Part shown: positions 1 through 64,000 of the stretch, piece by piece | Layout of the letters: each line of letters begins with the position of its first letter | How positions within the stretch are numbered: position 1 is the stretch's first letter | Source of the DNA: Sphingobium wenxiniae | Lineage (GTDB): Bacteria > Pseudomonadota > Alphaproteobacteria > Sphingomonadales > Sphingomonadaceae | DNA: 64,000 nt | Direction of reading: 5' to 3' | Assembly: GCF_007830065.1 (NCBI RefSeq) | Contig: NZ_VLKK01000015.1 | Span: forward strand, 1-64,000 | Made by a program: the position numbers and the translations under genes | The notes under the pieces: generated by a model | The model's database searches: none | Seen by the model: only the letters and a program-made list of their open reading frames with translations | Told to the model about the DNA's origin: nothing

Positions 1-539
1 CGCTCGACAAGGGCCGCGGCGATGCCGAAGGCCAGATAAAGCGCCCCACCGCCAAAATCGCCCACCAGGTTGAGGGGCGGTATCGGCCGGCCGCCGGCTT
101 CGCCTATCTCTTCGAGCGCGCCGGTGATCGCGATATAGTTGATATCGTGGCCCGCCCGGTCGGCCAGCGGCCCGGTCTGGCCCCAGCCGGTCATCCGGCC
201 GTAAATCAGTCGCGGATTGCGGGCGAGCGCCGCATCCGGACCCAGGCCCAGACGCTCCATGGCGCCGGGACGATATCCCTCGATCAGCACGTCCGCCAGC
301 GCGATGGCGTCCAGAGCGGCCGCGCGGCCGGCGTCCGATTTCAGGTCGAGATGGACCGCCGCCCGGCCGCGATTCGTCACGGGATCGGGAAAGGCGTCCT
401 GCAGCGTGCGATCGATCCGGACGACATCGGCGCCCATGTCCGAAAGCAGCATCGCGCAGAAGGGCGCGGGGCCGATCGCCGCGAATTCGATCACCCTGAT
501 CCCGGTCAGCGGGCCTTGCGGCGCGGAATAACGATCCAT
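1..539 (-). CDS. CoA-transferase family III / alpha-methylacyl-CoA racemase, cut by window edge
   Basis: N-terminal 179 residues of a CaiB/BaiF-fold protein; the rest lies outside the window. Family features visible on the minus strand are [10 protein letters not shown] near the start, [23 protein letters not shown] and [12 protein letters not shown] followed by AGHDINYIA. The last two are most typical of alpha-methylacyl-CoA racemases, which epimerise 2-methyl-branched acyl-CoAs; plain CoA transfer between acids is the alternative. The start codon shares one base with the stop codon of the upstream enoyl-CoA hydratase gene (TGATG), so it is the last visible gene of the catabolic operon. A racemase would fit a branched or steroid-like side chain as substrate (inference). 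Confidence 0.85.
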
Positions 540-1336
540 CATTCATCGCTCCAGACAGCGGCGCGCTTCTCCACGAAGGCAAGTGGGCCCTCCCGGGCAT
601 CGACATGGCCGAACACGTCCGAACCGATCGCCTGTTCGCTGTCGAAAGCAGCATCGCGCTCCATGCCCAGCCCCTCCATCACGCTGCGCTTGGTCTGTTG
701 CACGGCGAAGGGCGAGTTGGCGGCGATCATCCTGGCATAATCGCGGGCAGTGGTCATCAGTTCGTCGTCCGGCACGACCTTGTTCACGATGTTCATGGAA
801 AGCGCCTCGTCTGCGCTTATTCTTCTGCCCGTCAGCAATATGTCCATGGCGTGGATGAAAGGGATCTGGCGGGGCAGACGCACGGTGCTGCCGCCCGATG
901 CGAACAGGCCGCGGCACACTTCGGGCAGGCCGAAGGATGCCGATCTGGCGGCGATGCGGATATCGGTGCCCAGCAGCATTTCCATGCCGCTGGCGACGCA
1001 GAACCCGTTGACCGCCGCGATGATGGGCTTGTTGAGCGTGAACTGGCGGAGCACGCCGGTATTCACGTCGCTTGCGGGCAGGGCCTCGCTGTCCGTGCCG
1101 CCGCGCATCGTGCTGTCGGATGTGACCAGCGGGATCAGGCTCTTGAGATCGGCACCCGCGCAGAAGCTGGTGCCAACGCCTGTGATGATAGCAACACGGA
1201 TCGCCGGGTCGTCGCGTATCCGGCGCCAGGCATTGGCGAGTTGGACATAATTGTCGACATCCAGCGCATTGCGTGCCTCCGGCCGGTTAATGGTAATCGT
1301 CGCGATTGACCCGTCGCGTTCAAAATCGACCGCCAT
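539..1336 (-). CDS. Enoyl-CoA hydratase/isomerase (crotonase fold)
   Basis: Full-length 265-residue crotonase-family protein, cytosolic. The start [25 protein letters not shown] has the usual first strand and NRPEARNAL loop. [10 protein letters not shown] supplies the first oxyanion-hole peptide, and [15 protein letters not shown] followed by FGLPEV gives the second and a glutamate at the usual catalytic position. It should hydrate a trans-2-enoyl-CoA to the 3-hydroxyacyl-CoA. It is the second crotonase paralogue of this operon and differs from the one at 5176-5937, so two successive hydration or isomerisation steps are likely. The substrate cannot be read from the sequence. Confidence 0.9.
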
Positions 1337-1351
1337 GATCTTCCTTCCCAG

Positions 1352-2878
1352 TTAATGCCGCGCCGCCCGCTTAGTCCGGCTCGCATAGCGTTCGACCAGT
1401 TCGCGCTTGCGCAGTTTGCCGGTAGGCAGGCGCGGCAGATCGTCGACGAAATCGATCGAGCGGGGGCATTTGAAATGCGCCAGCCGTTCGCGACAATAGG
1501 CGATGAGCCGCGCCTCCAGATCGGCCGCATCGGCGAGCGGACCGGCAGGTACGACCACACCCTTCACCTCTTCGCCGAAGTCGGGATGAGGGATACCGAT
1601 GACCGCGACATCCGAGACGTCGGGGTGCAGGGCAAGGACGTTTTCAGCCTCCTGCGGGTAGATGTTTACGCCGCCCGAGATGATCATGTTGCTCTTGCGA
1701 TCGGCCAGGAAAAGATAGCCGTCGGCATCGATATAACCGAGATCTCCAGGGGCAGACCATCCGCGCGGATCGACATGCTCGCGTGTCTTTTCGGGCTCCT
1801 TGTGAAAGCTGAAGCTGGTGCTGCCCTCGAAGAAGATGGTGCCGATCTCGCCGATGGGCAGTTCTGTTCCGCGGTCGTCGAGAATATGGATCGGGCCAAG
1901 CCGCGATTGGCCTACGGTGCCGGGGCGCTCGCGCCATTCCTTCGCGCTCGCACGGGTGAAGCCGCCTTCGCTCGCGCCGTAATATTCCTCGATCACCGGA
2001 CCCCACCAGTCGAGCATCTGTTCCTTTACCTCGGCCGGACAGGGTGCTGCGGCATGGAGCGCGAGCTTCACGCTAGACAGGTCATAGCGAAACCGAACCG
2101 CTTCGGGCAATTTGAGCATACGAATGAAATGGGTGGGCACGAACTGTGCATGAGTTACCCGGTAACGGTCGATTGCGGCGAGCACACCCTCCGCATCGAA
2201 GTTGCGCATCGCGATGGCTGTTCCGCCGAACGCCTGAGTGCCCATGGTCCAGGCGAGCGGGGCGGCATGATAGAGGGGGGCAGGCGAGAGATAGATGCTA
2301 TCGGCATCGAAGCCATATTCGGCAGCCATCAAATCCTCGACACGGGCGTTCTGGCCGAAGGGGGCGTTGGGCAGCGGTTGCAATATGCCCTTGGGCGCGC
2401 CAGTGGTCCCTGACGAGTAGAACATCGGAACGCCTTCGCGCTCTTCGATCGCGGGCGCTTCAGGCCCTTCATTCATCGCCAGGAAGCCGTCGAAAGATTC
2501 GTCCATCGAATAGCAAGCCCTGACCGATGGGCTTCGACCTGCCGCGTAGGACGCGATCTCGCGCATCTGGATGTTCGAGATGACGACGCGCGCATCCGAA
2601 TTATCGACAATGTAGGCGGTTTCATCGCGCAGCAGATGCCAGTTGATAGGGACATAACGCAGCCCGGCACGGCGCGCGGCCCAAGCGGCGATGAAATAGG
2701 ATATGCCGTTAGGCAGAAGGATGGCGACGCGATCACCTTCGTCAAGATTGACGCGCAGGCGCCGCGCGAGAGCGGCCGATGCATCGTTCAGGTCGCGAAA
2801 GCTGATGCTTTCGCCAGTGTCGGCGATGATCACGGCGGGCTTGTCGGGATTGATGCCGGCAAAATGATTCAGGGACAT
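1352..2878 (-). CDS. AMP-forming acyl-CoA synthetase (AMP-binding enzyme)
   Basis: 508 residues starting at MSLNHFAGINPDKPAV. The open frame runs further upstream, but that stretch is antisense-like and overlaps the neighbouring dehydrogenase gene. ANL superfamily motifs are all present: the phosphate loop FYSSGTTGAPKG near residue 155, YYGASEGG, GWSAPGDLGYIDADG, the hinge region with ADRKSNMIISGGVNIYP, and the C-terminal catalytic lysine motif PTGKLRKRE. The enzyme activates a carboxylic acid with ATP and CoA, the entry step for the beta-oxidation enzymes encoded around it. It lies 26 bp downstream of the acyl-CoA dehydrogenase gene in the same operon. Fatty acids, steroid acids or aryl-alkanoates are all possible substrates. 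Confidence 0.9.
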   Translation of the reverse strand: MSLNHFAGINPDKPAVIIADTGESISFRDLNDASAALARRLRVNLDEGDRVAILLPNGISYFIAAWAARRAGLRYVPINWHLLRDETAYIVDNSDARVVISNIQMREIASYAAGRSPSVRACYSMDESFDGFLAMNEGPEAPAIEEREGVPMFYSSGTTGAPKGILQPLPNAPFGQNARVEDLMAAEYGFDADSIYLSPAPLYHAAPLAWTMGTQAFGGTAIAMRNFDAEGVLAAIDRYRVTHAQFVPTHFIRMLKLPEAVRFRYDLSSVKLALHAAAPCPAEVKEQMLDWWGPVIEEYYGASEGGFTRASAKEWRERPGTVGQSRLGPIHILDDRGTELPIGEIGTIFFEGSTSFSFHKEPEKTREHVDPRGWSAPGDLGYIDADGYLFLADRKSNMIISGGVNIYPQEAENVLALHPDVSDVAVIGIPHPDFGEEVKGVVVPAGPLADAADLEARLIAYCRERLAHFKCPRSIDFVDDLPRLPTGKLRKRELVERYASRTKRAARH

Positions 2879-2904
2879 GTCATGCTCCAATGCGGGCGTA
2901 CCGC

Positions 2905-4140
2905 TCAGAAAAGGTCGCGAAAAGGGATGTCCTTGTCCAGTCGCGGTTCGACGGGCAGGCCGAGTACGCGTTCTGCAAGGATGTTCTTCATGATCTCGTC
3001 GGCGCCGCCCGCCAGCCTGCGCCGCGCCGCCATCAGCCATTCCATGGCCAGACCCGCGCTGTCGCTGTCATCGCCGATGTCGATGGCCGACGGCCCCGAG
3101 AGGTCGAGCATGAAGGCGGCCATCTCCTGCACCTGGCGGCCGCTCATCAGCTTCCCGGCGGAGAACTCCGGACCGGGCGTCTCCCCCCGTGTTAGCAAGG
3201 TCAGTGCGCGGTAATAGTTAAGGCGGATACCCTCCATATCGATCCACCAGTCCGCAATCCGTTCGCGTACCGCCCCGTCCGCCAGCGCGGGCACATCGCC
3301 GATCTGCAGTTTGCGGGCGCCCTCGATTATGTCGGCGATGGTCAGGCCACGGACCTTGCCTGCGCCGCCCAGCGTGCGTTCGTGCATCAGGGTGGACAGC
3401 GCGACCGACCAGCCGCCGTCGACCTCTCCCAAGCGCTGCGCGTCAGGGACGCGAACGCCGGTAAAGAATACCTCATTATATTCGGCAATGCCCGCCATCT
3501 GCACGATCGGGCGCACCTCGACGCCCGGCGCGCGCATGTCGATGAAGAAACAGGTAAGCCCTTTGTGCTTGGGTACGTCCGGATTGCTACGCGTTAGGAT
3601 GAGACCATAATCCGCATGTTGGGCGTAGGACGTCCATATCTTCTGCCCGTCGAGTATCCAGTCCGTCCCATCCCGGATGGCGCGGGTGCGGACGGCGGCC
3701 AGATCCGAACCGCAGGAGGGTTCCGAGAAAAGCTGGCACCAGATATCGCGTCCGGCGATCAGCGGGGGAAGCAGGGCACTTTTCTGTTCCGGGGTCGCGA
3801 ATGCCGCCATGGTAGGCAGGGCCATGCCGAGGCCTATGTCGAACACATCGGTGAAGGGCGCTGGGGAAGCCCTTTCCTCCTGGTCGAATATTTCCTGTTC
3901 GATCCGGCTGCCGCCGCCGCCGCCATAACCGCGCGGCGAGGATATCGCGGCGTAACCGGCCGCCGCCTTGCGTGATTGCCAGGCGCGGGCGGCGGCCATG
4001 ACCTCCGGCACGTCGAAGTCGGGAAAGTGCGGGCGCCGCCCATCGAAATCCGTCAGTGCTTCAGCCAGCCAGCTTCGACACTGCATGCGGTAGTTGGCCT
4101 GTTCGGGCGAATCGTTGAAATCCATCATTGCCTCAGACAT
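2905..4140 (-). CDS. Acyl-CoA dehydrogenase, long subunit-type
   Basis: 411 residues, start chosen at MSEAMMDFNDSPEQA, which overlaps the end of the upstream dehydrogenase gene by 8 bp; ATGs 12 and 15 bases further in are alternatives. FAD-binding motifs CQLFSEPSCGSDLA and DGQKIWTSYAQHA are present, and the C-terminus has AGGADEIMKNILAERVLGLP, the usual flavin/active-site closing helix. It oxidises acyl-CoA to 2-enoyl-CoA. A dissimilar shorter dehydrogenase is encoded directly upstream. Such adjacent pairs form mixed heterotetramers in steroid side-chain degradation (the FadE28/FadE29 type). That this pair does so is an inference from gene order. Confidence 0.9.
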   Translation of the reverse strand: MSEAMMDFNDSPEQANYRMQCRSWLAEALTDFDGRRPHFPDFDVPEVMAAARAWQSRKAAAGYAAISSPRGYGGGGGSRIEQEIFDQEERASPAPFTDVFDIGLGMALPTMAAFATPEQKSALLPPLIAGRDIWCQLFSEPSCGSDLAAVRTRAIRDGTDWILDGQKIWTSYAQHADYGLILTRSNPDVPKHKGLTCFFIDMRAPGVEVRPIVQMAGIAEYNEVFFTGVRVPDAQRLGEVDGGWSVALSTLMHERTLGGAGKVRGLTIADIIEGARKLQIGDVPALADGAVRERIADWWIDMEGIRLNYYRALTLLTRGETPGPEFSAGKLMSGRQVQEMAAFMLDLSGPSAIDIGDDSDSAGLAMEWLMAARRRLAGGADEIMKNILAERVLGLPVEPRLDKDIPFRDLF

Positions 4141-5179
4141 GGGCCTGCTCCAACTGGACGACGACGCGCTCCTTCCATATGCGACTGCCGCCCCAGACCA
4201 GGCCCAGCATTTCGGCACGGCGAAGATGAAGATGGGCATCATGCTCCCAGGAGGTGCCCATCGCGCCGTGAAGCTGGAGTCCTTCACGCGCCGAAAAACG
4301 ATAGGCTTCACTGGCGGCCACGCGGGCGCCGGCGGCGGCGAGGCGCCGTTCGGGCGCATCCGTCATCAGCGCCCAAGCGCCGTGATAGGCATGAGCGCGC
4401 GCAATCAGCGCCTTGATATGCATGTCGACAAGGCGATGCTTGACCGCTTGATAGCTGCCTATCGCGCGGCCGAAGCTGCGCCGCTCCAGCACATGGGTAC
4501 GCGTCATCGCGATGACGCGCTCTGTGCCGCCCAGTTGCTCGAAACCGCTCAGTACTGCGGCGGCGTCCTGCCACCAGTCCAGCGCCGCATCCGGAAGAGC
4601 ATCGGCCGGCGCCGCGGCGAGGGAAAGACGTGCGATGCTCCGCGTGCGATCGACGGAGCCGATGGGTGTGCGGGTGACATGAGGCCCATCGAGCGGGACG
4701 ATGACAAGATGCGTATTGGTTGCGAGAAGAGCTATGTCGGCGATCGCACCGTCCAGCGCGATCGGCGCTGTGCCGGAAATCGTCCCGTCCGCGAACTGGC
4801 CATCGATGGCGGCGATCGTCGTCCTCACGCCGCCCGCGATGATGCCGGGGAGCAGCCGCTCACGCTGATGTTCGTTCCCGAACCGGGCGATGATCTGGGA
4901 CACCAACGCGGTCGGAACGAAGGGCACCGGCGCGAGGCCGTGACCCAGTGCCTCCGCGACGAGGCAGACCTCCATGAGGCAGCCGCCCGTTCCGCCAAGG
5001 ATCTCGTCGATGCCGATGCCGAGCAGGCCGAGCTGCTGCATGGCATTCCAGAGTTCCGCAGCCCATTCGTCCTGGCCGTCCACGATGGCACGGACCACGT
5101 CACGACCGCATTTTTCCGTCATGAAACGCTGCAGCATTTCGCGCAGCATTTCCTGTTCCGGGGAAAGCTCGAAATTCAT
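4133..5179 (-). CDS. Acyl-CoA dehydrogenase, short subunit-type
   Basis: 348 residues, shorter than the roughly 380-400 of ordinary acyl-CoA dehydrogenases. The N-terminal helical domain (MNFELSPEQEMLREMLQRF) and the C-terminal helical domain with SFGRAIGSYQAVKHRLVDM and QLHGAMGTSWEHDAHL are clear. The middle beta domain is reduced and poorly conserved. This matches the degenerate partner of heteromeric dehydrogenases and fits pairing with the 411-residue enzyme encoded downstream. It overlaps the enoyl-CoA hydratase gene upstream by 4 bp (ATGA), indicating translational coupling. Whether it keeps its own active site is uncertain. Confidence 0.88.
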   Translation of the reverse strand: MNFELSPEQEMLREMLQRFMTEKCGRDVVRAIVDGQDEWAAELWNAMQQLGLLGIGIDEILGGTGGCLMEVCLVAEALGHGLAPVPFVPTALVSQIIARFGNEHQRERLLPGIIAGGVRTTIAAIDGQFADGTISGTAPIALDGAIADIALLATNTHLVIVPLDGPHVTRTPIGSVDRTRSIARLSLAAAPADALPDAALDWWQDAAAVLSGFEQLGGTERVIAMTRTHVLERRSFGRAIGSYQAVKHRLVDMHIKALIARAHAYHGAWALMTDAPERRLAAAGARVAASEAYRFSAREGLQLHGAMGTSWEHDAHLHLRRAEMLGLVWGGSRIWKERVVVQLEQAHV

Positions 5180-5937
5180 ACGGTGCCGGCCCGTCCGGCG
5201 AAAGCCTCGAAGGCGGCTGTGCTTTCCCGGCTACCTATCAAATGCATGTGACGCGCCCCTTCCAATTCGATGAAATCCTCGAGCGAAAGGCGCTCTGCGG
5301 CGACGAAGTTAGCCTTGATGGCCTCAAGCGCATAAGCGGAGCGCCCCGCAAGCTGGAGCGCGAGGGCGCGGCTTTCCTGGAGCAGGGTCGCCGCTGGGAA
5401 TATCCGTGTGACCAGATGGAAACGCAGGGCATCCTCGGCCCCGAACTTTTCGGGAAACAGGAACAGCTCACGCGCCCGCGCTGGTCCCACCGCCTGTTGT
5501 ACGACCCAGGCCGCGCCCATGTCTCCGGCGACGCCGACGTTGAGAAACGCGGTAGAAAAACGCGCGCGATCCGAAGCGAAGCGCAGGTCGCAGGCCGCAG
5601 CCCAGCCAAGCCCCGCGCCGGCGCAGCCGCCACCGATGGCGGCGATGGTCACCTGAGGCATGGTGTGCAGCAAGGTCGTGGAATGATATGCGGGGGCGAG
5701 CCGCCGATGCGTGACCGCTTCGGGGTCCGCCTCCGTCCCGCCAATGTCGGCGCCCACGCAGAAGTGGTCTCCGGCACCGGTAAGGATGACGACAGTGACG
5801 TCTCGCCGGGTCGCCAGTGTCGCCAGCGTATCGTGCATCGCGTGGACCATGTCGAGATCCATGCCGTTGCGACGCTCTGGACGATTCATCGTGATGGTCG
5901 CCAAAGGTCCGTCGATATCGACTAGCACGCTTTTCAT
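5176..5937 (-). CDS. Enoyl-CoA hydratase/isomerase, first gene of the operon
   Basis: 253 residues from MKSVLVDIDGPLATI; a GGGGGAG ribosome-binding site sits just before this ATG, so the longer open frame to 6009 is not used. Crotonase motifs: NRPERRNGMD, HFCVGADIGG and the GGCAGAGLGWAAACD oxyanion loop. At the usual first catalytic glutamate the sequence reads FLNVGVAGDMGAAW, with no glutamate but an aspartate further on, as in PaaG-like isomerases and some dehydratases. Isomerisation rather than simple hydration is therefore possible. It is the first gene of a tightly overlapping six-gene operon running to the window start. Confidence 0.88.
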   Translation of the reverse strand: MKSVLVDIDGPLATITMNRPERRNGMDLDMVHAMHDTLATLATRRDVTVVILTGAGDHFCVGADIGGTEADPEAVTHRRLAPAYHSTTLLHTMPQVTIAAIGGGCAGAGLGWAAACDLRFASDRARFSTAFLNVGVAGDMGAAWVVQQAVGPARARELFLFPEKFGAEDALRFHLVTRIFPAATLLQESRALALQLAGRSAYALEAIKANFVAAERLSLEDFIELEGARHMHLIGSRESTAAFEAFAGRAGTV

Positions 5938-6389
5938 TTTCTCCCCCGTCCCATTCTGTTCTGGGTTTTCCGGCGCTTCGGGGCCGGACGCCGCCTTAAT
6001 TGCGCCCATCCACCGTTCCCCGCCGAACGGACATGGTCAATATCAAGAATTGAGTCCAAGAAATGGAAACACATCCATGATGAATGGTTTTTTCGGTTGC
6101 CTGGCAGGCCGCCGGGCTGAATGCCTAGTCCGCAAAGACGCGCAAATTCGGGTGGTCGATAGAGGGAGGATGGCATTGAAATCCGTGATACCGGCAGGCA
6201 TCATGCTCGCAACTGGCGCTGCAAGGCCCGACCGGCAGCAGTCCTTTAGCCATAGCGACTCCGTTGCCGGAGCGTTTGCGCGCAATCATACGAAACAGGG
6301 CCGCGTGATTGCCGGGGTCAACGTCACTGGGTCGAACCCCATGACGACCATCCCGGGCGCGCACAGAACCTCCGGACCAGAAGCCCGAT
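5938..6389. other. Intergenic control region between catabolic operon and MFS gene
   Basis: About 450 bp without a convincing gene. It separates the leftward acyl-CoA operon from the rightward transporter gene and should hold both promoters. A weak inverted repeat (TCAAT at 6037-6041, ATTGA at 6049-6053) lies in a locally AT-rich patch and could be an operator for the TetR protein encoded at 10521. Small open frames here show no family features. Confidence 0.4.
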
Positions 6390-7718
6390 ATGTATTCTGA
6401 TCCGAAAAGAACAGACAGCCGGGCCGGTATTCAGCCAAACGCCAGCGGCGCATGGCGAGCGGTGTTCATCATGCAGTTTCTATACATCATTGCCATGATC
6501 GACCGTAACCTCATTTCTCTGATGGTGGGGCCGATCAAACAAAGCCTTCAGATCAGTGATTTTCAGATCAGCCTGCTGCAGGGAACGGCGTTTGGCCTAT
6601 TCTATGCGACTTGCGGATTGCTGACCGGATGGTTGCTCGACCGTTTTTCCCGCCGTAAGGTTGTCTACTGGGGTATCAGTCTCTGGTCGGTTTGCGCCGC
6701 GTCATGCGGGCTGGCAAGGACATATGGCCAGTTGATGCTCGCCCGCTTCGGGGTCGGCGCAGGCGAGGCAGTCCTGTCTCCTGCCAGCTACGCCATGCTG
6801 AGCATGTTGTTTCCGCGAGAGAGGCTGGGCTTCGCAATTGGCGTATACGGCATAGGCGCAATTCTGGGCGGGGCCATTTCGCTATCCTTGGGCGGTATGG
6901 TGATCGCGTGGATGGCGTCCATGGGATCGGTCATGTTGCCGATTATCGGAGAAGTCGAGCCGTGGCAGGCGACCTTCATCCTTTTCGGCCTGCCAGGCAT
7001 TGTCATCGCGCCGATCGTCTTCCTCATATCCTCTCGCGCCGATCGTCCGGCTGTGGCTATCTCCGAACGCCCGCACAGTACGTTCGGGGCGTTCTTGCGC
7101 GTTCGACGTGCGTACCTGACATGGCATTTCTTCGGGTTCGGCCTAGTGACGCTCCTCGCCTATGGCCATGCGGCATGGTTTCCCACCTATCTGGTCCGTC
7201 ATTTTCATCTTAACATGGCGGCTATCGGGAACATTCTGGCCCTCTCTACCGCCATAGGGGGCGTGGCAGGATTTCTATCCGCCGGCGCTATCGCCGACCG
7301 ATGGTTCGGCAGGGGCACGACCGACGCGCATTTTCGCTACGCGCTTATCGCGACCCTTGCACTGACGGTTGTCGGGGTGTGCACATTCCTGGTCAATTCA
7401 CTGGTGATATCGATCATATTTGCCGGGATTTGTTATATGCTGTTTTCGATAAGCGGGTTGGCGGCCGCTCATCTTCAGATCATCACGCCGCCTGAACTAC
7501 GGGCCCGAACGTCGGCGCTTTACCTGTTCGTGATCAATGTGATCGGTTTGTGCACCGGCCCAAGCATGGTCGCGGCATTTACCGACTTTCTGTTTCGCAA
7601 CCCGGACAGGGTGGGTAGTTCGCTCATGCTGACCTACGCCATATTCGGACCGCTGGCGGTAACGGCATTTTGGATGGGGCGGGCGCCTGCGCGCCAGGCT
7701 GTGGCCGACAGTCTATGA
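6390..7718 (+). CDS. MFS transporter, Spinster-like
   Basis: 442 residues with about 12 hydrophobic segments. The loop between the second and third helices is GWLLDRFSRRKVVYWG, the conserved major-facilitator signature. MIDRNLISLMVGPIKQSL near residue 35 is the form seen in Spinster-type transporters common in sphingomonad catabolic loci. FGVGAGEAVLSPASYAML is the fourth-to-fifth helix motif. It probably imports the substrate of the adjacent acyl-CoA pathway, or exports an intermediate. The ribosome-binding site is weak (AGAAG about 9 bases upstream). Confidence 0.88.
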   Translation: MYSDPKRTDSRAGIQPNASGAWRAVFIMQFLYIIAMIDRNLISLMVGPIKQSLQISDFQISLLQGTAFGLFYATCGLLTGWLLDRFSRRKVVYWGISLWSVCAASCGLARTYGQLMLARFGVGAGEAVLSPASYAMLSMLFPRERLGFAIGVYGIGAILGGAISLSLGGMVIAWMASMGSVMLPIIGEVEPWQATFILFGLPGIVIAPIVFLISSRADRPAVAISERPHSTFGAFLRVRRAYLTWHFFGFGLVTLLAYGHAAWFPTYLVRHFHLNMAAIGNILALSTAIGGVAGFLSAGAIADRWFGRGTTDAHFRYALIATLALTVVGVCTFLVNSLVISIIFAGICYMLFSISGLAAAHLQIITPPELRARTSALYLFVINVIGLCTGPSMVAAFTDFLFRNPDRVGSSLMLTYAIFGPLAVTAFWMGRAPARQAVADSL

Positions 7719-7954
7719 GGGGCGCCATCACGTAGCAGGATTATCCGGTCCGCGATCGGCCCGAAATCTGGAGGGCGCCGACCCGTTCTCCTGATCTTCT
7801 GGCGTTGCAGAACTGAAACCGGCGGAGGATTCCGGACGTATGGCCAAAATTTGTACTCTCGTCCATATATCGGATTGTGGTATTAATAACTATGTGCGAC
7901 TGGAGGCGCGATCGGCGGCAGTTAAGTCGCCGGCGCCGATTTAAGGGGAGTGAA

Positions 7955-10348
7955 ATGAACAAGAAGGATTTTCGCGCGAGCTTGGTCGCGCTGGCGGCGG
8001 CATGTGCATCCGGAGGCGCATGGGCGCAGGAGCAGCCTGCAAACGACGCAGCAGCATCGGAAAATGCCCTGCAGGCATCGGACGCGACCGATGACATCGT
8101 CGTGACCGCGCGTCGGCGCGCAGAGAGGCTGCAGGATGTGCCGCAGGCGATCATCGCCTTGTCGACCGAACAGATCGAGCGCGCGAACGTGACGGAGATC
8201 GCCGACCTGGTGCGCGTTGCTCCGGGGCTTGTATTCCAGCCTTCAGCACTATCCTCGAAGTCGGTGTCTCTGACACTCCGCTCACAGCGGCAAAATCTCG
8301 GAAACATCACATTCGATCCATCAGTCGTCGTCTATTTCGACGAGGTGCCGAACATGCGCATGTTGGGAGGCAACGCGGCGCTCTATGACCTGGCATCCGT
8401 CCAGGTGCTGAAGGGGCCGCAAGGTACGCTCTTCGGCCGCAATTCGACGGGCGGCGCGCTGCTGATCACCCCGCAGGCGCCGACGGAGGAATTTACCGGC
8501 TACCTCAAGGTCGGCGCAGGCAACTATGACCTGCGGGAAATCGAAGGCGCCATCAACATTCCCGTCAACGACGCGATCCAAATCCGTCTGTCTGGGCGGC
8601 ATAGCGAGCGTGACGGCTATATGCCCGTGGTGGGCAAGGGCTATTCGGTCGACGATGACAATACCGATGCCTTTCGCTTTTCCGTCAAGCTAACGCCCAC
8701 CAGCGGTGTGACCAATACGACAGTGCTGGATGCGCTTCATCAGACCGGAGCAGGTACTGCCTATCGCCTGGCGACCTGCGATCCTGCAGGTATCAGCAAC
8801 CAGGTTGCGGGGATGTGCGCCGAACTTGATAAGCTGGACGGACAAAAGTGGAATGCGACCACGTCGAATGTCGACCGCAATGGCATCGACATCAAGGCCT
8901 ATCAAATCTCCAACATCACGACGGCTGAGATCGGCGGGGTCACGCTCAAGAACATATTCGGGTATCGCCACCTGAACGCGTTCGTCACGTTCGACATTGA
9001 TGGTACAGCGAAGGATGTGTTGTACGCGACGAACAAGATCAAGATGAATCAGGTCAGCAACGAGATACAGCTGCTCGGTACAGCGTTCGACAATACACTG
9101 AGTTACCAGTTCGGCGGATTTTTCTTCGAAGAGGAAGGGCACGAGCTTCAGTTTACGCCGACCCTGGGTTCGACATCGGCATCCGATCTCGATGCCATCA
9201 ATCGTAGCTACTCATTATTTGGACAGATGACTTACAAGATTCCGGGGATCGACGGTTTCTCTGTGACCGCTGGCCTACGTTATACGTGGGACCGCCGCCA
9301 GATGACCAACCGTGGCAAGAACATTCTCGGCGTCTATACCGGCCGTGACTTTAGCGGGGTGGGGGATCTGACCGTGACCTGCCGCCTTCAGGCAGGGGCT
9401 TTGCCGGCTGCAGGCGTGCTCAATCCGTGCGAGAAGACCGTCGATGCGTCATTCTCCAAAATGACCTATAATTTTTCGGTCGATTACAAGATCAACAATA
9501 ATCTGCTGACCTATCTGGCTACGCGGAAAGGGTATCGCGCGGGCGGCTTCTTCAACGCACCCCGGGCCCCGGTCGAATTCCTGCCTTACCAGCCCGAGTT
9601 GCTGACCGACTATGAACTGGGGCTCAAGGCCGATTATCGGATCGGCGGAGCTAAGGCGCGGACGAATATCGCCTTGTATACCGGCGATTTCAAAGGCGCG
9701 CAGCGCAGTACCAGCACGCAGGAACTCGTCGTCGATCCCGCGACCGGCAGTGATATCTTCGTCACCCGTTCGGTCATCTTGAACGTGCAGTCCGCACGCG
9801 TGAGGGGCATAGAGATCGAGCAGATGTTTCGCCCTTTCGAGTTGTTGGAACTTAATGTTTCCTATGCGTTCTCCGATGCCAAATACAAAAAGTTCATCGT
9901 GACCAATCCAGACGGAACGGTGCTGGATTTCACGGCGTCGCCATTCGCCGGCGCACCGCGCCACACATTATCCGGAAACGCTCGGCTGCAGATCCCGGTG
10001 GATGAGTCGCTGGGACGGTTTTTCGTGCAGCTCAGCGGGTCCTACGTCTCGTCCAGCGTCGCGGCCGATGGCACGCCGTCCTTCAACCCCACCAATGTCA
10101 CCGATACCGACGGCACCCCGCCCCAATCCGTCAGGAAGAACGCCATCATCGACGGCTATACAACCTTTGACGCCCGCCTAGATTGGGAGCGCGTCGGCGG
10201 AACGCAGTTGGATCTAGGCATTTGGGTCCGCAACCTCACGGACAAGCACTATTTCCCGGGCGGTCAATATGTACAGGCCCTGGGATTTTCGGTAAAGAAT
10301 CCTGGCACGCCCCGCACATTTGGACTGCAAGCGCGCTACGCGTTCTAA
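7955..10348 (+). CDS. TonB-dependent outer-membrane receptor
   Basis: 797 residues from ATG at 7955, which follows an AGGGGAG ribosome-binding site; the frame is open upstream to 7877 but lacks a site there. A signal peptide ends at AWAQEQ. A TonB box (DDIVVTARRRAERLQDVPQA) follows near residue 45, then the plug domain with LVRVAPGLV and GTLFGRNSTGGALLI, and a 22-strand-type barrel ending in LQARYAF with the typical terminal phenylalanine. It should carry a bulky hydrophobic nutrient across the outer membrane. Its place between the MFS gene and the TetR gene suggests the same substrate as the acyl-CoA operon. Confidence 0.93.
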   Translation: MNKKDFRASLVALAAACASGGAWAQEQPANDAAASENALQASDATDDIVVTARRRAERLQDVPQAIIALSTEQIERANVTEIADLVRVAPGLVFQPSALSSKSVSLTLRSQRQNLGNITFDPSVVVYFDEVPNMRMLGGNAALYDLASVQVLKGPQGTLFGRNSTGGALLITPQAPTEEFTGYLKVGAGNYDLREIEGAINIPVNDAIQIRLSGRHSERDGYMPVVGKGYSVDDDNTDAFRFSVKLTPTSGVTNTTVLDALHQTGAGTAYRLATCDPAGISNQVAGMCAELDKLDGQKWNATTSNVDRNGIDIKAYQISNITTAEIGGVTLKNIFGYRHLNAFVTFDIDGTAKDVLYATNKIKMNQVSNEIQLLGTAFDNTLSYQFGGFFFEEEGHELQFTPTLGSTSASDLDAINRSYSLFGQMTYKIPGIDGFSVTAGLRYTWDRRQMTNRGKNILGVYTGRDFSGVGDLTVTCRLQAGALPAAGVLNPCEKTVDASFSKMTYNFSVDYKINNNLLTYLATRKGYRAGGFFNAPRAPVEFLPYQPELLTDYELGLKADYRIGGAKARTNIALYTGDFKGAQRSTSTQELVVDPATGSDIFVTRSVILNVQSARVRGIEIEQMFRPFELLELNVSYAFSDAKYKKFIVTNPDGTVLDFTASPFAGAPRHTLSGNARLQIPVDESLGRFFVQLSGSYVSSSVAADGTPSFNPTNVTDTDGTPPQSVRKNAIIDGYTTFDARLDWERVGGTQLDLGIWVRNLTDKHYFPGGQYVQALGFSVKNPGTPRTFGLQARYAF

Positions 10349-10356
10349 CGGCTCTA

Positions 10357-10385
10357 CCGCCGCGCGGTTTCAAGCCGCGCGGCGG
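10357..10385 (+). terminator. Hairpin after the TonB receptor gene
   Basis: Perfect 11-bp inverted repeat (CCGCCGCGCGG and CCGCGCGGCGG) around a 7-base loop, starting 8 bases after the receptor stop codon. It has no T-tract, as is common for GC-rich terminators. Confidence 0.6.
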
Positions 10386-10520
10386 ATGCGGCCAAATGTG
10401 GCTGATTGCCATGCGGCTATGGCCTGTATACTTCCGTCATGGCGGATCCTGCGGAGCGTCCCGTGAAGGTGAGGAGCGCCAGGGCGGCGTCCGTAACGCA
10501 AAAGAGATTGAAGGAAGGCC

Positions 10521-11180
10521 ATGGAAGTAAAAAAGGGTTCGAAACGCAATCGACCTTCGTTGCGTGAAGAACATAAACTGGTCACCCGGGCACGGATCAG
10601 AAAGGCGGCCCGTATATGTTTCTATCGCGCGGATGTACGGACGGTATCGCTGGAGGATATCGCTGTTGAAGCGGGCATCGGGCGCGCGACACTATATTTG
10701 TATTATCCCAGCAAGAACGCCTTGCTGGTGGAACTCATAGCCCAGAGCCTGCGCGCCACCGATCACATATATGCGCAGCTCTTGCAGCTTCCGACCCTCA
10801 CTTTCGAAAATGTGAGAGCTTGGCTGGCCAAATATCTGAGCGATGTCGAGAAGCACAATGGCATCCTGGGGTTGTTCAATGGAGAAATTGTGCTCGCAGA
10901 TGAGGTGCGCATCCTGTTGAGCGAGCATCGGGCGCGAACGATCGCGATGCTTGGCACGCGCTATCCTGCGTTCGATCTGGACAGTATGCCGCTTGATGCG
11001 CGGCCGCGCAGGGAGGTTGAAGCGGATTTCGCGATCATGCTGATCGAACAGTTCTGCGGTGCTGCGTCCCGGCCGGACTTCGAACTGGACAAGAACGCCG
11101 CCATAGATTTCGTGGCGGAACGATTGTTCATTATGTTGGATGAAACGACGGACACGCGGGTTGCTCGCGATGACTGGTGA
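10521..11180 (+). CDS. TetR/AcrR-family transcriptional regulator
   Basis: 219 residues, start after an AAGGAAGG ribosome-binding site. The N-terminal helix-turn-helix spans about residues 22-68: ARIRKAARICFYRADVRT, then VSLEDIAVEAGIGRATLYLYY and PSKNALLVELI. The remaining two-thirds are a variable all-helical ligand domain. It most likely represses the neighbouring transporter, receptor and acyl-CoA genes until a CoA thioester or free acid binds; this is inferred from position only. Confidence 0.88.
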   Translation: MEVKKGSKRNRPSLREEHKLVTRARIRKAARICFYRADVRTVSLEDIAVEAGIGRATLYLYYPSKNALLVELIAQSLRATDHIYAQLLQLPTLTFENVRAWLAKYLSDVEKHNGILGLFNGEIVLADEVRILLSEHRARTIAMLGTRYPAFDLDSMPLDARPRREVEADFAIMLIEQFCGAASRPDFELDKNAAIDFVAERLFIMLDETTDTRVARDDW

Positions 11181-11249
11181 GCTTCGCACGCCCGCCCATA
11201 GGGACGGCAACATGGCGGACGTTAGGCGATAAAGCGCGCAATGCGCCAG

Positions 11250-12383
11250 CTAGCTGCCGTCTGCCAGATGATGCCGCTGGATTGCCGCGGGGCGCGCACA
11301 TCCCGTTTGCACCATCGCCAGTTCAAGCTCCGCCCGCAGGATATGGAGCATGTGGGCCACGCCCTGCATCCCGGCCACCGCAAGCGCATGGACCTGCGGA
11401 CGGCCGATCAGCACCGCTCTTGCGCCAAGCGCCAGAGCCTTGAGGACGTCCGTGCCGTGACGCACGCCGCTATCGAGCAGCAGCGGTATCCTGTCCTCCA
11501 CGGCCTCGACCATCGCCGGCAGCGCGTCGAGCGGCGGAATAAGGCCGTCGAGGACCCGCCCGCCATGATTGGAGACAATGATCCCGTCGGCCCCGTGCTC
11601 GACCGCCCGCTTCGCATCATGGGGAGACAGCAATCCCTTCACCACGATCGGCAGCTTCGTGGCCGTGCGAAGCCAGGCAAGGCTCTCCCATGTGGGCGCT
11701 GCATCGAGCAGCGGCGTGCCGAAAACGATCTGCCCCCCGGCCGCGCTGGCGTTCTGGGACAGCCTCGGCATGCCGCGAAGATTGGCGGCATCGACGTCGG
11801 GGGGCAAGGTGAAGTCGGATCGCTTTACCGATGCGTCCACCGTGAACACCAGAACCTGATAACCGGCCGCCTCGGCCCGATGGATCAACTCGGCCGTATA
11901 GGCGCGGTCGGGCTGGACATAGAGCTGGAACCAGAGAGGAGGCGGCGCGGTCCGGCCTAGCTCAACGGCTGCCGCTCGGGCGGCTTGCGCTATGTCTTCC
12001 AGCGGGATGCTGGACAGCGTGCTGACCACCATCGTCGTGTCGAGCGCGGTCGCGGCGCTGGCGGTCGCCAGTTCGCCTTGCGGATGGGCGAGCCGATGAT
12101 AGGCGACAGGCGCAAGCAGGATGGGGGCCGCGTGGCGCAGGCCGAACAACTCCATCCCGGTCGTCGCGCCCTGCATGTCCGTCAGCATTCGAGGCACAAG
12201 GCGATATCGGTCGAACTGCATCCTGTTGGCCGCGAGCGAGGTGCCCGCGCCCGCGCCGGCCTGGATATGATGCCATGTTTCAAGCGGCATATGCCGTTCG
12301 GCGCGCCGCTCATAATCGGACAGGCTTTGCAGATCGCCAGGAATAGCCGTCAAAGGCGGTTGCGGCGCGGGCGTTCCGGTCAT
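11250..12383 (-). CDS. FMN-dependent alpha-hydroxy-acid oxidase/dehydrogenase
   Basis: 377 residues. The start at MTGTPAPQPP makes an ATGA overlap with the upstream hydroxylase gene, so it is preferred over the GTG 12 bases earlier. It has the lactate/glycolate oxidase TIM-barrel: PILLAPVAYHRLAHPQGE, VVSTLSS, the catalytic lysine in IVVKGLLSP, SNHGGRVLDGL with the catalytic histidine and substrate arginine, and LLLDSGVRHGTDVLKAL for FMN phosphate. It should oxidise an L-2-hydroxy acid to the 2-oxo acid. The substrate and electron acceptor (oxygen or quinone) are open. Confidence 0.9.
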   Translation of the reverse strand: MTGTPAPQPPLTAIPGDLQSLSDYERRAERHMPLETWHHIQAGAGAGTSLAANRMQFDRYRLVPRMLTDMQGATTGMELFGLRHAAPILLAPVAYHRLAHPQGELATASAATALDTTMVVSTLSSIPLEDIAQAARAAAVELGRTAPPPLWFQLYVQPDRAYTAELIHRAEAAGYQVLVFTVDASVKRSDFTLPPDVDAANLRGMPRLSQNASAAGGQIVFGTPLLDAAPTWESLAWLRTATKLPIVVKGLLSPHDAKRAVEHGADGIIVSNHGGRVLDGLIPPLDALPAMVEAVEDRIPLLLDSGVRHGTDVLKALALGARAVLIGRPQVHALAVAGMQGVAHMLHILRAELELAMVQTGCARPAAIQRHHLADGS

Positions 12384-13060
12384 GTGACCGACCATTGCCG
12401 CAACAGATTGTGATAGACGCCGGTGAGCGGGTTGACCGACGCATGATCGGGATGATCGGCGCTCAACTGCTGGATCGCCGCGTCCAGTTCGAACAGCGTC
12501 TTGCGCTGAACCTCCGACGGAACCAGGCTCTGCGTCCAGAAAAAGGCGGCAAGCCGCGCGCCTTGGGTGACGGGCGTGACGCGATGATGGCTGGTGCCTG
12601 GATAGATGATCATGTCCCCCGCAGGCAGCTTCACCCGATGATCGCCATAGCTGTCCTCGACGACCAGTTCGCCGCCTTCATATTCGCCCGGATCGTTGAG
12701 GAACAGGGTGCAGGATATGTCGGTGCGGACATAGGAATCGGCGCCGGGCACGCGAAACAGCGCATTGTCGATGTGATTGCCGTAGGCGCCGCCGCCTTCA
12801 TAGCGGTTGAAGCGTGGTGGCAGCACCCGAAGCGGGAAGGCCGCGGCGATGAATAGCGGGCTTCGGCCGAGCCGGTCGAGAATGAGATTGCCCAGGTCGC
12901 GAGCCGCCGGACTGTCGAGCGGCAGTTGAAGGTTGCTCTTCACGTTGACGGCCTGGCGCCCCGCCGTTGCGCGGCCATCTTCCCATGCCGCCCGATCCAG
13001 GGCTTCGCGAGCTTGCCTGACATCCGCGTCGGACAGGAGTTCCGGAATCTGGAGCATCAT
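12380..13060 (-). CDS. PKHD-type Fe(II)/2-oxoglutarate hydroxylase, PiuC/YbiX-like
   Basis: 226 residues, matching the family length. The metal triad is visible as H-x-D in YGNHIDNAL and a distal histidine in PGTSHHRVTPV; an arginine for 2-oxoglutarate follows in GARLAAFFW. PiuC-type genes usually sit beside catecholate siderophore receptors of the PiuA/Fiu type. That holds here: the remnant receptor gene at 13334 is directly upstream on the same strand. It is translationally coupled by ATGA to the FMN oxidase gene. The biochemical role of PiuC is not established. Confidence 0.88.
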   Translation of the reverse strand: MMLQIPELLSDADVRQAREALDRAAWEDGRATAGRQAVNVKSNLQLPLDSPAARDLGNLILDRLGRSPLFIAAAFPLRVLPPRFNRYEGGGAYGNHIDNALFRVPGADSYVRTDISCTLFLNDPGEYEGGELVVEDSYGDHRVKLPAGDMIIYPGTSHHRVTPVTQGARLAAFFWTQSLVPSEVQRKTLFELDAAIQQLSADHPDHASVNPLTGVYHNLLRQWSVT

Positions 13061-13137
13061 GATTCAGGCGATTCCAGCGGCCGGATTATCCGGCAATCGG
13101 CATCGGGGATTGTTTCTATTTTCATTGATCCTGCAAC

Positions 13138-13278
13138 ATGAACGGGATTTCCACGAGCCTCCTTACCATGACGGTCGCTCCTTCGCGATGGGGCAGGGGC
13201 CGGCGCCGCGCGCTCAAAGCGCCGTTCGCTTCGATCCTTGGTGCTTTATTGTGCCTGGCGGTTATCCTGATGGTGTAA
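13138..13278 (+). CDS. Possible 46-residue membrane peptide
   Basis: Short open frame with a basic middle (RWGRGRRRALK) followed by a hydrophobic C-terminal segment (FASILGALLCLAVILMV), as in single-span membrane peptides. Its TAA stop lies two bases before the strong hairpin at 13281-13310, which could end its transcript as well as the convergent one. No ribosome-binding site is visible, and chance cannot be excluded. Confidence 0.3.
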   Translation: MNGISTSLLTMTVAPSRWGRGRRRALKAPFASILGALLCLAVILMV

Positions 13279-13280
13279 AC

Positions 13281-13310
13281 GGGCCTGCGGGGGAGGCCCC
13301 CCGCAGGCCC
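13281..13310 (-). terminator. Strong hairpin downstream of the remnant receptor gene
   Basis: Perfect 13-bp inverted repeat beginning GGGCCTGCGGGGG, with a 4-base loop, 23 bases past the receptor stop codon on the minus strand. It probably works in both directions. Confidence 0.7.
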
Positions 13311-13333
13311 ACGGATAGCCTTCTCGCAAAGGC

Positions 13334-14707
13334 CTAGTAGCGCAGATTCGCGGTCAGCAAGGCGGACCGGCCCGGCGCCACATTGGCGAAGATGCCCACA
13401 TGTGAAGCATCATAATAGAGCTTGTCGGTCAGATTCTGCACGTTGACGCGAAGGTCCAGATTTTCGTTCGCCTTATATCCGATCGTGGCGTCCACGCGGG
13501 CATAAGGCTTGAACTTCTGCGTGTTGGCATCATTCACATAGCGCGTGCCCGTATAGTTGACGCCGCCGCCGATATTGACCTCCGGCGTGACGTTGTAGGT
13601 CGTCCAGATGCTGAAGCTGTGCGGAGCGACGAACTTGATCCTGTTGCCGTCGTTGTTTCCATCGCCATCGTCCAGCAGCTTGGCGTCGAGATAGGTATAG
13701 CCGCCGAAGATGTTCCATTCCGGCGTGATATTGCCCGACACGCCGACCTCGAAGCCGCGGACGCGATTGTTGCCGATCAACTGAACGGTTCCCGTGACCG
13801 GGTCGGTGGCGCGCGCATTGGTCTTCTCGGTCTGGAACAGGGCTGCGGTCAGCGAAAGCTGCTCGTCGAGCAGATCCCATTTGGTGCCCAGTTCCCAGCT
13901 CTTGGCGCGCTCGGGCTTCAGATTGACGTTGTTGGCGTTGAGCGTGCAGGCGCCCGCGCCTTCCGCGCCGCCGGCCATGCCGGCGCATTCGCCCGAGGGA
14001 TTGGACGATGTGCCATAGGAAAGATAGATGCTGCCGTTCGGCACCGGCTTGTAGACGATGCCGGCCTGATAGTTCCAGAAGTCGTTCTTCGCGGTTCGCG
14101 TGCCGTCCGACACTTCATAGTCGTCGTAGCGGATGCCGAGATTAAGCTGGAACTGTTCGGAGAATTTCAGCGTATCGAACAGGAAGGCCGCTTTGGTTTC
14201 GTGCTTGATCGGCACCGCCGGTGTCGTGAACGGTGTCTTCACGAGAGGGTTGAACGCGGCATAGGGATCGGGGTTGTTGAGCGGCTGGAACAGCGTGCCG
14301 GAGCCAGGCGCCTGCGCCCAGGCTGGCCGGTTCCGTTGCTTTTCCTCGCTATATTCGATGCCGGCGATGAAGCTGTGCTCGATGCCGCCCGTCTCGAACT
14401 TGCCGCGCAGATCCGTCTGGTTGAGGAAGCCTTCGGTAAGGATGTTGGCCGAACGGAAATCGATCACGACGAGGCCGGTCGCGGGCGTGGCCGTCGTCGT
14501 GTTGAAGCTCGGGCGGCTGAAAATATATTCGTTGGCGGTGCGAACGAGGCGGGTGGAATTGTGCAGCGTGATGCCGTCAACGATATCATATTCCAGCACC
14601 GCCGAACCGAAATGCCCCTCCGTCTCGCGGAAATCGCGGTTGGCGAACCCGTAGAAATTGTCGCGGTCGAGCTTGAGCGGGCTGACCTGTGGCGCGAGCC
14701 GCTTGTT
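13334..14707 (-). pseudogene. TonB-dependent siderophore receptor, N-terminal part deleted
   Basis: C-terminal barrel of a Fiu/PiuA-like receptor. On the minus strand the coding sense is continuous from about 14707 (RLAPQV, then LDRDNFYGFANRDFRETEG) through IRYDDYEVSD, LKPERAKSWELGTKWDLL, RVRGFEVGVSGNI and TGTRYVNDANTQKFKPYARVDA to LTANLRY. Signal peptide, TonB box and plug, roughly the first 250-300 residues, are missing. Upstream the reading turns into the antisense of a histidine kinase. A GTG at 14599 is the first start-like codon but would give an export-less product. The receptor is therefore non-functional, while its partner hydroxylase gene downstream is intact. Confidence 0.85.
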
Positions 14708-14710
14708 CTC

Positions 14711-15751
14711 GCCTGGCGACCGAAGGCGCCATCCGCCACCGGCGCTGATCCGAACCTTGCCGTGGTTTCCCGGACTCTCCGGGCCATTCAGCCCGATCTT
14801 GAAGGGCGGGCCATATGGCTATCGACGGCCGGCACGTCCCTCGCGGGCGCGTGGCAGCTAGGCGACGGCTCGTGGATGACCTTTCGCGCCGCCGGCTATC
14901 TCGATACCTCCAGGCCTCTCCACGGCCATATCGGCGCGGTGCTGATGTTGGTGGCCTGCGTCACGATATTGGCGCTGATACTGGCGCGGCTGCTCGGCCG
15001 GCCGCTTCGCAAGCTGGCGGACGCGGCCGACCGGGTGGGCCGGGAGGACGTCACGCCGGCTGCCGAGGAAGGCCCGCGCGAGGTCCGTCGCGTTGCGGCC
15101 GCGTTCAACGCGATGCAGGCGCGCCTGCTCGATCAGGTCAATGAACGAATACAGGCTTTGGCGGCCGTGTCGCATGACCTGCGCACGCCGATCGCGCGCC
15201 TGAGGCTACGCGCGGCCAATGTCCGGAACCAGGAGCTTCGCGCCGCAATCGGTCACGATATCGATGAGATGGAAGCCTTCATGCGTTCGATCCTGGATTT
15301 CCTGCGCGGCGCCGACCCCGAAGAAGAACGTCTGATCGATCTTGCCTCGCTGGTCGTCACCATCGTTCACGATGCGCAGGATATGGGAAGCGCCGTGCAT
15401 TATGAGGGGCCTGCCAGCCTCGAACTGGTGACACGGCCGATCAAGCTCCAGCGCGCGATCGACAATCTCGTCCAGAATGCCATCCGGCATGCCGGGCAGG
15501 CCGAGATCCGTCTTTCGCAAGGTGATGACGGCGTCCGCATCGTCGTCGAGGATCAGGGGCCGGGCATTCCAGTCGATCAGCTCGACATGGTCTTCGAGCC
15601 GTTTCGGCGGCTCGAAGGCTCGCGCAATCGGAACACCGGCGGCGCCGGTCTTGGTCTGGCGATCGTCCGCCGTTCCATCACCCGGCTTGGCGGGAGTATC
15701 CGTCTCGAGAATCGAAGACGCGGCGGATTACGGGCAACCATTACCCTTTGA
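14711..15751 (+). pseudogene. Sensor histidine kinase, N-terminal part deleted
   Basis: Remnant carrying the end of a periplasmic domain (AGAWQLGDGSWMTFRA), one membrane span (AVLMLVACVTILALILARLL), HAMP, the H box AAVSHDLRTPIARLRLR, the N box AIDNLVQNAIRHAG, the G1 box VEDQGPGIP and the G2 box GGAGLGLAIVRRS. The catalytic core is intact, but the first membrane span and most of the sensor domain are lost at the junction with the receptor remnant near 14710. In-frame GTG (14762) or ATG (14876) could still start a one-span kinase. The upstream open frame is only antisense of the receptor. No response regulator gene is nearby. Confidence 0.82.
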
Positions 15752-15854
15752 TCCACGGGCACCGGCCCCGAAGCGAAGGCGCTAAAATCAAAAATGGGGC
15801 TGGGACGGTCCCTGGATCGAGATCGCGACTGCCGCCCGGGCCTTCACGCCCCTC

Positions 15855-17282
15855 CTAGTTCCGCCTGATCACGAGGTTCCGGATCTCGGTCATATCCTCC
15901 ATCGCGAATCGAACCCCCTCGCGGCCTAGACCCGAATCCTTGACGCCGCCATAAGGCATGTTGTCGACGCGGTAGCTGGGCACGTCGTTGATGACGACTC
16001 CGCCGACGTCGAGCCGGTCCCAAGCATCGAACATCTGGAAAAGGTCGCGCGTGAAGATGCCCGCCTGCAACCCGTACTTGCTGTCATTGACCATGGCGAG
16101 CGCGTCATTGAAGTCCGAGAACATCATCAGGAAGGCGACCGGACCGAAGGCCTCCTCGATATTGATCTTGCTGCAAGGATCGACATTTTCAAGCAATGTG
16201 GCCTCCAGCATCGCGCCTTCGCGCCTCCCGCCGCAGAGCAGCTTCGCGCCCTGGGCAACGGCTTCCTGAATCCAGCCATCGAGCCGCTGTGCCTCGCCCT
16301 CCGATATCATCGGTCCGATAAAGACATTGCGATCGTGCGGATTGCCCGCGACCAGCGTCTTCGTTCTGGCGACGAGCATGTCGCGGAAGCGATCATAAAC
16401 CTGTGCGTGGACCAGGATGCGCTGGACGCCGATGCAGCTCTGCCCCGACTGGTAGAAGGCGCCAAAGATGACGCGGTCGAGCGCATCGTCGAGATCGGCA
16501 TCCTTGTCGATGATCACCGCGGCATTGCCGCCGAGTTCGAGCACGACCTTCTTCTTTCCCGAACGCGCCTTGAGGTCCCAGCCTACATCGGGCGATCCCG
16601 TGAAGGAAAGGAGCTTCAGCCGGTCGTCCGTGGTGAAGAGATCCGCGCCTTCGCGATGCGCTGGAAGGATCGAAAAGGCGCCCTTGGGCAAGCCGGTCTC
16701 CGCGAGCACCTCGCCCATGATGAGCGCGCCCAGCGGCGTGCGGCTGGCGGGCTTCATCACGAAGGGGCAACCTACCGCAATCGCCGGCGCGATCTTGTGC
16801 GCGGCCAGGTTGAGAGGGAAGTTGAAGGGCGAAATGAAGGAGCAGGGTCCAATCGGCACCCGTTTCCATATTCCCTGATAACCCTTGGCGCGGGGGCTGA
16901 TGTCGAGCGGCTGGACCTCGCCCGTCATTCGCACCGATTCTTCCGCGGCTATGCGGAATGTGTCGATCAGCCGGCCGACTTCGCCTTCCGAATCCTTGAT
17001 CGGCTTGCCCGCCTCGACGCATAACGCATAAGCGAGTTCGTCGAAGCGCTCCCTGAAGCGGTCGACGCAATGCTGGAGCACCGCCTGCCGCTCATAGGCG
17101 GGCATCCGGGCCATCGGCTCAGCAGCCTCGACCGCACCCTGAATGCCCATCTCGATCGTCTTCGCGTCGGCCTGGGCGCAGCGGAACGCCACTTCGCCGC
17201 TGAACTTGTCGGTCACTTCGAGGTCGGCATTGGGCTGCTGCGCCTCGTTGTTCAGATAAAGCGGATAGACAGGTTTCAACAC
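15855..17282 (-). CDS. NAD(P)-dependent aldehyde dehydrogenase
   Basis: 475 residues when started at the GTG at 17282 (then LKPVYPLYLNNEA); the extra 22 residues of the longer frame overlap the ferredoxin-reductase remnant and are not family-like. Motifs: SPFNFPLNLAAHKIAPA, the catalytic glutamate in VVLELGGNAAV, the catalytic cysteine in QSGQSCIGVQR, and the C-terminal PYGGVKDSGLGREG. All catalytic residues are present. The composition resembles NADP-linked glyceraldehyde-3-phosphate or lactaldehyde-type enzymes, but the substrate is not determinable. It stands alone, flanked by decayed genes. Confidence 0.88.
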   Translation of the reverse strand: MLKPVYPLYLNNEAQQPNADLEVTDKFSGEVAFRCAQADAKTIEMGIQGAVEAAEPMARMPAYERQAVLQHCVDRFRERFDELAYALCVEAGKPIKDSEGEVGRLIDTFRIAAEESVRMTGEVQPLDISPRAKGYQGIWKRVPIGPCSFISPFNFPLNLAAHKIAPAIAVGCPFVMKPASRTPLGALIMGEVLAETGLPKGAFSILPAHREGADLFTTDDRLKLLSFTGSPDVGWDLKARSGKKKVVLELGGNAAVIIDKDADLDDALDRVIFGAFYQSGQSCIGVQRILVHAQVYDRFRDMLVARTKTLVAGNPHDRNVFIGPMISEGEAQRLDGWIQEAVAQGAKLLCGGRREGAMLEATLLENVDPCSKINIEEAFGPVAFLMMFSDFNDALAMVNDSKYGLQAGIFTRDLFQMFDAWDRLDVGGVVINDVPSYRVDNMPYGGVKDSGLGREGVRFAMEDMTEIRNLVIRRN

Positions 17283-17302
17283 AGTCGCAGATTCCGTTCC
17301 GT

Positions 17303-17607
17303 TTGCCAGCCAGCAGGTCCGGGCGCCGCCGGATTTGGGCCGTCGCATGGATCGTCGGCGCCGGTCAGGCGGGCGTATGCGCGGCCAGGGCAGTGCGTGA
17401 TGCAGGTTTTCCCCGCGTGATCACGCTGCCCGGCGCGGAGCGGCATTCGCCTTACGAGCGGCCTCTGCTTTCGACGATTTTCTTGCTCGACCCGCAAACC
17501 GCGATTCCCTTCGTGTCCAAGCCGGAAACCCGTCTTGCCAATGGCATCGCCGTGCAAACCCATAGCACCGTTCATGCGATTGATCGAGATGGTCATGACC
17601 GGATCGC
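17303..17607 (+). pseudogene. Ferredoxin reductase fragment (FAD-binding N-terminus)
   Basis: About 85 residues matching the first FAD-binding domain of ring-hydroxylating-dioxygenase ferredoxin reductases: AWIVGAGQAGVCAARAVRDAG, then RVITLPGAERHSPYERPLLS. The match stops near HAIDRDGH, about 17600, where the sequence becomes the 3' end of the convergent Crp/Fnr gene. NADH-binding and C-terminal domains are absent, and no good start codon is seen. It is a relic of an aromatic dioxygenase electron-transfer gene. Confidence 0.7.
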
Positions 17608-18246
17608 TCAGGCGAGCGTCTCCGTCGCGTCCAGGGCGGCGATCTCCCGCAGGATGCCAAGATCGGGGATGCGGAGCCATTTTGCCTGCAACTCCACCAG
17701 TCCCCGTGCGCGCATCGCCTGCAATGTCCGGTTGACATGCACGGGCGTCAATCCCGTGATGTCCGCAATGTCCATCTGCGTGAGCGGCAGCGCGCACTGC
17801 TGCCCATAGGCCAGCCCTGATTGGCGCATACGCTCAAACAGCTCCAGCAAGAGATGCGAAAGCCGTTCCATCGCGGTCTTTCGTCCCAGCGTGACAAGCC
17901 AGTTGGCTTGCCGCTCATAGCTGTCGGCCAGACTTTTCCAGAAGCTCTGTCGGCTATCGGCGAAGAGAGCGCCCGACATGCGGCACGGAGCCTTCTTGGC
18001 CCGAATATTGGTCAGCGCGACGACAGGTTGCGTGGATGGGCGTCCAAGCGCCCAACATGGTTCGCAGCAGTCTCCGGGCAGATATAACGCCGTGATCTGC
18101 CGACGGCCATTGGAAAGCATACGATAGCGGCAGGCCCATCCTTCCTGGATGTGAAACAGGCCGTCGGGCTGCTCATTCTCCCGCGCCAGGAACTGGTGCG
18201 GCCGGAAAAAGACAAGATCTTCGCTTGGTGCAACTTGGCTCAACAT
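17608..18246 (-). CDS. Crp/Fnr-family transcriptional regulator
   Basis: 212 residues from MLSQVAPSEDLVFF, preceded by GGGGAC; an upstream GTG at 18288 is possible. It has a cyclic-nucleotide-like beta-roll (GLFHIQEGWACRYRMLSNGRRQITALYLPGD) and a C-terminal winged helix (LPLTQMDIADITGLTPVHVNRTLQAMRARGLVEL). The N-terminus is about 20 residues shorter than usual in this family. There is no FNR-type N-terminal cysteine cluster. It lies downstream of the catalase gene on the same strand and resembles the second regulator at 20799. Confidence 0.85.
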   Translation of the reverse strand: MLSQVAPSEDLVFFRPHQFLARENEQPDGLFHIQEGWACRYRMLSNGRRQITALYLPGDCCEPCWALGRPSTQPVVALTNIRAKKAPCRMSGALFADSRQSFWKSLADSYERQANWLVTLGRKTAMERLSHLLLELFERMRQSGLAYGQQCALPLTQMDIADITGLTPVHVNRTLQAMRARGLVELQAKWLRIPDLGILREIAALDATETLA

Positions 18247-18410
18247 GGTCGTCCCCGTTAAGCCCCCCGGCGGTATCATCGTAACCAAACTATTCTATCG
18301 GAGAATCACATATGTTTCTCCGGGCCAATCAGGCGGAAGGGCGGCCGCCCCTATGAAACGGCTGGCCGCATCGATGAGGGCGCACCGGGCGCCCGACCGG
18401 TGCCCCGCGT

Positions 18411-20561
18411 TCAGGCTGCGCTGCTTTGGGCGTCGAGGAATCCGGCGGCGTCCAGGTCGACCTTGAATTCCCGTTCCCATAGCCGAAGCTGCGCGCACAT
18501 GGCCAGGAACGGCGGGACGTCGCTCGCCTTTTCAAGCCGCACCATGCCTTCGTCCATGTCCGGTTCGGCAATGCCGGCGCGATCGATCAGCGGCAGCGCA
18601 TCGTCGACATAGGCGATGAACTTGCAATGCGCATAAGCGTCGCTGACGAAGTCCTTGGCGGTCTTGTCCTGCGCCAGTTGCGCCGCGCCGTCGGGCGACA
18701 GGATCAGCGCCACCGCATCATAGAGAACGGAAGGCCCGCCATCGATCTTCTGCTTGCCCTCCACCATGCTGCCGTCGTCCAGCTTCGCGCCCGCGACATG
18801 AGGCGCGACGATTTCATACACCGCGCCGACAGCCTTTATCTCCTTCACCAGTGCCTTGACCAGTTCCGCGGGCGCGTCGTCGCTGACCAGAATGCCGATT
18901 TTCCGGCCCGCGAAGCTTTCGGGACCGTTTTTGACGATCGAGAGCGCATCGGAAGGCGGAAGGTCGGCGCGCGGTGCGACCGCGGCCGGCGCCGCATCGG
19001 GCAGGGCGGGCAGGCCAAGGCCCCCCGCGACCGCCTTGGCCAGGCTCTCGTCGATGTTGCGCAGATGCCCGACCATGCGCGCGCGAATGTCGGGCCGTTC
19101 GCATTTCGACAGTTCGAACACCAGCGCGTCGCCGATATGCTTCTGCTCTATCGGAGTCTGGCTGATGAAGAATTGCCGTGCCTGACTATAATGATCGGCG
19201 AAGCTGGGGGAGCGCGTCTGCTGCTTCGTCCCGCTTTCCTGCGCGGCAAGATGACGGTAGCCGGCATCGGGATTTTCGCGCGGCCCGCCCCAGCTATTGG
19301 GCTCATAATTCACGCGCCCCTTGGGATTGCGCATCGCCATATGGCCGTCCTGCTGGAAATTATGCACCGGACAGCCTTTGGGCGCATTGATCGGAATATG
19401 GGTGAAGTTGGGCGAACCCAGGCGCTTCAACTGGGTGTCGAGATAGGAAAAATTGCGCCCTTGCAGCAGCGGATCGTTGGAAAAGCCGATGCCTGGCACG
19501 ACATTCTGGGTGCAGAAGGCGACCTGCTCGGTCTCCGCGAAGAAATTTTCGACATGGGCGTCCAGGACGAAGGTGCCGATGCGCCGCACCGGCACCTGCT
19601 CCTCGGGAATGATCTTGGTCGCGTCCAGCACATCGAACTCGAACCTTTCGGCGAAATCGTCGTCGAAGATCTGCACGCCCAGATCCCATTCCGGGGGGCT
19701 GCCAAGATCGATCGCATCCCACAGGTCACGGCGGTGATAATCGGGATCGGCCCCGTTTATCTTGACGGCCTCGTTCCACAGCACCGATTGCAGGCCCTGT
19801 GTGGGCTTGAAATGAAATTTGACGAAGCTGCCCTTGCCCTGCGCATCGATCAGGCGGAAGCTATGGACGCCGAATCCCTCCATGAAGCGGAAGGAGCGGG
19901 GGATCGCCCGGTCCGACATCACCCACATGATCATGTGCATGGATTCCGGCGTCAGGCTGATGAAGTCCCAGAAATTGTCATGCGCGGTCTGCGCCTGGGG
20001 AAAGCCGCGATCCGGTTCCTGCTTGGCGGCATGGATCAGGTCGGGAAACTTGATCGCGTCCTGGATGAAAAAGACCGGAATGTTGTTGCCGACAATGTCC
20101 CAATTGCCTTCCTTGGTGTAGAATTTGACGGCAAAGCCGCGGACATCGCGCGCCAGGTCGAACGATCCCTTGTTGCCGGCCACCGTGGAAAACCGCACGA
20201 ACATCGGCGTCTGCTCGCCCACTTCGGTCAGAATCTTCGCCGTGGTGAACTCGGAGAGGCTCTCATGCAGGGTGAAGGTGCCGTGTGCGCCGAACCCGCG
20301 CGCGTGGACGACCCGTTCGGGAATGCGCTCGTGATCGAAATGGAATATCTTCTCGCGGAAATGGAAATCCTCCAGCAGGGTGGGGCCGCGTTCGCCGAGC
20401 TTCAGGGAATTTTGGTCGTCGGCAATCGGAACCCCTTGTTGCGTGGTGAGCGTCTCATCCTTCTTGCCCGCGATCTGGTGCAGTTCACCACCGCCGCCGA
20501 CTTCGGTTTCGAAGGTCCGCGCCTTGCTCTTGGCGCCTGTGTCTTCTCCGATTTTGCTCAT
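18411..20561 (-). CDS. katE: Large-subunit monofunctional catalase (HPII type), copy 1
   Basis: 716 residues from the ATG at 20561, which follows a GAGGAGAA ribosome-binding site. It decomposes hydrogen peroxide with heme. The catalytic histidine lies in [12 protein letters not shown], the distal asparagine in [12 protein letters not shown], and the proximal tyrosine in [11 protein letters not shown]. The C-terminal 150 residues form the flavodoxin/DJ-1-like domain of clade 2 catalases ([16 protein letters not shown]). The divergent gene at 20799 encodes a Crp/Fnr regulator and another regulator lies downstream, so peroxide or redox control is likely. A paralogue is encoded at 52618-54768. 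Confidence 0.93.
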
Positions 20562-20699
20562 GCGCGTTCTCCTCGCGTTCACGGGGGGGTGGGCCGGGTG
20601 CCGGAAAGTCCTAGCCGATACACGTGAGCAGCATCATGGTTCCGGTGCGGCCAACACATGTTATAAACTTCGACGCCGGGGGAAACGTGCCGAGGGTCG

Positions 20700-20713
20700 T
20701 TCGTTTCAACGAA
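20700..20713. promoter_or_regulatory. Palindromic site between catalase and Crp/Fnr genes
   Basis: TTCGTT-TC-AACGAA, a perfect 6-bp dyad in the 237-bp divergent intergenic region. It is a candidate operator for the adjacent Crp/Fnr protein; it does not match the textbook FNR site closely. Confidence 0.35.
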
Positions 20714-20798
20714 GCCGCAAATTGCGGAGCCTGCACTTCCCCATCCATTCAAGGCGCTGGCATGTTCCTTACCGACGCTGCCCGGCCTGGCCGGAGAT

Positions 20799-21551
20799 AT
20801 GCCCATGTCATCACGTCACCCCGCCCTCCGTCTGTTCCTCAGGCGGCTGCAGCAGCGCTCCATCCTTAACGAGGAGGAGCAGGCCGCAATCCTCTCGATA
20901 AAAGGGCGGCAAGCGGAAATCGAACCGCATCGCGATATAATAAGGCCGGGCGAGCTGACCGATTTTTCCTGCCTGATCGTATCCGGTTTTGCCGCCCGCT
21001 TCGGCCAGTTGGACAATGGGCATCGTCAGATTACGGCGATCCACATCGCCGGCGACATGTGCGATCTATATTCGCTGATGCTGCCCAAGGTGGAGTGGGC
21101 GCTTCAGGCGCTGTCGGCGCGCCTTGCCATCCTCAAGGTCGCCCATCGCGACCTGCTCGATCTGGTCCATGCCTATCCCGGCATTGCGGAGGCGTTCTGG
21201 CGGGATTGCGTCGCCGACGGTTCCATCACCTCGCAATGGGTGGTGAACATCGGCCGCCGCGATGCGCGCATGCGGACGGCCCATCTCTTTTGCGAGATTG
21301 GCGTGCGGATGGAACGCGCCGGCCTCGGCCGCCGCACCGCGTTTCCGCTGTCCGCTGTCCAGACGCAGCTCGCGGACGCGCTCGGGATGACGCCGGTGCA
21401 TATGAACCGCATCATCCGCGGCCTTCGGCGCGACAATCTGCTCATCATTCAGGGCCGGGACGTGCAGGTGCCCGACTGGGACCGGCTCGCGGCGGCAGGG
21501 AGCTTTGACGGCGGTTATCTCGCGATGGATGAAAGCTGGCGGCTGTCCTGA
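20799..21551 (+). CDS. Crp/Fnr-family transcriptional regulator
   Basis: 250 residues (an ATG six bases later is also possible). The effector domain contains RPGELTDFSCLIVSGFAARFG and NGHRQITAIHIAGDMCDLYS. The C-terminal winged helix is FPLSAVQTQLADALGMTPVHMNRIIRGLRRDNLL. FNR-type cysteine ligands are not evident, so it is probably not an oxygen-sensing iron-sulfur protein. It is divergent from the catalase gene and may regulate it. Related regulators are numerous in sphingomonads. Confidence 0.88.
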   Translation: MPMSSRHPALRLFLRRLQQRSILNEEEQAAILSIKGRQAEIEPHRDIIRPGELTDFSCLIVSGFAARFGQLDNGHRQITAIHIAGDMCDLYSLMLPKVEWALQALSARLAILKVAHRDLLDLVHAYPGIAEAFWRDCVADGSITSQWVVNIGRRDARMRTAHLFCEIGVRMERAGLGRRTAFPLSAVQTQLADALGMTPVHMNRIIRGLRRDNLLIIQGRDVQVPDWDRLAAAGSFDGGYLAMDESWRLS

Positions 21552-21558
21552 GCGGCCT

Positions 21559-22134
21559 TCATCGGGAAGGAGGATCGTCCTTATTGGTTTCCAGCGCGTC
21601 CAGCACGGCCTCGGGCGCGACGTCGCGCCCCAGTTCCTCCAACTCGGGATCGGACGCTTCGGGGATGCCCAGATGTGCGGCGATCGACGCGGTCAGGCGA
21701 ACCAGCCGCGTCACCTCATGCTCGGCCAGCAGACCGATCTGGAGATCCAGCGCCGCGCGTCCCTCCGCCATCGCGACCGCGCGGTTCTGGCTGATCAGAA
21801 CGAAGGTCGACAGGAAGATCGCTTCGACCGAAGCCCAGGTCGCCAGGATCACGAAGGTCGGATCGAACCGGGGGACGCCGGGAACGAAACCCAGATTGAC
21901 CAGAATCCACGCCCCGAACAGGGCGAGATGCAGATATACGAAGGGCAGGCTGCCGGTGAAGCGGGTGATCGCGTTCGCGATCCGCGCCTCCCGGCTCGCC
22001 TCGCCCTCTTCCCGCCGCTGCCGTTCGCGCAGGGCGTATATGTTGCGTTCCAGCGCCGGGGCCATGCCGGACGGACCGGGCGGCGGGACGGTGAGCTGTT
22101 CCCGCTTGCCGTCGTCTTCAGCGGAACGGGGCAT
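21559..22134 (-). CDS. DUF1003 membrane protein
   Basis: 191 residues. A charged N-terminal region (ALRERQRREEGEASREARIA) is followed by two membrane spans (SLPFVYLHLALFGAWILVN and FVILATWASVEAIFLSTFVLI) and the family motif SQNRAVAMAEGRAALDLQIGLLAEHEVT. The family has no established function; it is often found near stress genes. The gene converges on the Crp/Fnr gene with 7 bp between stops. Confidence 0.82.
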   Translation of the reverse strand: MPRSAEDDGKREQLTVPPPGPSGMAPALERNIYALRERQRREEGEASREARIANAITRFTGSLPFVYLHLALFGAWILVNLGFVPGVPRFDPTFVILATWASVEAIFLSTFVLISQNRAVAMAEGRAALDLQIGLLAEHEVTRLVRLTASIAAHLGIPEASDPELEELGRDVAPEAVLDALETNKDDPPSR

Positions 22135-22154
22135 GCGCGCCTGTCCCGCCGCCG

Positions 22155-23198
22155 CTATTCCGCAGCCAACGGGGTGCGGAGCGGCGAGGAAAGGAGGAGG
22201 CCCGCGCGTGCGCCGCCATGTTCGGCATGGCGGGCGCAGATTTCCTCGGCGAAGAAGTCGCAGGTGACGCGCAACCCCTCGTCGAGCAGGATGCGCGGTT
22301 CCCAGTCCAGCAATGTCCGGGCGCGCCGGATGTCCGGCCTGCGGCGGCGCGGATCGTCCACGGGGAGGGGCCGATGGATTACCGCCGATGTCGTTCCGGT
22401 TTCAGCGACGATCCGCTCCACCAGTTCGAGAATCGTATATTCCTCGGGATTGCCCAGGTTGACGGGCTTGGAGTCGGGCATGTCGACCTCCATCAGCCGG
22501 ATGAGGCCGTCCACCATGTCGGACACGAAGCAGAAGCTGCGGGTCTGCGATCCGTCGCCATAGATCGTGATGTCCTCGCCCGACAGCGCCTGGCAGAGAA
22601 GGTTGGAAATCACGCGGCCGTCATCCGGATGCATGTTGGGGCCGTAGGTGTTGAAGATGCGCGCCACCCTCACCTCCGCGCGCTCCAGCCGGGCAAAGTC
22701 GAACGCGATCGCTTCGGCGGCGCGCTTTCCCTCGTCATAACAGGCGCGCGGGCCGGTGCAGTTGACCCAGCCGCGATAATCCTCCCTTTGCGGGTGCGTC
22801 TCGGGATCGCCATAGACCTCGCTGGTCGATGTCAGCAGGAAACGGGCGCCGTTCTGTTCGGCCAGCCGCAGCAGCCGGTCGGTTCCGACCACGTTGGTCA
22901 ACATGGTATGTTCCGGATCGACCTGATATTGCGGCGGCGATGCCGCGCAGGCGAGATTGTAGATGCGGCTGATATCCCGTCGCCGGGTCACGGCGTCCGG
23001 CAACGGGTCGACGATGTCGGCGCGAAAGAAGGTAAAGGCGCGCTCGCTCTCCAGCCGTTCCAGATTGATCGCGCGCGACGTCTGGAGATTGTCCATGCAG
23101 ATCACCTCGAATCCCTTGTCGAGCAAGGCCCGGCACAGATGCGATCCGATAAACCCCGCTCCCCCGGCAACAAGCGCCACATCCTGTCTGTCCTTCAT
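22155..23198 (-). CDS. uxs: UDP-glucuronate decarboxylase (UDP-xylose synthase)
   Basis: 347 residues from MKDRQDVALVAGGAGFIGSH, with AGAAGGA-like spacing upstream (GAAGGAAAAG). Extended SDR with the glycine-rich NAD motif GGAGFIGSH. It has the decarboxylase-type signatures NLACAASPPQYQ, LLTSTSEVYGDPETHPQ, GPRACYDEGKRAAE (catalytic YxxxK as Y-DEGK) and RIFNTYGPNMHPDDGRV. It makes UDP-xylose from UDP-glucuronate in the cytosol. It is the last gene of the leftward glycosyl operon and gives the best clue to one donor sugar of the product. Confidence 0.88.
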   Translation of the reverse strand: MKDRQDVALVAGGAGFIGSHLCRALLDKGFEVICMDNLQTSRAINLERLESERAFTFFRADIVDPLPDAVTRRRDISRIYNLACAASPPQYQVDPEHTMLTNVVGTDRLLRLAEQNGARFLLTSTSEVYGDPETHPQREDYRGWVNCTGPRACYDEGKRAAEAIAFDFARLERAEVRVARIFNTYGPNMHPDDGRVISNLLCQALSGEDITIYGDGSQTRSFCFVSDMVDGLIRLMEVDMPDSKPVNLGNPEEYTILELVERIVAETGTTSAVIHRPLPVDDPRRRRPDIRRARTLLDWEPRILLDEGLRVTCDFFAEEICARHAEHGGARAGLLLSSPLRTPLAAE

Positions 23199-23226
23199 CG
23201 GTCTTTTCCTTCTCGCGGGGTGTGGT

Positions 23227-24306
23227 TCATTCCGCAGCGGCAATCCTGTCCTGCGTCCGCATCGCCGCGGCTTCGTTAAGATGCGCCTCCAGTTGTGCGG
23301 CGCGGGTGGCCGCGCTGTGCTCGGCATGGATGCGCGCCTGTGCGGCGTCGCCGATGCGCGCCCGGTCTTCGTGCAGCCACAGGATGATCTGCTCGGGCTT
23401 GTCGGCGAACAGGATTTCCCGGTTCGGCGCGAGCAGCGCATCGAGGCCCGGCCATATGTCGGAGATGATCGGCGTGCCGCACGCGGCCGCCTCGAACAGC
23501 CGCACCGAGGGCGACCAGCCGGCTTCGATCATGTCGGCGCGCGTGACATTGAGCGTATAGCGGGAAGCCGAATAGAAGGCGGGATGATCTTTGGGCGGCA
23601 GATGATCGATGCGCTCCACATTGGCCGGCCAGTCGATGTCTTCGGGATATTGCGGCCCGGCCACGACGAAGCGTTTGCCGGGCAGCAGGCGCGCCGGCTC
23701 GATCAGCAGGCGTTCCAGGGTCGGCTGCCGGTCCGCGCTGTAGGTGCCGAGATAGGAAAGGTCCCAGCGCTTGGGCACATCCGCCGGGCGATACATGTCC
23801 GTGTCGACCGAGCAGTAGAGCGCACGGGCCAATGGCGAGCCGTAACGATCCTCCAGCAGGGTGAGCGTGGGGCCGCCGGTGAAGGAGCAATAGAGGTCGT
23901 AGCCAGCGATCAGCTCCGCCGACAGATAATCGCAATGTCCTGCCCTGAGCGCTGCCAGCGTTACCGGCGTGTCGATGTCGTAGAAGGCCGTGACCGACCG
24001 GGCATGGCGCTGCACATATTGGCCGACGGCAACACCATCGGGCACATAGGAGCCGACGATGACGGCATCGGCCGACGCGATCTCGCCTCGCCAGTCTTCC
24101 AGCGCCGGCAGATCGGCGTAGAAATCGAGCCGGCAATAGTCAGGCGCCTCGAGATCGCGTTGGCTGGCATACCAGGGGACGTTCCTCTCCAGAAAGAGGA
24201 TGTCGTGCCCTCTCGCCGCAAAGGCCGACAGCAGCGCGCGATAGGTTGTAGCGTGGCCGTTGCCCCAGGACGAGGAGAGACTGAGGCCGAGAACGACGAG
24301 TTTCAT
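23227..24306 (-). CDS. CgeB-like glycosyltransferase 1
   Basis: 359 residues, cytosolic, GT-B-like. The N-terminus MKLVVLGLSLSSSWGNGHATTYRALL and the C-terminal half with AGWSPSVRLFEAAACGTPIISDIWPGLDALL and EILFADKPEQI match the CgeB / Glyco_trans_1_2 pattern, in which the EAAACGTP acidic motif contacts the nucleotide sugar. It is one of three tandem paralogues (23227, 24303, 25406) with 4-bp overlaps, suggesting successive sugar additions. The donor and acceptor are unknown. Confidence 0.8.
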   Translation of the reverse strand: MKLVVLGLSLSSSWGNGHATTYRALLSAFAARGHDILFLERNVPWYASQRDLEAPDYCRLDFYADLPALEDWRGEIASADAVIVGSYVPDGVAVGQYVQRHARSVTAFYDIDTPVTLAALRAGHCDYLSAELIAGYDLYCSFTGGPTLTLLEDRYGSPLARALYCSVDTDMYRPADVPKRWDLSYLGTYSADRQPTLERLLIEPARLLPGKRFVVAGPQYPEDIDWPANVERIDHLPPKDHPAFYSASRYTLNVTRADMIEAGWSPSVRLFEAAACGTPIISDIWPGLDALLAPNREILFADKPEQIILWLHEDRARIGDAAQARIHAEHSAATRAAQLEAHLNEAAAMRTQDRIAAAE

Positions 24307-25409
24307 GCGCCCTCCATCTGATGCTGCCGGTTCGCGGTCCGGCCCATATGCTCGCGCAGGATCGCGTCGACCTGCGCGCCGCGTAGCGCGTAGCTATGTT
24401 CGGCCCTGACCCGGGCGAGCGCGGCGCGGCCGATGGCCCGCGCCCGTTCGGGGGTGAGCGTGGCGAGATGATCCGCCACATCTTGACCATCGCGCGCGAC
24501 CAGCACTTCCTCGCCCGGCTGCAGGAACATCTCGATCCCTTCCCAGGCGTCGGTAATGAGGCAGGCGCCTGCGCCGGCCGCCTCGAAAACCCGCGTGGCC
24601 GGCGAAAAGCCGATATGCGCCATGCTGTCGCGCGCGACGTTCAGCACGGCGAGCGGCGTGCAGTTGAAGGCATTATGCTCGGCCGTGTAGACATGGCCCC
24701 GGTGGCGCACATTGGCCGGCATCGCCTTCGTGTCCCAGCCATTGCCGCCGATCAGGAAGGACCGCGTCGGCAGCAAGGCGGCCGGTTTCAGGAAGAATTC
24801 CTCCACGCGGGCCTCCCGGTCGGGCAGGCGGTTGCCCAGGAAGGCGAGATCGGCCGCGAAGCGCTGATCCGGCGGAACCGGAAAATGGCTCGTCGGATCA
24901 AGCGCATTATAGACCGGAATGCAGTCCCGCGCGCCCATGGCGCGATAGGCGTTCACGACCGGATCGCCGCCGCCATAGGTCAGGACAAGGTCAAGGTTCG
25001 GGAGCGCGCGGCGGACCGCATGGTCCGGCACGGCCCGCATGTCGTCCAGGGTGGCGGCCGCGTCGACGTCCCAGAATATGCGCAGGGCCTCCGGCCGGGC
25101 GCGCCGCATGACGCCGTCCAGCAGCTCATCGTCGAATATGCCGACGCCGCTGGCCTTGACCACCACGTCGGCCTCCGCCGCCGCGTCCATGACGCCGACC
25201 AGCGCGTCGGCCGTCGCTGGATAGACGCGGACGCGCGCCCAATCGGGCGGGTCCATGTCGCGATGCTGCTGGCGATCGAAGGCATCGGGTTCATGGAAGA
25301 CGACCTCATGCCCGCGATCCGCCAGTTCGCGCAGGATGCCCCGATAATAGGTTGCGGCGCCGTTCCAGTAGGACGACAGCAGGCTTGAGCCGTAAAAGGC
25401 GATCTTCAT
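24303..25409 (-). CDS. CgeB-like glycosyltransferase 2
   Basis: 368 residues. It begins MKIAFYGSSLLSSYWNGAATYYRGIL, aligning well with its two neighbours, and has the C-terminal nucleotide-sugar motif GFSPATRVFEAAGAGACLITDAW followed by GEEVLVARDGQDVADHL. No signal or membrane segment is present. Stop and start codons overlap by 4 bp with the genes on both sides. Specificity cannot be predicted. Confidence 0.8.
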   Translation of the reverse strand: MKIAFYGSSLLSSYWNGAATYYRGILRELADRGHEVVFHEPDAFDRQQHRDMDPPDWARVRVYPATADALVGVMDAAAEADVVVKASGVGIFDDELLDGVMRRARPEALRIFWDVDAAATLDDMRAVPDHAVRRALPNLDLVLTYGGGDPVVNAYRAMGARDCIPVYNALDPTSHFPVPPDQRFAADLAFLGNRLPDREARVEEFFLKPAALLPTRSFLIGGNGWDTKAMPANVRHRGHVYTAEHNAFNCTPLAVLNVARDSMAHIGFSPATRVFEAAGAGACLITDAWEGIEMFLQPGEEVLVARDGQDVADHLATLTPERARAIGRAALARVRAEHSYALRGAQVDAILREHMGRTANRQHQMEGA

Positions 25410-26527
25410 GCGATGCTCCCTGCAAGCTGAGGCCGGATCGACGGCTGCAATGGATCGACCACGGCCAGAAGTTCCCGCGCGCGGTGGGCGCAGCTGTGCC
25501 GTTCCCGCACCGTTTCCAGTCCGCTCCGCGCCAGCGCCGCGCGCAGGCCGGGATCGGAGGCGACCGCGCGCAGCCGGCGCGTCATCTCCGCGCCGTCCTT
25601 TGCGAACAGGAAATCCTCACCGGGCCGGAAAAGGCCTTCCGCGTCGCTCCACGGCGCGGACAGAAGCGGGATGCCGCATGCCAGCGCCTCGAACACCCTG
25701 ATGGTCGGGATGCCCGGGAGGAGCCGGGTATAATAGCGCCGGGGCACATGGACGGTGGCGGCGTGCCGCGCGAAGATGTCCGGCGCCGCTGCATTGGGCG
25801 CCCAGCCGTGATAACGCGCACCGTAGCGGCCGAGTATTCCCAGCGCCTCCCCGGGATAGCGCACGCCATGGATGTCGAGCGGCAAGCCGGCCGCGCAGGC
25901 GGGCCGGAACAGATATTCTTCCAGTTCCGTCGTGCGTTCGCCGTCGCCCCAATTGCCGATCCAGACGAGACCGTTCCGCTCGCTCTCCCGCGCCGGGGGG
26001 TGGAAATGGCGGATGTCCGCCGCTTCATGCCAGGTCCAGACCCGCTCGCCCCAGCCCCATTGGCGATAGACCTCGGACAGCGCCTCGCCAAAGGCGAGTA
26101 TTCCGTCGAAGCCGTCAAGGTCGCAGGCGCGGATCGCGTCGGGGTCCGAGACGGCCCGGTGATGGGTGTCGTGGAACAGCAGCGTGAATGTGCCGTTCCT
26201 CGCGCGCACCCGGCCGATCCGCGCGACAAGGGCCGGTTCGTTCCATTCGTGGACGATCACCAGATCGGCACCGTCCAGCAGCATATCGACGTCCGCGCCG
26301 GGGCGATAGCTGTGGGCGCGCAGATCGGGATAGGCGGCGCGAAAGGCGGTCAGGCCCCCCTCGCCATGGTCGGCGAGGAGATTCGACAGGCTCCAGTTGC
26401 CCTCCTGTTCCAGCGCCACGACATCGTGGCCGAGCGCCGCCAGTTCGCGCAGGACGCCGCGCAGGAAGTGCGCATTGCCGTGGTTCCAGCAGGAAAGCAG
26501 CGAATGGGTGAAATAGACGATCTTCAT
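25406..26527 (-). CDS. CgeB-like glycosyltransferase 3
   Basis: 373 residues from MKIVYFTHSLLSCWNHGNAH, whose ATG overlaps the stop of the GT4 gene upstream (ATGA); the open frame beyond it is spurious. The C-terminal motif is LPGIPTIRVFEALACGIPLLSAPW, then GEDFLFAKDGAEMTRRL. The N-terminus WNHGNAHFLRGVLRELAALGHDV is close to the other two paralogues, and the set looks like duplicated and diverged copies of one gene. Confidence 0.8.
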   Translation of the reverse strand: MKIVYFTHSLLSCWNHGNAHFLRGVLRELAALGHDVVALEQEGNWSLSNLLADHGEGGLTAFRAAYPDLRAHSYRPGADVDMLLDGADLVIVHEWNEPALVARIGRVRARNGTFTLLFHDTHHRAVSDPDAIRACDLDGFDGILAFGEALSEVYRQWGWGERVWTWHEAADIRHFHPPARESERNGLVWIGNWGDGERTTELEEYLFRPACAAGLPLDIHGVRYPGEALGILGRYGARYHGWAPNAAAPDIFARHAATVHVPRRYYTRLLPGIPTIRVFEALACGIPLLSAPWSDAEGLFRPGEDFLFAKDGAEMTRRLRAVASDPGLRAALARSGLETVRERHSCAHRARELLAVVDPLQPSIRPQLAGSIA

Positions 26528-27606
26528 GCCGCCGCCCTGCTCTGGACCTGATCGTAGAGAGCGGCCATCCGGCCGGCCATGGCGGCGGGCGTGTAGCGTT
26601 GCGCGCGTTCCCGTGCGCGTCGGCCCGCTTCGGCGCGCGCCGCCCTGTCCTCGATCAACCCCTCGATCGCGCGGGCAAAGGCGCGGGGATCGCGCGGGTC
26701 CACGAACAGCGCAGCGCCGTTCCACAGTTCGCGGAAGGTCGGGATGTCGGACAGGATCAGGGGACAGCCCGCAATGGCGGCTTCGAGGACGGCAAGGCCG
26801 AAGGGTTCGTAGAGCGCGGCCGAGACGAAGATCGGCCGCGCGCCCAGATGGCGCGCCAGCGCCGCTTCATCGAGCACGCCCAGCAGGTGGAGGGTCCCGA
26901 ATGCGACGCTCTCGCCGTGCGGAGAACGGGTCGGCCCCGCGGCCTTGAACGGCACGCTGAGGTGACTCGCCGCCTCGTCGAGCACATGGACATTCTTGCC
27001 TTCGTCCCACAGGCGCCCGGCCGTGAAGATGCAGTCCTGCGCGGCCTGGGGCTGCACCGGCAGGGTCCGGCCGTTGTGGACCGGCACGGGCGCGACGCCA
27101 TATTGCCGTTGGGCGGCCGCGGCGAAGGCCATGCTGGGCGCGATGGACAGCGTCGCCTGCCGGAGGCCCTTCTCCACCAGCGCCGTGCGCCAGGCGAAAT
27201 CCTGCGGCGGCGGGCCGCCGCGCACCGCCGACCACCAGGTCGCCACGCAGCTGTGCAGCACGGCGACGACAGGGCATGGATAGCGTCCCGCGCCGGCCAG
27301 GGCGGGGCTGTGCAACTGCACGATGTCCGCGCGCAGATCGCCGGCCATTTCGGCCAGCCGGCGTTCGGCGCCGATCATCCGGTCCGGCTCGTCGGCGAGC
27401 CATTCGAGGTCAAGGCCGGTTTGCATCAGGCGCAGGTTCGCAATGGCGGCGGTGCTCGCCCTTTGCGCCTCGTCCAGCGCCGGGCCGAGCACGGCAAGCG
27501 TCACCTCATAGCCCAAGGGCAGCAGCGCGGCCGCCAGGCCCGTGGAATATTGCCACACGCCGCCGAGCGCGTCGGCGGTGAGCAGGATATGGCGCGCGCG
27601 GGTCAA
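26524..27606 (-). CDS. Glycosyltransferase family 4
   Basis: 360 residues from a TTG at 27606 whose last bases overlap the upstream stop (TTGA), matching the 4-bp overlaps of the rest of the operon. GT-B fold: the N-terminal half has DALGGVWQYSTGLAAALLPLG, and the C-terminal half has FTAGRLWDEGKN and the EX7E-like VSAALYEPFGLAVLEAAIAGCPLI, typical of retaining GT4 enzymes. In mycothiol synthesis a GT4 enzyme glycosylates inositol phosphate. A similar role here is only a hypothesis, prompted by the inositol-phosphate synthase gene across the divergent promoter. Confidence 0.85.
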   Translation of the reverse strand: MTRARHILLTADALGGVWQYSTGLAAALLPLGYEVTLAVLGPALDEAQRASTAAIANLRLMQTGLDLEWLADEPDRMIGAERRLAEMAGDLRADIVQLHSPALAGAGRYPCPVVAVLHSCVATWWSAVRGGPPPQDFAWRTALVEKGLRQATLSIAPSMAFAAAAQRQYGVAPVPVHNGRTLPVQPQAAQDCIFTAGRLWDEGKNVHVLDEAASHLSVPFKAAGPTRSPHGESVAFGTLHLLGVLDEAALARHLGARPIFVSAALYEPFGLAVLEAAIAGCPLILSDIPTFRELWNGAALFVDPRDPRAFARAIEGLIEDRAARAEAGRRARERAQRYTPAAMAGRMAALYDQVQSRAAA

Positions 27607-28685
27607 AGCGCCTTCTCCATCCGCAAGGATGCGCCTGCCGTCACCGGCCCGTTTTGCCGCTCCCGGACAAGCCAATCGGCGAGATCGGCCACGCCCTGCC
27701 GCCAGGGTTTGCGCGGCCCGGGATTTATCGCTTGCGTCAGGGCGCGGGTGTCGGCGACGAAATAGCGCTGGTCGCCCGCGCGCCAGTCCGACATTTCGAT
27801 ATCGAGGCGACGGTCGAGGCAATCCCCGATATGGTCGAGGATCCGGCGCAGGCTGACCGCATTGTCCGCGCCGCCGCCCAGGTTGAAGGCGCGCCCGCGC
27901 ACATGGTCGATGTTGCGCCAGAGGCCGAGATAGGCGTCCACGGCGTCGCCCACGTCCAATATGTCGCGCACCTGGCATCCGTCGCCGTAAAGCGTGATGG
28001 TCCGTCCCTCGATCGCGCTGATGAGGAAATGCGCGACCCAGCCCTGATCCTCCGTTCCCATCTGCCGTTGGCCGTAGATGCAGCTCATCCGCAGGACGGC
28101 GGTGGGCACGCCGAAGCTGCGGCCATAGTCCAGCACATATTGGTCGGCCGCGCCCTTCGAGCAGCCATAAGGCGTGTGGAAATCGAGCGGCCGGCTCTCG
28201 TCGATGCCATGGGCGCGCAACGCGGCGTCGGCGGGCTGATAAGCGTTGCCGGCAAGCTCGAACTCCAGATCCTCCAGTCCGCCATAGACCTTGTTGGTGG
28301 ACGCGAAGATCACGGGCGGCGCAGCGGCGCAGCGGCGGGCGCTTTCCAGCAGCGTGAAGGTGCCGAGCGCATTGACCTGGAAATCCCGGCGCGGGTCCGC
28401 GAGACTGGTGGTCACGGCCACCTGCGCGGCCATATGGAACACCGCCTTGGCGCGCGCGACCATTCGGTCGAGCATCGCATCGTCGCGGATATCGGCGATG
28501 ACGGGCGCGATCCGCGCGCCGTGCCGCTGCTCCAGCCAGAGCAGGTTGCGTTCCACGCCGGGTCGGGCCAGGGAATCATAGATGATGACCTGATGCCCTT
28601 CGCCTGCGAGCCGGTCGGCAATGTTGCAGCCGATGAAACCCGCGCCGCCGGTGACGAGGACGGGTCGCGGATCGGGGCGGCTCAT
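27603..28685 (-). CDS. NAD-dependent epimerase, CDP-paratose/tyvelose 2-epimerase-like
   Basis: 360 residues, extended SDR: GGAGFIGCNIADRL for NAD, FHMAAQVAVTTS, STNKVYGGLEDLE, TPYGCSKGAADQYVLDYGR (Y-GCSK) and QMGTEDQGWVAHF followed by LYGDGCQVRDILDVGDAVDA. The last block is characteristic of the CDP-paratose 2-epimerase group, which inverts C2 of a nucleotide sugar. The true substrate may be different (UDP- or dTDP-linked). It overlaps both neighbours by 4 bp. Confidence 0.82.
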   Translation of the reverse strand: MSRPDPRPVLVTGGAGFIGCNIADRLAGEGHQVIIYDSLARPGVERNLLWLEQRHGARIAPVIADIRDDAMLDRMVARAKAVFHMAAQVAVTTSLADPRRDFQVNALGTFTLLESARRCAAAPPVIFASTNKVYGGLEDLEFELAGNAYQPADAALRAHGIDESRPLDFHTPYGCSKGAADQYVLDYGRSFGVPTAVLRMSCIYGQRQMGTEDQGWVAHFLISAIEGRTITLYGDGCQVRDILDVGDAVDAYLGLWRNIDHVRGRAFNLGGGADNAVSLRRILDHIGDCLDRRLDIEMSDWRAGDQRYFVADTRALTQAINPGPRKPWRQGVADLADWLVRERQNGPVTAGASLRMEKAL

Positions 28686-29794
28686 GCGACCAGTCCCCGC
28701 GCTTCCAGTTCCGCTCGCGCCTCCGCCACGCGGTCGTCGGCGGTCTGCCGCGCGACCCATTCCGCCAGCTCCGCCAATCCCTGCTCGAAATCCTGCCGCG
28801 CATGGAACCCGAGCGTTTCGGCCGCCAGCGTCGTGTCGCAGAAGCAGTGGCGGATGTCGCCGGTCCGTGCCTTGCCGACGATCTCCGGCTCGGCATCGTT
28901 CTTCCCCATCGCGGCGGCGAGGGCCTGCGCCACTTCGGTCACGGAGCGGTCGCGGCCCGACCCTATGTTGAATGTGCCGCCCGCCGCCTGCGGCAGTTCG
29001 AGCGCATCGGCGAAGGCGCGGCCGACGTCGCTTACGTGCACGAAGTCGCGCCGCTGGCCGCCATCCTCGAAGATCATCGGCTTCTGCCCGTTCAGCAGCC
29101 GGGACGCGAAGATCGCGAGCACGCCCGTATAGGGATTGGACAGCGCCTGGCCCGGCCCATAGACGTTGAAGAGCCGCAGGCAGACGCCCTCCATGCCATA
29201 GGGCGCGGTCATGATATGGGTCGTGCGTTCCTGCACATATTTGTTGAGCGCATAGATCGACGCGAGATGGGGCCGCTTCCATTCGGGGGTCGCGACCGGC
29301 GCGAGCGGCCGGCCAAGGCGGTCGAGCGGTTCCCAGACCTTCTGGTCGTCGCGGACCGCGCCGCGCTCGGCATCCTGCACCGGCTGGCCGTCCTGGTCGC
29401 GATAGAGCCCTTCGCCATAGATGCTCATGGAAGACGCGGTGACGACGCGGCGCACCGGATGATCGATCAGCCGTTCGAAGAGGACGGCGGTGCCCACATC
29501 GTTGACCGAGGTGTAGCGTTCCACTTCGTACATCGACTGGCCGACGCCCACTTCCGCGGCAAGGTGAATGACGCTGTCCACGCCCTGCAAGGCGCGCTCC
29601 ACCGCATTGCCGTTGCGCACGTCCGCGCGGATCAGCTCGACCTGGGGATCGAGATCCGCCGGGCGCTCCTCATTGCCGTGAACCTGCTCGATCAGGTTGT
29701 CGAGCACCCGGACCGCATGGCCGCGTGTCAGCAGCTCCCGGCAAACCTGCCGGCCGATAAAGCCTGCGCCACCGGTGACGAGTATGTTCTCCAC
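28682..29794 (-). CDS. NAD-dependent epimerase, dTDP-rhamnose 4-epimerase-like; first gene of operon
   Basis: 370 residues from a GTG at 29794 (VENILVTGGAGFIGRQ), preceded by AGAGGA six bases upstream; the longer frame has no such site. SDR motifs: VIHLAAEVGVGQSMYEV, ASSMSIYGEGLY, SIYALNKYVQER (YxxxK) and RLFNVYGPGQALSNPYTGV followed by RRDFVHVSDV. The insert between strands and the SMSIYGEGLY block resemble dTDP-L-rhamnose 4-epimerases. It heads the leftward operon of seven genes. Confidence 0.82.
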   Translation of the reverse strand: MENILVTGGAGFIGRQVCRELLTRGHAVRVLDNLIEQVHGNEERPADLDPQVELIRADVRNGNAVERALQGVDSVIHLAAEVGVGQSMYEVERYTSVNDVGTAVLFERLIDHPVRRVVTASSMSIYGEGLYRDQDGQPVQDAERGAVRDDQKVWEPLDRLGRPLAPVATPEWKRPHLASIYALNKYVQERTTHIMTAPYGMEGVCLRLFNVYGPGQALSNPYTGVLAIFASRLLNGQKPMIFEDGGQRRDFVHVSDVGRAFADALELPQAAGGTFNIGSGRDRSVTEVAQALAAAMGKNDAEPEIVGKARTGDIRHCFCDTTLAAETLGFHARQDFEQGLAELAEWVARQTADDRVAEARAELEARGLVA

Positions 29795-30085
29795 GAGCGT
29801 TCCTCTCTTGGACCTGTTGCTGGCTACCGATGCGGGCGGGATCTGGACGGCCGCAGCGGTAGTGGCAGGAGGAACATCTTCTTCTACCGCTTGGTTCCGG
29901 GTACAAAGCAACAATGAAACGCAATATAGACCCGTATAGGGTATGTTCAGATGTAATAACCTATGTTATCTTAAGATAAACCAGGTGATCTTATTTAATG
30001 TTATGTATAATTGGAAATAATAACGGCTTTATCAATTATATCAGATATGGAACTTTACCGGTTCGGGGTTGGTTGTGTGGCATCT
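29795..30085. promoter_or_regulatory. AT-rich divergent control region of the inositol-glycan operons
   Basis: The stretch from about 29920 to 30060 is strikingly AT-rich against a GC-rich background. It contains a perfect 14-bp palindrome (TTATCTTAAGATAA, 29966-29979) and an inverted pair GGAAC (29871-29875) / GTTCC (29894-29898). A further GGAAC at 30049 has GGTT 17 bases on (30071-30074), near the phosphatase start. The GGAAC elements loosely recall EcfG-type general-stress promoters. Both operons must start here. Confidence 0.5.
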
Positions 30086-30697
30086 ATGTTGATGCTTGAC
30101 TCTCCCACCCGCTTCCATCTCGTACGGCATGGCGTGCATACGGAATATGGAAAGCTGCTGAGCGGACGCGCCGGGGCCGCGCGCCTCAACGCCGTCGGCC
30201 GGAAGCAGGCGGCCCGCGTCGCGGCATGGCCGCTGCTCGGGAAGCCGTTCGCGATTCACGCCAGCCCGCGCACGCGCACGCTGGAGACGGCGTCGATCAT
30301 AGCGGCGGCCCATGCGGCGGAGGTGGACATGGTCGATGCGCTGGACGAGGTCGACTTCGGCGCATGGAACGGCCGCAGCTTCGCCGATCTGGACGGCGAC
30401 GTCCTTTGGGATGCGTGGAATCGCCGCCGCTCGGCCGCTTCCACTCCGGGCGGCGAGACGATGATGCAGGCGGTCCGGCGGATCGTCCGGCATCTGGAGG
30501 AGCATGCGCGGGCGCGTGCGGGCGGGACGGTCCTGTGCGTGACGCATTGCGACATCATCCGCGGCGCCATCGCCCATTATCTGGGTCGCAGTCTCGACGA
30601 CATATTGCGGTTCGACATCGATCCCGGATCGATCAGCACCGTTGAGATCGGCGCCGGCGGCGCGCGCGTGACCCGCATCAACGAGGTGCCCGCATGA
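30086..30697 (+). CDS. Histidine phosphatase (phosphoglycerate-mutase fold)
   Basis: 203 residues from ATG 30086; ATG 30092 is equally possible and the frame is open to 30011. Motifs: FHLVRHGVHTEYG with the phospho-accepting histidine, SPRTRTLETA, DEVDFGAWNGRSFADL with the acid glutamate, and LCVTHCDIIRGAIAH with the second histidine. CobC/SixA-like branch, a small-molecule phosphatase. As the first gene before a methyltransferase and inositol-phosphate synthase, a plausible substrate is an inositol phosphate or glycosyl-inositol phosphate. No ribosome-binding site is visible, so a short-leader transcript is possible. Confidence 0.85.
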   Translation: MLMLDSPTRFHLVRHGVHTEYGKLLSGRAGAARLNAVGRKQAARVAAWPLLGKPFAIHASPRTRTLETASIIAAAHAAEVDMVDALDEVDFGAWNGRSFADLDGDVLWDAWNRRRSAASTPGGETMMQAVRRIVRHLEEHARARAGGTVLCVTHCDIIRGAIAHYLGRSLDDILRFDIDPGSISTVEIGAGGARVTRINEVPA

Positions 30698-31518
30698 CAG
30701 CGAAGATCGTACAGAGCCATGCCGACACATTCGAGATGCGCCGCCGGATCGAGGCGCTCGGCCCCTGGTTCCACAATCTGCGCATCGGGGCCGTGCAAAC
30801 GGCGCCCGACCATTTCCTGGGGGATTATCCCGCGTTCAAGTTCGCCCGGTTCGAAGCGGCGCTCCCGGCCGATCTTTCCGGAAAGTCGGTCCTCGACATC
30901 GGGTGCAATGCCGGCTTCTATTCGATCGAGATGAAGCGCCGGGGCGCCGCGGAAGTGCTGGGCATCGATTCGGACGAACGCTACCTTGCCCAGGCGCGGT
31001 TCGCCGCCGAAGCCCTGGGTTTTGAAGGCATCGGCTTTCGCAACCTGTCGGTCTATGACGTGGGCAGGCTCGGCCGCCGTTTCGATCTCGTCATCTTCAT
31101 GGGGGTTCTCTACCATCTGCGCCATCCGCTGCTGGCGCTCGACCTGATCCGCGAACATGTCGCGGGCGATCTGATGCTGTTCCAGACGATGCAGCAGGGT
31201 TCGGCCGACGTCCTGAACGTGCCCGAAGACCACCCGTTCCATGTGCCCGGCACAAGCCGGCCGCCGGGCTTCTTCGACAATCCGGCCTATCCGCGCATGC
31301 ACTTCATCGAGAAGAAGTTCGCCCATGACTGGACCAACTGGTGGGCGCCCAACGCCGCGTGCAGCCAGGCGATGCTGCGCGCCGCCGGCTTCACGATCGA
31401 GGCGCAGCCGGAAGATGAAGTCTATCTCTGCCGCGTCGCATCCCTTCCCTATGGGGAATGGATGGGCAGCGCGGCCGTCTATCCGGCATCCGGACCGCAG
31501 GAGGAGCAGGACGCATGA
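30694..31518 (+). CDS. SAM-dependent methyltransferase, CmoB/DUF1698-like
   Basis: 274 residues, overlapping the phosphatase gene by 4 bp. SAM-binding motif VLDIGCNAGFYSIEM at about residues 64-78, acidic post-motif EVLGIDSDERYLAQA, and FMGVLYHLRHPLLALDLI, all as in the CmoB/DUF1698 group. The N-terminal helix region WFHNLRIGAVQTAPDHFLGDYP also fits. True CmoB acts on tRNA; this shorter protein in a sugar cluster more likely O-methylates the glycoside or inositol (inference). Confidence 0.83.
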   Translation: MTAKIVQSHADTFEMRRRIEALGPWFHNLRIGAVQTAPDHFLGDYPAFKFARFEAALPADLSGKSVLDIGCNAGFYSIEMKRRGAAEVLGIDSDERYLAQARFAAEALGFEGIGFRNLSVYDVGRLGRRFDLVIFMGVLYHLRHPLLALDLIREHVAGDLMLFQTMQQGSADVLNVPEDHPFHVPGTSRPPGFFDNPAYPRMHFIEKKFAHDWTNWWAPNAACSQAMLRAAGFTIEAQPEDEVYLCRVASLPYGEWMGSAAVYPASGPQEEQDA

Positions 31519-32438
31519 TCGAAGCCGCGATGATCTGGAACGAGCCGAACAACAAGTCGCATTGGGATATGGAGATCGATCCCGACTGGTCGCTCTATGC
31601 CGATATGGTGATCCGCGCGGGCAAGGCGATCCGCGATGTCAATCCCGCCGTCACGCGCATATTGGGCGGCATGTCGCCGATTGATCCGCATTGGGTGAAG
31701 CGGATGCGGGGCCATGGTGCGCTGGATGCCGTCGATGTGGTTGCGGTGCATGGCTTTCCTCTCGACTGGAATCTCTGGTCGATCCACGACTGGCCCAAGC
31801 AGATCGGCGAGATAGAAGCGGTCGTGCCGGAAAAGCCGGTCTGGGTCACGGAGGTCGGCGTCGGTTCCTTCGGGGCCGAGGAGGTGCAGGTCTTCGGCAT
31901 CGACCGCACGGCCGAACTGCTGATCGGCCGGGTGCCGCGCGTCTATTGGTACAGCCTGTTCGACCTGCCGCAGGAATGGGGCGCGACCACGCGCCACCGC
32001 GAGGCGGAGGGTTCCAGCTATTACCGCCATTTCTACATGGGCCTGATCCGCGCCGACGGCACGCCCAAGCCCGCGCTGGAGGCATATGGCAGGGTCGCCG
32101 GCGACATGGGCCTCATGCAATGGTTCCACTTCGAGGACCCGCGCCTGGACGATGCGGTCGCCTGGATGAAGCGGCTGGGCGTGCGCCATCTGCGGACGGG
32201 CCTGTCCTGGGCGGACAGCTTCCGTCCCGGCGCGATCGACTGGTTCGACCGGCAGATGGAAGCGCTCGCGGACTTCGATGTCACGGTCACTTTCTGTTTC
32301 ACGCCCGAGCATCTGGGGATCGCGCCCCATCACACCAGCGCCGTCCACGAGCCGCAGGCCTTCGCGGATTTCTGCGCCTGGATGATCGACCGCTACGCGT
32401 CCGCGCGCGCCGCGCCGCCGATCGCCCGGACCGCCTGA
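31515..32438 (+). CDS. Circularly permuted GH-A barrel protein (beta-xylosidase/GH39-like)
   Basis: 307 residues, no signal peptide, start by ATGA overlap with the methyltransferase gene. Clan GH-A active-site elements are present but in permuted order. The acid/base motif IWNEPNN (E10) is at the very N-terminus and the nucleophile motif PVWVTEVGVGSFG (E113) follows. The usual C-terminal end of such barrels, GLIRADGTPKPALEAYGRV, lies near residue 190. Only after that come the normally N-terminal strands: LGVRHLRTGLSWADSF, VTVTFCFTPEHLG and FADFCAWMIDRYA. Both catalytic glutamates are kept. It may hydrolyse or transfer a xyloside or related glycoside in the cytosol. Confidence 0.8.
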   Translation: MIEAAMIWNEPNNKSHWDMEIDPDWSLYADMVIRAGKAIRDVNPAVTRILGGMSPIDPHWVKRMRGHGALDAVDVVAVHGFPLDWNLWSIHDWPKQIGEIEAVVPEKPVWVTEVGVGSFGAEEVQVFGIDRTAELLIGRVPRVYWYSLFDLPQEWGATTRHREAEGSSYYRHFYMGLIRADGTPKPALEAYGRVAGDMGLMQWFHFEDPRLDDAVAWMKRLGVRHLRTGLSWADSFRPGAIDWFDRQMEALADFDVTVTFCFTPEHLGIAPHHTSAVHEPQAFADFCAWMIDRYASARAAPPIARTA

Positions 32439-32454
32439 ACGAGGGAGAATCCCC

Positions 32455-33576
32455 ATGCCATCACATCCCATCAACATCGGCATCGTCGGCGTCGGCAACT
32501 GCGCCAGTTCGCTGGTGCAGGGCCTGTCGCACTATCGTGCCGAAAGCAACGATCACCATGGCCTCATGCACTGGGAAATCGGCGGCTATCGTCCGTGCGA
32601 CATCCGCGTCGCGGCGGCATGGGACATCGATCGGCGCAAGGTGGGCCGCGACGTGGCCGAAGCCGTCTTCGCCAGGCCCAATTGCACGCAGGTCTTCTGC
32701 CCGGACGTGAAGCCGATCGGCGTGACGGTGGAAATGGGCCGGCGTCTCGACGGTTTTGCCGAACATATGGCCGACTATCCCGACGACCGCACCTTCCTGC
32801 CGGCCGATGCACCCGAAGCAGGGCGGGAAGGGGTGGTCGAGCGGCTGCGCGCGGCCGAGGTCGACGTGCTGCTCAACTATCTGCCCGTGGGCTCGCAGCA
32901 GGCGACCGAATTCTACGCCGAATGCGCGCTGGAGGCGGGGGTGGCCTTCGTCAACAACATCCCCGTCTTCATCGCCAGCGACCCGGTCTGGGCGGAACGC
33001 TTTGCCGCGGCGGGCGTGCCGATCATCGGCGACGACATCAAGGCGCAACTGGGCGCCACGATCGTCCACCGCGTCCTGACCGACCTCTTCGCAAAGCGCG
33101 GCGTGAAGCTGGACCGCACCTATCAGCTCAACACCGGCGGCAATACCGACTTCCTCAACATGTCGAATCGCACGCGGCTCAAGTCGAAGAAGATCTCCAA
33201 GACCGAAGCCGTGCAGTCGGTGGCCGAGACGCGGCTGGAGGACGAGAATATCCATATCGGCCCGTCCGACTATGTCGCCTGGCAGAACGACAACAAGGTC
33301 TGCTTCCTGCGCATGGAAGGGCAGTTGTTCGGCGGCGTGCCGATGAATCTGGAGCTGCGCCTGTCGGTCGAGGACAGCCCCAATTCGGCGGGCGTCGCCA
33401 TCGATATGATCCGCTGCGCCAAACTCGCCATGGATCGCGGGCTGGCCGGTCCGATCCACCCGGCGGCCGCCTATTTCTGCAAGCACCCGCCGCGCCAGAT
33501 GACCGACGATCAGGCGCATGAGGCGCTGGCAGCCTTCATCAACGGAGAAGGCGTGATGGCGGTGGCCGCGGAATGA
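32455..33576 (+). CDS. ino1: myo-Inositol-1-phosphate synthase
   Basis: 373 residues, matching the short actinobacterial type rather than the roughly 530-residue eukaryotic one. NAD motif IGIVGVGNCASSLVQG at the start, VDVLLNYLPVGSQQAT, PIIGDDIKAQLGATIVHR, the highly conserved LNTGGNTDFLNM, KSKKISKTEAVQS and EDSPNSAGVAIDMIRCAKLA. It converts glucose-6-phosphate to inositol-3-phosphate (1L-myo-inositol 1-phosphate). Such a gene is unusual in proteobacteria and, within this operon, points to an inositol-containing product. GAGGGAGA ribosome-binding site just upstream. Confidence 0.93.
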   Translation: MPSHPINIGIVGVGNCASSLVQGLSHYRAESNDHHGLMHWEIGGYRPCDIRVAAAWDIDRRKVGRDVAEAVFARPNCTQVFCPDVKPIGVTVEMGRRLDGFAEHMADYPDDRTFLPADAPEAGREGVVERLRAAEVDVLLNYLPVGSQQATEFYAECALEAGVAFVNNIPVFIASDPVWAERFAAAGVPIIGDDIKAQLGATIVHRVLTDLFAKRGVKLDRTYQLNTGGNTDFLNMSNRTRLKSKKISKTEAVQSVAETRLEDENIHIGPSDYVAWQNDNKVCFLRMEGQLFGGVPMNLELRLSVEDSPNSAGVAIDMIRCAKLAMDRGLAGPIHPAAAYFCKHPPRQMTDDQAHEALAAFINGEGVMAVAAE

Positions 33577-34583
33577 GCGGCCTCGCGGCAATCGAGCGGA
33601 ACGCTTCGGCGGATGCGCCTGTCGTCACGATGCGCGCGGCGGTCGTGACCGGCCCCGGCGCAATCCGCGTGGACCATGTGCCCCGGCCGGAACCGGGCCT
33701 CGGTCAGGTGCGCATCCGGCTTGAAGGATGCGGGGTCTGCGCGTCCAATCTCACGCCATGGGCCGGTCCCGAATGGCAGCAGTTCCCCACCGCCCCCGGC
33801 TCGCTCGGCCATGAAGGATGGGGCGTGGTCGACGCGGTCGGCGCGGGCGTGACGCAGGTGGCGCCGGGGAAGCGCGTGGCGGCGCTCTCCCATGCCAGCT
33901 ACGCCGAATATGACATTGCCGACGAAACGGCCGTGGTGCCGTTGCCGCCCGCGCTCGATGGCGCGATATTTCCGGGCGAGCCGCTGGGCTGCGCCTTCAA
34001 CATCTTCCGCCGCTCGGACATTCGGGCCGGGCAGACGGTTGCCATCATCGGCATCGGCTTCCTGGGCGCGATCCTCGCCAGGCTCGCGTCCGACGCGGGC
34101 GCGCGGGTGATCGCCATTTCGCGACGCCGCTCTTCGCTTGACCTCGCGCGCCGCTTCGGCGCCCGCGAAACGATCGCGATGGACGATCATCAGGGCATCA
34201 TCGACCAGGTGAGCGCCCTGACCGGCGGGCGCCTGTGCGAACGGGTGATCGAAGCCGTGGGCAAGCAATGGCCGCTCGACCTGGCCGGGGAACTGACGGC
34301 CGAGCGCGGCAGGCTCGTCATCGCCGGCTATCATCAGGACGGTCCCCGGCAAGTCAACATGTGGCTGTGGAACTGGCGCGGCATCGATGTCGTCAATGCG
34401 CATGAGCGGGATCCGCTGGTCTATGCGCAAGGCGTGCGGGCCGCCGTCGATGCGGTCGCCACGGGCCGCCTCGACCCCGCGCCGCTCTACACGCACGTCT
34501 ATCCGCTGGAAAAGCTGGGGGAAGCACTGGATGCGACGCGGGACAAGCCTGGCGGCTTCGTGAAAGCGGTCATAACGCTATGA
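33573..34583 (+). CDS. MDR-family dehydrogenase (zinc ADH-like)
   Basis: 336 residues, overlapping the ino1 gene by 4 bp. The catalytic-zinc region shows LEGCGVCASNLTPW and GSLGHEGWGVV; the NAD(P) fold has VAIIGIGFLGAILARLA. The four-cysteine structural zinc lobe found in classic alcohol dehydrogenases is missing. It could oxidise or reduce a ring carbon of inositol or the sugar moiety; the direct link to ino1 favours a cyclitol or sugar substrate, but this is not shown. Confidence 0.82.
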   Translation: MSGLAAIERNASADAPVVTMRAAVVTGPGAIRVDHVPRPEPGLGQVRIRLEGCGVCASNLTPWAGPEWQQFPTAPGSLGHEGWGVVDAVGAGVTQVAPGKRVAALSHASYAEYDIADETAVVPLPPALDGAIFPGEPLGCAFNIFRRSDIRAGQTVAIIGIGFLGAILARLASDAGARVIAISRRRSSLDLARRFGARETIAMDDHQGIIDQVSALTGGRLCERVIEAVGKQWPLDLAGELTAERGRLVIAGYHQDGPRQVNMWLWNWRGIDVVNAHERDPLVYAQGVRAAVDAVATGRLDPAPLYTHVYPLEKLGEALDATRDKPGGFVKAVITL

Positions 34584-35617
34584 CGCCCCTGTCCGCTCCT
34601 GCCGCCGCGGCGCCGGTTCTGTCGCTGCCGCGCATCGGCTTCCTGGGGGTCGGCTGGATCGGCCGCCATCGCATGGAAGCCATGATCGGGGCCGGAACGG
34701 TCGAGGTCGCCGCGATCGCCGACGCCTTGCCCGGCAACAGCGCGGAGGCCGCGCGCCTCGCTCCCCGGGCGGCGCGGCTGGATTCGTTCGACGCGCTGCT
34801 CGATCAGGATCTCGACGGGCTGGTCATCGCGACGCCCAGCGCCCTCCACGCGCAGCAGTCCATCCGTGCGTTGGAGCGGGGCATCCCTGTATTCTGCCAG
34901 AAGCCGCTCGGTCGGACCCTGATGGAGGTTCAGGAAGTCATCGAGGCGGCGCGCCGGGCGGATCGCCTGCTCGGCGTCGATCTTTCCTACCGCGGGACCG
35001 CCGGCATGCGCGCCATCAGGGACAGGGTCGTTGCGGGCGAACTGGGCGACGTGCACGCCGTCGATCTTGTCTTCCACAATGCCTATGGCCCGGACAAACC
35101 CTGGTTCTACGATCCCTTGCTGTCGGGCGGCGGCTGCATGATGGACCTGGGGGTGCATCTGATCGACCTGGCCTTGTGGACGCTCGGCTTCCCCGAGGTC
35201 GAAGGCATCAGCGCCGATCTGTTCAGCAAGGGCCGCCGCCTGTCCGATCGCGCGGCGCAGGTGGAGGATCACGGCCTTGCCACCATCCGGCTCGCCGGCG
35301 GCAGGCTGATTCGGATCGCCTGTTCCTGGCATCTCCATGCCGGGCAGGATGCCGTCATCGCGGCGGAATTTCATGGCGATCGGGCCGGTGCGGCGTTCCG
35401 CAACGTCGGCGGCTCCTTCTACGATTTCACTGCCGATCTGTTCCGCGGCACGACGCGCGAGACGCTGACGACGTCGGGCGATGCGTGGGGCGGGTATATG
35501 GCGGCCGCCTGGGCTGACCGGTTGGCGCGGTCCGCCGGATTCGATCCGGACTGCGAGCGGCTCGCCTGCGTCGCGGCGGTGCTCGACGGCATATACGCCG
35601 CTGCCCCGGACGGATGA
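34580..35617 (+). CDS. Gfo/Idh/MocA-family oxidoreductase
   Basis: 345 residues, 4-bp overlap with the MDR gene. Rossmann start RIGFLGVGWIGRHRMEAM, the family lysine motif as CQKPLGRT (usual EKP), and the C-terminal domain with SGGGCMMDLGVHLIDLALW carrying the conserved histidine and aspartate. Members include myo-inositol 2-dehydrogenases and sugar-3-dehydrogenases. With inositol-phosphate synthase in the same operon, a cyclitol or glycoside oxidation/epimerisation partner of the MDR enzyme is plausible. Last gene of the rightward operon. Confidence 0.85.
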   Translation: MTPLSAPAAAAPVLSLPRIGFLGVGWIGRHRMEAMIGAGTVEVAAIADALPGNSAEAARLAPRAARLDSFDALLDQDLDGLVIATPSALHAQQSIRALERGIPVFCQKPLGRTLMEVQEVIEAARRADRLLGVDLSYRGTAGMRAIRDRVVAGELGDVHAVDLVFHNAYGPDKPWFYDPLLSGGGCMMDLGVHLIDLALWTLGFPEVEGISADLFSKGRRLSDRAAQVEDHGLATIRLAGGRLIRIACSWHLHAGQDAVIAAEFHGDRAGAAFRNVGGSFYDFTADLFRGTTRETLTTSGDAWGGYMAAAWADRLARSAGFDPDCERLACVAAVLDGIYAAAPDG

Positions 35618-35689
35618 ACAGCGCACGGATCGCCTTGGCCCGGCATCGCTGATTGCGACCGTCGGCGCGCGTGCTCCAAAATGTCGGAG

Positions 35690-36157
35690 TCAGCGCCCCA
35701 GCAGCTTCGCCACCAGGGCCGCCGCCGCGCGCGTCACATCGTCCCATGTGACGTCGAATCCCGCCGCGTCGCCGAAATAGGGATCGGCCACATTCGTTCC
35801 CTCGCGCCCCGGCACAAGGTCCATGAGCAGCCCCAGGCGCGCCGTGCCGTCCGCCGGGCGGATGCGCCGCAGGTCGCGCAGATTTGCCCCGTCCAACGCA
35901 AAGATATGGCCGAAGCGATGGAAGTCCTCCGCCCGCACCTGCCGCCCGCGATAGCCGCTGATGTCGATCCCATGGCGCAGCGCCACGGCCTGCGCCCGCC
36001 AATCGGGCGGGGAGCCGATATGCCAGTCGCCCGTGCCCGCCGAATCCGCCTCCGCCGTCAGCCGCGCCCGCTCCGCCTCCGCCCGGAACGCGGCCTCCGC
36101 CAGCGGCGACCGGCAGATATTGCCGAGGCATACGAACAGGACGGACGGCTCGCTCAT
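35690..36157 (-). CDS. Low-molecular-weight protein-tyrosine phosphatase family
   Basis: 155 residues, normal length. P-loop LFVCLGNICRSPLAEAAF (C-X5-R) at residues 8-25 and the general-acid aspartate in VADPYFGDA. It removes phosphate from tyrosine or small molecules; in bacteria such enzymes often control exopolysaccharide kinases, though none is encoded here. It overlaps the HerA-like ATPase gene by 4 bp (ATGA). Confidence 0.9.
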   Translation of the reverse strand: MSEPSVLFVCLGNICRSPLAEAAFRAEAERARLTAEADSAGTGDWHIGSPPDWRAQAVALRHGIDISGYRGRQVRAEDFHRFGHIFALDGANLRDLRRIRPADGTARLGLLMDLVPGREGTNVADPYFGDAAGFDVTWDDVTRAAAALVAKLLGR

Positions 36158-37608
36158 CCCTCCGCCGCCGCCGTCGACAGCCCCAGTTGCGGCACGCCGA
36201 TCGAGCGCCGCCCGCCGAAATCAGTCCGCGCCACGATCACGCCTTGCCTTTCCATATAGTCGATCAGCCGCCGCACCCGTCCCGGCGAACTGGTGCCATA
36301 GGCCCGCGCCAGCTTCGCATCGTCGGGACAGGGCAAGCCCTGCATCGCCGCCCGCGCGATCAGCAGGAACGGCGCCAGCATATCCTCCGGCAGAGGCGCC
36401 GCCGCCCGCAGCGCATTCTCCCAGCGCGGGTCGGCCGCGTCCGTCATCCCGGCCAGCGCCATGGCGAAACGCTTGCGGAAGGCGGGCAGGTCGATGGGCG
36501 CGCGTTTCAGCCCCTTCATGCGGCAGCGCACGGTGAAATCCTGATAGAGCGTCGATAGGCCGGGCAGCGCCTCGCCAAGGTCGGCGACGATCTCCTCCAG
36601 CACCGCGACGATCACGCCGTCGGATTCGCCCATGTCGAACTCCGGCTCCGCCGGCTTGGCCGAAGGCGCGGCGGCAAGGGCGCGCATCACCTCTTCGGCG
36701 GGGAGCGGCGCGGGTTCGGGCCGGGGCGGCGGCGCGGGCAGGGCCATGTCCTCCTCCACCTGCGCGAACAGCAGTTCCTGCATGTCCCCGGTCGCGGCGG
36801 CGGGCGGCGGCATCAGCTTGTGCGTGCCGCCGCGCGTGCTGGTCTTGACCGAACCGATCCTGACCGCGACCGGGCGGCGGCAGATCGCCGGACCCAGCGC
36901 CAGGAACCGCCCGCGCTCCAGGTCGCGGATCTGCTCCGCCTGCCGCCGCTCCATGCCCAGAAGGTCGGCGGCGCGCGCCATGTCGATGTCGAGGAAGGTG
37001 CGCCCCATCAGGAAATTCGACGCCTCGGCCGCCACATTCTTGGCGAGCTTCGCCAGCCGCTGCGTCGCGATCACGCCCGCAAGGCCGCGCTTGCGCCCCC
37101 GGCACATCAGGTTCGTCATCGCCGCAAGGCTCAGCCGCCGCGCCTCGTCCGATACATCGCCCGCCGCGACCGGCGCGAACATCTGCGCTTCATCGACCAC
37201 GACGAGCGCGGGATACCAATGGTCGCGCGGCGCGTCGAACAGGGTGGAAAGGAACGTCGCGGCGCATTTCATCTGCGCCTCCAGCTCAAGGCTTTCGAGG
37301 CTGAGCACCACTGAAGCGCGATGCTCGCGAATCCGCGTCGCCATCTTGCCGATCTCGCGCTCATTATAGTCGCCCGCGTCGATCACCACATGGCCATATT
37401 CATCGGCCAGCGTCACGAAATCGCCTTCCGGATCGATCACCACCTGCTGCACCAGCGGGGCGCTTTCCTCCAGCAGCCGGCGCAGCAGATGCGATTTGCC
37501 CGACCCCGAATTGCCCTGCACGAGCAGGCGGGTCGCGAGCAATTCCTCCACGTCGACGAGCACGGGATTGCCCGCGCCGTCCGTTCCTATGCTGATACTG
37601 GCGGTCAC
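36154..37608 (-). CDS. HerA/DUF87-type ATPase
   Basis: 484 residues from a GTG at 37608 preceded by AAAGGA; the frame beyond it overlaps the ppc promoter region. Walker A LLVQGNSGSGKSHLL, Walker B YPALVVVDEAQMFAP, then RGRKRGLAGVIATQRLAKLAKN (sensor/arginine region) and GRTFLDIDMARAADLLGM, as in the HerA-like helicase/translocase group. A proline- and glutamate-rich linker (about residues 300-345) leads to a C-terminal domain ending in a winged-helix-like segment. Possibly a DNA translocase; its role is unknown. No NurA-like nuclease is adjacent. Confidence 0.85.
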   Translation of the reverse strand: MTASISIGTDGAGNPVLVDVEELLATRLLVQGNSGSGKSHLLRRLLEESAPLVQQVVIDPEGDFVTLADEYGHVVIDAGDYNEREIGKMATRIREHRASVVLSLESLELEAQMKCAATFLSTLFDAPRDHWYPALVVVDEAQMFAPVAAGDVSDEARRLSLAAMTNLMCRGRKRGLAGVIATQRLAKLAKNVAAEASNFLMGRTFLDIDMARAADLLGMERRQAEQIRDLERGRFLALGPAICRRPVAVRIGSVKTSTRGGTHKLMPPPAAATGDMQELLFAQVEEDMALPAPPPRPEPAPLPAEEVMRALAAAPSAKPAEPEFDMGESDGVIVAVLEEIVADLGEALPGLSTLYQDFTVRCRMKGLKRAPIDLPAFRKRFAMALAGMTDAADPRWENALRAAAPLPEDMLAPFLLIARAAMQGLPCPDDAKLARAYGTSSPGRVRRLIDYMERQGVIVARTDFGGRRSIGVPQLGLSTAAAEG

Positions 37609-37721
37609 GCTTCGTCCTTTGGCCCAGCCTGTGTCCCCCGCGCAAGCCCTGCCGCAACGAAGCGGCGCAAAGGGGATGTTTCCCTTGACCCCGTTCATGG
37701 TGCGGTGCAGCGTCCTTTCCC

Positions 37722-40424
37722 ATGGCGACTCTTGCACCTTCGGCGGGCGCTCCGGCGGTCACGCAAAACCCCGATATCCGCTACCTCGGCCGTCTGCTGG
37801 GCGACGTCATCCGCGCCTATGGCGGGGACAAGCTCTACAAGCAGACCGAATATATCCGCTCCGCCTCGGTCGACCGGGCGCGCGGCATCCAGGGCGCGGA
37901 CGTCACCGACACCGGCCTCGACGCCTTGAGTCTCGACGACACGCTGTCCTTCGTGCGCGGATTCATGCTCTTCTCGATGCTCGCCAACCTTGCCGAAGAC
38001 CGGCAGGGCGTCGCCGCCGAACCGGGCGCGGACGTCGCCTCCGCCCTCGGGCGGCTGGAGGACGAAGGCGTCAGCCGCGACGCGGTCATGGCGCTGCTCG
38101 ATGACGCGCTGGTCGTGCCGGTGCTCACCGCCCACCCGACCGAGGTGCGGCGCAAGAGCATGATCGACCACCGCAACCGCATCGCCGACCTCATGCGCCT
38201 GCGCGACGCGGGCCGCACGGAAACCGACGAGGGCGAAAATCTGGAGGAGGCGATCTTGCGCCAGATCGCGCTGCTGTGGCAGACGCGCCCGCTGCGCCGC
38301 GAAAAGCTGTTCGTCGCGGACGAGATCGAAAATGTCCTGACCTATCTGCGCGACATTTTCCTGCCGACCCTGCCCGCGCTCTACGCCCGGTGGGAACGTG
38401 TGCTGGAGGCGCGGCCGCCCAGCTTCCTGCGCGTCGGCTCCTGGATCGGCGGCGACCGCGACGGCAATCCCTTCGTCCAGGCGCCGCAGCTTCGCTTCGC
38501 CCTGTCGCGCGCCTGCCAGTCGGCGCTGGGCTATTATCTCGACGCGGTGCACGAACTGGGCGCGGAACTGTCGCTTTCGACTGAACTCGCCCATGTGCCC
38601 CAGCCTGTGATGGATCTGGCGCAAGCGAGCGGCGACGCGTCCCCCAGCCGTCAGGACGAACCCTATCGCCGCGCCATTTCGGGCATCTATGCCCGCCTCG
38701 CCGCCACCTATCTGGGCCGCACCGGCCACACGCCGCCGCGCCCCTCCGCGCTCAGGGGGGAGCCTTATGACGGCCCCGCCGATTTCCGCCGCGATCTCAT
38801 CACCATCGCGCAGGGCCTTGCGAACGAAGGCGACGGCGCGCTGGCCACCGGGGGCGCGCTGGGCCGTCTGATCCGCGCGGTCGAAACCTTCGGCTTCCAT
38901 CTCGCCACGCTCGACATGCGGCAGAACAGCGAGGTGCACGAGCGGGTCGTCGCCGAACTGCTGAGCCGGGCGGGCGTCGAGAAAGACTATGCCGGCCTCG
39001 ACGAATTTGCGCGCATCGCCCTCTTGCGCCGGGAACTGGCGAGCAACCGGCCGCTCGGCACCCGCTTTTCCGACTATTCGGAGGAAACCGCTTCCGAACT
39101 CGCCATCGTGGAGGCGGCGGCGGAGGCGCACCGCATCTACGGCCCGCAATGCATCACCCATTACATCATCTCCAAGGCGGAAAGCGTCTCCGACCTCCTG
39201 GAAGTGAACATCCTCCTGAAAGAGGCGGGCCTCTGGCGCGCGGGCGCGGACGGCGATCCGCCGCAGGCCGCGATCATGGCGGTGCCCCTCTTCGAAACCA
39301 TCGCCGATCTTGAGGCCGCGCCCAAGATCATGTCCGCCTATTTCGGCCTGCCGGAGATTTCCGGCGTGGTGAAGGCGCGCGGCCATCAGGAAGTGATGAT
39401 CGGCTATTCGGACAGCAACAAGGACGGCGGCTACATCACCTCCACCTGGGGCCTGTTCAAGGCGAGCAAGGCGCTGGAGCCGGTCTTCGCGCAGGCGGGC
39501 GCGGCGATGCAGCTTTTCCACGGCCGGGGCGGCGCGGTCGGGCGCGGCGGCGGCTCGTCCTTCGCCGCGATCCAGGCCCAGCCCAGGGGCACGGTGCAGG
39601 GCCGCATCCGCATCACCGAACAGGGCGAAGTGATCGCCGCCAAATATGCCACGCGCGACGTCGCCATGGCGAATCTGGAGGCGATGACCAGCGCCACCCT
39701 GCTCGCCAGCCTGGAGCCGGAGGGCATCTCGCCGCGCGACGCCGCCCGCTTCGCCGCCGCGATGGACGAACTCTCTCAAGCCGCCTTCGCCGCCTATCGC
39801 GACCTTGTTTATGGGACGGAGGGCTTCAAGGAATTTTTCCGCGAACTGACGCCGATTCAGGAAATCTCCGGCCTCAAGATCGGGTCGCGCCCCGCCAGCC
39901 GCACCAAAAGCTCGCGGATCGAGGATCTGCGCGCCATCCCCTGGGTGTTCAGCTGGTCGCAGGCGCGCGTGATGCTGCCGGGCTGGTATGGCGTCGGCCA
40001 TGCGCTCGCGGGGTTCGAGGACAAGGCGCTGCTCGCCGACATGGCGCAAAGCTGGTCCTTCCTCGGCTCCGCGCTCGCCAATCTGGAAATGGTGCTGGCG
40101 AAGTCCGATCTCGGCATCGCCGCGCGCTATCTGCCGCTGGTGGAGGATCAGGCGCGCGCCGGGGATATCTTCGCCCGCATCCGGGACGGCTGGGCGATGA
40201 CGCATGACGGCCTGCTCGCGGCCACCGGCCAGGCGCGCCTGCTGGAAAAGAATCCGAAGCTCGACGAATCCATCCGGCTCCGTTTGCCCTATATCGAGCC
40301 GCTGAACCTGCTCCAGGTCGAATTGCTCAAGCGCCACCGCGCGGGCGAGGACGATCCGCGCATCAAGGAGGGCATCGAACTGTCGATCAACGCCATCGCC
40401 ACCGCGCTCAGGAACAGCGGTTAG
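37722..40424 (+). CDS. ppc: Phosphoenolpyruvate carboxylase
   Basis: 900 residues. Catalytic histidine in VLTAHPTEVRRKS, glycine-rich loop FHGRGGAVGRGGG, the PEP-site region MIGYSDSNKDGGY, GSWIGGDRDGNPF, and the conserved C-terminus ending ALRNSG (usually RNTG). It carboxylates phosphoenolpyruvate to oxaloacetate to refill the TCA cycle. It is divergent from the HerA-like gene with 113 bp between starts. A very long antisense open frame across it is an artefact of GC-rich coding. Confidence 0.95.
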   Translation: MATLAPSAGAPAVTQNPDIRYLGRLLGDVIRAYGGDKLYKQTEYIRSASVDRARGIQGADVTDTGLDALSLDDTLSFVRGFMLFSMLANLAEDRQGVAAEPGADVASALGRLEDEGVSRDAVMALLDDALVVPVLTAHPTEVRRKSMIDHRNRIADLMRLRDAGRTETDEGENLEEAILRQIALLWQTRPLRREKLFVADEIENVLTYLRDIFLPTLPALYARWERVLEARPPSFLRVGSWIGGDRDGNPFVQAPQLRFALSRACQSALGYYLDAVHELGAELSLSTELAHVPQPVMDLAQASGDASPSRQDEPYRRAISGIYARLAATYLGRTGHTPPRPSALRGEPYDGPADFRRDLITIAQGLANEGDGALATGGALGRLIRAVETFGFHLATLDMRQNSEVHERVVAELLSRAGVEKDYAGLDEFARIALLRRELASNRPLGTRFSDYSEETASELAIVEAAAEAHRIYGPQCITHYIISKAESVSDLLEVNILLKEAGLWRAGADGDPPQAAIMAVPLFETIADLEAAPKIMSAYFGLPEISGVVKARGHQEVMIGYSDSNKDGGYITSTWGLFKASKALEPVFAQAGAAMQLFHGRGGAVGRGGGSSFAAIQAQPRGTVQGRIRITEQGEVIAAKYATRDVAMANLEAMTSATLLASLEPEGISPRDAARFAAAMDELSQAAFAAYRDLVYGTEGFKEFFRELTPIQEISGLKIGSRPASRTKSSRIEDLRAIPWVFSWSQARVMLPGWYGVGHALAGFEDKALLADMAQSWSFLGSALANLEMVLAKSDLGIAARYLPLVEDQARAGDIFARIRDGWAMTHDGLLAATGQARLLEKNPKLDESIRLRLPYIEPLNLLQVELLKRHRAGEDDPRIKEGIELSINAIATALRNSG

Positions 40425-40515
40425 CGCCTATGCGCGGAGAAATAAGCCGCAGGCGTTGCGCGTCTGGTGCCGTCTGCTGCCTGAAAGCCTGCCGACGCCG
40501 CGCATGAAAACGGAA

Positions 40516-40556
40516 GAGGACGGGTCAGCCGCAGTCCGAATGGCTGACCCGTCCTC
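40516..40556 (-). terminator. Bidirectional terminator between ppc and barrel-protein gene
   Basis: Perfect 15-bp inverted repeat (GAGGACGGGTCAGCC / GGCTGACCCGTCCTC) with an 11-base loop, between two convergent genes. Reading leftward it is followed by a TTCCGTTTTC stretch, so it should terminate the barrel-protein gene best. Confidence 0.85.
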
Positions 40557-40614
40557 GACTCCTCCGGAGAGGAATGGGTGGGCGGGCGCACGGGACGCCC
40601 GCCCGAACCTTATG

Positions 40615-41169
40615 TCAGAATTTGGCGACCACGCCCGCCATCGGGCGGATGGAGCGGAAATTGCCCAGCGTGTCCGCCTGGAAACGCAGGCGGACGGGGC
40701 TGCTGGCCGCCGAGCTGCCGAGGTCCGCCGCCGACACTTCCACGCCCGCGCCATAGGTGGTGCCGTGGAAATCGGGGCTGTCGGGTCCCAGCGCGTCGAA
40801 ATTGACCCAGCGATAGCCGACCTTGCCGAAGATCAGGCTGTCCTTGCCCGCCTTCACGCCGACACGGCCCGCCGCGCCATATTCCCAGTCCACGTCGCCG
40901 CTGACGCCCTTGGACGCGGTGCCTTCGACGCCGACGACCAGCGGCCCGGCGACATTGTAGTTCACGCCCGCGACGCCCTCGACCATGCGGCCCTTGTAGC
41001 CGACGGGCGGAATGCCTTCCTTCCCGGTTTCGCTGTCATAATTGTCCACGCCGCCCATCACGCCGACATAGGGTTCGATGCGGCGGGGGGAGCCTGCATC
41101 GTCCTGCGCCGCCGCCGCGGCGGGAATGAAGGACGCAGCGGCAACCGCCGCGAAAAGCAGTCTGTTCAT
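40615..41169 (-). CDS. Small outer-membrane beta-barrel protein, copy 1
   Basis: 184 residues from MNRLLFAAVAAASFI, with an Ala-X-Ala type signal peptide ending near AAAAAQ. The mature part is an 8-strand-like barrel with alternating residues (IEPYVGVMGGVDNYDSE, VVGVEGTASKGVSG, DWEYGAAGRVGVKAG) and ends in an aromatic-terminated strand (RPMAGVVAKF), the usual BAM signal. OmpA/OmpW-like opacity protein of unknown role. It is a clear paralogue of the protein encoded at 55879-56463. Confidence 0.82.
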   Translation of the reverse strand: MNRLLFAAVAAASFIPAAAAAQDDAGSPRRIEPYVGVMGGVDNYDSETGKEGIPPVGYKGRMVEGVAGVNYNVAGPLVVGVEGTASKGVSGDVDWEYGAAGRVGVKAGKDSLIFGKVGYRWVNFDALGPDSPDFHGTTYGAGVEVSAADLGSSAASSPVRLRFQADTLGNFRSIRPMAGVVAKF

Positions 41170-41480
41170 GAAACGACCCTTTTTTCTGGTTTTAAGGAAA
41201 ATCGCGTCCGGGGTGTGGACCCCCGGCCTGCCCGTGCGCTCAAAGCGCCCCAGGAGCATGGAAAGGAAATCCGCCAGCGCCCTTGAAGGTTTCCTGAAGG
41301 CAGGAAAAACCTGCTCTCGCCGGGAAATTGCGGCACAAATACAACGGTTTCTGTCGGGAAGATGAACAGGAACCGATTTTTCTGAACCCCCGATAAACAA
41401 CTGCTTCATCCCCCAGCCATTCACGGTCAATTCAACCGCCGGCCATTATGGATGGCCGATAACGTCTGAGGAGAAAGGCG
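41170..41480. other. Intergenic region between barrel-protein and Tyr-rich lipoprotein genes
   Basis: 311 bp holding the divergent promoters. A GAGGAGA ribosome-binding site for the rightward gene is visible at its right end and an AAGGG for the leftward gene at its left end. I see no gene, hairpin or clear consensus promoter in it. Confidence 0.5.
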
Positions 41481-42035
41481 ATGGCCTTGTTCAAACGGCC
41501 CTTGTTCGCGGTGATAAGTCTGGCGGGCGCCCTGATGGTGGCCGGCTGTGCCTATGACGACGGCTATTATGGCGGCGTCGGCGTGGGCAGCGGCTATTAT
41601 GGCGGCAATTACTGGGATTCGGGCTATTATGATCCCAGCTATTATAATGGCTGGTATGACGGCTATTATTACCCCGGCAGCGGCTATTATGTCTATGATC
41701 GCGGCGGTCGGCGTCATCGCTGGAATGACGGGCAGCGCCGCTATTGGGAAGGCCGCCGCGCGACGCATGGCGGCGACAACCGCTGGCGCGGCGGGGATCG
41801 CGACCGCTGGCAGAATCGGGATCGCGGCGGACGGGGCGAGGGCAACTGGAACAATCGGCCCCAACGCCCCCAGGCGACTCGCCCGCAAACGAACGACGGC
41901 GATCGAGGCCGTTGGCGCGGCGGCCGCGATGCCGTAACCTCGCCCCGGCCGCAGGCGCGTCCCGAGGCGCCGATGCCGCGTCCCGATGGCGGCCAGCGGC
42001 AGCCGCGCGGTTCGCGGAGGCAGAACCCGAATTGA
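41481..42035 (+). CDS. Tyr/Gly-rich lipoprotein with Arg/Gly-rich tail
   Basis: 184 residues. Lipoprotein signal with lipobox LMVAGC (cysteine about residue 23). The mature N-terminal 50 residues consist of repeated G-Y-Y units (DDGYYGGV, SGYYGGNYW, DSGYYDPSYY, GSGYYVYD). A short RRHRWNDGQRRYWEGRR block and a low-complexity tail of R, G, D, N and P follow. It looks like a surface or periplasmic low-complexity protein; no family was recognised. It is followed by another lipoprotein gene on the same strand. Confidence 0.7.
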   Translation: MALFKRPLFAVISLAGALMVAGCAYDDGYYGGVGVGSGYYGGNYWDSGYYDPSYYNGWYDGYYYPGSGYYVYDRGGRRHRWNDGQRRYWEGRRATHGGDNRWRGGDRDRWQNRDRGGRGEGNWNNRPQRPQATRPQTNDGDRGRWRGGRDAVTSPRPQARPEAPMPRPDGGQRQPRGSRRQNPN

Positions 42036-42058
42036 ACGATATGGAGATCGATGGACCG

Positions 42059-42736
42059 ATGGGATGGCAAAAGGGAACGGTTCTTCTTCTGGGCACATTG
42101 ACGCTGGCCGCCTGCGACGGGCGTGAGGAAAGCGCGATCGACAATCTGGCCAACGGGGCCAATGCGGTGCAGGTGCAGAATGATGTGCGGGCCGAAGCGC
42201 AGGCCCTGATGGAACCGCTTGCGCCCCCGCCGCCGGGATCGCCCGGCGGCCTTCCCGTTTCGTCCGAACCGGTGAACGAGGACGCCATCGATCCCGACAG
42301 CGCGCAGGGCGCGGCGCAGGTGGTGCAGGGCTATTACGGCCTGCTGGAGGAAAAGCGCTTCGACGATGCGCAGGATCTGTGGAACGAAAAAGGCCCCATC
42401 GGGACGGAGGAGGATGTCCTCTTCGCCGCCCGCTTCCGGGGTTTCAGCGAAATCCACGCCAATGTCGGCGTGCCCGGCGATGTGGAGGGCGCGGCAGGCT
42501 CCCTCTATGTGACGGTCCCGGTGCAGGTCTATGGCCGCGTCGCCGCCACCGGCAAGCCTTGGTATACCTTGCGGCAGGTGACGCTGCGCCGCGTCAACGA
42601 CGTGCCCGGATCGTCGGAAGCCGACCGCCGCTGGCACATCGAATCGATCGGGCCTTATGCCGCGCCCGAAGAACCGGCGGGGGAAGCGGCGGCCAACGCC
42701 ATCTCCCCCACCGACGGCATGGTCAGGAAACCGTAG
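42059..42736 (+). CDS. Putative lipoprotein, unknown function
   Basis: 225 residues if started at ATG 42059 (MGWQKGTVLLLGTLTLAACDG), which gives a normal lipoprotein signal with lipobox LAAC; ATG 42041 would add an acidic MEIDGP before it. A proline-rich linker (PLAPPPPGSPGG) precedes a folded domain with VVQGYYGLLEEKRFDDAQDLW, resembling the NTF2-like or lumazine-type small domains of accessory lipoproteins. The 3' end overlaps the convergent cyclophilin gene by 14 bp. Confidence 0.72.
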   Translation: MGWQKGTVLLLGTLTLAACDGREESAIDNLANGANAVQVQNDVRAEAQALMEPLAPPPPGSPGGLPVSSEPVNEDAIDPDSAQGAAQVVQGYYGLLEEKRFDDAQDLWNEKGPIGTEEDVLFAARFRGFSEIHANVGVPGDVEGAAGSLYVTVPVQVYGRVAATGKPWYTLRQVTLRRVNDVPGSSEADRRWHIESIGPYAAPEEPAGEAAANAISPTDGMVRKP

Positions 42737-43175
42737 CCTTCACGATCTTGCCGGGGGTTGCCGGCGGCTCGCCCTTGGGCAGGGCGTCGACATGCTCCAT
42801 GCCGGACGTGACTTCGCCCCAGACGGTATATTGCCCGTCGAGGAAGGTCGCGTCGTCGAAGCAGATGAAGAACTGGCTGTTGGCGCTGTTCGGGTTCGTT
42901 GCGCGGGCCATGGAGCACACGCCCCGCACATGCGGCTCGCGGCTGAACTCGGCCTTGATGTCGGGCAGCTTGGACCCGCCCATGCCGGTGCCGGTCGGAT
43001 CGCCGCCCTGCGCCATGAAGCCGGGAATGACGCGGTGGAACACCACGCCGTCGTAAAAGCCGTCCTTGGCGAGCGACGTGATGCGCTCCACATGGCCGGG
43101 GGCCAGATCGGGGCGCAGCTTGATGACGACGTCGCCGCCGCTGTCGAGGGTGAGGGTAAGCGTTTCGTCGGCCAT
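42723..43175 (-). CDS. Peptidyl-prolyl cis-trans isomerase, cyclophilin type
   Basis: 150 residues, cytoplasmic (no signal). Catalytic arginine in VVFHRVIPGFMAQGGD, ARATNPNSANSQFFICF, and the closing VWGEVTSGMEHVDAL. It speeds proline isomerisation in protein folding. Family length and motifs are normal. Confidence 0.93.
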   Translation of the reverse strand: MADETLTLTLDSGGDVVIKLRPDLAPGHVERITSLAKDGFYDGVVFHRVIPGFMAQGGDPTGTGMGGSKLPDIKAEFSREPHVRGVCSMARATNPNSANSQFFICFDDATFLDGQYTVWGEVTSGMEHVDALPKGEPPATPGKIVKATVS

Positions 43176-43344
43176 GATGTCCTCTTTGTAGGGAAGGGTC
43201 GATGGCCGTCATATAAAGGCTTGGGACCGGGATGGAAGCATTTAGGGACATGACGCTCCGTTCGTCCCCCGAACCCCATTGCAATTCGATTCCGCATGAG
43301 CGAAAGCGGCCGGATGTTACAGGAACCGGACAGTAGGGGACGCG

Positions 43345-44790
43345 ATGAGCGATCACGGCGATTTGGCCGAACCCCGGCCGGGCGAACAGCCTGTTGACGA
43401 CGATGCCGTCGTCGATCAGGCGGGGGATTCCCGCCATGACGAGGATGACCGGCTGAAAACCGACTTCGTGTCCGCCGTGCTCGACGCGGTGGAGGAGGGC
43501 GAGAGCGAACGCGCGCGCGAACTCGTGTCGCCGCTGCACCCGGCCGACATCGCCGATCTTCTCGAACTCACCCCGTCCGAACGGCGCGGGGAAGTCGCCG
43601 CCGCGCTGGGCGATCTTGTCGGCGCGGAGGTACTCTCCGAACTCAACGACTATGTGCGCGACGGCCTGCTCGATTCGCTCGCGCCCGAACAGGTCGCCGA
43701 ATTCGCCCGCGAACTCGACACCGACGACGCCGTCGCCATCATCGAGGACATGGACGACGCCGACCAGCAGGCCGTCCTCGATGCGCTCGATCCCGAAGAC
43801 CGCGCCGCCATCGAAAGCGCGCTCTCCTATCCGGAGGAATCCGCCGGGCGCCTGATGCAGCGCGACCTGATCGCGGTGCCCGAACATATGACCGTCGGGC
43901 AGGTGATCGACTACCTCCGCGACAATAGCGACCTCACCACCGATTTCTGGGAAATCTTCGTGGTGGACGAGCAGCACAAGCCCATCGGCACCTGCCAGCT
44001 TTCGTGGATTCTCACCTGCCCGCGTTCCGTCGCCATGGCCGACCTCATGAAGCGGGAACAGACGCTGATCCCGGTCGACATGGACCAGGAGGAAGTGGCG
44101 CTGCGCTTCCAGAAATATGCCCTCATCTCCGCCGCCGTGGTGGACGGCAGCGGGCGGCTGGTCGGCATGATCACCGTCGACGATATCGTGCACATCATTT
44201 CCGAGGAAGCGGGCGAGGACATCCTGCGCCTGTCCGGCGCGGGCGAGGGCGACATCAACGAACCCGTGATGGACAGCTATCGCGCGCGCGTGCGCTGGCT
44301 GCTCACCAACCTGCTGACCGCGCTGGTCGCCTCCACCATCATCGGCATTTTCGAAGGGACCATCGAAAGGATGGTGGCGCTCGCCACGCTGATGCCGATC
44401 GTCGCGGGCGTGGGCGGCAATGCGGGCAGCCAGACCATGGCCGTCACCGTGCGCGCGCTCGCCACCAACCAGATCACCGGCACCAACACGCGCCGCACCA
44501 TCCTGCGCGAGATGCGCGTGGCGCTGCTCAATGGCGTGACCGTGGCGGCGGTGCTGGGCGTCGGCGTGGCGCTGGTGTTCCAGAACGGGGCATTGGGCGC
44601 GGTGATCGCGGCGGCGATGATGACCAATATCCTGACGGCGGGCCTGGCCGGGGCGGCGGTGCCGCTGGCGTTCGACCGGATGAACCTCGACCCGGCGGTG
44701 GCGTCGTCGATCTTCGTCACCATGATTACCGATTCGATGGGCTTCTTCGCTTTCCTGGGGCTGGCGAGCGCGGCGGGATTGACGGGCTGA
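43345..44790 (+). CDS. mgtE: Magnesium transporter MgtE
   Basis: 481 residues with the full MgtE layout: acidic N-terminal superhelical domain (LVSPLHPADIADLLELTP), two CBS domains (PEESAGRLMQRDLIAVPEH to about residue 295, with GMITVDDIVHIISEEAGED), then a five-span membrane domain with RVRWLLTNLLTALVAS and the conserved pore region MPIVAGVGGNAGSQTMAVTV. It imports Mg2+, gated by cytosolic Mg2+. GGGGACGC precedes the start. Confidence 0.95.
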   Translation: MSDHGDLAEPRPGEQPVDDDAVVDQAGDSRHDEDDRLKTDFVSAVLDAVEEGESERARELVSPLHPADIADLLELTPSERRGEVAAALGDLVGAEVLSELNDYVRDGLLDSLAPEQVAEFARELDTDDAVAIIEDMDDADQQAVLDALDPEDRAAIESALSYPEESAGRLMQRDLIAVPEHMTVGQVIDYLRDNSDLTTDFWEIFVVDEQHKPIGTCQLSWILTCPRSVAMADLMKREQTLIPVDMDQEEVALRFQKYALISAAVVDGSGRLVGMITVDDIVHIISEEAGEDILRLSGAGEGDINEPVMDSYRARVRWLLTNLLTALVASTIIGIFEGTIERMVALATLMPIVAGVGGNAGSQTMAVTVRALATNQITGTNTRRTILREMRVALLNGVTVAAVLGVGVALVFQNGALGAVIAAAMMTNILTAGLAGAAVPLAFDRMNLDPAVASSIFVTMITDSMGFFAFLGLASAAGLTG

Positions 44791-44812
44791 AATCCGCGCT
44801 CATCTTGACGCC

Positions 44813-45211
44813 ATGCCCCTTCACCTCACCAAGATAGCATTCGGCGCGCAAAGTCCCGCCGCCCTGCGCGCCTGGCTGGAAAGCCATGCGGGCGAAGCGC
44901 GGACCAGCACCCGTTACATGCCCAAGCGTTTCGAGGAACTGGCGGGCGGCTCCCTCTACTGGATACACAGCAGCCAGCTCGTCGGCCGCAGCCCGATATT
45001 GGGTTTCGAGGAAACCGGGCAGGGCCGTTTCTGGATTCGCCTCGAACCCCGCCTCGTTCCGGTGCGGGCCATGCCCAAACGCCCGCATCAGGGCTGGCGC
45101 TATCTGGAAGAAAAGGACGCGCCGCCGGACCTGGGATCGGGCGAGGCGGACGATCTTGACGCCATGCCGCCCGCGCTGCTGGGGGAATTGTCCAGGCTGG
45201 GACTGGTATGA
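44813..45211 (+). CDS. DUF1489 family protein
   Basis: 132 residues. MPLHLTKIAFGAQSPAALRAW at the start and the family core TSTRYMPKRFEEL, GGSLYWIHSSQLVGRSPILGFE are typical of DUF1489, a small alphaproteobacterial family of unknown function. It starts 22 bp after mgtE and is probably cotranscribed. Confidence 0.85.
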   Translation: MPLHLTKIAFGAQSPAALRAWLESHAGEARTSTRYMPKRFEELAGGSLYWIHSSQLVGRSPILGFEETGQGRFWIRLEPRLVPVRAMPKRPHQGWRYLEEKDAPPDLGSGEADDLDAMPPALLGELSRLGLV

Positions 45212-45282
45212 TCCGCTCCGCGCGGCGCGGGGCGTTCCGGCGATAAGGGGACATTTCCCCGATCCCTCGTCCCTCCAAGGTC

Positions 45283-47466
<2,184 letters not shown>

Positions 47467-47532
47467 CGCCGCTTGATATGGTCTTCCCCAAGACGGGCCG
47501 CAACCGTCCGCATATCAAAACAGGGATCAGCC

Positions 47533-48111
47533 ATGAACAAAGCCCCCAGGACCGCCATCGCGGCCGCCATCGCCTCCGCCGCGCTGATGCTCGGGGCGTG
47601 CGGCGAGAAGCCGGGCGGGAAGGCGCAAGGACAGGGCGGCATCGCCGCGACCGACGGCATGAGCCGCGAAGAGGTCAAGGGCGAGGTCGACAAGGTGCAG
47701 CTCAAGCCCGGCCAATGGGAAGGCAGCTTCACGCTGGAGGACATCGACCTGTCGCACACGCCCGGCGCGTCGGCGCAGGTCAAGGACCGGATGAAGCAGA
47801 TGATGAGCCAGTCCTCGATCCAATATTGCCTCACGCCCGAAGAAGCCGCCAACCCCAGCGGCAGGATGTTCTCCGGTCAGGAGAACAATGACTGCACCTA
47901 TGGCGGCTTCGACGCGCGCGGCGGCACGGTGAAGGGGCAGGTGTCGTGCAAGGGCGAAAACGGCACGATGGATGCGGTGATGACGGGCAGCTACGCGCCC
48001 GAAAGCTATGAAATGCACATGGACATGAAGATGGCGGGCGGGCCCGGCGGCATGACCATGGCGATGAAGGCGCGGACGGCCGGAAAGTGGATCGGCGCGG
48101 CCTGTTCCTGA
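47533..48111 (+). CDS. DUF3617 lipoprotein 1
   Basis: 192 residues from ATG 47533; the very long frame upstream is antisense of uvrB. Lipobox LMLGAC. DUF3617 features: LKPGQWEGSFTLEDID, QYCLTPEEAANP and paired cysteines (NDCTYGGFDARGG, GQVSCKG), then MTGSYAPESYEMHMDMK. Periplasmic family of unknown function common in sphingomonads. A second member follows at 48238. Confidence 0.85.
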   Translation: MNKAPRTAIAAAIASAALMLGACGEKPGGKAQGQGGIAATDGMSREEVKGEVDKVQLKPGQWEGSFTLEDIDLSHTPGASAQVKDRMKQMMSQSSIQYCLTPEEAANPSGRMFSGQENNDCTYGGFDARGGTVKGQVSCKGENGTMDAVMTGSYAPESYEMHMDMKMAGGPGGMTMAMKARTAGKWIGAACS

Positions 48112-48237
48112 TCCCGGCCGCCCGCCTTTCCCGCCTCCGCCCGCCAGGGCGACGGCGGAAGGCGTATTTTCGCTTGCACTTTGCGCCCGAAGGGTTGAGC
48201 TTCCTTGTCGTTCCGTAAGAGAACAGGGGAGAGGATG

Positions 48238-48741
48238 ATGCGTTCTACCGTTCTGGCGGCGCTGCCGCTTGTGATGACATTCGGTCTGGCGGGGTGCGGC
48301 AGCGGCCCCGCCCCGGATACGGAAGCAGAAGAAGCGCCCATCCTGATGCAGGCGGGCGAATGGGCGCTGACCCGCAAGACGACCGGCTATAACACGCCCA
48401 CGGTGACGCCCGCCGAATATCAGGCCGCGCTCAAGGACGTGAAGGAGGACAAGGTCTGCATCGCGGTCGACGCGGCGGGCGTGCCCGACGCCAACGCCCT
48501 TGCCGGGACGGAGGGCAAGGATTGCACCTACAAGGACAAGCTGCTCCGCAAGGGACGGCTGATCGCCACCCTGTCCTGCAAGGCTGGAAACGGCACCTCG
48601 GAAATCGCGCTGGAGGGCAATTATACCGCCGACACGCTGACGCTGGGCACGACGATGACGAAGACGGTGGGCGGCCAGCCTACCCTGCGGACCACGCACG
48701 ATCTGAATGGCAAGCGCGTAGGCGACTGTCCGAAGGTCTAG
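48238..48741 (+). CDS. DUF3617-like lipoprotein 2
   Basis: 167 residues; start after GGGGAGAGG, with a second ATG three bases earlier. Lipobox GLAGC at about residue 20. It shares MQAGEWALTRKTTGY, a KVCIAVDAAG cysteine and the later CTYKDK and LSCKAGNGTSE pair with its upstream neighbour, and ends RVGDCPKV. Probably a diverged tandem duplicate of the preceding gene. Confidence 0.8.
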   Translation: MRSTVLAALPLVMTFGLAGCGSGPAPDTEAEEAPILMQAGEWALTRKTTGYNTPTVTPAEYQAALKDVKEDKVCIAVDAAGVPDANALAGTEGKDCTYKDKLLRKGRLIATLSCKAGNGTSEIALEGNYTADTLTLGTTMTKTVGGQPTLRTTHDLNGKRVGDCPKV

Positions 48742-48919
48742 GGACCGATCGCCCCGAGGGCGGCTGATTCAGGCCCCCTTCTTTCCCTTTCCCCCTTGCG
48801 GGAGAAGGATATGCAGCCTTGCCGACCCCGGCCTTGAGTCGGAGGAGGCCAGGCGGCGTTGGATGAGGGGTTTTCGCGCCCTCCCCATGGGAAGAGGGAC
48901 AGGCGCAACCCGCAAACCG
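48742..48919. repeat. Convergent intergenic region with palindromic repeat-like units
   Basis: 178 bp between convergent genes. Contains the imperfect dyads CCCCCTTGCGGGAGA near 48797-48812 and CCCTCCCCATGGGAAGAGGG near 48880-48899. Units of this kind are often repeated between genes in sphingomonad genomes; copy number cannot be judged from this window. Confidence 0.35.
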
Positions 48920-50188
48920 CTATTCCAGCGCCGCGATCGCCCGCCGGTCGCAGCGTTTCGCGCCCCGCGCGACGGGCGTATAAGCGGGCACCGGGATCGA
49001 CTGGCCGATCCTGAGAGGGGCGAAGCGTTTGCGCTCTATCCCCTCGCATCGCAGGAACAGCTCCAGCATCCGGGGCGGCGTGTCCCATTGCTCGTAGGAC
49101 AGGCGGAACGTGCCCCAGTGGACCGGGATCGCGGTCGACGCCTTGAGCCGCTCGAAGACCCGGACCGCCTGTTCCGGGCCGATATGCGCGCCCGATTCCA
49201 TCTGTCCCTTCTGGAAGCGGAAGGCGCCGATGGGCAGGATGGCGAGCCGGATCGGACCCAGCCGGGCGGCTTCCTCCGGCCACATCATGTCGCCCGCGCC
49301 GGTATCGCCCGCGAAGAAGATGTTCCCGGCGCGCGTCTCGATCACGAAGCTGGACCATAAGGCCCGGTTGCGGTCCGTCGCCCAGCGCGAACTCCAATGA
49401 TGATTGCGCGTCACATGGACGCGATAGTCGGGGCAATGCTCGTAATTCTCGCACTGGATCACCGTGTCGGCGCTCAGCCCGTCCAGCCCGCTCAGCCCGC
49501 CCAGCGCCGCTCCGCTGATCGAACGGCCCCAGTCCAGCGCCGTGGACGGTATGCCGGCGGCTTTCAGGATCGCGTCGTTGCCAAGGCCGGTGACGATCCT
49601 GGGCCGGTCGCGGTCCCACAGCCTTTTCAGCGTGGGAATGTCCAGATGGTCGTAATGATTGTGGCTGATGACGATCAGGTCGATCTTCGGCAGGTCGTCG
49701 AAGCGGATGCCCGGCTGCGCCACGCGCCGGGGACCGATCAGGTTGAACGGCCCGGCGCGATCCGACCAGATCGGATCGGTCAGGATGTTGAGGCCCGCCG
49801 CCTGCACCAGCACCGTCGCATGGCCCACCCATGTCGCCACCATGCCGCGCGGCGCGGCGAAGGGGGCGGGGCGCGTCGGCGTCACCGCGATGGTGTCGGG
49901 CCAGACGGGTTGCTCGTCGCGCCCCATCAGATAGCGGGCGATGGCAATGTGCAGGTTGCGGCCGCGCGGCGCGGCATCGTCCTCCCCATCGGGATTGAAG
50001 AAATGCGCGCCGTCGAAATGGCGGCTGGCCGGCCCCTCATAATAAATGCGGTCGAGGAAGGGCGGAACGATGGTGATCGCCAGGCACAGGGCGATGAGCA
50101 GGAACAGCAGCGCGAGGCCCAGCCCTCCGGCGATTTTCCTGAACAGGCGACCCATGCGCTCTCCGAACCTTTGCCAGATCAGCGACAT
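48920..50188 (-). CDS. Membrane-anchored metallo-beta-lactamase-fold hydrolase (NAPE-PLD-like)
   Basis: 422 residues. N-terminal membrane span (LGLALLFLLIALCLAITIV) then the zinc-hydrolase core: TWVGHATVLVQAAGLNILTDP, ISHNHYDHLDIPTL (HxHxDH-type), NHHWSSRWATDRNRALW, FFAGDTGAG and the late histidine PVHWGTFRLSYEQWD. This order is that of N-acyl-phosphatidylethanolamine phospholipase D and related lipid-active hydrolases. A start at M12 would also keep the membrane anchor. A periplasmic or membrane lipid substrate is likely but unproven. Confidence 0.87.
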   Translation of the reverse strand: MSLIWQRFGERMGRLFRKIAGGLGLALLFLLIALCLAITIVPPFLDRIYYEGPASRHFDGAHFFNPDGEDDAAPRGRNLHIAIARYLMGRDEQPVWPDTIAVTPTRPAPFAAPRGMVATWVGHATVLVQAAGLNILTDPIWSDRAGPFNLIGPRRVAQPGIRFDDLPKIDLIVISHNHYDHLDIPTLKRLWDRDRPRIVTGLGNDAILKAAGIPSTALDWGRSISGAALGGLSGLDGLSADTVIQCENYEHCPDYRVHVTRNHHWSSRWATDRNRALWSSFVIETRAGNIFFAGDTGAGDMMWPEEAARLGPIRLAILPIGAFRFQKGQMESGAHIGPEQAVRVFERLKASTAIPVHWGTFRLSYEQWDTPPRMLELFLRCEGIERKRFAPLRIGQSIPVPAYTPVARGAKRCDRRAIAALE

Positions 50189-50352
50189 AGCGCGATTTGG
50201 CGGCGCGGCAAGGGGCGCGCGCTTATGCCCCCGGCGCGCATGGTCCGATTCAATCCCGATCCGGCCGATTCACGCGGCGACGCGAAGAACAAGAGCGCGC
50301 CGAAAGGGCGCTTCCCGCGCCTCAGTGGGAAAAAATTCGACCGCATGACCGT

Positions 50353-50370
50353 GGACAGGATCGCCTGTCC
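50353..50370 (-). terminator. Hairpin after the DMT transporter gene
   Basis: Perfect 7-bp stem (GGACAGG / CCTGTCC) with a 4-base loop, 8 bases past the transporter stop codon on the minus strand. Confidence 0.5.
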
Positions 50371-50377
50371 CGATCGA

Positions 50378-51295
50378 TCATAGCGCGCCCGCCAGCGCCA
50401 GGACGACGCCCAGCGCCACCAGCAGCAGCGCCGTCACCTCGCTGCGCTTCATGCGCTCGCCCAGGTAGAAATGGCCGAAGGCGAGCGTGAAGGCGACTTC
50501 GACCTGCCCGACGATCCGGACCAGCGCGACCGGCGCGGTGGCAAAGCCGGTGAACCAGCAGGCCGATCCCGCCGCCGACAGGAACCCGACCTGCCCCGAA
50601 ACCCGCCAGCTCGCCAGCACCCGCCGCATCTCGCCCGGTTCGCGCAGCAGCAGATAGCCGCCCTGCATCACGGTCTGGAGAGCCACGGTCGCCGCCAGCA
50701 CGAGAAGCGCGGCATGGATCGGGCTGCTCCCGCCCGCCTCCTGCGCGGCGCGGCGGATGCCGATGGCCGTCAGGGCGAAGAAGAAGCCCGAACCCATGCC
50801 GTAGAGCGCGGCCGGCTGGCCCAGCGCCTTCAGGAAATCCAGCGGCCCCATCCGCCGTCCGCCCGTGGACAGCAGCATGATGCCCGCCACCCCGCATCCG
50901 ATCCCGCCCAGGGTGAGCGCGCTCAGCCTTTCGCCCATCAGCAGGAAGGAGAGGATGGCTCCCTGTACCGCCTCCGTTTTCGAATAGGCTGTCCCGACCA
51001 CGAAATTGCGGTGGTGGAAGGCCATCAGCAACAGGTTGGTGGCGATGATCTGCGCCAGCCCGCCCGCCAGGCACAGGAGCAGGAACAGCTTGCCGGCCGA
51101 GGGGAGGGGCGCCGGAAACGCCAGGCGGTAAGCCGCCAGCATCAGCAGCGCGAAGGGCAGGCCGTAAAGATAGCGGACCAGCCCCGCGCCGTTGATCGAC
51201 AGGCTCTTGCCCACGCGGCGTTGCACGGCCGTGCGCCACGCCTGCATCCCACCCGCGATCAACGTGGCGGGCAACCAGAGGGGAGAAGAGATCAT
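50378..51295 (-). CDS. DMT-superfamily (EamA-like) transporter
   Basis: 305 residues from MISSPLWLPATL; a start at 51313 would add six residues. Ten hydrophobic segments in two five-span repeats; the first repeat contains AYSKTEAVQGAILSFLLMGERLS and the second VEVAFTLAFGHFYLGERMKRSEV, each with the G-E-R motif at the end of the fourth span seen in EamA domains. Probable metabolite exporter; substrate unknown. Confidence 0.85.
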   Translation of the reverse strand: MISSPLWLPATLIAGGMQAWRTAVQRRVGKSLSINGAGLVRYLYGLPFALLMLAAYRLAFPAPLPSAGKLFLLLCLAGGLAQIIATNLLLMAFHHRNFVVGTAYSKTEAVQGAILSFLLMGERLSALTLGGIGCGVAGIMLLSTGGRRMGPLDFLKALGQPAALYGMGSGFFFALTAIGIRRAAQEAGGSSPIHAALLVLAATVALQTVMQGGYLLLREPGEMRRVLASWRVSGQVGFLSAAGSACWFTGFATAPVALVRIVGQVEVAFTLAFGHFYLGERMKRSEVTALLLVALGVVLALAGAL

Positions 51296-51485
51296 GCCCC
51301 GCCTATAGCCCAAATGCGCCGCGCGTCACCTTCGGCGTTCGCCGCTTTCCGCAGGGCGCTTGCGCAATTTGCAAATGACATGACCCTTTTCGCAAAGACC
51401 ATGCCCGCCGCCCGCTCGGCTCGGCCTGGCTTGCCGCAGGATCAATGGGAAGGCATGGCCGGACCGCTCCCGCCATCCAACCCGC

Positions 51486-51758
51486 CTACCGCTCCAGCCC
51501 CTTCGCCTTCCCCCATGCCCGCGCGGCGGTGTAGCCCAGATAGCCCGTGCCGAAGAGCGCGTAGAGCGGCTCGGGCAGCGCCTCCAGATAGGCGCGCATC
51601 CCCTCGACGATGGCCGCCGCCATCCGCGGACGGACGCCTGCGATCAGCCCCATCGGCACCGACCACAGCAGCAGCCCGTACATCACATAGAGAAAGGCCG
51701 GACGCGCCCGCCTGACCCAGGCGTCGTCCGCGTCCATCGCCTGTTCCTGCCTGCTCAT
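51486..51758 (-). CDS. Small holin-like membrane protein (GTA 3TM type)
   Basis: 90 residues with an acidic N-terminus, a clear span (AFLYVMYGLLLWSVPMGLIAG) and a second hydrophobic segment ending in LFGTGYLGYTAARAWGKAKG. The G-Y-x-G-Y-T-A-A-R-x-W-x-K ending is typical of the small holins of alphaproteobacterial gene transfer agents. It lies 12 bp downstream of a GH108 endolysin gene, forming a lysis pair. Confidence 0.75.
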   Translation of the reverse strand: MSRQEQAMDADDAWVRRARPAFLYVMYGLLLWSVPMGLIAGVRPRMAAAIVEGMRAYLEALPEPLYALFGTGYLGYTAARAWGKAKGLER

Positions 51759-51770
51759 GGTATCCTCTCC

Positions 51771-52310
51771 TTAACCGATCCGGTTCGCCAGCCATCCATA
51801 GAGAAAGGCTTCGTTCGCGGGCCTGCTTTCCGCCAGCGCGATATAGCGCTCGCCCTGCAACGCCTCGACGGCCTTCAGCAGCACGCGCTCGCCCCCGCGC
51901 CCGCGCAGGGCCATGAAGGCGCCCAGCGCCGCCAGCGTCTTCGCGCCGATCCGCCGGTCGACGGTCAGGTCGGGATAATCCTTCTGGTTCCGGTTCAGCG
52001 CATTGAGCGCCCGTTGCAGGAATCCCGTCGCCGCCGCCGGCCCCATGTTGACCGCGGTATCGAACAGCTCCGCCGCCACGTCCGGCGCGATCTCCGCGGC
52101 GAAGGCGTAGCCCGGCCGTTCCCAGTAAAGCCGCCGGTAGATGCTTTCCGCGACCGCGCGCGGCATTGTCCGCATGTCGCCCGCATAGCCGTTCTCCCGC
52201 GCCACGCCTTGCGTGATGCCCCAGTTGGTCGGCCCGCCGCGATCGGCCGGATGATGGCTGTATCCGCCCTCGCGCTCGATCACCTCTTCGATCAGTGTCC
52301 CAATGTCCAT
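51771..52310 (-). CDS. GH108 N-acetylmuramidase (endolysin)
   Basis: 179 residues. The catalytic motif EREGGYSHHPADRGGPTNWG at residues 12-31 carries the GH108 glutamate. The C-terminal peptidoglycan-binding-like part contains AELFDTAVNMGPAAATGFLQ and LTVDRRIGAKTLAAL. It cleaves peptidoglycan glycan strands. With the adjacent holin this is the lysis module of a GTA or phage, but no capsid or tail genes are in the window. Confidence 0.88.
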   Translation of the reverse strand: MDIGTLIEEVIEREGGYSHHPADRGGPTNWGITQGVARENGYAGDMRTMPRAVAESIYRRLYWERPGYAFAAEIAPDVAAELFDTAVNMGPAAATGFLQRALNALNRNQKDYPDLTVDRRIGAKTLAALGAFMALRGRGGERVLLKAVEALQGERYIALAESRPANEAFLYGWLANRIG

Positions 52311-52456
52311 GCCCGCCTGTCCCCATGTCCCCGGAAAGGCGAATCATTTATCCCATATGGTTCCCTGTAGGACAGCAAAAACCGCGCGCGGCCCGAAAAT
52401 AGGAAAAATAGGAGGGGGGAGAGAAGCCACCCGCAAAACCGCGGCACTTCGCCATC

Positions 52457-52603
52457 TCACTCTCGATTTCGGCCGGCCTTCGCCTCATTCACGGCGATGT
52501 CGAAGCCCGTTTCCTCCGCCTGTTCGTAAATGGCTATGACAAGCGGCTCGCCAGCTTCCAGCAGCGAGGAGCGGGCATCGTCCATGGTGAATTGAGCTGC
52601 CAT
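52457..52603 (-). CDS. 48-residue protein encoded downstream of the catalase gene
   Basis: Starts 14 bp after the catalase stop, with an excellent AGGGAGGA ribosome-binding site seven bases before ATG 52603. Translates to MAAQFTMDDARSSLLEAGEP, then LVIAIYEQAEETGFDIAVNE and a basic tail AKAGRNRE. Acidic, soluble, probably helical; no family recognised. The tight spacing and strong site make cotranslation with the catalase likely. Confidence 0.72.
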   Translation of the reverse strand: MAAQFTMDDARSSLLEAGEPLVIAIYEQAEETGFDIAVNEAKAGRNRE

Positions 52604-52617
52604 GTCCGTCCTCCCTT

Positions 52618-54768
52618 TCAGGCGAGATCGCGCACCTTGGGTTCGCGCGCCCAGTGTCGTTTCACGCCAACCTTCATGAAGTTCTCAACCGGAACCACGC
52701 CGTCGTCCTGCTCGACATTGGCCTTGTCGAGCAGGATCTGCGTGCCCTTGCAGTGGGCTATGGTCTTGCAATGAGCATAGGCATCCATGAACCACTGGAC
52801 AGCCGCTCCGTCCTTGGTCAGCTTTTCGGCGGCGTCAGGCGTCAGGATGGCGGCAACCGCGTCGAACAGCACGGAAGGCGAGCCGGCAAGCTGCCCATCG
52901 GCCTTCAGGATGCCGCCTTTGACCTTGATGCCGCCGACCTTCGGTGCAACCAGGAAGGCGGTGCCGCCTGCCTTCTCGATCTCGCCTTTCAGCGAGTCGA
53001 TGGACGCCTTGTCCGATCCCTCGGCGAAGAGGATGCCCACCTTGCGCCCCTTGAGCGTCTCCTTTGCCTGCTTCTGGATCGACAGCGCGTCGGACGCCTT
53101 CATGTCGATTGGCGCTCTGGCCGCCTTTGCCTTTTCGGGCAGGTCGATGGCCAGGCCCGCCGCGACGCGTTTCGCCAGATCCTCGTCGATATTGCGCAGG
53201 CGTGAGATAAGCCGCGCGCGAACATGCTCCAGCCGTACCTTGGACAACTCGAACACGATGGCCGAGGCGATGTGCGCCCGCTCGTTTTCTGTCTGGGAGC
53301 GGTAGAAGAGCCGCGCCTGGCTGTAGTGATCGGCGAACAGTTCCGCACGGATGCGGAGCTTCTGGGTCGGATCATTGCGCTCATCATTGGCGGTGAAAGT
53401 GGTGAAACCAGTCTCTGGGCAGGCGCGCGGTCCCGCGTCCTCGCCCGCTTCGGCCAGGCTGTTCGGTTCATAGTTGGCGCGGCCCGTAGGCACCAGCGTC
53501 TGCATCATCCCGTCGCGCTGGAAATTGTGAAACGGGCATTTGGGCGCGTTGATCGGGATCTGATGGAAGTTGGTTGTGCCGAGCCGCGACTTCTGCGTGT
53601 CGAGATAAGAGAAGAGACGCCCTTGCAGCAGCGGATCGTTGGTGAAGTCGATGCCGGGAATGATGTTGGTCGGCAGGAAGGCCGCCTGCTCGGTCTCGGC
53701 GAAGAAATTGTCGACGTTGCGGTTGAGCGTCATGCGGCCGATGATCTCGACCGGAATCTCTTCTTCCGGGATAAGCTTGGTCGCGTCGAGCACGTCATAA
53801 GGCTGCTTTGCCGCCCATGCCTCGTCGAAGACCTGCACGCCCAGATCCCATTGCGGGTAGTCGCCGGCCTCGATGGCTTCGAACAGGTCGCGGCGGTGGA
53901 AATCGGGGTCGGCCCCGGCGATCTTCACCGCCTCGTCCCATGTGGTGGATTCGATGCCGAGCACCGGCTTCCAGTGAAACTTGACGAAATGGTCTTCGCC
54001 CTTCGCATTGACGAGGCGGAAGGTGTGAACACCGAAGCCCTCGATCATCCTGAGCGAGCGGGGGATCGCTCGGTCCGACATCGCCCACATGATCATGTGC
54101 ATCGATTCGGGCATCAGGCCGATGAAATCCCAGAAGGTATCATGTGCCGAGGCGGCCTGCGGATAGCCGCGATCGGCCTCCATCTTCACGCTATGGACCA
54201 GATCGGGGAACTTGATGGCATCCTGGATGAAGAAGACCGGGATGTTGTTGCCGACCAGATCCCAATTGCCCGTATCGGTATATAGCTTGACCGCGAAGCC
54301 CCGCACGTCGCGCGGTGTGTCGATCGATCCCGCGCCGCCCGCCACGGTCGAAAAGCGGACGAAGACCGGGCAGCTATCGCCCTTCTTTTGGAAGATTGAC
54401 GCCTTGGTCATATCGGGGATCGCCTTCGTGCATTCGAACACGCCATGCGCGCCCGATCCGCGCGCATGAACGATGCGTTCGGGAATGCGCTCATGGTCGA
54501 AGTGGAAGATCTTCTCGCGGAGGACGAAATCTTCCAGCAGCGTCGGGCCGCGCTCGCCGGCGCGCAGGCTGTTCTGGTTGTCGGCGATGCGATGGCCGAA
54601 ATTATCGGTCAAGTGGGAAATGCCATCTTCATGGTCGGCGCCGGCGGGAACATTCTGGTGAAGCTCCCCACCAATGCCGAGAGTGGTTTCAGGTGACGAT
54701 TGCCCCGATCCCGGCGCATGATGATGAAGTGAATTCGTCCGGCTGGGCGAAACTTCGGATTCAGCCAT
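52618..54768 (-). CDS. katE: Large-subunit monofunctional catalase (HPII type), copy 2
   Basis: 716 residues. Heme-catalase motifs: [12 protein letters not shown] (catalytic His), [15 protein letters not shown] (Asn), and the proximal-tyrosine [11 protein letters not shown]. The C-terminal flavodoxin-like domain is present ([17 protein letters not shown]). The N-terminal about 60 residues are histidine/serine-rich and diverge from copy 1, so this is not a recent duplication. It decomposes hydrogen peroxide. A possible EcfG-type promoter lies at 54863-54887 and a small protein gene follows. Confidence 0.93.
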
Positions 54769-54862
54769 CTTGGCTCTCCCCTATATATTATCGATCTGAC
54801 GAGAACCCCGGTCGCGATGATCATCGGCGATCACCCGGGGTCCCGCTTCTTCTACTACATAG

Positions 54863-54887
54863 AACACGTCATTTCGGCATAGGTTCC
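54863..54887 (-). promoter_or_regulatory. Possible EcfG (general stress) promoter for catalase copy 2
   Basis: On the minus strand GGAAC is followed after 17 bases by GTT, about 95 bases before the catalase start. The alphaproteobacterial EcfG consensus is GGAAC-N16-17-CGTT; here the base before GTT is T instead of C, so this is a partial match. Confidence 0.4.
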
Positions 54888-54937
54888 TGTCTGGCACAGC
54901 TGCCGGCTCGTCGAGCGGCAGCCGTGGCACTCCTGGC

Positions 54938-55831
54938 CTATTGGCGGACAACGATCTGCTCGCGGCGACCGCCGACGATACCGCCGAAACCGGCAGATGC
55001 GGCGCCGATGATGAGCGCGAGGACAACGAGGAATGATGTGCCGGCAGCACCGCCAGCAGCAGTATCGACGGTCGTCTTCGCAGTCTCGACGGCATCATTC
55101 TTGGCGGCGACGAAACGCGCCTTGGCGGCTTCGACCTTCTGGCGAGCTTCGGCGGCGCTGATCTTCTGCTGCGCGGCGACGATCGCCACGATCCGGCTTT
55201 CAGCCTGCGCGCCTTTGGTGCCGCCCGCCGCGAGGTCGGGCAACTGCCGGGCGACCTCCTTTTGCGCTTCCTGCGGCGACATCGCTGCCGGGTCCGCTGG
55301 AACGCTCGTCAGATAGGCGGCCGCTTCATTGCCAATATCGATATCGTCGACACTCGCAGCCCTGGCAATGACGGGGGCTGCCGCGCCTACACTCTGACCG
55401 GCGGTCGATGCCACCCCGCCAACGGTGCGAAACGCGCCGCCGATGATGCCGCCAACAGCCGAGGTGATCAGATAGACGGTGAGGATGGAAGTCAGGCCCC
55501 AGATCGTCAGGCCGTGAACCAGCCCATCGAAGCGGTCGTGAGCGCCCGCTACGCGAGCCGCCGCGTAGCTGCCGGCGCCCAACGAGATCATCATGCTCAC
55601 GACCCAGTATAGGCCAGCACCGATTCCGAAGCTGTTCGCTCCGGGTGTCGTGCCCTTCACGGGATCGACAAGGCTGAAGCCGATCCCTGTGCCGAGCAGG
55701 GCCAGCACGAGCTGGATGGCGATCGCCAGGGTTACGCCCGCAAATATCGCCGGCCACGACAAGCGCGAACGCAACGGCAAGGCGGCCGGCCTATCATAAG
55801 GCACGGTCGCGGACTCATAGGAAGTCGACAT
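54938..55831 (-). CDS. PhnA-like integral membrane protein
   Basis: 297 residues. Membrane spans near residues 26-50 (WPAIFAGVTLAIAIQLVLALL), 70-92, 105-130 (LTSILTVYLITSAVGGIIGGAF) and a C-terminal glycine-rich span (FLVVLALIIGAASAGFGGIVGG). Between them lies a roughly 100-residue soluble helix-rich part with many A, E and K residues (ISAAEARQKVEAAKARFVAAK). Proteins of this kind are annotated PhnA-like in sphingomonads; function unknown. Same strand as the catalase and stress genes around it. Confidence 0.72.
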   Translation of the reverse strand: MSTSYESATVPYDRPAALPLRSRLSWPAIFAGVTLAIAIQLVLALLGTGIGFSLVDPVKGTTPGANSFGIGAGLYWVVSMMISLGAGSYAAARVAGAHDRFDGLVHGLTIWGLTSILTVYLITSAVGGIIGGAFRTVGGVASTAGQSVGAAAPVIARAASVDDIDIGNEAAAYLTSVPADPAAMSPQEAQKEVARQLPDLAAGGTKGAQAESRIVAIVAAQQKISAAEARQKVEAAKARFVAAKNDAVETAKTTVDTAAGGAAGTSFLVVLALIIGAASAGFGGIVGGRREQIVVRQ

Positions 55832-55878
55832 TGGTCTCTCCTGTTTTCGCTATGGGTTTATTGCGGCGGACCAAGCCG

Positions 55879-56463
55879 TCAGAAATGAAAGATGACGCCG
55901 GCCATCGGCCGCAGGCTGTCGAAGTCATAGGTGTCCATCTGAAGACGGAGTCGCACGCCGCTATTGCCGGTAATGCCGCCCAGTCCGATGTCCTTCGGGC
56001 CGACCTCGACGCCGAGGCCGTAGATCCAGTCCTTCTGGTCGGAAAAGCCGCGCTTGCCGTTGACCCATTGATAGCCGGCCGAAGCGTAGATCAGGCCGCT
56101 CTCGCCGGCGCGTCCGCCGATGCGGCCCTTGACACCATATTCCCAGTCGATGTCGCTAAAGCCCTTGGTGGCGTTGCCCTCGACGCCGACAAAGGCCGGC
56201 CCCAAGGGGATATTGACGCCGGCAACGCCGCTGATCAGCGCGCCGCCCATGCGGCTGCCGGTCGGCGAGACCCCCAACTCGCTTTGCTTGTCGAAGCTGT
56301 GATAGCCGCCCAGCACGCCGAAATAGGGTTCGATACCGAAGGCTGGCGTGCCGTCCGGGGCGGTGGGAGCATCGCTCGCTTGCTCGCTTGCCGGCACGTC
56401 TTGCGCGAACGCGCCGACTGGCATCAATGCGGCGAAAGCCGCGACGAGAATGTGCTTCTTCAT
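55879..56463 (-). CDS. Small outer-membrane beta-barrel protein, copy 2
   Basis: 194 residues with signal peptide MKKHILVAAFAALMPVGAFAQ cleaved after AFA. Barrel strands match the protein at 40615: IEPYFGVLGGYHSFDKQ, FVGVEGNATKGFSD, DWEYGVKGRIGGRAGESGLIY, YGLGVEVGPKDIG, and the terminal RPMAGVIFHF with aromatic end. OmpA/OmpW-like of unknown function. It lies in the stress block, 47 bp before the PhnA-like gene, perhaps in one transcript. Confidence 0.82.
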   Translation of the reverse strand: MKKHILVAAFAALMPVGAFAQDVPASEQASDAPTAPDGTPAFGIEPYFGVLGGYHSFDKQSELGVSPTGSRMGGALISGVAGVNIPLGPAFVGVEGNATKGFSDIDWEYGVKGRIGGRAGESGLIYASAGYQWVNGKRGFSDQKDWIYGLGVEVGPKDIGLGGITGNSGVRLRLQMDTYDFDSLRPMAGVIFHF

Positions 56464-56481
56464 GACAATGATCCTCCGTGA

Positions 56482-56500
56482 CCGGGGAAACTATCCCCGG
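56482..56500 (-). terminator. Short hairpin between lipoprotein and barrel-protein genes
   Basis: CCGGGGA and TCCCCGG, a perfect 7-bp stem with a 5-base loop, 30 bases past the lipoprotein stop on the minus strand. Confidence 0.45.
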
Positions 56501-56529
56501 CGATGTGATGAAAATGATGATGTGACCGC

Positions 56530-56880
56530 TTACAGGCGTCGGGCGTCGGCCTGGGCTTCAAGCTCGCGGGCATGTTCGTCCGCCGCATCGCGCACGGACT
56601 TCGCCTGCTGATCCAGCCGCTCGGCCGCGATGTCGGCCTGGCTGCGGATGTTGTCGGCTTGACGGTCGAGCACGTCTCCCGCCGCATCGCGCGCCTCCTT
56701 TGCGGATTTCGCGGCGCGTTCGCGCGCAGAGCCGACCCGCTCATTGGGGCCGTCGCCGCTATAGGGTTGGCCAGCCGCTTCGGCCGCCGCCTTGTCTTTT
56801 TCAGCTCCCGCCTTCTGCTCCGGCCCTTGGCAGGCGGACAGCAAACTCAGGCTGACCATGAGGAACAGAGCCGATCTCAT
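56530..56880 (-). CDS. Small helical lipoprotein
   Basis: 116 residues. Lipobox LLSAC at the end of a short signal peptide. The mature part is extremely rich in A, E, D, K, R and Q with heptad-like spacing (SARERAAKSAKEARDAAGDVL, AAERLDQQAKSVRDAADEHAREL), predicting one long helix or coiled coil as in periplasmic stress lipoproteins. It overlaps the upstream 97-residue gene by 4 bp. No family assigned. Confidence 0.72.
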   Translation of the reverse strand: MRSALFLMVSLSLLSACQGPEQKAGAEKDKAAAEAAGQPYSGDGPNERVGSARERAAKSAKEARDAAGDVLDRQADNIRSQADIAAERLDQQAKSVRDAADEHARELEAQADARRL

Positions 56881-57170
56881 GGGATCTGGTCCGATATCGT
56901 GGCCGGTGTCTTGACCAGCACGCTCGAAACGGGAGCGTCCATGCCGGGAACGGGCGGGGCGCCAAGCACGACCAGCTTTTCCTGGTAAAGCCGTGCAAGC
57001 TCTTCATGGGCGCAACGCGAAGAGGAGCAGTTCGCGCGCTCCGCCTGTTCAGTGCAATATGTCAATCGACGCCGGTAGTAGGCGATGTCTTCGTGGAGCG
57101 TAGGCATGTCGAGCCTCTGAAGCAGGAGCGTCCGATCCGATGCCGGCGCATATTGTGTCAGCGCGATCAT
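56877..57170 (-). CDS. 97-residue hypothetical protein
   Basis: ATG 57170 follows an AAGGAG site at good spacing. The central part is helical and cysteine-containing (DIAYYRRRLTYCTEQAERANCSSSRCAHEELARLYQEKL), with three cysteines in 18 residues; the tail is proline/valine-rich. No signal peptide or known domain. It is translationally coupled to the lipoprotein gene that follows. Confidence 0.65.
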   Translation of the reverse strand: MIALTQYAPASDRTLLLQRLDMPTLHEDIAYYRRRLTYCTEQAERANCSSSRCAHEELARLYQEKLVVLGAPPVPGMDAPVSSVLVKTPATISDQIP

Positions 57171-57208
57171 CGTTGGCTCCTTGTCGATGTGTCGGTGAAG
57201 GGCTGAGC

Positions 57209-57236
57209 GGGACGCCGCCCATATGGGCAGCGTCCC
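57209..57236 (-). terminator. Hairpin after the csbD-like gene
   Basis: GGGACGC and GCGTCCC arms enclosing a second dyad GCCC-ATAT-GGGC, starting 11 bases past the CsbD stop on the minus strand. Confidence 0.6.
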
Positions 57237-57247
57237 TGCAAAGCCGC

Positions 57248-57430
57248 TTACTTGCGAACCGCGTCACGTATCTTGTCGGTAGCCTTGCCAGCCGCAGACT
57301 GCACAGTGCCCGCCGCCTTCTCGGCAACACCCTCGGCCTCGAGCGAACGGTCGCCGGTGATCTTGCCGGCGGCTTCCTTGATCGAGCCCTTTACCTTCTT
57401 AGCCTCGCCCTTGATGCGATTGCTGTCCAT
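57248..57430 (-). CDS. CsbD-family stress protein
   Basis: 60 residues from MDSNRIKGEAKKVKGSIKEA, preceded by AAGGAGACGGAG. It has the CsbD repeat-like composition (GKITGDRSLEAEGVAEKAAG, TVQSAAGKATDKI). These small hydrophilic proteins are general-stress genes in many bacteria, with no known activity. It has its own terminator downstream and a separate promoter region upstream. Confidence 0.85.
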   Translation of the reverse strand: MDSNRIKGEAKKVKGSIKEAAGKITGDRSLEAEGVAEKAAGTVQSAAGKATDKIRDAVRK

Positions 57431-57553
57431 CTCCGTCTCCTTGGCGGGCGCGCTCACCACAAGCGGCGCCATTGCCTTCATTTGAGCTGAAAGATGCGAG
57501 CGCCAAAGATACGCGCGGACCAAATCGTGTAGTAGCGCAGGACTAGTAGCGTC

Positions 57554-59032
57554 TTAACGGATCGGCCGCGCGAGCGGAAAACCCCGCTCCCTCGCCCAGA
57601 GGATCGCGGCGGCGCGGCGGTTGACGCCGATCTTCTGATAGACGCGCGCGATGTGGTTCCTGAGGGTATTGCGCGAGACGCCCATTTCCTTGGCGATCGC
57701 GACATCGTCACCCCCTTCGCAGAGCAAGCTCAACACTTCCTTCTCGCGGCGGGTGAGTTCGCTGACCTCGACGGGCGCGGCGTGGGGGTGCGGCGAGCGC
57801 AGATTGGCGAGCTTCTCCACCACGGTGCGGCTGAACCAGTTGGTGTCCTTCATCACCGCCTCGATCGCCGTGATCAGCTCCAATTCGCTATGTCGGCGCT
57901 CATGGATATCCTGAATCACCCAGAGCACGCACATCGCATCGCCCAGCGGGATGGCTTCCGCCGAGACCAGGCAATCGACAAATCCGCCATCCCTGGTCCT
58001 TACCCGCACGTCGCGCCCGCGAAAACCGCTCCGTTCCGCAAGCACGCTCCCGGCTTCCTTGAGGAAGGATGCCGGCTCCCATAGCTTGATCGTCGCTAAA
58101 GCCTGCCCGGTCACCTCGTCGGCTGAATGATCGGTGAGTTGGCAGAAGGCATCGTTAACGTCGCACAGGCAATGATCGTCCTGCGTGGTGATGATCATTC
58201 CGACGGGGGCAAGTCGGAAGGTCTTGACGAACCGCTCCTCGCTGGCGCGCAACTGGTTCTCCGCCTGACGCCGCGGCTCAAGGTCCGCGAAGGAGAAGAG
58301 CATGCATGGCTGCTCGTCGAGTTCGATCGGCTGGCCCGCGACGATCACGAGCTTGCGGCCGCCATCGGGCAGGGACAGGTCGGCTTGCATCTGGGGAATG
58401 GTCCGCCCCTCGCGCAACCGCTCCTTGGCGGTGTCCAGATCGGCCGCGTCCTGCAGCACGTCGATATCGTAGAGCGATTGCCCCAGCACCTCGTCGCGAG
58501 TGAAGCCGGTCATGTCCAGAAAGCCCTGGTTGACCTTGACGTAGCGATGATCGGCCAACCGACAGATCAAGGCCGGTGCCGGGTTGACGTTGAAGGTCTG
58601 CTCGAAGCGCTGCTCGGCCTCGAAGCGAAGCGACACGTCCTGCATCACCAGTACGAACAGGTCGGGCTTACCCTTCTCGTCGGAGAGCGCGAGGCTCCGC
58701 ACCTGATGAAGCCAACCGGCATCATCGTCGGCTGCGGGCGTGACCTCAACAATGACTTCGGAGAACTCTTCGCCCGCGATAACGCGAGCGAGCGGATAGT
58801 CCTTCTTCCCTAGAATATGATTGTTGCGATAGCGCAGTTGGAAACGCTTGGCATAGCCAGTCACGTTGTCCCCAAGCGCCTCCACCTCTGCCACACCATG
58901 CATTCTCAGCGCCGCGTCGTTCGCCCAGAGGATCGCGCCGCCATCATCCGCCAGGATCACGCCTTCCGACAGCCCGGCGATGATTTGCCGGAGGCGGCCG
59001 ATGTCGACGGATTGATTGCGCAATGTGGCCAA
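57554..59032 (-). CDS. Multi-PAS regulator with C-terminal LuxR-type HTH
   Basis: 492 residues. Three PAS domains: about 15-130 (LSEGVILADDGGAILWANDA), 140-260 (FNVNPAPALICRLADHRYVKVNQGFLDMTGFT) and 270-390 (FRLAPVGMIITTQDDHCLCDVNDAF). The C-terminal LuxR helix-turn-helix is at about 425-485 (LTRREKEVLSLLCEGGDDVA, then IAKEMGVSRNTLRNHIARVY). No receiver domain, so the PAS part itself should sense a ligand, light or redox state. It lies 30 bp after the HWE kinase gene, likely one operon. Confidence 0.87.
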   Translation of the reverse strand: MATLRNQSVDIGRLRQIIAGLSEGVILADDGGAILWANDAALRMHGVAEVEALGDNVTGYAKRFQLRYRNNHILGKKDYPLARVIAGEEFSEVIVEVTPAADDDAGWLHQVRSLALSDEKGKPDLFVLVMQDVSLRFEAEQRFEQTFNVNPAPALICRLADHRYVKVNQGFLDMTGFTRDEVLGQSLYDIDVLQDAADLDTAKERLREGRTIPQMQADLSLPDGGRKLVIVAGQPIELDEQPCMLFSFADLEPRRQAENQLRASEERFVKTFRLAPVGMIITTQDDHCLCDVNDAFCQLTDHSADEVTGQALATIKLWEPASFLKEAGSVLAERSGFRGRDVRVRTRDGGFVDCLVSAEAIPLGDAMCVLWVIQDIHERRHSELELITAIEAVMKDTNWFSRTVVEKLANLRSPHPHAAPVEVSELTRREKEVLSLLCEGGDDVAIAKEMGVSRNTLRNHIARVYQKIGVNRRAAAILWARERGFPLARPIR

Positions 59033-59062
59033 AAACCGTTTCCCTTTCCTGAACCGCTCCGG

Positions 59063-60517
59063 CTAGCCAGCCAGAACGCTGCGCGCGGGCGCCTCAAAGT
59101 GCCAGACGACCCCTGTGGGCAAGTAGTGGCAGTTCACCCTTGCGCCGGATACGACGCGCGGATTGCGTTCAATGATGAGGGAACCGAAGCCCTTGCGTTC
59201 CGGTTCCTTGACCGGCGGGCCCCCTTTTTCCAGCCAGTCGATGCACAAATGAGGGGAACCATCGCCGTCCCGGATGGACCAGCTTACAAACACGCGCCCT
59301 GAACTACTGGACAAGGCGCCGTATTTGACGGCATTCGTCGTCAGTTCGTGAAGCGCAAGGCCGATGGTTTCGGCTGTTCCGGGATGAAGCCGCAGATCAG
59401 GATCGCCTTGCAGCAAAAGGCGTTCGCCCAGTACATCACCGGCGATCGCAGTCTGTGACACGACAAGGTCGTAAATGGTGGTCCCGGTCCACTCGCCGTT
59501 GATCAGCAAGTCCTGGCTCCTGGCGATAGACATCATCCGCTGTTCCAGCGTGCGCAGCCAGGGTACGCGCGTGTCCGGCACGGTCCGGCGGACCAAGGCG
59601 TGCATGACCGAAAGCTGGTTCTTCGAGCGATGATTGAGTTCCCCCATGAGCAGGGCGATGCGCTCCTCGCTTTCCCGCTGCGCGGTGATGTCGCGTGACA
59701 CACAAAGGATCGCCTCGACGTCCCCGTTCGGCGACAGAAGTGGCGTCAGCATATTGTCCCAGTAGCGGGGTTTTTCGCCGGGAAGGCAGATCAAACCCGG
59801 AAACCGCGCATTAAAGCCACGTCTGGCATCATCGAGCGCGGCTTGACCGATTTCCTTGACTTCTGGACCAAGCAGCGGCAGCCATTCCATCCCGAGCCCG
59901 GAGTCCTCGTCCACGCCGAGAGCGATGCAGCCCGCGCGGTTCAAATAGGATAGTCGTCCATCCGGCTGAATGACCTTCACACAGTCCACGCTCACATCGA
60001 GCATACCGGCCTGAAGTTTGATGGTTCTCGCCAGATCCTGTTTGCGCAGTTTGCGAGCATGAATATCGGTCAGCACATAAAGCCAGAACTGGGGCTTGCC
60101 ATCGCGCACGTCATGGGCGTGGACGCGCAGTATATGCCAGCGATACTCGCCGTCAGAAGCCCGCAGGCGGACATCCGCCTCGAAGTTTCTTGCCGCTGCC
60201 AGCGCCTCTTTCAATCCGGCTTCCACGCCCTCGCGTTCCAAAGGATGGAGCCGATCCATCCAGCCGGACGGAGCGAAAGCCTCCGGGGTTTCAATGACGC
60301 CGCTTCTCCAGGCATCGTTGCAGCATATGGCCGGCCCGTGGCTCCCGAAGAGGCAAGCGGGGTCCGGGATGAGTTCGAGGGCCGCCGGAAGTTCGATAAG
60401 TGCACGGAAGTGGGTATCTTGGGCGGCTGAAGTGTAACCCCGCGGGCTTTCCACACTTGTTTCCGTCTCGCTCGATGCTGGTCGGACGTTCTCTCCTTGT
60501 TTCAGACGCGCAGCCAT
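59063..60517 (-). CDS. PAS-domain HWE-family sensor histidine kinase
   Basis: 484 residues from MAARLKQGENVRPAS; a GGAGAC site precedes this ATG, so the longer frame is rejected. Two or three PAS/PAC units occupy about residues 30-300 (WHILRVHAHDVRDGKPQFWL; AILCVSRDITAQRESEERI). The H box is MGELNHRSKNQLSVMHALV, the N-box region HELTTNAVKYGALSSSSGRV, and IDWLEKGGPPV gives the W-x-E element defining HWE kinases. Soluble, no membrane span. Such kinases often feed the PhyR/EcfG general stress response in alphaproteobacteria; no PhyR is in the window. Confidence 0.87.
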   Translation of the reverse strand: MAARLKQGENVRPASSETETSVESPRGYTSAAQDTHFRALIELPAALELIPDPACLFGSHGPAICCNDAWRSGVIETPEAFAPSGWMDRLHPLEREGVEAGLKEALAAARNFEADVRLRASDGEYRWHILRVHAHDVRDGKPQFWLYVLTDIHARKLRKQDLARTIKLQAGMLDVSVDCVKVIQPDGRLSYLNRAGCIALGVDEDSGLGMEWLPLLGPEVKEIGQAALDDARRGFNARFPGLICLPGEKPRYWDNMLTPLLSPNGDVEAILCVSRDITAQRESEERIALLMGELNHRSKNQLSVMHALVRRTVPDTRVPWLRTLEQRMMSIARSQDLLINGEWTGTTIYDLVVSQTAIAGDVLGERLLLQGDPDLRLHPGTAETIGLALHELTTNAVKYGALSSSSGRVFVSWSIRDGDGSPHLCIDWLEKGGPPVKEPERKGFGSLIIERNPRVVSGARVNCHYLPTGVVWHFEAPARSVLAG

Positions 60518-60638
60518 TCCGACTGTCTCCTTAATTATATCAATATGCAGGCTAACTCTATTTCGCCCATCGTGCGAGTCAGGTTTATGCCTCGCCAGAG
60601 GGAAAAGGTGCAGCGCTCGGTTGCTCATTACCGGAATG

Positions 60639-60653
60639 GAACATATAAAGAAC
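60639..60653. promoter_or_regulatory. LexA (SOS) box
   Basis: GAAC-ATATAAA-GAAC, on the other strand GTTC-N7-GTTC, the alphaproteobacterial LexA consensus with exact spacing. It ends two bases before the start codon of the radical SAM gene, so LexA bound here would block initiation of that operon directly. A close spacing like this suggests a very short leader or leaderless mRNA. Confidence 0.75.
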
Positions 60654-60655
60654 AT

Positions 60656-61894
60656 ATGTCCAATTTGAGTTTGAGCGAGCGCCTGGAGATTCTGGCGGAT
60701 GCCGCGAAATATGATGCCTCCTGTGCCTCATCCGGCACGGCGAAACGGCACAGCCGCGACGGAAAGGGGCTGGGCTCCACGCAGGGCATGGGAATTTGTC
60801 ACGCCTATGCGCCGGACGGGCGGTGCATCTCGCTGCTCAAGATCCTGCTGACCAACCACTGCATCTTCGACTGCCACTATTGCGTGAACCGCAAGAGCTC
60901 GAACGTGCGCCGCGCGCGCTTCACCTCGAAAGAAGTCGTGGACCTGACGCTGAACTTCTACCGCCGCAACTATATCGAAGGGCTTTTCCTGTCATCCGGC
61001 ATCGTCAAATCCTCCAGCCACACGATGGAGCAGATGATCGAGGTCGCCCGCTCCTTGCGGGAGGATCATGGCTTTCGGGGTTACATTCACCTCAAGACGA
61101 TCCCCGAGGCTGATCCAGAACTGGTCGAGCGTGCCGGGTTATGGGCAGACCGCGTATCGATCAACGTCGAACTGCCGACCGAGACGGGATTGGCGAAGCT
61201 CGCGCCCGACAAGGACGGCAAGCAGATTGAGGGAGTCATAGCGCGGATCGGCGATGCCATCGCGGAATCCAGGGATGCGCGCAAGCGCTTTCGCCATGCT
61301 CCCCGCTTTGCACCGGCGGGTCAGTCCACGCAGATGATCGTCGGCGCGGACGAGGCGAACGACAGCCAGATCATCGAACGGGCCAGCCACCTCTACAACC
61401 GGTTTCAGCTGCGCCGTGTCTATTATTCGGCGTTCAGTCCGATTCCCGATGCGAGTGCCGTTCTGCCGCTCAAGCGTCCCCCGCTGATCCGCGAGCATCG
61501 ATTATATCAGTCGGACTGGCTGGTGCGCTTCTACGGTTTTACCGCGAATGAGGTGCAGCAGGCCACCGATGCGGACGGAATGCTGCCCCTGGACATCGAT
61601 CCGAAACTGGCCTGGGCGCTGGGATATCGCGAGCGATTTCCGGTCGATATAAATCGTGCGCCGCGTGAGATGCTGTTGCGGGTGCCGGGTCTGGGTACGC
61701 GCGCAGTGGCGGCGATCATGCAAGCACGGCGCTGTCATCGCCTGCGGCTGGACGACCTGAGCAGACTGACGCGATTCATCTCCAGTTTACGCCCCTTCAT
61801 CATTACAGCCGACTGGCGTCCGACGCTGTTGATTGACAGACTTGACCTGCGCGCCCGGACGACACCGCCCCGCCAGATGGAGTTGTTCGGATGA
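60656..61894 (+). CDS. Radical SAM protein, predicted DNA modification/repair
   Basis: 412 residues from MSNLSLSERLEILADAAKYDASCASSG, the usual family start; the open frame upstream crosses the LexA box and is rejected. The radical SAM cluster motif is C-X3-C-X2-C in NHCIFDCHYCVNRKSSNVRR. The C-terminal helix-hairpin-helix (INRAPREMLLRVPGLGTRAVAAI) suggests DNA contact. The family is genetically linked to uracil-DNA-glycosylase-like proteins across bacteria; its reaction is unknown. It overlaps the next gene by 4 bp. Confidence 0.87.
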   Translation: MSNLSLSERLEILADAAKYDASCASSGTAKRHSRDGKGLGSTQGMGICHAYAPDGRCISLLKILLTNHCIFDCHYCVNRKSSNVRRARFTSKEVVDLTLNFYRRNYIEGLFLSSGIVKSSSHTMEQMIEVARSLREDHGFRGYIHLKTIPEADPELVERAGLWADRVSINVELPTETGLAKLAPDKDGKQIEGVIARIGDAIAESRDARKRFRHAPRFAPAGQSTQMIVGADEANDSQIIERASHLYNRFQLRRVYYSAFSPIPDASAVLPLKRPPLIREHRLYQSDWLVRFYGFTANEVQQATDADGMLPLDIDPKLAWALGYRERFPVDINRAPREMLLRVPGLGTRAVAAIMQARRCHRLRLDDLSRLTRFISSLRPFIITADWRPTLLIDRLDLRARTTPPRQMELFG

Positions 61895-63312
61895 GCGTCG
61901 CGCCCGCCGGGGCCGGCGATCTTCATCATCTGACGATAGACCGTCCCGACGACTTCGATGGATGGCGCGAGCAGGCAAGGACAATGGCGGCGGCCTATAT
62001 CCCGCCTGAGTGCATCGTCTGGTCAGCGGACGGGCGAGGCGAGCGCGACCTGTTCGGTGGGCCTGGGCGGGATCTCGCTCCAATACCTTCTTCACAGCGT
62101 TCAGTGAGAGCGAACAAGGCCTTTCTGCGGCTGGCGCGTAGCGTCATGCTGCACAAGGAACCGGCACGTTTCGCGTTGCTCTACAAGCTGCTCTTGCGGC
62201 TTCAGGATGATCCTCATCTGATGGAGAAGGTGGCGGACAGAGAAGCCCATCGTCTTACCGTCATGGCAGGGCATGTCCGCCGTGACATTCATAAGATGCG
62301 GGCCTTCGTCCGGTTTCGCGCTATCAAGGAATCAGACGGTACAGAACGCTATGTCGCTTGGTTCGAGCCGGACCATCATATCCTGCGCGCGAATGCGGAT
62401 TTCTTCCTCAACCGCTTTGCCAGCCAGCGCTGGTCGATTCTGACTCCGGGTTCGTGCGTGCATTGGGATGGGAAGGTGCTGACGGAAACATCCGGCGCAA
62501 ACCGAAATGATGCGCCTGCCGAGGATGCCACCGAGGATCTCTGGCGGCGCTACTATGGCTCTATCTTCAACCCTGCGCGGTTGAAAGTCGCCATGATGGT
62601 AAAGGAAATGCCGCGCCGCTACTGGAAAAATCTGCCCGAGGCGCGAATGATTCCCGAGCTGATCGCGGGGGCGCAGGCACGCGAAGCCGATATGGTAGCA
62701 CAGGGCGTCGACACCTTTCCCGAAGCACTCCCGGCAAGACTGGAAGAGATCGCGCAGGACATATCCTTGTGTCGGCGCTGCCCCATCGGATGCAATGGAA
62801 CTCGCTCCGTTCCCGGTGAAGGGCCAGAGCGGGCGCGATTGTTGATCGTCGGCGAACAGCCGGGGGATCAGGAGGAACGAGAGGGGCGGCCGTTTGTCGG
62901 GCCAGCGGGACAACTGCTCGACGAACATCTAAACCGGGCAGGATTCGACCGATCACTGATCCGCGTCACCAACGCGGTGAAGCATTTCAAGTTCGAGCAG
63001 CGCGGCAAGCGACGCATCCATCAGAATCCGACCGCTGGCGAGATCGATCACTGCCGCTGGTGGCTGGATGCCGAACGCCGGCTCGTAAAGCCGGATATTA
63101 TATTGGCGCTGGGCGCGAGCGCGGGGCGGGCCTTACTGGGACGGACACCGAGCGTCGCCAAGGAGCGCGGCAGGCTGCACCCATTGCCCGATGGAAGCAG
63201 TCTATGGCTGACTGTGCATCCCAGCTTTCTGCTTCGTCTCGATGGAGAGGCGCAGATGCGTGAGCGGAATCAGTTCCAGCATGACCTGATGCAATTGCGC
63301 GCAATGCTGTAG
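61891..63312 (+). CDS. DUF4130-UdgX fusion, uracil-DNA binding/glycosylase-family protein
   Basis: 473 residues. N-terminal about 250 residues: DUF4130-type domain (RSVRANKAFLRLARSVMLHK, GHVRRDIHKMRAFVRF, ANADFFLNRFASQRWSILTP). C-terminal domain: family-4-like uracil-DNA glycosylase with CRRCPIGCNGTRSVPGEG, GEQPGDQEEREGRPFVGPAG near residue 321, and the loop GKRRIHQNP with KRRIH at 373-377. In UdgX that histidine forms a covalent bond to uracil-excised DNA. Cysteines for an iron-sulfur cluster are present. Partner of the radical SAM protein, under LexA control. Confidence 0.88.
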   Translation: MSVAPAGAGDLHHLTIDRPDDFDGWREQARTMAAAYIPPECIVWSADGRGERDLFGGPGRDLAPIPSSQRSVRANKAFLRLARSVMLHKEPARFALLYKLLLRLQDDPHLMEKVADREAHRLTVMAGHVRRDIHKMRAFVRFRAIKESDGTERYVAWFEPDHHILRANADFFLNRFASQRWSILTPGSCVHWDGKVLTETSGANRNDAPAEDATEDLWRRYYGSIFNPARLKVAMMVKEMPRRYWKNLPEARMIPELIAGAQAREADMVAQGVDTFPEALPARLEEIAQDISLCRRCPIGCNGTRSVPGEGPERARLLIVGEQPGDQEEREGRPFVGPAGQLLDEHLNRAGFDRSLIRVTNAVKHFKFEQRGKRRIHQNPTAGEIDHCRWWLDAERRLVKPDIILALGASAGRALLGRTPSVAKERGRLHPLPDGSSLWLTVHPSFLLRLDGEAQMRERNQFQHDLMQLRAML

Positions 63313-63320
63313 GATTATGA

Positions 63321-63413
63321 GGCACCCCAACACGCGAATATATCTGGCTCGATGACAAGCCGCTCGCGCTGGTTGCAGTCTTTCACCGGCGACCTATCCT
63401 CTTGCGTTCCTAG
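63321..63413 (+). pseudogene. Possible Rhs/YD-repeat scrap
   Basis: An in-frame stretch just after the UdgX stop reads GTPTREYIWLDDKPLALVAV and then stops. The REYIWLDDxPLA pattern is the signature of Rhs/YD-repeat cores, normally followed by a toxin tip. Only about 18 residues match, with a stop directly upstream, so it is at most a decayed remnant. Confidence 0.3.
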
Positions 63414-63549
63414 TTAGTCATGATACACGCCTGTATAAGTAGAAAAGCCCGCGGATAATGGGCGAGCGCGTGCCTCGCTAGCGTTTGATTGATCCGCATA
63501 GGGATCGGTAGCTGACCCAAAGAGTGGAGGCAACGATGGAGAGGGACGT
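63414..63549. promoter_or_regulatory. Leader/promoter region of the sulfotransferase gene
   Basis: Contains an AT-richer patch (near 63415-63450, with TGATACA and TGTATAAGT elements) suited to a promoter, and GAGAGGG as ribosome-binding site at the right end. No gene seen. Confidence 0.35.
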
Positions 63550-64000
63550 ATGCTCGATACCGCCAATGAACCTGCGCGTGAAGCAGGGCGCGATCTCCTT
63601 CTGAACAGCGACGCTATTCAGGCTGACGCCGAGGCCATCGTTGGCATGGCAGATCCGGATAAAGCCCTATTCAAGCCCAACCTCGACAGGCTCGTGAAGT
63701 CTGTAAATGCCACAGCGCGCCTCTCTCCGCAGGGCTATGCGATTACACATGCCGAACTCGTCGACGCGATTGTCAATCGCCTGGAGTCGCGTCGATGGCT
63801 CGATCGACATCCTGAAATTGCCGAACAATCAATCGTCGAACCCATTTTCATGACCGGCCTGCCCCGCTCGGGCACAACTTATTTCCAGAATCTGTTCAAT
63901 ATCGACCCGGCATTTCGGCAGATCAGGGCTTGGGAGGCAAGCAGGATATGCCCACCTCCCGCAGTCGATCCGACATCAGCGCACAAGCGGTTTGAGGCAA
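63550..64000 (+). CDS. Sulfotransferase-family protein, cut by window edge
   Basis: First 150 residues, from MLDTANEPAREAGRDLLLNS. A helical N-terminal region with GYAITHAELVDAIVNRLESR precedes the PAPS-binding P-loop IFMTGLPRSGTTYFQNLF near residue 103. This is the layout of bacterial sulfotransferase-like proteins (Sulfotransfer_3 group), which occur widely in sphingomonads; acceptors are mostly unknown. The rest of the gene lies beyond the window. Confidence 0.82.
   Translation, partial: MLDTANEPAREAGRDLLLNSDAIQADAEAIVGMADPDKALFKPNLDRLVKSVNATARLSPQGYAITHAELVDAIVNRLESRRWLDRHPEIAEQSIVEPIFMTGLPRSGTTYFQNLFNIDPAFRQIRAWEASRICPPPAVDPTSAHKRFEA

What the first reader, a model, noticed from the sequence alone, without database searches (positions are those of the whole stretch)
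22155..35617. Divergent operons for a predicted methylated, xylose-containing inositol glycoside
Thirteen genes in two tightly overlapping divergent operons combine UDP-xylose synthase, two further nucleotide-sugar epimerases, one GT4 and three CgeB-like glycosyltransferases with a phosphatase, methyltransferase, GH-A protein, inositol-1-phosphate synthase and two oxidoreductases. Inositol-phosphate synthase plus GT4 plus phosphatase mirrors the first three steps of mycothiol synthesis, but deacetylase and cysteine ligase genes are absent. So are flippase, polymerase and priming transferase. The genes are directly seen; the product is inference: a soluble or secreted pseudo-oligosaccharide, or a head group for a lipid.
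Basis: partly seen in the sequence, partly recalled or inferred. Interest (0 to 1): 0.82.

Follow-up and report, generated by a model that had tools for sequence, protein, structure and literature searches.

The report
Stress-linked inositol-sugar gene cassette, permuted glycosidase
Thirteen genes that probably build an unknown inositol-containing sugar under the control of the bacterial general stress response; the set is conserved in many Alphaproteobacteria and includes an enzyme whose barrel fold has been circularly rearranged.

Summary
In detail: 13 intact genes (22155-35617) in two divergent operons, nine of eleven within-operon junctions being 4-base overlaps. The set is a conserved cassette of variable gene order, marked by the TIGR04290 methyltransferase. 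Inositol is tied to it: in 249 family genomes, inositol-phosphate synthase is present in 32/32 with the marker and 34/217 without. UDP-xylose synthase is confirmed by homology. (1) Operon heads carry an EcfG-type general-stress-response promoter motif (GGAAC-N17/18-GTT) in many genomes and several gene orders, while 0 of 551 upstream regions of the nine other genes do. (2) The GH-A protein is a natural circular permutant of a GH39/PslG-like barrel: rotating the sequence turns a 171-column match to a standard-order relative into a 277-column full-length match. That relative is fused to the neighbouring epimerase in two clusters that lack inositol-phosphate synthase and the phosphatase. Best reading: a cytosolic, stress-induced, inositol-bearing hetero-oligosaccharide. 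Its structure, its function and actual stress induction remain inferred. Mycothiol synthesis is rejected as a membership.

The parts
22155..23198 (-). g1, UDP-glucuronate decarboxylase (UDP-xylose synthase)-like SDR
   Evidence: 331 bits to 2b69 human UXS1, next non-UXS 145 bits
23227..24306 (-). g2, PF13524 (CgeB-like) glycosyltransferase a
   Evidence: a match in 56 of 68 full-length loci
24303..25409 (-). g3, PF13524 (CgeB-like) glycosyltransferase b
   Evidence: in 13 of 13 genomes whose full-length locus lacks it, it lies elsewhere in the genome
25406..26527 (-). g4, PF13524 (CgeB-like) glycosyltransferase c
   Evidence: 55 of 68
26524..27606 (-). g5, GT4 glycosyltransferase (first transfer proposed)
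   Evidence: profile nearest in PDB to Tll1590, PimA and MshA-type chains, 65 to 60 bits
27603..28685 (-). g6, SDR of the CDP-tyvelose 2-epimerase type
   Evidence: 271 bits to 9rl0, next kind 106 bits
28682..29794 (-). g7, SDR, NDP-sugar 4-epimerase/dehydratase-like
29873..29898 (-). EcfG-type promoter motif before g7-g1: GGAAC-N18-GTT, 78 bp before g7 (near-palindromic, also read on + at 29871-29896)
   Evidence: similar sites in relatives
30049..30074 (+). EcfG-type promoter motif before g8-g13: GGAAC-N18-GTT, 11 bp before the ATG at 30086
30086..30697 (+). g8, histidine phosphatase, nearest NCBIfam MSMEG_4193 (below cut-off)
   Evidence: directly follows ino1 in 11 of 44 loci holding both
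30694..31518 (+). g9, TIGR04290 SAM methyltransferase, marker of the cassette
   Evidence: 376.5 bits vs cut-off 300
31515..32438 (+). g10, circularly permuted GH-A (GH39/PslG-like) barrel beginning at strand 4; putative catalytic Glu10 and Glu113 invariant in 24
32455..33576 (+). g11, inositol-3-phosphate synthase (Ino1)
   Evidence: 407 bits to 1gr0, SKKISKT stretch kept; TIGR03450 444.6 bits, below its cut-off 638
33573..34583 (+). g12, zinc-dependent dehydrogenase
34580..35617 (+). g13, Gfo/Idh/MocA oxidoreductase, nearest NCBIfam inositol 2-dehydrogenase (94.6 bits, cut-off 355)

Best explanation
A cytosolic biosynthetic cassette, switched on by the alphaproteobacterial general stress response (sigma EcfG), that makes a methylated hetero-oligosaccharide carrying a myo-inositol unit. 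Proposed order: g11 turns glucose-6-phosphate into inositol phosphate; the phosphatase g8 removes the phosphate, before or after GT4 g5 attaches the first sugar; the three CgeB-like enzymes g2-g4 add further sugars, one of them xylose from g1, others from nucleotide sugars reshaped by g6 (C2-epimerase type) and g7; g9 methylates; the permuted GH39-like g10 trims or transfers a sugar; g12 and g13 oxidise or reduce a ring position of the inositol or a sugar. Shown by computation: gene content, conservation, coupling to inositol-phosphate synthase, promoter motif at operon heads, permuted barrel. Inferred: actual stress induction, every reaction and its order, the acceptor of each transferase, solubility of the product, and its role as a protectant.
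For: Of 68 full-length loci compared, 19 have all 13 genes, and g9/g10 are adjacent in 84 of 85 loci with both. In 13 of 13 genomes whose locus lacks g3, g3 is elsewhere in the genome. Ino1 co-occurrence: 32/32 vs 34/217, Fisher p 3e-22; 12/14 vs 24/384, p 4e-12; 50/50. EcfG-type motif within 150 bp upstream: g7 30/62, g8 22/68, g9 32/92, ino1 11/48, nine other genes 0/551, base shuffles 0 to 0.30 per gene; in the g7/g8 gap 36 of 55 relatives, shuffle mean 0.8, highest of 90 letter orders. Motif definitions: Sphingomonas melonis Fr1 GGAAC-N17-20-GTT (PMC6599016, passages) and Sphingopyxis granuli GGAAC-N16-CGTT (PMC7083833, passages). The own genome has two ECF sigma genes, 41% and 35% identical to the one beside a relative's cluster. 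No clear membrane segments.
Against: No expression or metabolite data. Loci are related and no correction was made, so the p values are too small. The motif is missing at many heads (g7 32 of 62, g8 46 of 68), and the split clusters L117 has none. Ino1 lies outside the cassette in many Sphingomonas; in seven such regions looked at, no motif stands just before it, and 34 family genomes without the marker have Ino1 for other purposes. g5 is as close to Tll1590 and PimA as to MshA. Two clusters (L022, L026) keep the GTs and g9 in genomes without Ino1, so the core sugar may not need inositol.
Confidence: 0.6

Rival explanations
1. The cassette glycosylates a lipid or macromolecule (envelope glycolipid head group or protein), with inositol as part of the glycan; CgeB-like enzymes act as in the Bacillus spore crust (recalled).
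For: PF13524 enzymes; the GSR regulon of Sphingopyxis includes many envelope elements (PMC7083833 passage).
Against: No membrane protein, priming transferase, flippase or exporter family among the 13. Of ten extra proteins scanned in relatives, hits were to a nucleotidyltransferase, GT4, methyltransferase, B12-radical SAM, phosphopentomutase, an F420-hydrogenase-beta-like protein and an ECF sigma factor; three had no hit. A carrier or exporter elsewhere in the genome was not looked for.
Confidence: 0.25
2. It is a low-molecular-weight thiol or mycothiol-like pathway using the first three MSH steps.
For: g11's only NCBIfam hit is mycothiol INO1 and g8's best is MSMEG_4193, both below cut-off.
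Against: No MshB or MshC over cut-off in the genome: MshB 22 bits over positions 2-34 (cut-off 224); MshC 171 bits (cut-off 485), and the MshC model rings in all 14 control genomes, over cut-off in one, as expected if it picks up cysteinyl-tRNA synthetases.
Confidence: 0.03
3. Two unrelated operons that happen to abut: an inositol operon (g8-g13) and a sugar operon (g1-g7).
For: In several Sphingomonas g9 with g10, g12 or g13 lies apart from the g1/g2-g7 run.
Against: Both halves are in the same genome in 13 of 13 split cases searched; both carry the promoter motif in many loci; in other families g11, g8, an extra CgeB-like gene, g9 and g10 follow each other in one direction.
Confidence: 0.1

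Closest known systems
NCBIfam hypothetical equivalogs TIGR04290 (meth_Rta_06860) and TIGR04295 (B12_rSAM_oligo)
   Same: g9 is over the TIGR04290 cut-off; TIGR04295 lies in the L023 cluster (709.7 bits), and similar proteins (X7) in L024 and L026
   Different: the models carry no function; no TIGR04295-type gene is among the window's 13. That curators grouped them as one system is recalled, not seen
Mycothiol biosynthesis (Ino1, MshA, phosphatase, MshB, MshC)
   Same: Ino1, a GT4 and a histidine phosphatase
   Different: no MshB/MshC over cut-off in the genome; extra GTs, epimerases, methyltransferase, glycosidase
PslG (GH39; family recalled)
   Same: rotated g10 profile aligns in one piece to PslG 25-280, E 8e-10
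   Different: g10 is circularly permuted, 307 aa, no evident export signal, encoded amid cytosolic enzymes
GH70 glucansucrases
   Same: a glycoside hydrolase with a naturally permuted catalytic domain (recalled; implied in the abstract of PMC9732880, search listing)
   Different: GH70 is related to GH13 (recalled), not to clan GH-A
General stress response regulons of Sphingomonas melonis Fr1 and Sphingopyxis granuli TFA
   Same: same promoter motif
   Different: the passages read do not name these genes; whether those strains hold the cassette was not tested

Membership tests
Mycothiol biosynthesis | MshB deacetylase in the genome | tested here: not met
   best 22.4 bits over positions 2-34, cut-off 224
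Mycothiol biosynthesis | MshC cysteine ligase in the genome | tested here: not met
   best 171 bits, cut-off 485; the model rings in all 14 controls
Mycothiol biosynthesis | Ino1 | tested here: met
   407 bits to 1gr0; below the TIGR03450 cut-off
TIGR04290 methyltransferase | score over curated cut-off | tested here: met
   376.5 vs 300
UDP-xylose synthase | closest to characterised UXS rather than other SDRs | tested here: met
   331 vs 145 bits
UDP-xylose synthase | decarboxylation of UDP-GlcA | not testable with these tools
   needs assay
Clan GH-A / GH39-like | (beta/alpha)8 barrel with two catalytic Glu, after canonical strands 4 and 7 (recalled) | tested here: met
   model pLDDT 84.7, pTM 0.86, eight strands of 3 or more residues; E10 and E113 invariant in 24. 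A prediction, not a solved structure
Clan GH-A / GH39-like | canonical strand order | tested here: not met
   WNEPNN at residue 8-9 in 85 of 85 with the assigned starts; 57 of 85 have an in-frame stop within 100 codons upstream, the other 28 show no GH motif upstream; rotation restores colinearity (vs 64, 80 vs 81)
Clan GH-A / GH39-like | close structural match to a GH39 structure | tested here: inconclusive
   Foldseek and VIA lists show mixed barrels, tied in Z
EcfG (GSR) regulon | GGAAC-N16-20-GTT before operon heads | tested here: met
EcfG (GSR) regulon | loss of expression in an ecfG mutant | not testable with these tools
   needs RNA data

The most novel reading that the evidence does not exclude
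A previously undescribed class of stress-induced compatible solute or protectant, a methylated xylosyl-inositol hetero-oligosaccharide made in the cytosol under the general stress response across several alphaproteobacterial orders, in whose pathway a natural circular permutant of a GH39-like barrel acts as a synthetic transglycosidase on the inositol-bearing intermediate; the permuted form replaced a standard-order, epimerase-fused ancestor when inositol was recruited.
Probability: 0.25. Interest if true: 0.85.

Novelty: new variant of a known kind. Interest (0 to 1): 0.66.

Why it matters
What the general stress response actually makes in Alphaproteobacteria is only partly known; a conserved orphan sugar pathway behind its promoter motif gives a testable output. 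The permuted GH-A barrel, with a standard-order relative in a sister cluster, is a clean natural experiment in barrel permutation and offers an enzyme family to characterise.

Tried and rejected

Literature, ten searches of an open-access library: TIGR04290/Rta_06860/CgeB family, 0 papers; inositol-3-phosphate synthase + general stress response + Sphingomonas + glycosyltransferase, 0; EcfG + Sphingomonas + GGAAC + regulon, 4; rhizo-twelve, a name I recalled for the cassette, 0; circular permutation + glycoside hydrolase + TIM barrel + clan GH-A, 0; circularly permuted + glycoside hydrolase + natural, 25 papers, 15 listed, listing only; listings. Passages read: PMC6599016, PMC6193724, PMC5591287 (irrelevant), PMC7083833. 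'Not in print' means no more than this.

Weak points told. In one search the window's own row came out empty through a script fault, so 36 of 55 is for relatives; four loci (L020, L023, L024, L095) were left out there for orientation or gap length; many sites in the gap are near-palindromic and count on both strands, so the counts for both directions are inflated; the 90 letter orders include the real one, and the next best (23 and 21 of 56) share GGAAC. The start codons of g10 orthologues were picked by a script nearest to the window's start, hence the extra check: 28 of 85 have an open frame of over 100 codons upstream, overlapping the methyltransferase gene, without a GH motif. The rotated profile has five sequences, the native one 24. 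In one search four of the UXS matches (G403, G406, G429, G680) contain one stop in the matched stretch. One search found only six of the twelve permuted-GH genomes, so it is not sensitive. No phylogenetic correction anywhere.
Full report
What is there. The thirteen genes are real and intact. Two divergent operons face away from a 291-bp gap; nine of eleven within-operon junctions are 4-base overlaps. Families: g1 SDR, g2-g4 PF13524 glycosyltransferases, g5 GT4, g6 and g7 SDRs, g8 histidine phosphatase, g9 TIGR04290 methyltransferase over cut-off, g10 weak glycosyl hydrolase core, g11 Ino1, g12 Zn-dehydrogenase, g13 Gfo/Idh/MocA. By solved structures g1 is nearest to UDP-glucuronate decarboxylase, 331 bits against 145 for the next kind; g6 to CDP-tyvelose 2-epimerase, 271 against 106; g7 to several 4-epimerase-like proteins; g11 to M. 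tuberculosis Ino1, 407 bits, with the SKKISKT stretch identical. No protein of the thirteen has a clear membrane segment (largest 19-residue mean hydropathy 1.92, in g12).

It is a conserved cassette. TIGR04290 occurs in 14 of 398 genomes drawn from the phylum, all in the window's class, in five families, and in 32 of 249 of the window's family. Twelve of the fourteen clusters, the window's included, carry Ino1, the phosphatase, the permuted GH and CgeB-like genes together, in several gene orders. Of 68 with a near full flank, all have g9 by construction, 19 have all thirteen genes, g10 is in 64, g8 in 52, g3 in 55, g11 in 36, g1 in 42. Thirteen of the 68 lack g3; in all thirteen genomes g3 is found elsewhere (64-78% identity), with L048, whose locus has g3, as a positive control. 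Of five such places inspected, all hold a run of g2-g7, three with g1, four with g8, and three with some of g10-g13; four have the motif in the g7/g8 gap or before g7, one (L117) does not. Relatives add a nucleotidyltransferase-like gene, a second GT4, a second methyltransferase, a fourth CgeB-like gene, a TIGR04295 B12-radical SAM, or a phosphopentomutase. The nearest named relatives are Sphingobium species, so the window is probably Sphingobium; this is inference.

Inositol is tied to it. In the same 249 family genomes Ino1 is in 66: 32 of 32 with TIGR04290 and 34 of 217 without (Fisher p 3e-22). In the phylum draw 12 of 14 against 24 of 384. Of 55 named genomes chosen, 50 were searched and 50 have Ino1. 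In genus g1 the two marker genomes have Ino1 and the three without the marker do not; in g2 the marker genome G283 has it, one markerless genome (G229) has it and four do not; in g4 G131 has both and G127 neither. The two exceptions, G265 and G315, lack Ino1 genome-wide and lack the phosphatase and the permuted GH in their fetched clusters. These tests ignore phylogeny. In many Sphingomonas Ino1 is unlinked; seven such regions inspected have Ino1 at 75-80% (five) or 60% (two) identity to g11, none with the motif just before it. A UXS homologue is in 15 of 15 cassette genomes whose fetched stretch lacked g1: in three it lies just past the edge of the stretch, in twelve elsewhere at 52-56% identity; and in 2 of 6 cassette-free relatives.

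Stress-response promoters. The EcfG motif is GGAAC-N17-20-GTT in S. melonis Fr1 (PMC6599016, passages) and GGAAC-N16-CGTT in Sphingopyxis granuli (PMC7083833, passages). The window's gap has one such site towards each operon; the whole window has 9 matches against 1.87 expected, several inside genes or counted on both strands. Across relatives a site with N17-18 lies within 150 bp upstream of g7 in 30 of 62, g8 in 22 of 68, g9 in 32 of 92 and ino1 in 11 of 48. For the nine other genes it is 0 of 551. Base shuffles give 0 to 0.30 per gene. The eleven ino1 sites end 37-57 bp before the start and all are in gene orders other than the window's. In the gap, with N17-19, GGAAC...GTT is the most frequent of 90 letter orders and is found in 36 of 55 relatives against a shuffle mean of 0.8 and maximum of 3. 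An ECF sigma gene lies near four relatives' clusters (one by family, three by similarity), and the own genome has two similar ones. Sites are missing at many heads, and nothing here shows transcription.

The permuted glycosidase. g10 opens with MIEAAMIWNEPN, the strand-4 acid/base motif of clan GH-A (recalled), and what should precede it lies at its C-terminus. With starts picked nearest to the window's, WNEPNN is at residue 8 or 9 in 85 of 85 orthologues, and an exact L/M-RTGLSW, a strand-2 motif by my reading, at 220-239 in 75 of 85. In 57 of 85 an in-frame stop within 100 codons upstream leaves no room for the missing strands; in 28 the frame is open longer but holds no GH motif. In L022 and L026 a standard-order relative is fused in one frame to the N-terminus of the g6 homologue: g10 7-185 matches its 149-324 and g10 199-296 its 43-142 in L022 (E 2e-21 and 2e-8), likewise in L026. 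Profile comparison covers 171 columns (E 2e-26) in native order and 277 columns (E 2e-36, 32% identity) once g10 is rotated. Against PDB the native profile meets PslG over 3-153 only (E 8e-7), the rotated one over 9-244 in one piece (E 8e-10). The AlphaFold2 model has eight strands, pLDDT 84.7, pTM 0.86, and its structural matches are barrels. Glu10 and Glu113 are invariant in 24. In 398 genomes a search with the standard-order form at E 1e-20 finds eight, all cassette genomes; two match end to end and six over the second half only. Standard order is taken as ancestral because known GH39 enzymes have it (recalled).

How it may work. Ino1 supplies inositol phosphate. In 11 of 44 loci with both, the phosphatase follows ino1 directly, mostly overlapping it, so it may release free inositol or act on the first glycoside. 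g5 is the candidate first transferase, but its profile is as close to Tll1590 and PimA as to MshA. g2-g4 extend the chain; g1, g6 and g7 shape the donors; g9 methylates and is adjacent to g10 in 84 of 85 loci with both. g10 may trim or transfer. g12 and g13 may edit inositol or a sugar; inositol-type dehydrogenases are among or at the top of their matches, far below cut-off. With no carrier-lipid, export or polymerase gene among the thirteen, a soluble oligosaccharide is favoured. All of this paragraph beyond the cited counts is inference.

Verdict. It is an orphan pathway, members of which NCBIfam already models without a function, with a stress-response link and a permuted enzyme that I did not find in print in the searches listed under Tried and rejected.

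Noticed in passing
18411-20582, 20799-21551, 21559-22134: Catalase HPII-like gene, a Crp/FNR-type regulator and a DUF1003 protein sit beside the cassette; katE or DUF1003 homologues are also near several relatives' clusters.
   Followed up: partly
35690-37737: Low-molecular-weight tyrosine phosphatase overlapping a HerA-like ATPase gene, then PEP carboxylase at 37722-40424.
   Followed up: no
L022:15777-17894, L026:2914-5001: Standard-order GH39-like domain fused to the N-terminus of the g6-type epimerase, in clusters without Ino1, phosphatase or permuted GH.
   Followed up: yes
L023:14773-16143: TIGR04295 B12-binding radical SAM protein inside the cassette, 709.7 bits; similar proteins also in L024 and L026.
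   Followed up: partly
L023:11270-12475: A phosphopentomutase gene directly after the permuted GH in L023, with a homologue in L024, suggesting that a pentose-1-phosphate feeds the pathway there.
   Followed up: no
L016:4007-5755: A conserved 582-aa protein without an NCBIfam hit (X1) divergent from ino1 in L016, L017, L018, L019 and L021.
   Followed up: no
L120, L125: A second type of Ino1, 60% identical to the window's, in Sphingomonas whose cassette locus lacks ino1.
   Followed up: partly
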